Shown here: positions 1-37,740 of the stretch, in pieces | Layout: each line of letters begins with the position of its first letter | How positions within the stretch are numbered: the stretch's first letter is position 1 | IMG/VR virus record: IMGVR_UViG_3300032285_000371 | Span: 1 to 37,740 of that record | From: a virus | DNA length: 37,740 nt | Reading direction: 5' to 3' (one strand) | Made by a program: the position numbers and the translations under genes | Notes under the pieces: generated by a model | Seen by the model: the letters and a program-made list of their open reading frames with translations, nothing else | What the model was told of the DNA's origin: nothing | The model's database searches: none

Positions 1-347
1 GGGGGAGTAGCAAGTTTATTTGTCACAACTGTTGTGGCAGTATTTGCTAATTTAGTCCAATCAGATGCCTTAACTGTTGTACCGGCAGTAACACCTCGAT
101 AATCAGGAGGGAAAGTTGCATCAAGTGTAGGATCTGTTCCTGTCTGGTGCCATCTGCAACGCCATAAGTCTGTCCAAAGATTAGTATAATGAGCTAGAGT
201 CACTTTACCTCTAGAAGCAACTTGACTACTAGCAACTGATTGACCATATCCGCTATCACCGGATCCATTACCTAAAATAGTTCCAACACTGCTTTGGATA
301 TTATTATAATCCTGTGCGGTGATCTTTTGTCCTGTTGATATTGTCAT
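1..347 (-). CDS. Virion structural protein, N-terminal part (cut by window edge)
   Basis: The reading frame opens at an ATG on the minus strand (complement of 345-347) and runs off the left edge, giving 115 residues. The start is preceded by a purine-rich GGTATAGGTA, and the gene begins 14 bp after the stop of the upstream fibre gene, so it is the distal gene of the same late unit. The N-terminus reads MTISTGQKITAQDYNNIQSS, followed by a Gly/Ser-rich turn and a second segment with the same flavour (KVTLAHYTNLWTDLW, later VKASDWTKLAN). This 'ITAxDYNxIQ' type of start is familiar from T4-like cyanophage virion proteins of unknown function. I infer a tail or fibre-associated structural role from this and from its neighbours. 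No catalytic motif is visible and the C-terminal part is missing. Confidence 0.7.
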   Translation of the reverse strand, partial: MTISTGQKITAQDYNNIQSSVGTILGNGSGDSGYGQSVASSQVASRGKVTLAHYTNLWTDLWRCRWHQTGTDPTLDATFPPDYRGVTAGTTVKASDWTKLANTATTVVTNKLATP

Positions 348-361
348 TACCTATACCTTTT

Positions 362-1876
362 TTATAAAATTAAACATTCTACAAGTTTTACTGCAATATC
401 ATCATTAGTCTCTAATGCTATTGCAAATACATCTTGTAATTTATCATGTGCCACGGTAGCAGTACCCTCATTTCCGGCAATTAGTCTATCACCTTTACGT
501 ACAGATCCTGATACTTTAACTGGCACACGACCTTTTAGAGCAATATAAGTACCGCCAACTAATTCTTGATTCATCATAAATGCTGGATTGGCACTAACTG
601 CTCCAATTGCACGATCACCAAGAGTACAAGCAGTAACTTCAGCTTCTCCGCCAACAGCTACTACTGTTCCAACTTCATATTCTTGATCTGCTAGGTACTT
701 TTCTGCTAAGTCGGCATAGTTAGCCGCTGTTGCTGTTCCAGAAAAATATGTAGCAAATATACTACCAGCTGTTACATTGACACCGTTGATTGTTTGATCA
801 ACTGCTGTACGAGCTACAATAGTGTTTGATGTTGAAGCTGTATCTGCACTAAGATAAGAACCACCTAATCCTAGTCGATCTGCTCTTAAAGCAGTACCGC
901 TAAATGTTGTAGCATAAACAGTTCTCCAGGTATTTAGTGTTGTACCTAAATCACAAGAATTAGATATTCCTGGTTGAACTGTTGAACCTACTAGTTTCAT
1001 AGGGCTAACTGGTGCGTTATTTGATGTAGTTGTGAAAACTATTGTATCATTTAACTGATTGTAAATTGTAGGAGTAGTGTTAGCATCGTTATAAACACGT
1101 AATTTTGCTGGATTGCCCACAGTATATCCAACATCGGCAAATTGAACTAGTGTGCTAAATGTTGCGTTTGATGACAATGTAAAATTACTAATGTCATAAC
1201 CGCCTAATCTTTCTGAATTAGATGCTGTTCCCCAGAAACGCTGATTACCCGTTGTCTGACCTAATTGACTGCTGTTAGTAGTATATGCTAGTGTAACACC
1301 CTGATGTATGTCACCAAAACCAGCGTTAACTAGTGTAGTATTTGTTGATGGGTCTAAAGAGAACAAAGCATCTGCACTAATAATAAAGACTGTTTGATTA
1401 TTAGCAATCGCTTGAATTATAGCGTGTGTATTACCTAGTGTATCTCGTACACTAGTAGATTTCATTTGTGTAGTACCAGAACCTGCAACACCCTGTGGTC
1501 CAATTAGTACAGGTGCTGTACCATTCCATACATATAACTGATTGTTAGAGCTATCATACCAAAAATCACCGCTAGTTAAACCAGCAGGTAAGCTGGCAGC
1601 GGTAGTTGATCCACCTGTAATTCTCCAGTTTCCGTTTACATCGTAAAATCTTAGTTTATTATTTGCAGTATCATACCATACTTGACCAGGAGTTGGTTTG
1701 CCTGGTGCATTATTATTAGCAAAATTTTCTAATAGATATACAAAGTTCTCATTTTGTATGATTCCGTAACCCGCATAGTTTTTACCGACTATTTTTAAAT
1801 CAAGAGTTTGATCCAATGTGCCGTCGGCTACTGTGGCTACTGCTGTTCCGTTATATTTGTATATGGTATATGGCAT
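362..1876 (-). CDS. Tail fibre protein with ADLAEKY-type C-terminal domain (504 aa)
   Basis: Fibre-like protein, rich in Thr, Ser, Asn and Gly. Residues 1-200 form a module shared with the next two upstream genes: VGKNYAGYG (30-38), ENFVYLLENFAN (43-54), GQVWYD (64-69), a second GDFWYD (103-108) and QLYVWNG. The middle is beta-rich shaft with a typical fibre phrase, DLGTTLNTWRTVYATTFSG (309-327). The end contains ADLAEKYL (388-395), GDRAIGAVSANPAF (420-433) and KGDRLI (461-466), a C-terminal domain common in phage fibres. It recalls the peptidase G2/IMC-type self-cleaving fibre ends, but I cannot show a catalytic residue. Its own late promoter (1898-1905) and a GAGG ribosome site precede the ATG. 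Inferred role: distal fibre or adhesin, with a C-terminal trimerisation or maturation domain. Confidence 0.75.
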   Translation of the reverse strand: MPYTIYKYNGTAVATVADGTLDQTLDLKIVGKNYAGYGIIQNENFVYLLENFANNNAPGKPTPGQVWYDTANNKLRFYDVNGNWRITGGSTTAASLPAGLTSGDFWYDSSNNQLYVWNGTAPVLIGPQGVAGSGTTQMKSTSVRDTLGNTHAIIQAIANNQTVFIISADALFSLDPSTNTTLVNAGFGDIHQGVTLAYTTNSSQLGQTTGNQRFWGTASNSERLGGYDISNFTLSSNATFSTLVQFADVGYTVGNPAKLRVYNDANTTPTIYNQLNDTIVFTTTSNNAPVSPMKLVGSTVQPGISNSCDLGTTLNTWRTVYATTFSGTALRADRLGLGGSYLSADTASTSNTIVARTAVDQTINGVNVTAGSIFATYFSGTATAANYADLAEKYLADQEYEVGTVVAVGGEAEVTACTLGDRAIGAVSANPAFMMNQELVGGTYIALKGRVPVKVSGSVRKGDRLIAGNEGTATVAHDKLQDVFAIALETNDDIAVKLVECLIL

Positions 1877-1897
1877 GTGCTAATTCCTCATTGCTAG

Positions 1898-1905
1898 TAT
1901 TTATG
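1898..1905 (-). promoter_or_regulatory. T4-type late promoter octamer CATAAATA
   Basis: The minus strand reads GCATAAATACTAGC here, one mismatch from the T4 late consensus TATAAATA. It lies in the 39-bp gap between two fibre genes, 21 nt before the ATG at 1876, with GAGG between them. The same motif at a similar distance occurs at three other gaps in the window. It is expected to be read by the gp55 sigma factor and would give a leader of about 15 nt. Confidence 0.75.
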
Positions 1906-1915
1906 CTACTAGCTA

Positions 1916-3580
1916 TTACAAGTTTTGTGTAAACGACCACGATCCGGCGCTTACTGTATATAATTTTTTGTAAACTACACTACTAATAGTACAGTATATT
2001 CTACATTTTGTGCCGTTTTGACGTTCACTTGCAGGATAAATTACGTTAATTACAGTTGACGCTATCTGTGCATCAGTAAGTCCGGTGCAATCGATGTTGC
2101 CTAACCCTAGCGGCTGTGAACTTGCGGTTGTATCAACGTAGTTTTTATTTGCGGCATCTGTAGAGGAAGACGGTGTTGCTACACTAGTAATCTTTGCAGA
2201 ACTAACATCTACTGTTCCAGTACCTTTTGGTAATAGTGTAATTGTCCCGTTAGCACTCCCCGAGTTAACATAACTAATTGTGCTAGATGCTACGTTAACA
2301 TAACCAGCTTGTAGTGTAGTTAAATTACCAATACTAGTCAATCCAGGAGCACTTGTTACTCGAACTGCTAATTGAGTTTCAGTGAGTACAGGGAATCCGT
2401 TAATAGAGAACGATTTTCCAACTGCAAGGTTGATACTGTCAGTACTCATCCACGAACTTGCCGCATTGCTCCAAGTAAATGTTTTGTCAGTAGCACCTTT
2501 AAGTATAATACCGCCAGCATCTGCTGTAGTGTCTGATGGAGTTGCTACATTACCGAGCTCAATATTCTTATCAACGATTTGAATAGTTGTAGATTCAAGG
2601 AATGTAGTAGTACCTTTAACATCAAGATTACCTCGGATAATAGTGTCACCATTAACATCTAATGATGCTGCCGGAAATGCTGTGTTAACACCTACATACT
2701 GATTAGTTGCATCAACTGATAAATTAGTAAAGGTTCCTGAATTATTTGTAGTTACAACTGTAAAGTTTTGATTAGCTATAGTATTTTTAATTGAAAAATT
2801 AACATTAGATACATTAATTTCTGTAGCAGAACTTGGGCCAAGTTTTAACGGAGTTGTGTTTGTTAAACTTAAAATACCGGAAGAACCCGAATTGCTAGTG
2901 GTGCTAACAAATGCCTCTGCTGCCTTTAACGAACCGTCGGCTGCTACAAGATAGTTAGACTTACTACTTACATGATCAAACACTATGCTTCCAGTATTTG
3001 AACTATATGAGCCGGCAGTAAATCCTACTCCCACATTACCTGTAAATCCACTTATGTTACTCTTAGGAGTAAATGCATCTTTACTAAAAATACCAAGTAG
3101 CACTTGATTAACGTACAATCCAACTACTGTATGATTGACACTTAAATTGTCCAATACATCAAAAACTTGAAATCCTGAAAGACCTTGTGTATTTGTATAT
3201 AACGGACCTGCTAAGAAAAGTCCAGAACCGTCATTAAAGTATAATTGCTTTCGAAGACTATCGATCCATAAGTCGCCTTGAACTAGTGTAGGGATAGTAG
3301 AACTAACTATCGTACCGCCACTTACCTTAAAACTATTACCATCATAAACTTTTAATCTACCAGATGCACTATCATACCACAATTGGCCTAAGATAGGATG
3401 ATTAGGCTGACTTGTATTTGCAAAGTTTTCTAAGATCTTAACAAAGTTTTCAGCCAAGTATTGTCCATAACCGCTAACATTTTTACCAACTAGTGTTAAA
3501 TCTGTTGCAGTTTGATCAACTGAACCGTCAACTACTTGAGTAAGAATCGTTCCGTCTGTTTTTGTGATCTGGTAACTCAT
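1916..3580 (-). CDS. Tail fibre protein (554 aa)
   Basis: Second of three tandem fibre genes sharing an N-terminal module of about 200 residues: VGKNVSGYG, ENFVKILENFAN, GQLWYD, LKVYDG, GDLWID, then the SKDAFTPK..GFTG segment. At about residues 305-345 it has LDVNGDTIIRGNLDVKG followed by IQIVDKNIELGNV, a phrase recurrent in T4-like cyanophage fibres. Further on, GTGTVDVSSAKITSV and TDAANKNYVD are typical of fibre shafts. The C-terminus (DCTGLTDAQIASTV to the end) is a small unassigned domain with two Cys residues. The start overlaps the stop of the upstream collar-domain gene as TAATG, implying translational coupling. It is the last gene of the late unit that begins at 6379. Inferred role: structural fibre or adhesin; no enzyme motif is seen. 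Confidence 0.75.
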   Translation of the reverse strand: MSYQITKTDGTILTQVVDGSVDQTATDLTLVGKNVSGYGQYLAENFVKILENFANTSQPNHPILGQLWYDSASGRLKVYDGNSFKVSGGTIVSSTIPTLVQGDLWIDSLRKQLYFNDGSGLFLAGPLYTNTQGLSGFQVFDVLDNLSVNHTVVGLYVNQVLLGIFSKDAFTPKSNISGFTGNVGVGFTAGSYSSNTGSIVFDHVSSKSNYLVAADGSLKAAEAFVSTTSNSGSSGILSLTNTTPLKLGPSSATEINVSNVNFSIKNTIANQNFTVVTTNNSGTFTNLSVDATNQYVGVNTAFPAASLDVNGDTIIRGNLDVKGTTTFLESTTIQIVDKNIELGNVATPSDTTADAGGIILKGATDKTFTWSNAASSWMSTDSINLAVGKSFSINGFPVLTETQLAVRVTSAPGLTSIGNLTTLQAGYVNVASSTISYVNSGSANGTITLLPKGTGTVDVSSAKITSVATPSSSTDAANKNYVDTTASSQPLGLGNIDCTGLTDAQIASTVINVIYPASERQNGTKCRIYCTISSVVYKKLYTVSAGSWSFTQNL

Positions 3581-5742
3581 TATAATTGTCCAGTAAAAAT
3601 AATATAATTAATAGTCTGATATGGATTCATGATATTAATTGGCTGTGCGGTCTTATCGCTGTTAACTCCGCCGCTACTTGGAAATCCGTAACCGGTACTA
3701 GAAGTTGGCATACCTCTATTCGCTGTAACCTTACCAGACGTATCTGTAGCACCAGGTAAGCCGGCAGCATAGTATTGGCCTTGGCCACTGTTTAATGTAT
3801 GTTCGTGATCTGGTAGTTGATTTGTTAACAATACTTTTGTTGATGTTCCGGATGAACTACCAATCACATCAGCAGTAACATCTGTTACTCGATTAGCAAA
3901 TGAACTAATAGTACTGATAGACGTTGGTGTAGCTCCCGGACTCGATTTAGCTGTAACTTGAATGTTGTTATTCATATTATCAGCACCGAGTGGGAATCGA
4001 CCTCTTAAGTCTGGTAATCCAAAAGTGTTTTGGCCAAGGAGTGAAACTGCTAGTTTGTAGGTATATCCGATAGTTTGATATAATAATGGATAACTTGCAA
4101 TCGGAACTTCAGCACCGTCGCATAGCAAATATCCCTTAGGTACTGAAGACCCAGCAAACGGAAATATTGAACCTACTGGTACTGTGGCTACGTTGCTAAA
4201 AAACGTAGCTTTAGTTATTTTTCTTAAACCTGGATTAGTTGCATCATTACGATATATTAAGAACTGGTCGCCATTTTGACTGTCTGTAGCCGCAGTTTTA
4301 TCTAAACCAATAATAGCATTAGGTGCTAGTGCTACTGTGAATGTAGCAGTACCTGTTTGAGTTTGGCCATTATAACTGATAGAGTTACTCGATACGTCGC
4401 CGGTTAAACTAAATGTAGTTGCACTAGCTAAGGCACTGGCAGTACCAGTAATGTTACCAGTTAGGGTTCCACTAAATGCTCCACTAAATGCTCCAACAAA
4501 GCTGTCAGCGTATATATTTCTAAATGGTCGTGTACTTGTACCAATGTCATATAAGTGCGCCGCGCTGTCAGAGCCTGGCTGTATTACAGCCGCTGATAAT
4601 GGGTTACCGCTTGTCCCACCGTCAAGATAATTTAAATAAATTTGTCCGTAACTAGTAATGTCGTCACCAAAATAGGACTTCTTGGCAGCTGAAAAACCAC
4701 CGTCGGTGATCAATGCACCAGTTCCAACTTCTCGACTGTCTGTATTATTAGTATTTGAGATAATACCACTAACATTTAATGTGCCTAGTACATCTAACGT
4801 AGCTTGAGGATTAGTATTGTTCTGTCCAATACCTACATATTTCTGCGCATCCAGATGTAATAGTGTTACTAGGCCATCGGTATTATTATTAACTTGGAAA
4901 TTAACACTACTACCTGCTGTCTTAGAATAAAATACAGTCTGTGATCCGTCACTAGTAATGTTGAAATTTAATCCAGTACCAAGACTTATACCACCGCTAT
5001 TGTTAACTTGCAATGGATAATTCGTAGTGCTTGTCTGATCACTTCTTAAGAAGTTGCTGGCGGCAACTGATTTGCCACCTGTGTTTAGTGCATCTGCTGA
5101 CGAAGCTGTTCCGACAAACTTGTATGTCGATAAAGCAAAATTAGCAAGACTAGTATTTTGTACGTTGATACCTGCAGATATTCCGTTGAATCCAGTAAGT
5201 GCTGTCTTAGGAGTAAATGTGTCTGCGCTGATAATAGCTACTCGTGTGTCATTAGAATAAAGACTAATAACATTATGGCTAACCGGAGGATTCTGAGCGT
5301 CAACGATTGTTTCAACTTGGGGACCTGTTTTCAATCCTGCTGAAAATTGTGGACCTACTAGTAACCAGTTTGATCCCGAGTAGATATAAAGTTGTTTGTT
5401 ATTTGTGTCAATCCACAGGTCACCGATTAATCCATTAGGCGTAGTATCAGATTTTTTAACAGCACCGGCGGCATTCCAATTAGTACCATCATACACCTTA
5501 AGCAAATTAACGCCAGCGGAGTTGTCGTACCATATCTGCCCTTGCACAGGACTAGTTGGTGCTGTTGGAGCCGCAAAATTTTCTAGTAAATGTAAAAAAT
5601 TTCCAGCTACTAAAGGTGCGTATCCAGAATAGTTTTTTCCTACAAAAGTTAAACTTGTCTGATTGTTTAGAGTTTGGTCGGCAACCGTAATTGGAGTTTT
5701 TGCAGGATTATTTGTTTCAGTATAATTTACTTGATAACTCAT
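3580..5742 (-). CDS. Tail fibre protein with phage tail collar domain (gp12-like, 720 aa)
   Basis: Residues 1-200 carry the module shared with the two downstream fibres (VGKNYSGYA, NFLHLLENFA, GQIWYD, LKVYDG, GDLWID, QLYIYSG, SADTFTPK..GFNG). A beta-rich shaft follows, including LDVLGTLNVSG and DIGTSTRPFRNIYADSF. A phage tail collar domain lies at about residues 515-590: VPVGSIFPFAGSSVPKGYLL, CDGAEV, and FGLPDLRGRFPLG. This domain occurs in T4 short tail fibre gp12 and in many phage adhesins, where it mediates trimer folding and receptor contact. The C-terminus (MNPYQTINYIIFTGQL) is the usual ending of collar proteins. The gene begins 1 nt after the stop of the 204-aa gene, whose last codons contain its AGGAG ribosome site. 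I call it a gp12-like fibre; true orthology to gp12 is not shown. Confidence 0.82.
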   Translation of the reverse strand: MSYQVNYTETNNPAKTPITVADQTLNNQTSLTFVGKNYSGYAPLVAGNFLHLLENFAAPTAPTSPVQGQIWYDNSAGVNLLKVYDGTNWNAAGAVKKSDTTPNGLIGDLWIDTNNKQLYIYSGSNWLLVGPQFSAGLKTGPQVETIVDAQNPPVSHNVISLYSNDTRVAIISADTFTPKTALTGFNGISAGINVQNTSLANFALSTYKFVGTASSADALNTGGKSVAASNFLRSDQTSTTNYPLQVNNSGGISLGTGLNFNITSDGSQTVFYSKTAGSSVNFQVNNNTDGLVTLLHLDAQKYVGIGQNNTNPQATLDVLGTLNVSGIISNTNNTDSREVGTGALITDGGFSAAKKSYFGDDITSYGQIYLNYLDGGTSGNPLSAAVIQPGSDSAAHLYDIGTSTRPFRNIYADSFVGAFSGAFSGTLTGNITGTASALASATTFSLTGDVSSNSISYNGQTQTGTATFTVALAPNAIIGLDKTAATDSQNGDQFLIYRNDATNPGLRKITKATFFSNVATVPVGSIFPFAGSSVPKGYLLCDGAEVPIASYPLLYQTIGYTYKLAVSLLGQNTFGLPDLRGRFPLGADNMNNNIQVTAKSSPGATPTSISTISSFANRVTDVTADVIGSSSGTSTKVLLTNQLPDHEHTLNSGQGQYYAAGLPGATDTSGKVTANRGMPTSSTGYGFPSSGGVNSDKTAQPINIMNPYQTINYIIFTGQL

Positions 5743-5743
5743 A

Positions 5744-6358
5744 TTATACTCCTGCTAGGCCAGTAAGGCTTTGTATTCTTACAGTATAATCTATCTGTAT
5801 AAGTCTATTCAACGCTTTTTGTACAGGATGGAATATAACGTGAGTTAGTAGTAGACTAGATTTAGTAGCACTGTTATAAGATACTAGGCCTAGCTCATCA
5901 AATACTGCTGGAGATGAATTACTGTTTGTTGTGTCAAATGCAGACTGTCCTGAAATATTTTCACCGTAGTCAAGTAAACAAGTTACTAAGATATCAGTGT
6001 AGTTTACACCAGTTACATGACGTACTTCAATAAAGTTTCTAGTAGGATCAGTGTTAAGACTAGAAGTACCGTCTACAACTTTATAGTATGTTTGATTGTA
6101 CAAGCTAGCATTAGAGCCACTGCTGTTTGGTGTAAGATATGTAATAATTCCCGTAGGATCTACGGCAGTGCCGCCATTACCAAACGCCATCTGATTAATT
6201 ACACCTTGTCCGCTGTTGGCAATACTTTCTGCCAGTGCAATACTCATGTTTTCGTAATGGATCGCATTGCGTTTGTTGACGTAGATTTCCTCAGATTTTG
6301 GATCCCAAATCTTAATATGGCCTTCAATGTGTACGCCGGTTAATTCATTACTCTGCAT
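5744..6358 (-). CDS. Conserved virion structural protein (204 aa)
   Basis: Compact protein with the N-terminal phrase TGVHIEGHIKIWD, then VNKRNAIHYENMSIALAESI and INQMAFGNGGTAVDPTG. These strings are recurrent in a conserved small virion protein of T4-like cyanophages and related marine phages. The last part (LLTHVIFHPVQKALNRLIQI) is predicted to be mixed alpha/beta. There is no signal peptide, transmembrane segment or catalytic motif. It is the first gene of a late unit: an octamer GATAAATA at 6379-6386 and AAAGAGAG precede the ATG, and the collar-domain fibre follows directly. The position suggests an adaptor between baseplate and fibres, which is inference. I do not know a T4 counterpart. 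Confidence 0.7.
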   Translation of the reverse strand: MQSNELTGVHIEGHIKIWDPKSEEIYVNKRNAIHYENMSIALAESIANSGQGVINQMAFGNGGTAVDPTGIITYLTPNSSGSNASLYNQTYYKVVDGTSSLNTDPTRNFIEVRHVTGVNYTDILVTCLLDYGENISGQSAFDTTNSNSSPAVFDELGLVSYNSATKSSLLLTHVIFHPVQKALNRLIQIDYTVRIQSLTGLAGV

Positions 6359-6378
6359 ATTGGTCTCTCTTTATCTAG

Positions 6379-6386
6379 TATTTATC
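6379..6386 (-). promoter_or_regulatory. T4-type late promoter octamer GATAAATA
   Basis: The minus strand reads AGATAAATACTAGATAAAGAGAG. The octamer has one mismatch to TATAAATA and shares the following CTAG with the 1898 site. It sits in the 55-bp gap downstream of the peptidase gene, 20 nt before the ATG at 6358, with AAAGAGAG as the ribosome site. No hairpin terminator for the upstream unit is visible in the gap, so readthrough is likely. Confidence 0.75.
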
Positions 6387-6413
6387 TGTGTTTATTATCT
6401 GCTAGTTTAATAT

Positions 6414-8018
6414 TCATCGGGCACCGGTAGATCGTCTAGGATATGCTGATCCACTAGCGGGTCTAAATCCGTAATTTTGTTTAGGAAATGTAGTGCCTGT
6501 ATGAAAATATTTGTAAATTTGATCTACTTTGGGAGTACCTAGTCCTGTTACAGCATCCCATCCTGTAGTCGTTGTATATCCAGTTGTATACCCGTTTCTG
6601 TTATCACCGCTAGTAATATCATTAAAAAATGTAGTACTATTAGAATACCAAACAGACATATCAAATGGTATACGTGTACCTAGCTGTTGACTTAATCTAG
6701 CCCAGATGCCTGCTAGCAACGGAGCAGACGCACTAGTACCACCGACTTGAATTAAACTTCCTCGAACAGTACTTGTGCCGGCGTAATAAAATACATAACC
6801 AGTTTGTGGATCTGCTGGAGCACTTATATCCGGTATCCCCCTGCGAGGTAAACCAGTAGGAGTCCCGGTAGTGCTGGCAGTTTTAGTAGTCGTAGTTAGT
6901 CCGGTTTGCCAACTAGGTCGTGCTATCGACGAGCTAATGCCGCCGCCACTACCGTCCCATGCTACTTCACTAGTGATTTGATTACTTCCATTTAATGTAA
7001 TTGTTGTTCCGCCAGCACTAATCATGTACTGACTACAAACACTAGCTGCCATACTTAAATTATTTGCACCACTATCTCCACTACTGACAAAACAGGTAAT
7101 ACCTTTTACAATCGCGGCTTGAAATGCCGAATCATATTGTGTTCCATCGCCCAGTCCCCAGCTAATGCCAATAACGCTCGGATTATTGACTGTGTCATTT
7201 ACTGCGGCATTAATATTATTAAGAATACTTTGTGTTCCAGTGTTTGGTGAAATGTAATATGCAATCTTTGCACCAGGTGCTACTGCACCAGCACAATAAA
7301 TGTCTAACATTGACTCGCCTGAACTAGTTGGGCTGAAATACGCATTACCTATATTAATTGTTGTAATTGACGGTGCAGTTAATCCAATGCGACTAAAAGT
7401 TGCAGTTACATCAGGTTGTTGCCATCCTTCGGCATAGCCCGCTAATACTGCTGGATCTAAACTTAATTCAAAAATTCCAATGCAGGCGCCGTAGCCGTTT
7501 CCGCTCGGAATATTATAAGCGGTGGCCATCTGGATAGGTGTAACTGCCGCATCTGGATTTGCTGTTTGTGCATTTGCAACCTTAGCTAATTTCTTAGCTA
7601 AAAAACTTTGATCAAATCCCGGAACACTATCAACTATGTCTGCAATTTCTGATGGTATAGTAACTGTTCCCAAAGGATACATATAGGTTCTGCCGTTTTC
7701 AGTAACATCTAATAATGTAATTTTAAATAGATCATTAAATGTCTGGACTTTTCCTATAACCTTAACTACACTTTGTCCATGATGTGCTTCTTCAATAGAT
7801 AAATTTTTACTTGTTGCCCAAGCTATTACCTTATTTAAATCAGCATCTGTTGCACCAAATTGATAAACAAATTCATCATGTCCTAAAATAGGATTTTCTC
7901 CTGCAATAACTGTATCAGCATACTCCTGAAGAGTCATACCATTTTCGTGGGTATCTCTTTTAAGATACAAACTAATGTGTATCTCTTGATTGGGGTCTTT
8001 AGCTATAGTACTAGACAT
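6414..8018 (-). CDS. S53 sedolisin/kumamolisin-type serine-carboxyl peptidase (534 aa)
   Basis: A complete S53 pro-peptidase. Residues about 10-150 match the pro-kumamolisin activation domain. The mature domain starts near PIQMATAYNIPS (161-172). The catalytic set is intact: Glu235 and Asp239 in GESMLDI, followed by the family phrase CAGAVAPGAKIAYY; oxyanion Asp315 in SSGDSG; nucleophile Ser429 in GGTSASAPLLAGIWA. The C-terminal calcium site is also present: Asp467-Ile468 in FNDITSGDN, and Gly486/Asp488 in GWDAVTGLG. There is no signal peptide, although cellular sedolisins are normally secreted. The ATG follows the stop of the repeat fibre by one base, within a late tail unit, so it should be made with virion parts. 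Inferred roles: processing of fibre or giant-protein chains during assembly, or a virion-borne enzyme that digests host surface protein. Activity, pH optimum and virion location are unknown. Confidence 0.9.
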   Translation of the reverse strand: MSSTIAKDPNQEIHISLYLKRDTHENGMTLQEYADTVIAGENPILGHDEFVYQFGATDADLNKVIAWATSKNLSIEEAHHGQSVVKVIGKVQTFNDLFKITLLDVTENGRTYMYPLGTVTIPSEIADIVDSVPGFDQSFLAKKLAKVANAQTANPDAAVTPIQMATAYNIPSGNGYGACIGIFELSLDPAVLAGYAEGWQQPDVTATFSRIGLTAPSITTINIGNAYFSPTSSGESMLDIYCAGAVAPGAKIAYYISPNTGTQSILNNINAAVNDTVNNPSVIGISWGLGDGTQYDSAFQAAIVKGITCFVSSGDSGANNLSMAASVCSQYMISAGGTTITLNGSNQITSEVAWDGSGGGISSSIARPSWQTGLTTTTKTASTTGTPTGLPRRGIPDISAPADPQTGYVFYYAGTSTVRGSLIQVGGTSASAPLLAGIWARLSQQLGTRIPFDMSVWYSNSTTFFNDITSGDNRNGYTTGYTTTTGWDAVTGLGTPKVDQIYKYFHTGTTFPKQNYGFRPASGSAYPRRSTGAR

Positions 8019-8019
8019 A

Positions 8020-9933
8020 TTAGACTTCTAATTTAAGATATGTGAGTGTAACTGTGATAGGACCAGTAACACCGCCGTTGTTGTAAATTTTTAAATACAT
8101 GTTTGATGTTACAGTAACATCTGCGTTGTATCCATATACTGCTGGAGTAAAATTTGTCACAGTGGCTGTGTTACCAGTTGTTATTGATTCTGCAACTATA
8201 CCACTACCCGGAGTTGGATCCGTAGTAATACCTCTTGATGAATCTGATGATTGAGCACTCGAACTAGTGTATACCGTCACCCATGCTCCTGATGTACAAG
8301 CTATACTATATAATGCATATCCTTTAGCCGCTGTTACTGTTGCTGTAGAGCTAGCACCAACTGCTAGAGAAGCAGTCGTAGTAGATACCGTAGCTCTGCT
8401 TCCAAGACCGGTAGCGTTTGATGTTATTGTACCATTATTGATTGTAATAGTTGTTCCGTCAACTTTAACACCGCCTAGGACACTTGTTGTTGCTGTTGGT
8501 AGAGTGTACGTGCTTGCTCCGCTGATAACACCGTTATTAATTGTAATACTAGTACCATCAACCTTAACTCCTCCCAATACACTAGTAGTTGCTGTTGGTA
8601 AACTATATTGAGCGGCTACTAATTGACTACTTCCGTTTAGTGTAATAGTTGATCCATCAATCTTAACACCACCTAACACACTAATTGATGCAGTTGGTAA
8701 TGTGTATGTACTATTTGCAGAAAGTTGTCCTTGACCGTTTATAGTAATACTGATGCCGTCGATCTTAACTCCACCGAGCACATTGGTAGTTGCTGTCGGT
8801 AAACTATATTGTGAGGCTACTAGTTGATTAGAACCATTTAATGTAATTGTAGTTCCATCGATCTTAACTCCACCCAATGATGTAGTTGTTGCGGTTGGTA
8901 AGAATGAGGATATAATTCCATTATTAATAGTGATCGAAGTGCCGTCAATCTTAATTCCACCTAGGATCGTTGTCGATGCTGTTGGTAAAGTGTAAGAGCC
9001 ACCACCGCCTCCACCAGTCGCACTAATTACTCCATTACTAATTGTAATAGTAGTACCATCTACTTTAACACCGCCAAGTGTAGTAGGGGTAGCTGTTGGT
9101 AAACTATAAGAATACGGAGCACTTATAGTACCGTTGGCAGGATTAATAGTTATAGAGGTTCCATCAACTCTTATACCGCCCAGTGTACTAACTGATGCTG
9201 TCGGTAAACTGTACTGCGTAGCAGAAATAGTTCCGTTATTAATTGTAATACTAGCACCATCAACCTTAACTCCGCCAAGTATGAATGTACTTGCAGTTGG
9301 TAAAACATAACTTCCACCACCGCCTCCACCAGTCGCACTAATTACTCCATTACTAATTACAATAGTTGTGCCATCAACCTTAACACCGCCTAACTGACTT
9401 GTAGTAGCTGTTGGTAAATTATATACTGATGAAATTACTCCAGTTCCGCTATTAATTGTAATACTAGCACCATCTACCTTAACTCCGCCTAACAGGCTTG
9501 TAGTTGCTTGTGGTAGTGTGTAGGTTGAAATACCAGCACTAATAATTCCTGATCCGTTAATTGTAATGGTTGTACCATCAATCTTTACTCCACCTAAGCT
9601 AGTCGTTGTAGCTGTTGGTAAAATATATTGCGGAGCTCTAATTACACCATTATTAATAGTAATTGTTGAACCGTCAATCTTAACACCACCTAGTATACTA
9701 GTTGATGCAGTCGGAAGATTATACGCTGCCGAGATAACACCATTGTTGATGCTAATCGAAGTTCCATCAATTTTAACCCCGCCGGTTGTTATTGTACTTG
9801 CGGTTGGCAATATATAAGTTTGTTGATTGAATAACTGTGTAAAGTTTGAATTTATTTTTGCACCTGCTGACCTCAGAGTGTCACCGGTACCGTCATTCAC
9901 TGCCGATCCAATATTAATTAGTTGTTGCGCCAT
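8020..9933 (-). CDS. Repeat-built tail fibre protein (637 aa)
   Basis: The N-terminus carries INIGSAVNDGTGDTLRSAGA and KINSNFTQLF (residues 6-35), a common virion-attachment start of phage fibres. Residues 42 to about 505 are 14 tandem copies of a 29-38 residue unit with core LPTATTxxLGGVKVDGTTIT and an ending like INNGVISA. The units probably form a triple beta-helical or spiral shaft. Two units end in a hexaglycine-serine hinge (GGGGGGS), encoded by an identical 45-bp stretch. The last 130 residues, from about GLGSRATV to TLTYLKLEV, form a separate beta-rich tip with no recognised enzymatic motif. The start is 6 nt after the giant gene, with AGGA as ribosome site. Directly downstream is the sedolisin gene, which makes this protein one possible substrate or partner (inference). 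Confidence 0.82.
   Translation of the reverse strand: MAQQLINIGSAVNDGTGDTLRSAGAKINSNFTQLFNQQTYILPTASTITTGGVKIDGTSISINNGVISAAYNLPTASTSILGGVKIDGSTITINNGVIRAPQYILPTATTTSLGGVKIDGTTITINGSGIISAGISTYTLPQATTSLLGGVKVDGASITINSGTGVISSVYNLPTATTSQLGGVKVDGTTIVISNGVISATGGGGGGSYVLPTASTFILGGVKVDGASITINNGTISATQYSLPTASVSTLGGIRVDGTSITINPANGTISAPYSYSLPTATPTTLGGVKVDGTTITISNGVISATGGGGGGSYTLPTASTTILGGIKIDGTSITINNGIISSFLPTATTTSLGGVKIDGTTITLNGSNQLVASQYSLPTATTNVLGGVKIDGISITINGQGQLSANSTYTLPTASISVLGGVKIDGSTITLNGSSQLVAAQYSLPTATTSVLGGVKVDGTSITINNGVISGASTYTLPTATTSVLGGVKVDGTTITINNGTITSNATGLGSRATVSTTTASLAVGASSTATVTAAKGYALYSIACTSGAWVTVYTSSSAQSSDSSRGITTDPTPGSGIVAESITTGNTATVTNFTPAVYGYNADVTVTSNMYLKIYNNGGVTGPITVTLTYLKLEV
8999..9043 (-). 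repeat. 45-bp exact direct repeat, copy 1 (hexaglycine hinge)
   Basis: Plus-strand block beginning CCACCACCGCCTCCACCAGT and ending ACTAATT, identical to 9314-9358. It encodes the SNGVISATGGGGGG part of one shaft unit. The two copies are 315 bp apart, exactly 105 codons, so recombination between them would delete or add three units in frame. Confidence 0.85.
9314..9358 (-). repeat. 45-bp exact direct repeat, copy 2 (hexaglycine hinge)
   Basis: Identical to 8999-9043. The flanks differ (plus-strand AACATAACTT before this copy, AAGTGTAAGAG before the other). The identical block is therefore younger or better conserved than the surrounding shaft units. Confidence 0.85.
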
Positions 9934-9938
9934 CTTTT

Positions 9939-12900
9939 TTATCCTTGGTCAAATGTAAGATCTGTTCCGGTATTGTCAAACGTAAATGCGTTATTGTCAA
10001 ATGCCGGTGTTGGTAATGTACTTATTTGAGTATACCATGATCCAGGAACTGCCTTAACAAAGGTAGCTATTGGGCCATTATCTACTAATAGGTTAGGAGT
10101 AACTTTGCCATCAAAGTCTGTGCCGGATCTCTTAATCACAGTCACCTGTGTGCCGGCCGCTAGTGTGTTAGTTAATCTCAACGAGTTGGTTCTGCCGTCT
10201 ACAGCAAAATCAGCATCAAATGTTGTGTCGCCCTCTGGACTGGTTGGTGCTATGTTAATATTATGTACATTGTATGGAGATTTTTTCAATCTTATATTAA
10301 TAACAAAATATTGCCAGTTAGCTGAATTAGCTGTGAATGTTGTACTAGTGTGTGCAGTTAAACACTTGTATTGATAGCTACCATAATTTACTATCATTCC
10401 AACTGAATAACTTACACCGGTTGCCCAGTCAGACGTTACATAGCCTCCAACAAAAACATCAATGTCATTGCTTTGGCCATAGCCAACTGGTATTTGAGAT
10501 TGTTGTGTCCAGTAGGCAGTGTTTGATGGCGAAGGATAAACTGTTTGAGTAGTAGTTAAAGTATATGCTGTTGATACTAGATAGTACAAGTTGTTAAATG
10601 TTACTACATTATTTGAGGTATACTGATAGCTAGGATCAAATTCTCCAATAAAGGTATATCCGGCCGCATTTAACCAACTAGTCACGCCAGAGTTAGTTGG
10701 GGTAAAGGTCAACGGAACTGTGTTAGTACCATCGCTTAATATCTTATAAGTTTGGAAGTTATCCTGATAAGGAATAGTTTCGCTAGCACCTATTTCTTGA
10801 ACTACGGTTCCTGTTCTATAGATCTTGCCTACTCCTGTTCCGAGTGTACCTCTATGTAGTTGTCCAAGTACGTTTCCGTTAAGAGTAAAGAATTCAATAC
10901 GCTCCCCTTTAATTTCAATAATGCCAGGTTTATTACCTGCTGGATTTGGAGCGTCAAAGTTACTTGCATCCTTAACTGTAATTGTTGTATCAGTAGGTTT
11001 TAATTCAACTGCTAGTTCAGTTTGTTTTAACTTGTTTAATCGCTTGAATACCGTACGATTCAACATGTCTTTAAATTGCATATAAGCTATACCTGACTTT
11101 AGTATGTTGCTACTAAATGTCAATATTCTAAACACATCATTAACTGCTGGCGGAGTAGCTAATTTTATACTTTGCATATCTGATTGCAGAGCATAATCAA
11201 CATCTGGATTCAATAATTTTCCGTTTTGCTCTACCCATACATAAGAAGAATTTATAACAGGTCGTTCTAAGGTAATTAGACCGTTAAACAAACTCTTATA
11301 AGCAAAAAATTCTGCTGTATCAACAGTATACGAACTTGTTAAACCAGGAGTAATATTTCTATTAGTTGCTTGAATATCAAGAATACTATGATTGTAGTTA
11401 GAAATAACTTCTATAGTATGCCCGGTATCATAGGTATTAGCAAAGCGTATCTTAGGAGTTGTTCCTGGAATATAAACGTATCCTGCATCTGAAGCTATAG
11501 AAACTTTTAATTGCTGTCCGCTGTAAGTAGCGGCAACTGCACTAGTCAATACAATGCTGATACCATTTGGAACAAATTTCCAATCAGTGTTAAAGTTTAA
11601 AGTAGTATTGCCTGCTATGACTACTACATCTTGAACTGGTATAGATGACGGGGTATATCTAGCACTGTCGATAGTATAGGTGTACTTGTTAGATTTAATA
11701 GTAAAATATACAACACCGGGTGGACGTAAAATTGTGTTGTCCACTCGAACTATCATACTGCCTTCGGCTGGTAATCCGATACCAACCGCATACTGTAAAT
11801 TATAATCAGTAGTACCATTACCTACTAGTCGTTCTTTTTTAGCAACGGAGAATGTTTGACTTGAGCCGGCAACAATAATGTAAGTTATTAGTGACTGTGC
11901 CGCAGGTGCTATTAAGAATCTAATACCTATTCTATTTGGATTAGCATAAGTGTCGTCTGTTTCAAAAATAGTTACAGTCTGCGCTACACCATTAACATAA
12001 ACTGCTTGTGTAGTAGGAGTAATGTACTTGGCATTAGTTATAAATTCTAATGTGTTGCCGTCACCGGTGAAATGATCTATTTCTAAAATATTACTGCCGT
12101 TAAAGCCAATAGATGTAATAGATACATAGGTTCCCAATGCAGGAGGATAAGTGAATACTACCTGTTGATTTTGATAGTCAACAACATAATCATCCGGTGC
12201 TGTTAGTACAGTCGAACTTGTACCAACTGCTGTTCTTACAATTACTGCACCTGCACTATTTGGTGTTTGGCTAATAGCATAATTTCTAGTAACACCGTCA
12301 CCGATATATGGATCAACATGGATGTTAGCCGAACCAGAAGTTGGCTTGTCGTATATCTTAATAGCTACAGCATCAACCACTTGTCCTGGGACTACTTCTT
12401 CGGGAGCCGGACTAGTCGACGGGGTTACAAATCCATCGCCATCTACTAGAATATCATCTGCAGATAATCCAGTAGCAGTGCTGTATACTAGATCTCCTCC
12501 GGTTAGTGCAGTATCATAGTCGGCTTCATTTGGAGCAATTGAACCGTCACTAGTTGTTTGTCTAAATATGAATTGATCACCGTTACCAACTGTGAAGGTA
12601 TTAGGAATAGTAAACGTACTAGTCGTTCCATCAGCAGTGATAGTTCTCATAACTGCATTTGTATTAGTAACCTGTAAAGAGCCGTATATCGAATCATCGA
12701 TTCTTACTGGTTTTAGATAGCTACTAATGGTAAGAACAGTTCCAAAAATCAACGGTGTGTTCAATGTAATAACACCTTTACCAAATGGATCAGTTGTCGT
12801 AATCACTGATAGTGTTCTAGTAAATGTAATAGTACTGCCATTGCCGATATCTTTGTACAAGATTTGATCAATTTGTACATCGTTAGCACCAATGATCTGT

Positions 12901-15900
12901 TGTACCTTAACACTTAAACCGAGTGTACCTGACACAAACGGACTAATTGTTATTGTATCGCCTACTGAAATTCCAACAACATTCACTAGTGTAATTACAT
13001 TACTACCTTTCTTGTTAGATGCATAAGAACTGCCAGTTACTGCATGGCTGTTTCCTAATAGTATAGAAACTGCCGAAGTAACTGTTGGAACAATATCTCT
13101 AGGATCAAATGTATAGACTAATCGAACACCGTCACTAGTATAGCTTTCACTAAACAACTGACTATAGTAAACGTTTAGTTGTGTTCCTGATGCAGGAGTG
13201 TAAGGTAACGTAAATGAATGTGTATTAGCTGAAACTTGTGTAATGAAATCATTAAATGTTGAATCTTGGCTATCCCACTTGTCAGACCAGTAAGGTGTAC
13301 TTCCCCAACCAGTGTTAACATCAAAACCAATACCGCTGACAATTACTCCGCCGTAGTCGATGCCTGTCATTAACTGACTCAAATCTTTTCCGGGCTGTCC
13401 ATTTTCTGGATTATAAAAATGTTGTATTCTGTCAGTGGCATTTAAAATTGACGAATCTTTTAGATAGGTTACTAAGATAATACTATTCTTAGCTGGAGCA
13501 ACATCTAATGTTATGCTTCCGCTGTAAGAATGATATCCCTTAGCAGTAGATGTTACTGTAGATAATTTATAATTGTCACGTAACACCGGAACCCCGTCAA
13601 CTGTGACTGAGCTAGTGCCAAGACGTACATTTGGTGCCCATGTAAGCGGATACTGCACTCTTGAACCGGTTCCTGTAAATGTTTCAGTCTGCTCTAAATT
13701 AGTAATAAAATAATTTTGTGTAGTGCGATCAAACTTAACATTTATTTTAGTAGTACGAATCTTACTATCACCAATGATAGCTATTATCCGTGCTGGAGTT
13801 CCTGTTGATGAAACTCCGCCGTTAATGGTAACTGTTGGTGCGCTAATATAACCCTTACCATTTGTCAGTAATACAATTCGATTAATCTGACCATTAGCAA
13901 TAAATGCTCTAGCAGTTGCTCCGCTTCCGCTAGTTCCAGAAATTGTAATTTGTGGCTCGTTAATATATCCAGATCCGCCATTGACAATTTTTAAATCAAT
14001 AACACTATAGCCTACATTATCTAACCAATTCTTCCATGGATATGTGTTTACAATAGGATTATCAACGCTGATAACACCATTGGCAATACTTGTATTAATA
14101 GTCTGGAATAGATTGTTTGTGTATGTGCTAGGCAAATCAAAGTCAGTAGCCATTATCTCATTAGATTCTATCTTGTTAAAATTACTAATGTATTCTCTAA
14201 TTTTAGTTCTGTATGGCTTGACTTCGTCAATGTAACTTTCAAAGTCAGCTAGATTATTAGGTTGATAGGTAACTGGTTGATCTAAACTACCAATATTGTG
14301 CATGGCTTTGACAAAACCAGTTTTAAAGACCCAATCTAATTCAGCTTGTTCTGAATATGCATAACGGATGCTGTAGAAGAACAAATCAAGGTATACAGTT
14401 TTTAATTCTTCTACTAGTAAATTATTTTTAATAGTATTAAGAATAATTCTTAGTTCTTTAGATGCAACTAGGTCAAAGTTTGTGCCGTCGTACAACCCGC
14501 CGTCATAGCCATAAATTGTATTAGTAAATTTATACAATGAACTATTAAATTGTATAGTACCATTTTGAATACCAACTACCTGGTAACTTTGTGTATAGTC
14601 AACGCTAGAACTATTGGCAAACTTCTTAAGTAAAGTCCACTCGCCCTTGTTGTTAGTCTTAACTTTTACAACTTCGCCGATGTTAACTGAAATGGTTGCT
14701 AGATCTGTAAATGTATTAACAACGTGAGTTGGACTAGTATTCTGGCCGTATCCAGTTGCATACCAATCTACTTTAGTCCAGTATTTTCTAACATCGTAAT
14801 TTTGTGTTTGTGTTCTAGACCAAACTTGAGAAGCAATATCAAACGAATAAATGCTCCATGCATTACCTGCTTGAGTATCAGAATGCACTAGTACAGAATA
14901 ACTTCTTACACTTAGAATAGTACTAGCTACAGACGCATAGCCTTCGCCCGGCGATACTACTGTTACAGACGTGATACTTCCCTTGGCATTGATATTAGAT
15001 TTAAGAACTGCGCCTTGTCCTGTACCCGCTACTGAAATATATGGAGCATGGGCATATCCGCTGCCACTGTTAAGGATGATAACGCTGGTTATTCTTCCAT
15101 CAGTCAGTACCGGTATTAGTTCTGGAACTACAAACGAAGTAATATTAATATAAGTTAATTCAGTATCGTAATCTTTTACACCATCATACAATCCTAGTTG
15201 AACACTTGGTTCAGCTTCGTATGAATCTAACGCACTTAAATTTCTGTTTTCAACTATTTGATTAGTCAACAGGGTTCTGTTAACCTGTTCTATTACCTGT
15301 TTCAATGCTTCATAACGATTAATAAACATTGATTGACGCGGTCTAAATTCTATACCGTATCTTAGTTTAGGTGGCAATGATAAGTCTGGAACATCTTTAC
15401 CAGTCAAATCTTTTCCACATAAACTATCAAACCATTTTTCTTCAATTCTAGCTGGAATATAGCTGTTGATGTCGTTGCTTATTAATGCATACTGTCTATG
15501 TATATTTTTAGTATCTGCATTATCGACAGTCCAATACTCTACACTTAGAACTGCATCAGTGTGTTTTAATAAAGGTTTAATATTAGCTAGACTAAAACTG
15601 TTTGGACCTGTGAGTGCTAGATATTTGTATCCTTCACCTCTTGGATTTGAAATTAGGCTAGCAACAGAGCTTGCACTCAGGGTTCTTTTTCCAGTAGTAG
15701 GGGCGATTGTTTTATTCTTAACCCAGAAATAATAGGTATTCTTGCTAGTGTTACTAACATTATCATACTTGGTCACTAACGAATATGTTTCAGTCGTAGT
15801 GTATAATGATGTTCCGCTGATTCCTTGTGCAAGACCGGCTTCAGTATCTGCTAGGTTATTCCATTGTACTGGAGAATATTTTGATTTTACCCATTCGTAA

Positions 15901-18900
15901 ATATCGATACTAGCACCTGGGAATATAGTAGCCCATAGGCTAGTTCTATAAATTATGTTGTCATCGTGGCCGTCAATAAATTTAGCAGTTTGTAGATCCC
16001 ACCATAGTTGTCCAACTTGATCATCACCCCATGTCATGCCTGCTCTAACATTAACTGTAGAATCTCCTACATTATATACGGCAGGGTCATAGAACGACTT
16101 GTAGGAAATTTCTTGGTCTGCTGGGCCGGGGATTTTTCCCTGTAATGGATCAATAACATCTAAGTAAGATAACACTTGACTAGTTTTACGATCATAGATA
16201 AATGCTCGCTTGATTTTACTAATATCAACTTTATCTAATTCAGTATGTACTGATTTCCAACTGTAGACATTTGGAGTTTTTAGATATTCAAAAATTCTTC
16301 CTGATACTAGACTACTAGTAATTGCTCGAGGAGCACCGACTAAAATATTGTCTGTGCCTACTGAGAATCCTTTACCGTAGCTAGCATTTGCGCCTACTAA
16401 GTTTGATAATCGTTCGCTGAAAATAAATTTAGTATTATAGTTGTCGTAAATATCAATTCGACCACTATCATACTCATAGTGCCTAAAATTAGTTGCACCG
16501 CTGTCAAAAACAGTATCATCACTCCATGTTGTAGTAGTGAAGCTGTCGGCATTGGCACTATAAACTACTAGTGTTGTAGAATTGTTAACAAACTTAACAC
16601 TAGTTCCAAATTTTTCAACTGGCTCAGGGCTTATGTTTGTTAAATTTTGTAAGAAATCATAAAGTTGAGATGTAGGATTATATTCATAAACACTAACTTC
16701 CCCAGATCCAACAAGTGGGCTACCAACAGCAATATATGATCCGCTGGTTGTCATATCCACCGATGTACCAAATCCATAAACTCCATTAGTTGTAGACAAC
16801 AAGATCCATGCATTACTTACATACTGATAATAGTTAAATGCGCCGGCAACAGTTGTAGATGCTGTTTGAATTCCCGGTGCACCAATTACTAAAAACTGTC
16901 CGTTAGACGCTTGTACACTTGAACGATCTACGCCTAGGCTATGTCCAAACTGCGCCTGGCTAGCTGGTGCAGTTAACGATGATGTGTAAGCCCAAGACGG
17001 TATTGTAAAGAATACTAGTCCGTTAGGAGTACTGTCCGGTGCCGCATTGATAACAACGAATCCAGATTTAATATTTGGATAGTTAAATGTACCAAGCCCA
17101 TATACAGTACCAGTAGTTAACTGATTTATAACAACAATGTTTAAGAATGATAATGTTGCTGGAACTTGTATTAGGTTAGCTGATATAACTTGGCTACCAT
17201 CGGCCACTCCGTTGGCAGTTACCGTCATGCCAGGTGCAATACCTGTTAATGAATCAACACGGATGGCATTTCTACCAAACGTACCGTAACCTGATACTGA
17301 TCCTGTATTAGGTTTAGTTAGATATACAATGGTTGTTCCGCTTAAGAAACTAGAAATTGTTGCACCAGAAGCTATTCCTGTACCTTCGGCTAGCATTCCT
17401 ACTACTAGTCCGGTAACACTACCAACTGTGATATAGTTGTTTCCAAGGCCGCCCACTATGCCGGTAACCGCGGTTGCATTATTCACACCGGTAGTCACCG
17501 ATGTTGCGCTTACTACTTGAGTAACATATTGATTACTGTAAAATCCAGTTCCTTTAAGAACCATACCGTTAACTATTCCGGTAGTGTCTGAAAGACCAAT
17601 TACGCTACCTATTAGTGCATATGCTTCTGCGCCTGTACCCGAAGTACTAGTAAAAGAAACAAACGGTGATGTTAATAGATCGTATCCTGAGCCAGGAACT
17701 GTTACAGTCACCGCAGTAACACCAAATGTCACTGTGAATCTTGCACCGCTTCCTGTACCGCCTGTTACAACGTTATTTGATGTTAAGGCCGCGGTAGAAT
17801 ATATACCTGTGTCATATATCAACACTGATTGAATTGCACCTGTACCGGATATTTGTGTTACACGTAGTTTTGCAGGTGCCGTATATGTTCCGCCACTAAT
17901 AGTTAATATATCGCCGAGAATATATCCGGCACCAGAATAAACAATTGGCGTAGTCACAGCTACTACACCTATAGTCGAGGTTGCTTTAGCAGGAACACTT
18001 CCTGATGTATTTGGAGTGCCGATGTTAACTGTTGGAGCAGTAGAATAGCCTGAACCAGGTTTGTCAACGACAATTTGTTTAACTGCGGTATTACTACTTG
18101 CAGATGGGTTATAGCTTGCAGACGCTTGTACAAAATTTTCATAGGTAAGCACATAGACTTTACCAGTATTGTTTGAATATCCCTCTGCTCCTACAAACAA
18201 ATTATATGATGTAGTGCCGTCATCTAAAATCTGAGTTCCAAAAATTAAACTAGTTCCAAACTTTTCATTAGCACTAGGCGATGGGCTAACAATAGTATCA
18301 ACTAATTGGAAAATATTGTTTAAATCTTTTTTGTAAATGCTAACTGCACCTTGTGCCGCTAGGGTACTATTAGTACCAGTAGCATCGATTGGTACATAAT
18401 TTATAGCTTTCCAGTATGTCGATCCGCCGCTGAATATTACTGGGCCATTTACTGTTGATAACGTGTTCTTAGATAAAAATACATTTGATCCAACGTAGGC
18501 AGCTACCGCGGTCAATGATGCAAGGCCAGAACCTGTTGTAAGTTGATTAACAGACAGTTGACCAGTTAACGAACTTATAACTAAATGATTTTGTCCAAAT
18601 ATAACAAATACCGAAGTTAATGCCGCAGTAGTATTTGCACTAATAACTACAGTATTTCCTACAACACTTAGAACTGTAGTGCCTTCTGGTATTCCTGCAG
18701 TTGTTGATAATGTTTGTCCGGCATAGATATTTGCTGGAGTTGTTACAGTTAATGTATTAGAGCCGGCCAATGCTGTTACTCGACTTGCGGCATTTGCAAA
18801 CGCTATTGATCCAGCTATTGATCCAGTAGTTAAATTATTGAAAAATACTAAACGATTAGCATCGTTACGACCTGTTATTACAGTCCCGTTGACTAGATTA

Positions 18901-21900
18901 TTGCCCGCTATTATCTTCCATCCTGCGACTACTGCACTAGCTGATTGGTATTCTGCTGTTGAAATAAACTTAGCAGAATTAGCACCAAATATCATTCGCC
19001 CGCTAGGAGTACCTGTAGAGGTTAAAGTAAGTATAACAATATTGTTTATACTATCAACTAGAGATACTGTCGTGTTAGATGCAATTCCAGTTCCAACAAC
19101 ACTCATGCCTACAACAATGCCAGTTGTTGAAGATACTGTAATTGCTCGAGTATTAACTAGATCACCAAAAGTTAGTATAGTTGATTGTAAAATAACTCCA
19201 ACTGTATTGTTTAATGTAATGACATTTGTAAGAGAATTAACATTTGTAACTATTGTGTTAGCTGGAATGTTTGTTCCAGTAATATTAATACCAACATAAA
19301 TTCCAGACACACTAGTGACTGTTAATGACTGGGCTCCGGCGCTAACTGAAGTTGCTAGTGTTGTTTTGAAAACATAGTAGCTAGTAATTGCGGCCACAGA
19401 TGCATCAGTCACTGTTGAATATACTACTTGACTTTTTGCTGTTGCGCTAATTTGCGGCGGATTATTAGCAGGTACACTAGATATTGCCTGATAGAAATTA
19501 TTTTCCAAAGCGACAATATCATTGGTGCTATAAGTGTTTACAATGTTCCAAGAGTAAGAACCAGAATTAGATACTAGATGAGTAGAAGCATATCCGGCTC
19601 TTGGATGCCCAACTGCTAGCCAGGTTTTATCTGGGCTTAATGCAATAACTTCAGCCAACTTATCTAGAGTGTTTAAATTTCCACCAAACGAATCATTTTT
19701 AGAAACCGTAGGAGCTGTTACAGTTTCTCTCTGTATCCAATTAGAAGTATTACTAGCCTTATCGTATACTAATAATTCACCGTTGCTTGTTCCTGCAAGT
19801 AACAAGAAACCATCTTCTGATAACGCAACAGTTCTACCTAAATCTAATTGAGATGCTGGGTAAGCATATTTGATTTCTACAGAATTGTATACCGGATTGT
19901 TTTCCCAGACAGTCCATTTACCATTTCCGTTATCATCAGTCCATAATAATTCACGTGGTTTTAATATTCTTGGAAATACCGAGTCAGCAATATCGATTGA
20001 ATAATCTTTAACATTTCCCTGAGCGTCATAGGTATTTCGAGCACGTTGTGTTTGTAACAAGAATATTAAAATTCTACTTTGCTCAGTAAACGGACTAGCT
20101 GGAGGGTTAGTTAATGTAGTTGTAATTGTAATAGTGTTCAGACTAACTGAATTAATTTTATAAAATCCAGCGAATCCAGTAACTTCTTTAATACCAATAT
20201 AAGAACCAGCAGTTAATACATGATCGATATCAAATGTAATAGTTAATGTTGTACCCGAGTATGTTACATCTTTAACCACATAGTTAGCATCTGTAAATCT
20301 ATAGACATTCCATGATACACCTTCAAAACCAACCCAGATGTAATCGCCTTCGTTAATTCCAGTAATATCCTGTGTCAAAATACTGTCTAAAGAATATAGT
20401 GTAAGTTTAACTTCATCTGGTCTAACATAACCTGCAGATCTTAAATATGGTCTATAGTTTTTAACCAGCGGCCATGGACTACTGTTGTAACCAATAGGTT
20501 TTAAATATATGTCGGTTGGCAGTTGACGGATTGTTAGATCGTAGTATGGTGGATCTAACGAATCTAATAGTTCAATCCCTTGAGGATTGCTTTTAAATTT
20601 AGATTCGTCAAGAACAAATTCAATATTTTCATAGGCTTTACTAGCACCGTACTCGCCAACACGCAATGCCCATTCTTCGTAGAATGTAATACTTTCTTTA
20701 TTTTCGCTACTTAATACATCGAACAGTTTGCTTAGGACACTCTTTGTACCTTTCTCGCGAATCATTCCTTGATAGAATTTAAATTCGCTAACTGGATCTT
20801 GAATAATATTATTCAAGTAATCCCTCTGTTGATAACCTATTAGATGCTGTGCTACTTTTTGTTGATCGCTATCAAAATTGTCGCTATCAAGACTATAAAA
20901 ATCTTGGAACTGTGCAACCTTATAAGTCCAGTTAGGAATTAATTTTGGAGACGGTTTACTTGATAGCTTCAACCATTGGGTAGTATCTAGTGTTTCTGCA
21001 CCTGGGACAATATTTCCTGTAGGATCTGCTTGTAAATAGAATTGTCCATATTTTACAAGTTCACCAATATTATAATCTTTCCAAGGTTCCCATTCTGTTA
21101 TATGTGCTTCATCAAAAATAAAACCAGGAACATCAAATCCACCATACCAGTTTATGCTAGTATATCCTGATACTTTGATTCGTTCTTGTCTATATCCAGT
21201 TTCTGGATTATAGATTGTATCGTTGAACAGCGTAGAATTGTCAAGCAATACTACTTGTTCTTTTTGTACTAGGTAAAAACTAGCACCAAAAATTCCGTCA
21301 TTAGTTTTTGTTGTGTAACTAACTGCATTATCTTTTCTATATAGATTAATGAATCTAGGCTCTAACGGGGTGCCATCTACTTTAAAAATCTCGTAAGGAT
21401 TAAAATTACTAGTAATGTCTTCAACAACTGCTAGTGTAGTATTAAACGTTATAGTGTCAGCGGCAGGACTTAAACTTAGGACCGCGCTTCCAACTGTGCT
21501 TAACCCATCTAATTTTGTATACTTTGCATCGTCAAAGATAGTACTAGCCGATACGGTTTGTATTGCTTGATAGTAGTCACCGTTATATCGAACGATTGTG
21601 TTGTAAGGAATATCTTGATTTGGTAACCAATCTTTCCATTTATTTTGCCCTACTGACCAATTCTGTGTAGTCCAGAACAAAAACTCTTTTGCGCTAGTTT
21701 CCCAGTTAGTTACTGCCTGTAATGTAGAATTAAAACTGTCAAAGATAAATCCTTCATCTTTTAACCATTCACCGTAGCCAAGAATAAAATCTACAACTGA
21801 TTGTATGTTATAAAATTTAGTGCCATATGGAACTGTTACTAGATTATTTTTATCCCAGCTGGTTCTAAGTATAGCACTAGTTCCACCTACAATAGGAAGT

Positions 21901-24900
21901 GATCCTAATAGAACATAAAATTGTGCTTGGAAAACTGTAGTAGTTGTGTGTCTAGCTAACGAACGATAATATTTTCCGTTATACTGAATTATCTTTCCGG
22001 CTGCATAGGTTTGCTGGCCTTCCCATAACTGAAAGCTTTCACTAATACCACCTACATTTACAGTTATACCTGATCCAACATAGCCGTAAGATTTAAAATA
22101 CGGTTGTGTTTTACTATAACCTTTGACTTCAAAACCATCAGTTAGCTTTGTAATAATAATACCGCTATAGGTTAATTTCTTAATGGCACTAGAACTGTTT
22201 AGAACTACTGAATAATTTTCAGGAGGTACAAACACACTTCCCTTGCTAACAGGAGTTCTGCTATCAAGTAAAAAGTTAAATTTTTCTTTGCTGGTAAATG
22301 CTCCAAGTCGATAGCTTAGTTGAGCATTGATATTATTAAGATCGTACTGATAAGAATTATAAGACTTTAGCGTATCGCTTAAGATATAGTCTACAATATA
22401 GTTAATAAGACCGGATGTTAGTGTAGATGATTTGCTAGAATATAAACTTGGTAAGACTACATCGTATGGACGAATTCTAAGATTAGTATCGGTATAAACA
22501 ATTTGTCCAGCTAGGTTTCTCGATATTCTTGATTTATCAAGAAACACGCCAAACGTTTGAGCAGGTCTTAATAGTAAGGCAGTAATTATTAAACTAAAAG
22601 AATAATGACTGCTTCGACGCCATGCGGCTTCAACAGGACTAATATCACCAAATACAAAATCTGCGTCAGTTGCTTGTGTAATTAATCCTTGTGCTACGCC
22701 AATTGAATAAGGATCTAAAATATTTCCTTGATCGTCTACCGGAATATGAGCAAGCAAGTATGGTCTTTTAAACTTTGTAATCACATAAGGAGCTACCGCT
22801 GGATCTTTTACTAGACCGGCAGCAATATCTTGCCACATTATTAAGTTATCTTTAGTGTAAGGTGCAGGACCGTATAGTCCCTCCCACCAAGTAGGCTGAC
22901 TAGTGAATCCTAACATCTCCCACGGTGCTAGATTTGGCTTATCTGTATCGTATAACCATCGATAGATACCTCTCCAGTATCCAGGAACTGGACGTCCGTC
23001 TGGTGCTGAATGCCCTTTATAATTATAGGTTAAAGGATTATTTCTATCATAGCTAAGAGGTTTAGTAAAATCTCTATCAATTAGGCTAGACCATTTATAA
23101 AAATTAGGAGCCAACACTTGATTAAATTCTGATAGACTATAATCATTAGATCTGTTGTAGCTAGGAATTAAGTCGTATAAATCAAATACTGATGCATCAT
23201 ATACAACTTTAATATTGTTATAGATTCGTTTTTCTAATTCAAGAATGATATTGTCTCGATAATCGCCATAGGCTAATATCTGACTGCCGTCGTGTCCTTG
23301 TATCATTAATCGCGGAGTAACTAGTGCAGTATCTGTATAAATCTTAGGTTCGTACTTAGGATAAATGCCTAGCTTTGACGGAGTTTGCGGGATATAACTT
23401 CCGCTAGTATTTTCATATTCTTTTATGGTAAGAGTATCACCCACTGCCTTGGTAGCAGTAACGATGACAAATCCCAACGGATCAAATGTATAATCTTTAC
23501 CGTATATTAATTGAGTGCCATTTAGGTAAACTAGAACTGCTTTAGTAGATAACGATGTAAGAGAAAATGTTGCAGACAACGGGTATGATGTAATACGGCT
23601 GTCAACTACCTTAACATTTCTAGTGATATTAGCACCAAATGCTACCATGTCGCTAGAATAGTATGGACCGGTCGGTACTTTATCTTGTACTAGTTTTTGT
23701 AAGATAAGATCTACTTGTACAGCAGGTGTATCATCGATGCCAAGTTTTGTTGCCGCAATTATAAAGTTTCTTTTAAAGGTAACGTAGTCTTCTCTAGCTT
23801 TTTCTAGCGCACGGATAACATTATTTGCTTCAATTGTAATATGATATAATCCAAGACCGAGCGGGCCACTATGTTGAACGAATTTAGTTCCATAAGCAGT
23901 GCTGTTAGGCAAGTCTCTTAGGTTGCCATCTCCTGGATACATTCCGGAAAACTCATTTAGGTTTTCAACTATCGAACTTACATGGTCAATAACTTCGCCC
24001 AATGTAAATTCTAAAATTTCATTATTAACAGGATTGTTTTGAAGGTTGACAGGTATTTCGTAATGGCCGTTAGCATTGATCGGCTGATTAGCATAGGCTT
24101 TTATTGTTACAACATCAGTCAGTGAAACTGCTGTTTTAAATTTAACTATCTTATAAATTGTACCATTGACAACAGTATAATTCTTAGGATCAACACGGAC
24201 TCCGTTTAAGTAAACTTTAACTGTTAGATCTGACAAATTATTAATGTCATCAAAGATATCTATATTAAAATTATTAGTTAATTGCGAATTTTTATAGATT
24301 CGCAATGCTGGTTGGACATTAGAAATCTCGCTAGTCTTCCAACCATTAACATATTGTCTATTGCCGGCAAACGTTGTCTTGATTAAAAATCCAATATTTG
24401 TTTGTAAAGTAGAAATTACTTCGCCGTTCAAATAGGTGAATGTATCATTTGCTAGACCAAATCTAAAAACTATGTCGCCAATATTATCAATATTCTTATG
24501 TGATATTGCAAATCCTAGATTAGAATCAACTGCTCCGGAACCTACTTTATAGGAAAATATTTCTGTTCCAAAGAATGTAGAGCCTGGATATTTTGTAAGG
24601 TCGGCGAACGAAACTTTGTCAATGTCAACAAGATCAAACGCAGGTGGTTGATTATTTTTATTTTTTTGCTGTCCTAATTTCCAAACCGTACCATTGTACC
24701 AGTACATTGAACTTTGATGTGATTTTCCGCTCTTGACTAAAACAGTATTGCCTTCTACTGGAGTAATAGTTGGGATTAAATGTATTTGTCTATTACCGGC
24801 AATTGTTACAAAGTCAACTGTAAAAATTTGACTTTTTACATAGATGTCGTTGTCTGCTAAAAATAGTACTCGATGGCCCTGTACAAGAGATACGCCGTCA

Positions 24901-26279
24901 ACAATATATCCTGTTGATCCTTCAATGGTACTCATTACGTCAGCAGTATACGTGTCAACTAGATCAACGTCGGCTATAGAGATATTACCAAAATTAAATA
25001 ATTTTAAATCAGCTTCAAATTCAATAATTGGTCGAATCGCACGAGCATCTTGATTTAATTCTGGGACTGTGTTATTCAGCGTTGCACTTTGAATAATAAC
25101 ATCCTTGTGGAACCAGCGGTTGAATCTACTCCAAGGATTACGATCTTGGCTTGCACGATTAATAACAATGTAATCTCGAACTGCGGCAAACCCAGATGCT
25201 TCGGCAAAAGGTTTTGTGTCAAATGGTTCTTCGTCGAACGGTAGATCTTCGGTTACTGTATAACTTGTTATTATTTCAAGGTCTGTTTCTGCGACTAACT
25301 GAATAGCTGTTCCGACACCCTCTACGTACCACTTGCCAGTTGCGTACTTTGCCGGTGCAACTGTTCCGCCAAATTCTAATTTCATACCGTTACTTAAAGT
25401 AACGCCATTAGTCATTGTGTATGACTTCTTTCCTAATATCTCTGTGCTAACATCTAGATATGAATTATCTTGAATATCAACAATATTAATTGTACCATTT
25501 ACGTCAGGATTAGCTTCGCTAACATAATATAAGATGTCGGGAGAATTAACAGGAACTGTAAATGTTAGTATACCCGATTCTATTTGATTATTTGTTAGCC
25601 CCGATGCTGGACTATAGATATCACCGGTATCAATACTTACTCGTGTTTTAATAGTAAACGGGTTACCGGGACTATTAATATCAAACTTATATGTTTGGCC
25701 TCTATATAATGTAATAGTAGGGTTAGGTGTTAGTCCGTCAGGAGTAAGCACATATTGATAATTGCCTAGTTCGTTTTGGAGAGAAACTGTGTAAGTACTA
25801 ACAATTTGTGTTGTTTGTCCGTATACTTTTATTACATCAGGTCCGTACGGTAACCAGTAATACTGATTAAAGTTTGCAAATTTATCCCAATCAATATGAG
25901 GATTCCAGCTGTAAAATTCTTGTTTATTAATTCTAGAATGATTAACAGTATTGGCGCCAAATACAGATAGTTGATTGATATAATCAATATAGTCTTTAAA
26001 ATAAGTTGTGTTGCCTAATGCGTCTTTAACTGTTAGACTAGGTTCAAGCTGATAATCCTGTCTTGATTTATCAGCCGCAGTAACAAACACATCTGAACCT
26101 GTGCTAGATTTAGAATTCTGTCTTCCTATAAACCCGTTTACTTTTTTAACAGTACCAGGCTGTATTAGTTGGTCAATTGTTGCCTGAATGAATTTTTTAT
26201 TAGAATCTGTTCTAAAAATTCTAGGTAACAGTTCTGACCCAGGACTGTTTGTAGAACCAGGTATAATATTATCAGCCAT
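9939..26279 (-). CDS. Giant baseplate/tail structural protein in gp7 position (5446 aa)
   Basis: One uninterrupted frame directly after gp6; the start overlaps the gp6 stop by 8 nt (ATGGCTGA). T4 gp7, in the same position, has about 1030 residues. Visible parts, approximate residues: N-terminal conserved segment (YINQLSVFGANTVNHSRINK, 100-120); YNGxYY sugar-binding-like motifs near 1420-1460, 1550-1585 and 1730-1757, and again at 5213-5320; FG-GAP propeller-like blades from about 2140 to 3300 (ALSPDKTWLAVGHPRAG, FGTSLIF..LFVGAEGY, FGHSLGV..LVIGAPG), interrupted by TGI-GM repeats and GSGY repeats; more GSGY repeats near 3730-3780 and 4095-4160; IDEVKPYRTKIREY near 4020; tandem DYxV..P beta-sandwich repeats around 4570-4800; and a RGTLGT segment near 5140. 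No separate gp8-gp11 genes are seen, so it may do their work as well (inference). Confidence 0.8.
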   Translation of the reverse strand: MADNIIPGSTNSPGSELLPRIFRTDSNKKFIQATIDQLIQPGTVKKVNGFIGRQNSKSSTGSDVFVTAADKSRQDYQLEPSLTVKDALGNTTYFKDYIDYINQLSVFGANTVNHSRINKQEFYSWNPHIDWDKFANFNQYYWLPYGPDVIKVYGQTTQIVSTYTVSLQNELGNYQYVLTPDGLTPNPTITLYRGQTYKFDINSPGNPFTIKTRVSIDTGDIYSPASGLTNNQIESGILTFTVPVNSPDILYYVSEANPDVNGTINIVDIQDNSYLDVSTEILGKKSYTMTNGVTLSNGMKLEFGGTVAPAKYATGKWYVEGVGTAIQLVAETDLEIITSYTVTEDLPFDEEPFDTKPFAEASGFAAVRDYIVINRASQDRNPWSRFNRWFHKDVIIQSATLNNTVPELNQDARAIRPIIEFEADLKLFNFGNISIADVDLVDTYTADVMSTIEGSTGYIVDGVSLVQGHRVLFLADNDIYVKSQIFTVDFVTIAGNRQIHLIPTITPVEGNTVLVKSGKSHQSSMYWYNGTVWKLGQQKNKNNQPPAFDLVDIDKVSFADLTKYPGSTFFGTEIFSYKVGSGAVDSNLGFAISHKNIDNIGDIVFRFGLANDTFTYLNGEVISTLQTNIGFLIKTTFAGNRQYVNGWKTSEISNVQPALRIYKNSQLTNNFNIDIFDDINNLSDLTVKVYLNGVRVDPKNYTVVNGTIYKIVKFKTAVSLTDVVTIKAYANQPINANGHYEIPVNLQNNPVNNEILEFTLGEVIDHVSSIVENLNEFSGMYPGDGNLRDLPNSTAYGTKFVQHSGPLGLGLYHITIEANNVIRALEKAREDYVTFKRNFIIAATKLGIDDTPAVQVDLILQKLVQDKVPTGPYYSSDMVAFGANITRNVKVVDSRITSYPLSATFSLTSLSTKAVLVYLNGTQLIYGKDYTFDPLGFVIVTATKAVGDTLTIKEYENTSGSYIPQTPSKLGIYPKYEPKIYTDTALVTPRLMIQGHDGSQILAYGDYRDNIILELEKRIYNNIKVVYDASVFDLYDLIPSYNRSNDYSLSEFNQVLAPNFYKWSSLIDRDFTKPLSYDRNNPLTYNYKGHSAPDGRPVPGYWRGIYRWLYDTDKPNLAPWEMLGFTSQPTWWEGLYGPAPYTKDNLIMWQDIAAGLVKDPAVAPYVITKFKRPYLLAHIPVDDQGNILDPYSIGVAQGLITQATDADFVFGDISPVEAAWRRSSHYSFSLIITALLLRPAQTFGVFLDKSRISRNLAGQIVYTDTNLRIRPYDVVLPSLYSSKSSTLTSGLINYIVDYILSDTLKSYNSYQYDLNNINAQLSYRLGAFTSKEKFNFLLDSRTPVSKGSVFVPPENYSVVLNSSSAIKKLTYSGIIITKLTDGFEVKGYSKTQPYFKSYGYVGSGITVNVGGISESFQLWEGQQTYAAGKIIQYNGKYYRSLARHTTTTVFQAQFYVLLGSLPIVGGTSAILRTSWDKNNLVTVPYGTKFYNIQSVVDFILGYGEWLKDEGFIFDSFNSTLQAVTNWETSAKEFLFWTTQNWSVGQNKWKDWLPNQDIPYNTIVRYNGDYYQAIQTVSASTIFDDAKYTKLDGLSTVGSAVLSLSPAADTITFNTTLAVVEDITSNFNPYEIFKVDGTPLEPRFINLYRKDNAVSYTTKTNDGIFGASFYLVQKEQVVLLDNSTLFNDTIYNPETGYRQERIKVSGYTSINWYGGFDVPGFIFDEAHITEWEPWKDYNIGELVKYGQFYLQADPTGNIVPGAETLDTTQWLKLSSKPSPKLIPNWTYKVAQFQDFYSLDSDNFDSDQQKVAQHLIGYQQRDYLNNIIQDPVSEFKFYQGMIREKGTKSVLSKLFDVLSSENKESITFYEEWALRVGEYGASKAYENIEFVLDESKFKSNPQGIELLDSLDPPYYDLTIRQLPTDIYLKPIGYNSSPWPLVKNYRPYLRSAGYVRPDEVKLTLYSLDSILTQDITGINEGDYIWVGFEGVSWNVYRFTDANYVVKDVTYSGTTLTITFDIDHVLTAGSYIGIKEVTGFAGFYKINSVSLNTITITTTLTNPPASPFTEQSRILIFLLQTQRARNTYDAQGNVKDYSIDIADSVFPRILKPRELLWTDDNGNGKWTVWENNPVYNSVEIKYAYPASQLDLGRTVALSEDGFLLLAGTSNGELLVYDKASNTSNWIQRETVTAPTVSKNDSFGGNLNTLDKLAEVIALSPDKTWLAVGHPRAGYASTHLVSNSGSYSWNIVNTYSTNDIVALENNFYQAISSVPANNPPQISATAKSQVVYSTVTDASVAAITSYYVFKTTLATSVSAGAQSLTVTSVSGIYVGINITGTNIPANTIVTNVNSLTNVITLNNTVGVILQSTILTFGDLVNTRAITVSSTTGIVVGMSVVGTGIASNTTVSLVDSINNIVILTLTSTGTPSGRMIFGANSAKFISTAEYQSASAVVAGWKIIAGNNLVNGTVITGRNDANRLVFFNNLTTGSIAGSIAFANAASRVTALAGSNTLTVTTPANIYAGQTLSTTAGIPEGTTVLSVVGNTVVISANTTAALTSVFVIFGQNHLVISSLTGQLSVNQLTTGSGLASLTAVAAYVGSNVFLSKNTLSTVNGPVIFSGGSTYWKAINYVPIDATGTNSTLAAQGAVSIYKKDLNNIFQLVDTIVSPSPSANEKFGTSLIFGTQILDDGTTSYNLFVGAEGYSNNTGKVYVLTYENFVQASASYNPSASSNTAVKQIVVDKPGSGYSTAPTVNIGTPNTSGSVPAKATSTIGVVAVTTPIVYSGAGYILGDILTISGGTYTAPAKLRVTQISGTGAIQSVLIYDTGIYSTAALTSNNVVTGGTGSGARFTVTFGVTAVTVTVPGSGYDLLTSPFVSFTSTSGTGAEAYALIGSVIGLSDTTGIVNGMVLKGTGFYSNQYVTQVVSATSVTTGVNNATAVTGIVGGLGNNYITVGSVTGLVVGMLAEGTGIASGATISSFLSGTTIVYLTKPNTGSVSGYGTFGRNAIRVDSLTGIAPGMTVTANGVADGSQVISANLIQVPATLSFLNIVVINQLTTGTVYGLGTFNYPNIKSGFVVINAAPDSTPNGLVFFTIPSWAYTSSLTAPASQAQFGHSLGVDRSSVQASNGQFLVIGAPGIQTASTTVAGAFNYYQYVSNAWILLSTTNGVYGFGTSVDMTTSGSYIAVGSPLVGSGEVSVYEYNPTSQLYDFLQNLTNISPEPVEKFGTSVKFVNNSTTLVVYSANADSFTTTTWSDDTVFDSGATNFRHYEYDSGRIDIYDNYNTKFIFSERLSNLVGANASYGKGFSVGTDNILVGAPRAITSSLVSGRIFEYLKTPNVYSWKSVHTELDKVDISKIKRAFIYDRKTSQVLSYLDVIDPLQGKIPGPADQEISYKSFYDPAVYNVGDSTVNVRAGMTWGDDQVGQLWWDLQTAKFIDGHDDNIIYRTSLWATIFPGASIDIYEWVKSKYSPVQWNNLADTEAGLAQGISGTSLYTTTETYSLVTKYDNVSNTSKNTYYFWVKNKTIAPTTGKRTLSASSVASLISNPRGEGYKYLALTGPNSFSLANIKPLLKHTDAVLSVEYWTVDNADTKNIHRQYALISNDINSYIPARIEEKWFDSLCGKDLTGKDVPDLSLPPKLRYGIEFRPRQSMFINRYEALKQVIEQVNRTLLTNQIVENRNLSALDSYEAEPSVQLGLYDGVKDYDTELTYINITSFVVPELIPVLTDGRITSVIILNSGSGYAHAPYISVAGTGQGAVLKSNINAKGSITSVTVVSPGEGYASVASTILSVRSYSVLVHSDTQAGNAWSIYSFDIASQVWSRTQTQNYDVRKYWTKVDWYATGYGQNTSPTHVVNTFTDLATISVNIGEVVKVKTNNKGEWTLLKKFANSSSVDYTQSYQVVGIQNGTIQFNSSLYKFTNTIYGYDGGLYDGTNFDLVASKELRIILNTIKNNLLVEELKTVYLDLFFYSIRYAYSEQAELDWVFKTGFVKAMHNIGSLDQPVTYQPNNLADFESYIDEVKPYRTKIREYISNFNKIESNEIMATDFDLPSTYTNNLFQTINTSIANGVISVDNPIVNTYPWKNWLDNVGYSVIDLKIVNGGSGYINEPQITISGTSGSGATARAFIANGQINRIVLLTNGKGYISAPTVTINGGVSSTGTPARIIAIIGDSKIRTTKINVKFDRTTQNYFITNLEQTETFTGTGSRVQYPLTWAPNVRLGTSSVTVDGVPVLRDNYKLSTVTSTAKGYHSYSGSITLDVAPAKNSIILVTYLKDSSILNATDRIQHFYNPENGQPGKDLSQLMTGIDYGGVIVSGIGFDVNTGWGSTPYWSDKWDSQDSTFNDFITQVSANTHSFTLPYTPASGTQLNVYYSQLFSESYTSDGVRLVYTFDPRDIVPTVTSAVSILLGNSHAVTGSSYASNKKGSNVITLVNVVGISVGDTITISPFVSGTLGLSVKVQQIIGANDVQIDQILYKDIGNGSTITFTRTLSVITTTDPFGKGVITLNTPLIFGTVLTISSYLKPVRIDDSIYGSLQVTNTNAVMRTITADGTTSTFTIPNTFTVGNGDQFIFRQTTSDGSIAPNEADYDTALTGGDLVYSTATGLSADDILVDGDGFVTPSTSPAPEEVVPGQVVDAVAIKIYDKPTSGSANIHVDPYIGDGVTRNYAISQTPNSAGAVIVRTAVGTSSTVLTAPDDYVVDYQNQQVVFTYPPALGTYVSITSIGFNGSNILEIDHFTGDGNTLEFITNAKYITPTTQAVYVNGVAQTVTIFETDDTYANPNRIGIRFLIAPAAQSLITYIIVAGSSQTFSVAKKERLVGNGTTDYNLQYAVGIGLPAEGSMIVRVDNTILRPPGVVYFTIKSNKYTYTIDSARYTPSSIPVQDVVVIAGNTTLNFNTDWKFVPNGISIVLTSAVAATYSGQQLKVSIASDAGYVYIPGTTPKIRFANTYDTGHTIEVISNYNHSILDIQATNRNITPGLTSSYTVDTAEFFAYKSLFNGLITLERPVINSSYVWVEQNGKLLNPDVDYALQSDMQSIKLATPPAVNDVFRILTFSSNILKSGIAYMQFKDMLNRTVFKRLNKLKQTELAVELKPTDTTITVKDASNFDAPNPAGNKPGIIEIKGERIEFFTLNGNVLGQLHRGTLGTGVGKIYRTGTVVQEIGASETIPYQDNFQTYKILSDGTNTVPLTFTPTNSGVTSWLNAAGYTFIGEFDPSYQYTSNNVVTFNNLYYLVSTAYTLTTTQTVYPSPSNTAYWTQQSQIPVGYGQSNDIDVFVGGYVTSDWATGVSYSVGMIVNYGSYQYKCLTAHTSTTFTANSANWQYFVINIRLKKSPYNVHNINIAPTSPEGDTTFDADFAVDGRTNSLRLTNTLAAGTQVTVIKRSGTDFDGKVTPNLLVDNGPIATFVKAVPGSWYTQISTLPTPAFDNNAFTFDNTGTDLTFDQG
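16380..19860 (-). repeat. FG-GAP propeller-like blades with inserted repeat arrays (within the giant gene)
   Basis: Protein-level repeats, approximate limits. The blades read ALSEDGFLLLAG and ALSPDKTWLAVGHPRAG (about 19860-19590), FGTSLIF...LFVGAEGY (about 18290-18150), FGHSLGV...LVIGAPG, FGTSVDM...IAVGSPLVG, FGTSVKF and FSVGTDNILVGAPR (about 16960-16330). Between them lie two arrays of a roughly 45-residue TGI-GM repeat (about 19380-18480 and 17590-17090) and a GSGY/GAGY repeat block (about 18075-17600). The blades resemble integrin-type FG-GAP units; that assignment is by pattern only. Confidence 0.6.
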
Positions 26280-29200
26280 TTGTAGATCCGTATGTTGAGC
26301 TTGTTATGTTTTGGTCAGCTAATGATGCAGTACTTGTAGTAGTACCGGCTACACTCTTAATATTTGAAGTTGTAATATCTGTGATAATTTCAATGTCGTT
26401 AACGGTTGCTGTACTAATGAACAGCTCATTAGTAGCACTGGTAATTTCAAATAAACTACCAAAGCCTAATCCGCCTTGTCTTGGGACAATCACAAAACTA
26501 GCAATGTCCGGAGCTAGTTGTGTCATTACATAAGTTGATAGTTCCGAAAAATAGAAAGTATCACCAAAGTCCCAATTATCCAATACAAAGTATTGATTTA
26601 TTGCAGAAATTATTCTAGATTTAATATCGTTATCGCTTAACACTTGATAAGCATTTTTAATCACTTTAAAACTTGCTTGTAATTCAGCGGCAGCGGATTG
26701 TCCAAATAATGTTTTATATTGCACAGGATGATATATTATTTCATCGCTAAGACTCTTTATTTGATTTAAAGTTGGACTTAGTGAATCAAATATCTCATCG
26801 CTACCAGGAGGTAATGGAATAGTCGTTAGTGCTCCGGCGACATATTGTCTAAACTGAGTATCGTAGTTCTTTGTTAATACATAAATGTCAATGATGTTAC
26901 TAGCACCTGGATCAATTCGTGATTCGTAGTCTGCATTGTGGACATACTGGAACTTAAAATCTGATCTGCCTACATATACTTTGTAATCTAATGTTGGAAC
27001 TAGAGCCGATGATGCTAGGTTAAGTTTTTTTACAACATCAGTATCTGCAAAATAAAAATATTGCCCGTCATTATAATTGGTCAATTGGCCAACAAATGTC
27101 TCTGAAGATAGTGCTATAACTTGTCCAATATTTTTTACATACTTGTAATCCTCTTGGCCCTGAGTTATTTGATATTTTTGTTGTAGAATATATGTTACAA
27201 GATTAAATGTTAATAGTTGGTTAGTTATATTAGCAGTATTGTTTAAATTTAAAGTTAGAGTATTTCCATTAATTTGTACAACAACAGCACCGGTAGCAAT
27301 ACCTTGTCCAACAATTTGCATACCTTGAACTATTCCATCTGCACTGGCAACTGTAATTGTGTTAGTAAAAATAATGCCAGTGCCGGTCGTAGTTAAGTAT
27401 GGTGTTACTAGATCTAAAAACTGTTGAGGATTTACTAGCATTCCGTTATCTTCGTCTTCAGTAAATGCTACAATAAGTTTACTGCTGTCAACGTAGCCGT
27501 CTAATCCTGTCCATTCTTTAACAATATCCCAACCGTAATCAGTTGAAAACGGTGTAATGTCGTTAGGTTTTTTATTCACAGATAAAAGATTAATTTTATC
27601 TTTTACAATTCTATGATTTACAGTATCATATATCTTCTTACTTGAATCAAAGTAAAAACTAATTTGTCCTGCACTTTCAAAAATGTATCGTAGTTGTCTA
27701 CTTACTACGGTATATGTAATATTGTCTGTACTAAACCATAAAATCCAGCTAGAGTCTTGATTCTGGTTAGTTGTATCGCCTTGTTTTGCTAGGTTAAAAA
27801 CTGACGTAGTATTAAGATTATTTTCAAAAATAATTTGCCAGGTCTGTGTTAATGAATCATAACGCAAGCCAAATGGTTTATTAGCAAATATTAACTCTAT
27901 CATAGTGTTTACTACAGATGAAGTTACTGTAGTAACCCACGGTGGTATGATTTGACTTAGCACAGAGCCTGTTGGTATTTCTACATTTAAAGTAATTGGT
28001 CCTAAACCCGATGTCAGTGTGCCAGTACCATTAGCTGTTCCGTTTCCAGAAATTACTGTGGCTTCTGCCCATAGATATTTTACGGCGCCGTCGACAAGAT
28101 ATCCGGTTCCTTGTGTTAAGGCGTTATAATTTGTAGTATCAAAATAGTAGCCTGTTGGAGCAGTAAATTTTACTAGACTACCAACTTGTAAGTATTTTAA
28201 ATCTGTCGCTGTAAAAGATCCAGTGGCTAGTGGAATGCCTAATGTTTTATCTGCAATGTAACCGCTACTACTAATATTGTCCTTAGTTATTTGATTCCAA
28301 ACTAAATTTAATCCAGTATTAATACTATTAATAAATTTACTATAATAAAAATTCTTTATGTTATGATCGTTTAATATTTCGTAAATGTCATTATAAATTG
28401 TATGTTGGATATCTGTTTGAGTTAGATAGGTAAACAAAAATTTATCTTCGTATTCTTCTTTATATAGAACACCATCGTCACCAAACAACGTAGTTGATCC
28501 GTATTTGCCTGTTGGATCGATAAGATCAAAATATCTTGATATACCACTTGTTGTTCTATTGATAGATTTAACTTTGGCTATTTGTGTACTAGCAGATAAC
28601 GGACTAATATTATAATCCTCTGCTGTGATCATTCTGTTTTGTGTATAGTATGTTTGCGGAGCATTGGTCTTAATGCTTGCATCAGTTTCAGACGTTGCGG
28701 CATTGCTTACATTAGAAGCAAGATTTAAAGTCACAGTTAAATTTTGTGATTGACCAGTTGCACTAGTATAGGGAATCGTAATGCTGACATTTCTAATATC
28801 TTGAGTATTGATAGTATAGCTTAGACCATTACTAACTCTATAGTACAGTCTAAATGAGCCTAATGGTAAATTACCAAATGTACCATCGCTAAATTGAACA
28901 CTAATGGCATCGCTTGCTCTAGTTATTACTGCATAGATATTTTTTACATTCTTAGACAAGCTGTTATAGATAACATTGTTACCAGACAGTGATGGAATTT
29001 GTGTCCAGTATTCTGACTCTACGCCGTTGTTGTCAAGTCTGTATAGCCATACATCGTTGTCATTAATGTTTGTTGAGTCAACATCGATGCTTTGATTACT
29101 TGTTGGCTGGCTAATACTAAAAGTACCTTGATTTAAAGTACCTTGAGTAAAATTCATGAAGAATCCGTTACCGCTACTACCTGGGCCACGGCCATCATCT

Positions 29201-29922
29201 CTGTAGACACAAGCAACTGTATTACCTAGCTTAGGCGGTTCTTCGTAGATAAAATTTTCTTGATTAAAGGTAGTGCTAGTAATTTCAAAATCCATGTTTT
29301 TACCAGCAACTACTTTATTAAAACCAAAAACTGGAATACCAGCTATGTTGCTATTAAATCTATATTGTTGGGTAGGGATACCGTAAATTGTATTGCTGGC
29401 CGCTGGACTACCAAATTTTTGTGATGTAGGGAAGGCCGCATTTAGCACCTTAACAAATTGGTCATACCAGTTGGCATTACTTGCATCATTCCAGCTGATT
29501 GTTTGGCCAGATAAATTACGACCGTTTGCATCTATTACATTTTCGTCTGTAGTAACGCTGTTAAATTTCAGTAGACCGCTAGCTGGGATATTACGTTTAG
29601 CGTTATAGCTGATCATACGTGCAAGGCGCAGAATAGCTTCACGACGCTCGCTTAGTTCAAGGAAGTTATCTCTAGCATTTAGATCAATACGGAATGCAAT
29701 ACCCTGCCCTAGATACGCAATTAGGTCAATAAGAGCAAGATATTCTGAACTTTCTACATAATCGTTGAAATCTTCGGGATAATTTGTGCGAAGATAATCA
29801 ATCATAGTGCGGCGTAGATTTTCAAAGTCGTAACTTGTAAAATCTGCATTGCGGAAAGACTGGTAAATTTTCTTCCAGTCCTGGGCTAATAATAGCCTAT
29901 TTTGTCTTGTTGTTACACTCAT
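26272..29922 (-). CDS. 6: Baseplate wedge protein gp6-like (1216 aa)
   Basis: The N-terminus matches gp6 of T4-like phages: LAQDWKKIYQSFRNADFTSY, then DYLRTNYPEDFNDYVESSEY, LIDLIAYLGQGIAFRIDLNA and FLELSERREAILRLARMISY (about 12-105). ITAEDYNISPL near residue 430 and a C-terminal tail with YHPVQYKTLFGQS and VPRQGGLGFG also fit the family. gp6 forms the ring that joins the baseplate wedges. At 1216 residues it is nearly twice T4 gp6 (about 660). Part of the excess is inserted sequence, including a copy of the TGI-GM repeat at about residues 850-905 that also occurs in the giant protein. It is the first gene of a late unit with octamer AATAAATA at 29941-29948 and GGGA before the ATG. The stop overlaps the start of the giant gene. 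Confidence 0.88.
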   Translation of the reverse strand: MSVTTRQNRLLLAQDWKKIYQSFRNADFTSYDFENLRRTMIDYLRTNYPEDFNDYVESSEYLALIDLIAYLGQGIAFRIDLNARDNFLELSERREAILRLARMISYNAKRNIPASGLLKFNSVTTDENVIDANGRNLSGQTISWNDASNANWYDQFVKVLNAAFPTSQKFGSPAASNTIYGIPTQQYRFNSNIAGIPVFGFNKVVAGKNMDFEITSTTFNQENFIYEEPPKLGNTVACVYRDDGRGPGSSGNGFFMNFTQGTLNQGTFSISQPTSNQSIDVDSTNINDNDVWLYRLDNNGVESEYWTQIPSLSGNNVIYNSLSKNVKNIYAVITRASDAISVQFSDGTFGNLPLGSFRLYYRVSNGLSYTINTQDIRNVSITIPYTSATGQSQNLTVTLNLASNVSNAATSETDASIKTNAPQTYYTQNRMITAEDYNISPLSASTQIAKVKSINRTTSGISRYFDLIDPTGKYGSTTLFGDDGVLYKEEYEDKFLFTYLTQTDIQHTIYNDIYEILNDHNIKNFYYSKFINSINTGLNLVWNQITKDNISSSGYIADKTLGIPLATGSFTATDLKYLQVGSLVKFTAPTGYYFDTTNYNALTQGTGYLVDGAVKYLWAEATVISGNGTANGTGTLTSGLGPITLNVEIPTGSVLSQIIPPWVTTVTSSVVNTMIELIFANKPFGLRYDSLTQTWQIIFENNLNTTSVFNLAKQGDTTNQNQDSSWILWFSTDNITYTVVSRQLRYIFESAGQISFYFDSSKKIYDTVNHRIVKDKINLLSVNKKPNDITPFSTDYGWDIVKEWTGLDGYVDSSKLIVAFTEDEDNGMLVNPQQFLDLVTPYLTTTGTGIIFTNTITVASADGIVQGMQIVGQGIATGAVVVQINGNTLTLNLNNTANITNQLLTFNLVTYILQQKYQITQGQEDYKYVKNIGQVIALSSETFVGQLTNYNDGQYFYFADTDVVKKLNLASSALVPTLDYKVYVGRSDFKFQYVHNADYESRIDPGASNIIDIYVLTKNYDTQFRQYVAGALTTIPLPPGSDEIFDSLSPTLNQIKSLSDEIIYHPVQYKTLFGQSAAAELQASFKVIKNAYQVLSDNDIKSRIISAINQYFVLDNWDFGDTFYFSELSTYVMTQLAPDIASFVIVPRQGGLGFGSLFEITSATNELFISTATVNDIEIITDITTSNIKSVAGTTTSTASLADQNITSSTYGSTNG
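27210..27375 (-). repeat. TGI-GM type repeat inserted in gp6
   Basis: Encodes NTITVASADGIVQGMQIVGQ, then GIATGAVVVQINGNTLTLNL and an NITNQLLTFN end. It has the same layout (V.S..GI..GM...G.GI...T.V..I..N.(V/L).L) as the repeats in the giant protein at about 17090-17590 and 18480-19380. Limits are approximate. Confidence 0.65.
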
Positions 29923-29940
29923 GAATTATCCCTATATCAA

Positions 29941-29948
29941 TATTTATT
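29941..29948 (-). promoter_or_regulatory. T4-type late promoter octamer AATAAATA
   Basis: The minus strand reads CAAATAAATATTGATATAGGGA. The octamer differs from TATAAATA by one base. It lies in the 47-bp gap between gp25 and gp6, 18 nt before the gp6 ATG, with a GGGA ribosome site between. It would drive gp6, the giant gene, the repeat fibre and the peptidase. Confidence 0.72.
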
Positions 29949-29969
29949 TGAAACAATTATATGATACTT

Positions 29970-30413
29970 TTATTTCGCTAGCAGTCCGTTTGCCTGATCA
30001 AATCGCAGTTGCAGGGTCTGACTTAGGTTATAAGGCACATACGTTAGCTTACATTCCAGTTGGATTCCTGACTCATAGGGCGTTATGATAACCTGTTCTG
30101 CTCTAACTCGAGGATCATAATTTAAAATTTCTTGTACGTTTTGTAACATTAAATTTTTAAGTTGATCTGTTAATGGTTCAAACAGCAAATCCCATATAAT
30201 AGTACCAAACAAAGGTTGCATTAAGCGTTCGCCCTGTCTGGTGTAGAAATGATTTAAAATATCTTGTTTGATTAGCTGAAAGTCATAAAGAGCAAAATTT
30301 TCAGAATCTGGGCTTAGGGTACTAAACCCCTTGTACATTCTTGTCACATCTTGATCTGTATTTTTTGCTGTTCTTAAGGTAATTTTATCATAAAGGCTTG
30401 CGGGTGACGACAT
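29970..30413 (-). CDS. 25: Baseplate wedge protein gp25-like (147 aa)
   Basis: Matches the gp25/lysozyme-like wedge family (T4 gp25 has 132 residues). Visible are FALYDFQLIKQDILNHFYTR, then GERLMQPLFGT (61-71, the family's GERLM.P.FG signature), IWDLLFEP (73-80), and NYDPRVRAEQVIITPYESG towards the end. In contractile injection systems gp25 couples the wedge to the first sheath ring. Despite the historical name, lysozyme activity is not expected. The start overlaps the gp5 stop as TAATG. It is the last gene of the first late unit, before a 47-bp gap holding the gp6 promoter. Confidence 0.92.
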   Translation of the reverse strand: MSSPASLYDKITLRTAKNTDQDVTRMYKGFSTLSPDSENFALYDFQLIKQDILNHFYTRQGERLMQPLFGTIIWDLLFEPLTDQLKNLMLQNVQEILNYDPRVRAEQVIITPYESGIQLECKLTYVPYNLSQTLQLRFDQANGLLAK

Positions 30414-32020
30414 TATTCTGCTCCTCGTTCTTTTCTAAACGGATCTGTTGCGGTTGTGTATGTAAACCATTTGCTAGGTGTAGCGATCGACGCACTAACT
30501 TCTCTGTCAGTTTTGCTTGCAACAAAACTTGCAGGGTCTAAGTTTTCATGATGCGGATATGGTTCAAATGTGGGTACACGCTTCATTATGGACATGATGC
30601 TTGAATTTTGATCTAATGCATTTGTAGGATTAGCAAACATAGACAACGCTGTTGCTTTTGTAGCAGTAGCGGCTACTGCTGATACAGCGGCAGTTCCGCC
30701 TGTACCGGGTAAAGAATAATACCCTGAAGCGTTTTGTGTAAGTTTTGCTCCAGCTTTTAAATTAAGATCTGCACCAGCTGTTTGATTAATGTTAGCTGAA
30801 CTTTTTATATTAGTAGCACCGGTTGATGTAAAATTGTTTGAACCGGTAGTATTGATTTGCAGACTACCGGCAGTAGTAATAACTCCGCTTGCACCAACTA
30901 TCAAATTAAAATTAGTTTTTGTTTCAACTTGCACACGACCAGCAACTGCTTTCATATTAATGTTGCGGCCAGCTTCCATGTTTATATCGCGGTCAGCACG
31001 AATGTTCAAATCATTTTCTGTATGGATACTAATGCTATCTTTAGCATAGATATCAATCTTACCGTTGCTGGTTAATTCTATCCAGGTAGTTCCACCTGCA
31101 TTGCCAATGTAGATTAAATCTTCTGAATTATGCAATAATATTTGATGACCAGTACGTGTACGAATACGAACTAGTTCATTGTGCGGGATAGTAACATTTC
31201 CGCCTGTTTCATTTTGTGATACTGCGGCGTACTCGGGAGGTCCCGAGAAAGCAGGAGTCTTTCTCAGATATTTGTCATCACCGTCATCCATAACAAAGGT
31301 AGTTCCGCCTAGTCTGCTGACTGGAACATTTTCTGCCTGCTGTCCTTTCTTACCTACAGCACCAGTCTTGGCGCCGCTAGTTTTGTCAATTGGTCCAGGT
31401 GTAGATATACCAAACACAGAGCTTGGCAGTTCTCTCCTCGCACTAGATGTTGTTATTCCTCTAATATCATCTTTTAGCAATCCTTGAAGTTGGAGCACTG
31501 ACATAAAAGGATGCTCCGGTTTAGGCACCTTAGTAGGATCTGTGACTTTGCCGTTAACCTGTTTATTATATTCAGCAACTGGAACTCTAGGATATTTAGG
31601 ATTTGATTTTTCAACATTGAATTCAGTTGCGGCAATTCCGGGAACCATAAAATTCATAAAATCATCTGCTACACAACCTATCCAGAAACAGTCTTTAATA
31701 TTACCCTGTACAAATATAACCATGACTAGTGTGCCGACATCGGGCGGCACAAACCACATACCATAACTCTTTTGTGTATTGTTATAGTCGTCTGGATCTT
31801 TACCGATGTAGGCTTCGCCGGTTTGTCCACCAAAGGGTGTTAGCATTCTAGCATTGATAGTTCTGCCGGCATCACTATCGTTACCAACTGGGCGTAATAT
31901 CTCTACTTCGAGTGTGCCCATATAACTAGGCTCGAAGTGGCCTACTACTCGAGCAAGGAACGGACCTACTTCGCCTTTGCCCGACTCGGGCGGGGCATAG
32001 TCTTTGTATTCGTCACTCAT
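30413..32020 (-). CDS. 5: Baseplate hub spike gp5-like, without lysozyme domain (535 aa)
   Basis: Residues 17-130 form an OB-fold as in gp5/VgrG (GPFLARVVGHFEPSYMGTLE; WFVPPDVGTLVMVIFVQGN; CFWIGCV). Residues about 275-440 form the C-terminal triple-stranded beta-helix with short alternating repeats (IDIYAKDSISIHTENDLNI, RADRDINMEAGRNINMKA). Between them, about 130-275, is a loop-rich stretch with no T4-type lysozyme catalytic sequence; T4 gp5 carries one there. After the helix, RVPTFEPYPHHENLDPASF (481-499) is a conserved tail seen in cyanophage gp5. The protein should form the central membrane-piercing spike. TAATG overlaps join it to the hub gene upstream and gp25 downstream. The missing lysozyme leaves cell-wall opening to another protein. 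Confidence 0.85.
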   Translation of the reverse strand: MSDEYKDYAPPESGKGEVGPFLARVVGHFEPSYMGTLEVEILRPVGNDSDAGRTINARMLTPFGGQTGEAYIGKDPDDYNNTQKSYGMWFVPPDVGTLVMVIFVQGNIKDCFWIGCVADDFMNFMVPGIAATEFNVEKSNPKYPRVPVAEYNKQVNGKVTDPTKVPKPEHPFMSVLQLQGLLKDDIRGITTSSARRELPSSVFGISTPGPIDKTSGAKTGAVGKKGQQAENVPVSRLGGTTFVMDDGDDKYLRKTPAFSGPPEYAAVSQNETGGNVTIPHNELVRIRTRTGHQILLHNSEDLIYIGNAGGTTWIELTSNGKIDIYAKDSISIHTENDLNIRADRDINMEAGRNINMKAVAGRVQVETKTNFNLIVGASGVITTAGSLQINTTGSNNFTSTGATNIKSSANINQTAGADLNLKAGAKLTQNASGYYSLPGTGGTAAVSAVAATATKATALSMFANPTNALDQNSSIMSIMKRVPTFEPYPHHENLDPASFVASKTDREVSASIATPSKWFTYTTATDPFRKERGAE

Positions 32021-34182
32021 TATTTGCCGCCCTTACCAGAATTTTCAGGCTCTGCTTTATTACTTGTATTGGCCGTTTGAGCTGTAGTTGCCTTTTTAGT
32101 ATTTTCTTGATTAGGTCGTCTCATACCAATTAATGTTTGTGTAAACATGCCGCCCTTAAACATATTCTTAACTTCGACTACCCAATAGTATCCACTAAAT
32201 TTTGTAACTGGGGCTGTTTTTGTCCCTGGACCAAAATTATACAATCCCGTAGTTTGATTAATGTCTATAGGTGTTCTAAAATTAACTAGTATGTCTACTT
32301 GACCGTTTTGCCAGTTTACTGTTTGATCTTTATTAAGATTTTGTTTTTTAGTCGGAGCACTTGTATAATTTCCTAATCCACTTTGCACTAGGAAGTATGG
32401 ATCTCCAACAATATCCATGTTTAGTTCCATCTGTTCAAGGCCGCGTGTTATAGCTTCGTGGAATGACCTAGCGGCTCTAGTACTTTCATTTTCAGGGCCG
32501 CCGCCAAGGAAGTCTGTTTTAAAAAATGTTTTAGTCCAGTTTAAATAACTCGGTGTTGATTTAGTATCGGGCTTGTTGCCCTTGTCAACGTTCTTTTCAT
32601 CTAATGGTTTAGTCGGCGGTTTAGATTCGCCAGTTTGACTAGCTGTTACTACATCCTTACTGCGTCTTGAGTTGTCAGCTGCCATGTATTGTGCAAATGC
32701 TGTTGAAAACTGTATTTCAAATCTTAATACTTCAGTATTTTTTCCAGTATAGATGTAGTTGTATACTTTACAAACTTCATTAGATAGATTTTTTACGTCC
32801 GGCGGAGCAGTATTAGTTGCCATAGGAGCAGACGAAACGTTAACTGTATATGGTACTACTCTATAAACTATCAACTTGGGTTTTTGTCCTGTTGATGTCA
32901 TATTATCTGTAGTAGATTTATTAAAGACCTGCATGTCTATATTAAACCATCTACGCTGTCCTTTATCGTCTAATGCCTTTTCACTAAACGCACTGTCAAC
33001 ATATCCACTACCAATAATAATTTGCGTAATAGCGTTGAATACATCAGTGTCTTGTTTGAATTTAAATGAGCCTTCTTTAGGATCAATGGTTACCTGGCTT
33101 TGATCCCAAGTTTTAGTAACTGCATTATAAACTTTACCTTCGTTTTTAGATGCCGAGTCGCCCTTAAACACTTCACTAAATGCTAAAGGTGCGGCTCCAA
33201 GCTCGTTTACATCTGACGCTTTTTGCACTAACAATTTTGTTACATCACTTCTAGATGCGCCTATGAGTTCTTCAATTGCCGTGTCCGTATTTGCCGCAGG
33301 TGTAGTTGTCGCAGTAGCTTTATTTTCAGTAGTTGAATTTTTAGGAACTTCACCAGTGGCCACTTTTTCAGATTTAGGAAACAATATTACTATTTCGTCT
33401 GCTACTGCTATCACGTTTTGCTTTACAAGATCTTGGAATCGTTTATTCACTACAGTTTGCAAACTGTTAGGACCAGTTTGTAAGATCTCCTGAACTGTCT
33501 TACCACTAATACTATGATCATTCTTTAACTGCGAATAGTTAGACTTGGCTGCTTGTGCTGACCAGTTATAGGCAGTGCATCTGTAGGTGCTTCCTTGGGA
33601 TGATACATTAAAATTAATATCTGCAAATCTAAACGGAATATATCTAGTAGTGTTAGGAACACTAGACATCTTGCCATCTTCTTTTATACCTTTAAATTCT
33701 ATTGTTAAAAGAAAAGGTGCTTCTGTGTAAGCAGGATGCTTATACTTGTCGGCGGCGGCTTGAACACTTTGTAAAAATAAACCCATGCTGTATGGTTCTA
33801 ATATGTCAAACGAAATAGTAGAAACCATATTATTACGACCGTGGCGCTGACCGATAGTGTTTGTAATTTCTAAATTATCTATAAAAAAATCAAACTTTCC
33901 ATAAGCTGTTTTAACTCTATTCTTAGGATCCATGTTTGCAGTCTTGGCAATGATGTCATAGACTTTACCTTTCATATAGGTCTTGTCTGGAAAATTTAGA
34001 GCTTCATCTGGTATACAACTTATAGTAATAACATATGTGTAACTTGCATACGCGGCTAATGGATTAGGTAGTGGTAATTTGATCGATGGACTGCCTTGGA
34101 ACAGATTTCCAACTGCACCAGTTAGACCGGCAACTGATCCGGTAACTCCAATTGCATTACCTAAGCTATCTACTATTGACAT
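32020..34182 (-). CDS. Large baseplate hub protein (gp27 position, 720 aa)
   Basis: Lies directly upstream of the gp5-like spike, where a hub partner is expected, and is coupled to it by TAATG. Visible features: a Gly/Val-rich hydrophobic N-terminal 30 residues; a conserved-looking beta-rich domain of about 40-230 (YASYTYVITISCIPDEALNF, FFIDNLEITNTIG, ISFDILEPYSMGLFLQSVQA, RYIPFRFADINFNV); a low-complexity Thr/Ala/Asn linker around 285-310; a second domain with YRVVPYTVNVSSAPMATNT and IYTGKNTEVLRFEIQFSTA; another charged linker near 515-545 (KPPTKPLDEKNVDKGNKPD); and a C-terminal domain ending in GYYWVVEVKNMFKGGMFTQT and a Lys/Thr tail. T4 gp27 has only 391 residues. I place it as the hub protein by context and domain layout, not by a recognised signature. 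Confidence 0.6.
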   Translation of the reverse strand: MSIVDSLGNAIGVTGSVAGLTGAVGNLFQGSPSIKLPLPNPLAAYASYTYVITISCIPDEALNFPDKTYMKGKVYDIIAKTANMDPKNRVKTAYGKFDFFIDNLEITNTIGQRHGRNNMVSTISFDILEPYSMGLFLQSVQAAADKYKHPAYTEAPFLLTIEFKGIKEDGKMSSVPNTTRYIPFRFADINFNVSSQGSTYRCTAYNWSAQAAKSNYSQLKNDHSISGKTVQEILQTGPNSLQTVVNKRFQDLVKQNVIAVADEIVILFPKSEKVATGEVPKNSTTENKATATTTPAANTDTAIEELIGASRSDVTKLLVQKASDVNELGAAPLAFSEVFKGDSASKNEGKVYNAVTKTWDQSQVTIDPKEGSFKFKQDTDVFNAITQIIIGSGYVDSAFSEKALDDKGQRRWFNIDMQVFNKSTTDNMTSTGQKPKLIVYRVVPYTVNVSSAPMATNTAPPDVKNLSNEVCKVYNYIYTGKNTEVLRFEIQFSTAFAQYMAADNSRRSKDVVTASQTGESKPPTKPLDEKNVDKGNKPDTKSTPSYLNWTKTFFKTDFLGGGPENESTRAARSFHEAITRGLEQMELNMDIVGDPYFLVQSGLGNYTSAPTKKQNLNKDQTVNWQNGQVDILVNFRTPIDINQTTGLYNFGPGTKTAPVTKFSGYYWVVEVKNMFKGGMFTQTLIGMRRPNQENTKKATTAQTANTSNKAEPENSGKGGK

Positions 34183-34183
34183 A

Positions 34184-34486
34184 TTATAATCCTAACACTG
34201 TTGTTAAACTACTCTTTTTAGGAATATAGATTCTCTTACCTGGAACAAAATCAAAAATAGGATCTTGCAACACATTTAAATTTCTTTGTATAAACACCCA
34301 CCATAAACCTGCATCATCATAAAGGTCAAACGCTAGTAAGTCTGGACGATAGGTATATTGTGCTTCAATAGTGTAAAGAAAATCATCAGCCTCGGCGCTA
34401 ACTGGACGTATTTGCAATATGTCTAGATAATTTTCTGTTATTGGAGTCAGGTAGTAAGGACTATTGTTATTGTAGTTAGCAATCAT
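34184..34486 (-). CDS. 53: Small baseplate wedge protein gp53-like (100 aa)
   Basis: Short protein with the pattern YTYRPDLLAFDLYDDAGLWW, VFIQRNLNVLQDPIFDFVPG and KRIYIPK. It resembles the short LysM-like gp53 homologues found beside gp48 and gp5 in T4-like cyanophages; T4 gp53 itself is about twice as long. In T4, gp53 joins neighbouring wedges into the hexagonal baseplate. Its start overlaps the gp48-like stop (TAATG) and its stop lies one base before the hub gene ATG, so all three are translationally coupled. The assignment rests on the central motif and on gene order. Confidence 0.72.
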   Translation of the reverse strand: MIANYNNNSPYYLTPITENYLDILQIRPVSAEADDFLYTIEAQYTYRPDLLAFDLYDDAGLWWVFIQRNLNVLQDPIFDFVPGKRIYIPKKSSLTTVLGL

Positions 34487-35484
34487 TATAGGTATCCAAA
34501 TGAATTGTTTAAGTATCCGCCAGTGACAAATCTATCAAGACTAAATTTACGAGCACTGTCTCTACTGTATATTGGTTGTAGTGTTACAGTAAACTCACTC
34601 TTGAGAGGAACATATGCTCTGCCTCCCGGTGTTGAACCACCTAGACCAAATGTTCCTGCTAGACCGGCGACACTTCCTACTACTCCGGCAACATCACTTA
34701 CTGATCCGGCAACATCACTTAGGCCAGGCACTGCACTTCCTAGTGTATCAGCCAGTCCGCCAACACTATCAGCAATTCCTTCTATTGCCCCTGCGGCTGA
34801 TCCAACTACATCAACGCCGATGTAATCACAATCTTTAGGTAGATTCATTTGGAATGTGGTTACTACCACCGGAATATTTTTAAACACATACTGACCATAG
34901 CCGTTTAAAAAAACGATCGGTGGTGGATTGCCGGCCTTTGGATCAGATCCCGCAAACATTTTGGTTAAACTTCTTAAATAATGAACCGCGGCAATCCAGT
35001 ACAACGCTTGTGTTTGATCTTCAACGTTCATTGGCGCTTGGATTGTTATTTGTCCCGGCTCGCTGTTTTTAAATGTTGGGAAATTATAGTTAGTCTGTGT
35101 AATTGGCATGCTTTCATACTTGGCACTAGCACTAACTGATATCGACGGAGTATAGGGAAATATTAGACCGCCTGCATCTTTTAATGGTTTTAATACTGGA
35201 CTATGTTTAAAGGCTGACCAATTTGCAATGTTAAGTCTTACACGCCAATCATTATCATTAGTCCCGTCGCCTCCAAAACTGGCTATTGCGCCTTCTAAGT
35301 CGCCAATCGCCTCACCTGCCGCTGGCAAGTTTAAAGAACGAATTGCACCAACGGCATTAGTAGCACTACTAAGCGCACCAGCTAGTCGTCCAATAGAGCC
35401 AATAGCATTCTGTGCGGAACTAATTGCCCCTGCAGTTGCATTTATTGTTGAACGTACTCCTTGCCCAGTTGGTCTGTTAGCCAT
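34486..35484 (-). CDS. 48: Baseplate tail-tube cap gp48-like (332 aa)
   Basis: First gene of the leftward late block. The conserved-looking core is residues 79-225: DWRVRLNIANWSAFKHSPVL, GGLIFPYTPSISVSASAKY, YWIAAVHYLRSLTKMFAG, PPPIVFLNGYGQYVFKNIPV and a C-terminal YVPLKSEFTVTLQPIYSRD (291-309). This matches gp48-type tube-cap proteins of T4-like cyanophages; T4 gp48 has 364 residues. Two Ala/Gly/Ser-rich segments (20-50 and 237-283) look flexible and hydrophobic, but are not typical membrane helices. gp48 and gp54 sit on the hub and start tail-tube polymerisation. A late octamer at 35506-35513 and AGAGGG precede the ATG. gp54 is the main alternative; no second tube protein is in the window. 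Confidence 0.72.
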   Translation of the reverse strand: MANRPTGQGVRSTINATAGAISSAQNAIGSIGRLAGALSSATNAVGAIRSLNLPAAGEAIGDLEGAIASFGGDGTNDNDWRVRLNIANWSAFKHSPVLKPLKDAGGLIFPYTPSISVSASAKYESMPITQTNYNFPTFKNSEPGQITIQAPMNVEDQTQALYWIAAVHYLRSLTKMFAGSDPKAGNPPPIVFLNGYGQYVFKNIPVVVTTFQMNLPKDCDYIGVDVVGSAAGAIEGIADSVGGLADTLGSAVPGLSDVAGSVSDVAGVVGSVAGLAGTFGLGGSTPGGRAYVPLKSEFTVTLQPIYSRDSARKFSLDRFVTGGYLNNSFGYL

Positions 35485-35505
35485 ATTTTATCCCTCTTTG
35501 GCAAG

Positions 35506-35513
35506 TATTTATT
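35506..35513 (-). promoter_or_regulatory. T4-type late promoter octamer AATAAATA (tail operon)
   Basis: The minus strand reads CAAATAAATACTTGCCAAAGAGGG. The octamer ends 21 nt before the ATG of the gp48-like gene and is followed by the AGAGGG ribosome site. It shares base 35513 with the -35 box of the divergent sigma70-type promoter. Expected reader: host RNA polymerase carrying gp55. Confidence 0.78.
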
Positions 35514-35541
35514 TGACTTTATTAACCGCGTAGTTTATAAT
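35513..35541 (+). promoter_or_regulatory. Sigma70-type promoter of the gp55-gp47-gp46 unit
   Basis: TTGACT at 35513-35518 and TATAAT at 35536-35541, separated by 17 bp, which is near the bacterial sigma70 optimum. The start point should fall near 35548, and AGGA at 35552-35555 lies 8 nt before the gp55 ATG, so the leader is only about 16 nt. The host vegetative polymerase can read it without phage factors, consistent with early expression of the late sigma factor. Confidence 0.82.
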
Positions 35542-35563
35542 TTAACAAAATAGGATTGACACA

Positions 35564-36397
35564 ATGACAACAAAAGTAAATTATCTTAATAACAAGGATA
35601 TACTATCAGAAATACATAGATCCAAAAATACGTATTGTAGCTTTACCAATGCTGATTACCATCAATATGATATCATATTGCCTAATTTGGACAAGATAAA
35701 CATTAGAACTATAGCAGAAGCCAAGCGAAATAAAGCCAAACGACTAGGTGATCAAGAGTATGCCCGTAGAAAACTAGCAGGTGAAAAGGTTAAAATTGCC
35801 GATTGCGAAGTAGACTACAAGAAGATTACCAAACAAGAATTAATTTTTAGGGTTATGAGTTTTGATCATATTCCGCTGAATAACACACGTAAGAAGAACC
35901 CAAAGACCTTAGCAGATCACAGAGATAAGGTTAATTTTCCGCCATTCCAACATTGGAAATACAACGACACAGACGAATTAGAATGTGTAGGAAAAAGCCA
36001 CTGGAAAGGTGGTGTAGACAAGGGTAAGTTTAGTAAAGATCACGGACAAATTACACCTACTCTAGCTCGCATGATGATTAAACTGTGCGAAAGATATGCT
36101 ACAAGAGGTAACGTTCGCGGGTATACTTACAATGACGAAATGAAAGGTCAGGCTATTTTACAACTAACACAGATAGGACTACAGTTTGATGAAAGTAAAT
36201 CCGATAATCCGTTTGCGTACTTTACTGCCGCCGTTACTAATAGTTTTGTTCGTGTTATTAATATTGAGAAACGTAATCAAAATATTCGTGACGACATCCT
36301 AGAAATTAATGGTATGAACCCAAGTTACAGTAGAACTGGTGCTGGCGAACACGAAGCCGCAGTGAAACGATTTGAAGGAGAAACCCCTAGTGAGTAA
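35564..36397 (+). CDS. 55: Late-transcription sigma factor gp55-like, N-terminally extended (277 aa)
   Basis: The C-terminal part resembles T4 gp55, a minimal sigma factor that recognises TATAAATA late promoters: LARMMIKLCERYA (167-179), EMKGQAILQLTQIGLQFDES (192-211) and NPFAYFTAAVTNSFVRVINI followed by EKRNQNIRDDILE (215-247), a region-2-like core. T4 gp55 has 185 residues. Here about 160 extra residues precede the core: a basic helix (AEAKRNKAKRLGDQEYARRK, 51-70) and a conserved-looking LIFRVMSFDHIPL...NPKTLADHRDKVNFPPF segment (93-128) of unknown role. The C-terminus (AVKRFEGETPSE) lacks an obvious hydrophobic clamp-binding tail as described for T4 gp55. The start is set by AGGA 8 nt upstream. 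The four late octamers in this window are its likely targets. Confidence 0.85.
   Translation: MTTKVNYLNNKDILSEIHRSKNTYCSFTNADYHQYDIILPNLDKINIRTIAEAKRNKAKRLGDQEYARRKLAGEKVKIADCEVDYKKITKQELIFRVMSFDHIPLNNTRKKNPKTLADHRDKVNFPPFQHWKYNDTDELECVGKSHWKGGVDKGKFSKDHGQITPTLARMMIKLCERYATRGNVRGYTYNDEMKGQAILQLTQIGLQFDESKSDNPFAYFTAAVTNSFVRVINIEKRNQNIRDDILEINGMNPSYSRTGAGEHEAAVKRFEGETPSE
36377..36380 (+). promoter_or_regulatory. GGAG ribosome site deciding the GTG start at 36390
   Basis: GGAG inside the last codons of gp55 lies 9 nt before GTG at 36390. A longer frame opening at TTG 36372 would start upstream of this site, so GTG is preferred. Confidence 0.7.
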
Positions 36398-36554
36398 AAG
36401 CAATTATCTTAGCGTTGTAGAATCAGCGACACACAAAGTCATTATCAATAAAATGTTTTTCACTGCGCCTGCTATGAACAAATGGATTAAAGAAGAAGAT
36501 ATTTTAAACAAATATCCAAAGCCTACATATTACATTGTTAAGGAATGTTATTAA
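36390..36554 (+). CDS. Small unknown protein between gp55 and gp47 (54 aa)
   Basis: Starts at GTG, overlapping the gp55 end by 8 nt, with GGAG 9 nt upstream. The sequence runs MSKSNYLSVVESATHKVIIN, KMFFTAPAMNKWIKEEDILN, KYPKPTYYIVKECY. It is predicted to be a small alpha/beta protein: a beta strand, a helix around PAMNKWIKEED, and a final strand ending in Cys-Tyr. There is no signal peptide or membrane segment. Its TAA stop shares one base with the gp47 ATG (TAATG), so it is firmly within the gp55-gp47-gp46 unit. I do not recognise the family. A modulator of transcription or of the recombination nuclease would fit the context, but nothing in the sequence shows it. Confidence 0.7.
   Translation: MSKSNYLSVVESATHKVIINKMFFTAPAMNKWIKEEDILNKYPKPTYYIVKECY
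36540..36544 (+). promoter_or_regulatory. AAGGA ribosome site deciding the gp47 start at 36554
   Basis: AAGGA abuts the in-frame ATG at 36545 (no spacing) and is 9 nt from the ATG at 36554 and 15 nt from the ATG at 36560. The 36554 codon is therefore the likely start, and it also gives a TAATG overlap. Confidence 0.75.
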
Positions 36555-37564
36555 TGAATATGTTTAAGAAGATTGCTTGTTTTACAGACATACACTTTGG
36601 CTTAAAATCAAATAGCTCTGTACATAATCAAGATTGTGAAGATTTTGTAGACTGGTATATTGCAAAAGCCAAGGAGGAAGGCTGTGACACTGGAATTTTT
36701 ATGGGCGATTGGCATCACAATCGTAATAGTCTTAATATCACTACTATGGACTATAGCCTTAGGGCCTTGGAAAAGCTGGGACAAGCGTTTGATAATTTTT
36801 ACTTTTTTCCTGGTAACCATGATTTATATTATAAAGACAAACGGGATATTCACTCTGTGGAGTTTGGAAAATACATCCCAGGAGTTACCGTTGTTCACGA
36901 ACCTACTACTATTGGCAACGTATTATTGTGTCCCTGGTTGGTTGGAGAAGAGTGGAAGACAATAAACAAAAAGGGTGGCAAGTATGTGTTTGGTCATTTT
37001 GAATTACCTAAGTTTTTTATGAACGCAATGGTGCAGATGCCGGATCACGGCGAGCTACAAGTAGATGCATTCAAAGGATTTGAGTTAGGATTCAGCGGAC
37101 ACTTCCATAAACGTCAGCAAAATGAAAACATGATCTATATAGGCAATGCATTTCCGCACAACTATTCAGATGCATGGGACGATGAACGTGGTATGATGAT
37201 ATTAGAATGGGATGGTACTCCCGAATATCATAGTTGGCCAGGCCAACCTACCTTTAGAACAGTTACACTAAGCCGGTTAATTGACGAAGCCGACAAGATC
37301 ATACTGCCAAAACAGCATTTACGTGTTACATTAGACATTGATATTACCTACGAAGAAGCTAGTTTTATCAAAGAAAAGTTTATTGCAGACTACGATATCA
37401 GAGAACTTACATTAATTGCAGAGAAAAAAGCAGTTGAAATTAATACAGATATTGATATCCAAACGTTTGAGTCAGTAGATCAAATTGTGTCAAATCAACT
37501 TGTAAGTATTGAAAGCGACACGTATAATAAGAATACACTACTGGCCATTTATAACAGCCTATGA
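36554..37564 (+). CDS. 47: Recombination endonuclease subunit gp47 (SbcD/Mre11-like, 336 aa)
   Basis: Calcineurin-like metallophosphoesterase with the complete SbcD/Mre11 motif set. Numbered from ATG 36554: Asp12-Ile-His14 in FTDIHFG; Gly51-Asp52 with His54/His55 in GDWHHNR; Gly87-Asn-His-Asp90 in FFPGNHD; a GHFE motif (VFGHFELP); and GHFHKRQ. These residues bind two metal ions for exo/endonuclease action on DNA ends. With gp46 it forms the T4 gp46/47 complex, which resects ends for recombination-dependent replication and degrades host DNA. The length equals T4 gp47 (339). The last 4 nt overlap gp46 (ATGA), the usual coupling of the two subunits. Earlier ATG 36545 is possible but poorly spaced from the ribosome site. 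Confidence 0.95.
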   Translation: MNMFKKIACFTDIHFGLKSNSSVHNQDCEDFVDWYIAKAKEEGCDTGIFMGDWHHNRNSLNITTMDYSLRALEKLGQAFDNFYFFPGNHDLYYKDKRDIHSVEFGKYIPGVTVVHEPTTIGNVLLCPWLVGEEWKTINKKGGKYVFGHFELPKFFMNAMVQMPDHGELQVDAFKGFELGFSGHFHKRQQNENMIYIGNAFPHNYSDAWDDERGMMILEWDGTPEYHSWPGQPTFRTVTLSRLIDEADKIILPKQHLRVTLDIDITYEEASFIKEKFIADYDIRELTLIAEKKAVEINTDIDIQTFESVDQIVSNQLVSIESDTYNKNTLLAIYNSL

Positions 37565-37740
37565 CAATTAAAATAAAAGAATTAACTGTAAAAAACTTTA
37601 TGAGCGTGGGTAATCAAACCCAAGCTGTAAACTTTGCCAAGGAATCTTTAACACTAGTACTAGGTGAAAACTTAGATCAAGGTGGTGATGATAGTGGTTC
37701 GAGGAACGGAACTGGTAAGACTACCATTGTAAATGCATTA
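37561..37740 (+). CDS. 46: Recombination endonuclease subunit gp46 (SbcC/Rad50-like), N-terminal part
   Basis: Sixty codons, cut by the right edge. The N-terminus MTIKIKELTVKNFMSVGNQT matches the start of T4 gp46 (KNIMSVG). The Walker A loop NGTGKTT at 51-57 is preceded by an extended acidic/Gly-rich loop (VLGENLDQGGDDSGSR), longer than in T4 and like that of cyanophage gp46. The protein is an SMC-like ATPase that works with gp47 on DNA ends. The ATG overlaps the gp47 stop (ATGA). The coiled coil and the Walker B and signature motifs lie beyond the window. Confidence 0.93.
   Translation, partial: MTIKIKELTVKNFMSVGNQTQAVNFAKESLTLVLGENLDQGGDDSGSRNGTGKTTIVNAL

Follow-up and report, generated by a model that had tools for sequence, protein, structure and literature searches.

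Late transcription in phage T4 relies on a gp55-family sigma factor, and the structural genes are controlled by promoters with an 8-bp TATA-type box located one turn upstream of the start. Overlapping divergent promoters are known from phage lambda, where PRM and PR lie back-to-back, interfere with each other and form a developmental switch. According to the available portions of two T4 accounts, T4 late promoters have no -35 or other upstream element (PMC2988020, PMC7892883). For phage CBB, the accessible sections of the genome paper describe TGAAACG as the -35 of a second promoter class that includes the gp55 promoter, and an ATAAATA motif before structural genes; an overlap of the gp55 promoter with the octamer is not mentioned in these sections (PMC5259590). 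A search of titles and abstract openings, with subscription papers and preprints outside its scope, returned no published description of interleaved gp55 and tail promoters.

Here we analyze a stretch of 37,740 nt, referred to as the window, which corresponds to positions 1-37,740 of virus record IMGVR_UViG_3300032285_000371 (IMG/VR). The source is a T4-related jumbo phage belonging to a large group of uncultured giant phages. With some reservation we favor the reading that its gp55 upstream region is a bidirectional early/late control region, in which two interleaved promoters would exclude each other and provide negative feedback on gp55.

The intergenic region between gp55 and the tail operon

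The region of 79 bp (35485-35563) is bounded exactly by the start codons of the first tail gene and gp55, as read directly from the sequence, and contains two promoters and two ribosome sites (Table 1). To the right lie gp55, a gp47-like and a gp46-like gene; the leftward operon encodes baseplate and tail proteins. An earlier sequence-only reading had proposed that the rightward gene encodes a gp55-type late sigma factor, which was confirmed by a profile match to phrog_12791 ('sigma factor for late transcription', E 1.1e-72). Residues 146-258 also match phrog_234. Two other ORFs of the tail operon stand out. The product of ORF 6414-8018 carries pro-kumamolisin activation (PF09286, 2.4e-15) and subtilase (PF00082, 1.2e-11) domains and is a serine protease of a type that is normally secreted, here encoded among phage tail genes. 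ORF 9939-26279 is a single reading frame of 5,446 aa.

Table 1. Features of the gp55/tail-operon region and further late promoters of the window
Feature	Position	Strand	Basis or remark
Late octamer AATAAATA of baseplate/tail operon	35506-35513	-	+ strand reads TATTTATT
-35 hexamer TTGACT of gp55 promoter	35513-35518	+	Sequence, promoter scan; first base common with octamer
Upstream element of late promoter, about -22 to -38 of predicted late start	35522-35538	-	Weight matrix from gp55 cores
-10 hexamer TATAAT of gp55 promoter	35536-35541	+	Sequence, promoter scan
Shine-Dalgarno AGGA of gp55	35552-35555	+	Sequence
Shine-Dalgarno GAGGG of first tail gene	35492-35496	-	Sequence
gp55-type late sigma factor, 277 aa	35564-36397	+	phrog_12791, PHROG profile
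gp47-like (SbcD-like) nuclease, downstream of gp55	36545-37564	+	
Virion structural protein, first gene of divergent operon	34486-35484	-	phrog_12050
Remaining first stretch of baseplate operon: gp53-like, structural protein, gp5-like hub, gp25-like	29970-34486	-	
Second late octamer AATAAATA, between gp25-like and gp6-like genes	29941-29948	-	5,565 bp from first
Degenerate copy of upstream element, second promoter	29957-29973	-	Score -2.5, below threshold; strong in relatives
Third late octamer GATAAATA	6379-6386	-	TGCTA-type variant upstream element at 6395-6411
Fourth late octamer CATAAATA	1898-1905	-	Without clear upstream element

The rightward promoter (TTGACT-17-TATAAT, 35513-35541, + strand) is of the sigma70 type with 11 of 12 matches, and is the sole site with at least 11 of 12 in the whole window on either strand. 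Scanning of 30000-37740 gave 33 sites with at least 9 matches where 23.6 (sd 4.7) were expected; the gp55 promoter scored best. The combination TTGAC-17..19-TATAAT, present at 41 sites in a 372-kb record as compared to 9 for the reversed control, is a predicted promoter class of these phages.

The leftward octamer agrees with that of T4 (TATAAATA) at 7 of 8 positions and precedes the baseplate and tail genes, in line with the earlier claim of a late promoter for the tail operon. Where T4 has TATAAATA, the window clade has NATAAATA or RCTAAATA. When both strands of the 37.7-kb window were searched, NATAAATA occurred four times, each time on the - strand in an intergenic position 18-21 nt upstream of a structural gene start. 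The 8-bp TATA-type box before structural genes and the encoded gp55-family sigma factor are as in T4-type late promoters. We nevertheless class the tail-operon promoters as a variant of that type, because they carry a conserved upstream element at a fixed distance, which T4-type promoters do not have. A search for the gp45 clamp (PF02916) matched none of 4 records, yet none of 14 controls matched either.

From the positions of the boxes, an early start is predicted near 35548 and a late start near 35500, which places the octamer at -13 to -6 and the two starts 48 bp apart. The promoter elements are interleaved within 36 bp and point in opposite directions. The sequence-only reading had described two promoters sharing one base. 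Base 35513 is indeed common to both, being the last base of the octamer on the + strand and the first on the late strand, but the description understated the overlap. The early spacer itself is the upstream element of the late promoter, and this element also overlaps the first three bases of the -10 box.

Since sigma70 promoters can be helped by A/T-rich DNA upstream of the -35 box, the octamer might be a mere UP-like extension of the gp55 promoter, with tail transcription starting elsewhere. We regard this as highly improbable in view of the location of all four NATAAATA sites before late genes. Furthermore, the unit of octamer plus element recurs without an early promoter, and the sister clade keeps the octamer at 34 bp from the -35 box.

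Conservation of the register and the element in the spacer

To compare related loci, IMG/VR viral contigs were searched with gp55 and the best 80 loci, with 75-88% protein identity in the best segment, were kept. Octamer, -35 and -10 occurred in the same register without indels in 78 of these; the other two were cut off by the contig end. The octamer was TATTTA[T/G]T in all 78 intact loci (T in 42, G in 36), and the -35 box began on its last base, reading TTGAC in 76 loci and TTGAT and TTGCT in one each. At exactly 17 bp further the -10 box was TATAAT in 71 loci, TATACT in 3, TATTAT in 3 and TATAGT in 1. The 17-bp spacer, which falls in the range of 16-18 bp expected for a sigma70-type promoter, was present in 78 of 78 intact loci. 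A hexamer match alone could be due to chance; the conservation across gp55 loci decides in favor of a promoter, as had been proposed from the window alone. The distance from the octamer to the tail ATG varied between 16 and 26 nt and that from the -10 box to the gp55 ATG between 10 and 26 nt (76 loci), whereas the length from octamer to -10 was constant.

Information content was computed from 79 rows including the window, reduced to 67 after removal of near-identical loci. The mean values per column were 1.88 bits for the octamer, 1.81 for the -35 box, 1.91 for the -10 box and 1.39 for the spacer element, with 0.70 and 0.36 bits in the flanks as compared to 0.91 bits at third codon positions of a conserved gp55 block. 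A blind scan of viral contigs with the pattern TATTTAKTTGAC-N18-TATAAT produced at least 120 matches. Among the 120 matches listed, 97 were directly upstream of gp55; a further 5 shared the spacer but lay at contig ends, and 18 were elsewhere. The register is partly inherited because the gp55 loci are of common descent.

RCTAAATA is apparently tolerated as a late octamer besides NATAAATA (G001, G003, G004). For the 36 loci with TATTTAGT, we rejected the idea that ACTAAATA is a defective octamer, since RCTAAATA occurs 10-35 nt before ORF starts. At this distance ACTAAATA was found in 4 of 11 cases in G001, 1 of 5 in G003 and 3 of 4 in G004 (the latter two counts include the sites facing gp55), and TCTAAATA and CCTAAATA in none in these three. 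Only 4 of 76 loci have a late octamer directed at gp55 within 600 nt, which suggests that gp55 is mostly without its own late promoter nearby (none obvious in 72 of 76 loci). In clade loci L023, L054, L066 and L070 an octamer faces gp55 from 72-80 nt upstream.

The spacer of the gp55 promoter has a conserved consensus, TTAANTGCGTAGTTTAT, which is unusual for a sigma70 promoter. Inspection by eye of 10 records revealed a TGCGTAGTTTATAAT-type spacer only at gp55 sites and at none of the other TTGAC..TATAAT sites. A weight matrix made from the gp55 cores alone was applied, with a threshold of 6, to 122 unique late promoters predicted elsewhere in the same phages. The score exceeded 6 at 26 promoters, with the element at the identical distance from the octamer in 23. 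Among 140 in-gene control octamers 7 scored high, all of which were gp55 cores misassigned by the ORF caller, leaving 0 of 133. The Fisher p value for 26/122 against 0/133 is 1e-9, which is overstated because the 26 are mostly one promoter position in different phages and hence non-independent. The other 96 promoters were without the element, suggesting that it marks tail-operon promoters and not late promoters generally.

Most of the 26 sites are the second promoter of the tail operon. At least one octamer-plus-element site was found in 186 records, of which 33 have two or more. Thirty-two second sites share the strand of the gp55 site and are 5.3-9.7 kb away from it, a distance that many of the 186 records are too short to reach; two further second sites are far off and on the opposite strand. 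When only the 35 unique records with at least 7 kb on the tail side were considered, a second element site was present in 22 and absent in 13. Four of the latter are chance pattern matches for which no adjoining gp55 was found (L147, L159, L173, L178), and in five, including the window, the octamer is accompanied by a weaker or variant form of the element.

The second tail promoter has no -35 and -10 boxes, with 0-4 of 6 matches at the corresponding places. The explanation of spacer conservation as a sigma70 feature (extended -10) was rejected on this ground. TTGAC and the AA of TATAAT are specific to the gp55 site, and core positions T29, A31 and T32 serve both promoters. The recurrence of the element at the same octamer distance without an early promoter argues that it belongs to a bipartite late promoter composed of octamer and element, over which the early promoter appears to be laid.

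Alternatively, the element could serve as operator for a distinct phage regulator, which would activate the tail promoters while repressing the early promoter of gp55; feedback would then run via this regulator instead of via occupancy by gp55-polymerase. The element is common only to tail-operon promoters and has a fixed octamer distance. An extra reader is also expected from T4 late promoters, described without an upstream element in the available portions of the T4 accounts (PMC2988020, PMC7892883). On the other hand, no candidate regulator was identified, and a large extra domain of gp55 itself could be the reader. Although some loci have a seemingly palindromic spacer (AAACTGCGTAGTTT), it was rejected as a symmetric operator: in a dyad-symmetry test with 102 unique cores, covariation did not exceed that expected from independence. 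We consider a separate regulator possible but doubtful.

The gp55 protein of the window is larger than that of T4 (277 versus 185 aa) and similar to it at residues 147-237 only, which align to T4 gp55 in the PDB (7d7c_F, E 3.7e-5). Its layout comprises a sigma region-2-like part (about 146-258) and an extra N-terminal domain (about 1-145). In the predicted model (pLDDT 81) this domain is confident, and it is kept as far as Atu_ph07. A fold search against the PDB gave no match at E <= 0.001; weak fold matches to sigma region 2 agree with the C-terminal part. That the N-terminal domain reads the upstream element is our guess. The full combination, in which a T4-type late promoter of octamer and -35-region element, perhaps read by this domain, has an early promoter woven in, making the late sigma factor a direct repressor of its own gene at the same time as it starts the baseplate operon, is put forward tentatively.

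Promoter spacing in related phages

The divergent order of tail operon and gp55 is kept in Pseudomonas phage PA5oct, Phosso, Agrobacterium phage Atu_ph07, Klebsiella phage RaK2, Vibrio phage 2.275.O, CBB and XaC1, and apparently in SCTP-2, where the genes adjoining gp55 are unannotated. In Phosso (L083) and Atu_ph07 (L084), gp55 and the tail operon are separated by an inserted nucleotidyltransferase gene. By contrast, in ACG-2014b, the sole cyanophage checked, gp55 is part of a codirectional run and not opposite the tail operon. A search for relatives with Atu_ph07 gp55 retrieved only itself.

CBB, RaK2 and XaC1 show the same arrangement of a structural protein and gp53 diverging from gp55-gp47-gp46, with 2, 1 and 3 bp, respectively, between the octamer and a weak -35-like box. 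Unlike in the window, octamer and -35 have no common base and the gp55 promoter is of the second class. In Atu_ph07 the distance is -1, a shared base recognized by eye; the scan preferred another, weak promoter, and no convincing -10 follows the shared -35. The distance is 10-12 bp in SCTP-2 and the Vibrio phage and 71 bp in Phosso.

PA5oct and its environmental relatives also have an octamer facing the tail operon and a TTGAC-17 promoter facing gp55, but their promoters are separated, by 21 bp in PA5oct and mostly by 34 bp in the relatives, whereas those of the window clade are interleaved. Octamer-34-TTGAC was found in 30 of 47 scanned environmental PA5oct-like loci; the remainder differ or are unreadable. 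The arrangement, whose conservation the sequence-only reading had asked to be checked, is strictly conserved within the clade but not in its sister clade. As the latter keeps the divergent genes with promoters mostly 34 bp apart, phages of this kind can do without the exact overlap.

The environmental PA5oct-like loci have a conserved TAAA..TTTTAT block upstream of the octamer. Between octamer and -35, loci L087-L114 contain the conserved blocks ATAAA and TTTTAT, separated by roughly one helical turn, and a GAAA immediately in front of TTGAC. The block spacing is rigid in most of these loci, and the blocks are a possible counterpart of the upstream element. In a PA5oct-like subclade (L117, L118, L120, L121, L122) gp55 is also faced by a late octamer GATAAATA, located some 96-110 nt ahead of the matched start, which would mean positive instead of negative feedback there.

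In a gp55 tree the window clade is monophyletic (100/100) and sister to the PA5oct-like clade (86/84); Atu_ph07/Phosso and the RaK2 group fall outside both. The tree shows overlap or abutment at three separate positions and separation at others, and either may be ancestral.

This distribution bears on the explanation that both promoters are real and individually selected, with the overlap reflecting passive compaction in a tight inherited intergenic region without regulatory meaning, and with gp55 declining through general early shut-off. The crowding of two promoters and two ribosome sites into 79 bp would fit such compaction, as would the absence of overlap in the PA5oct-like relatives and a single origin of the register, which the monophyly of the clade allows. 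However, the late promoter is already long, and the -35 and -10 boxes are superimposed on it instead of placed alongside; overlap or abutment also occurs outside the clade (with the reservations about -35 and -10 boxes given above), and the spacing is rigid in the separated clade too (34 bp in 30 of 47 loci). We judge passive compaction rather unlikely.

Predicted exclusion of the two promoters

The elements, their register and conservation, and the association of the spacer element with late promoters are direct observations. From these we infer the start sites, the occlusion and resulting exclusion, the feedback and the timing in the control region that we favor. Early in infection, host polymerase of the sigma70 type would transcribe rightward to produce gp55 and then gp47 and gp46. 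The leftward late promoter, with its octamer and element, would start the baseplate/tail operon. Since the octamer adjoins the early -35, the early spacer is occupied by the late element and the far end of this element runs into the early -10, the polymerase binding sites overlap and two polymerases could hardly bind together.

When gp55, with whatever reads the upstream element, loads polymerase in the leftward direction, the whole early promoter would be covered, since a gp55-polymerase on the late promoter is predicted to reach past -40 and over the early -35 and -10. In T4 the footprint of the activated late complex extended 13 bp further upstream, according to the part of the account available (PMC2988020). 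Conversely, sigma70 polymerase at gp55 would cover the octamer. Mutual exclusion is probably the expected consequence of this tight overlap. Because gp55 makes the late complex, the occupancy of the early promoter by that complex should shut off gp55 synthesis and give negative feedback, as the sequence-only reading had also suggested. The extent of occlusion would be a matter of relative occupancy, and some other mechanism may silence early promoters late in infection. With promoters 34 or 21 bp apart, exclusion by overlap is not required in the sister clade and PA5oct.

The arrangement differs from lambda PRM/PR in that competition would take place between two polymerase holoenzymes that carry different sigma factors, one of them the product of the competing gene. 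We know of no repressor for the switch in the window, unlike for lambda PRM/PR.

If correct, the proposed mechanism would constitute a minimal and protein-economical early-to-late switch, in which late and host sigma factors compete on 36 bp for the gene of the former. The conserved upstream element is at variance with the textbook description of T4-type late promoters without a -35 element, and the extra domain of gp55 provides a testable candidate for its reader. The 78 intact natural variants, together with a sister clade in which the promoters are spaced apart, allow a direct comparison.
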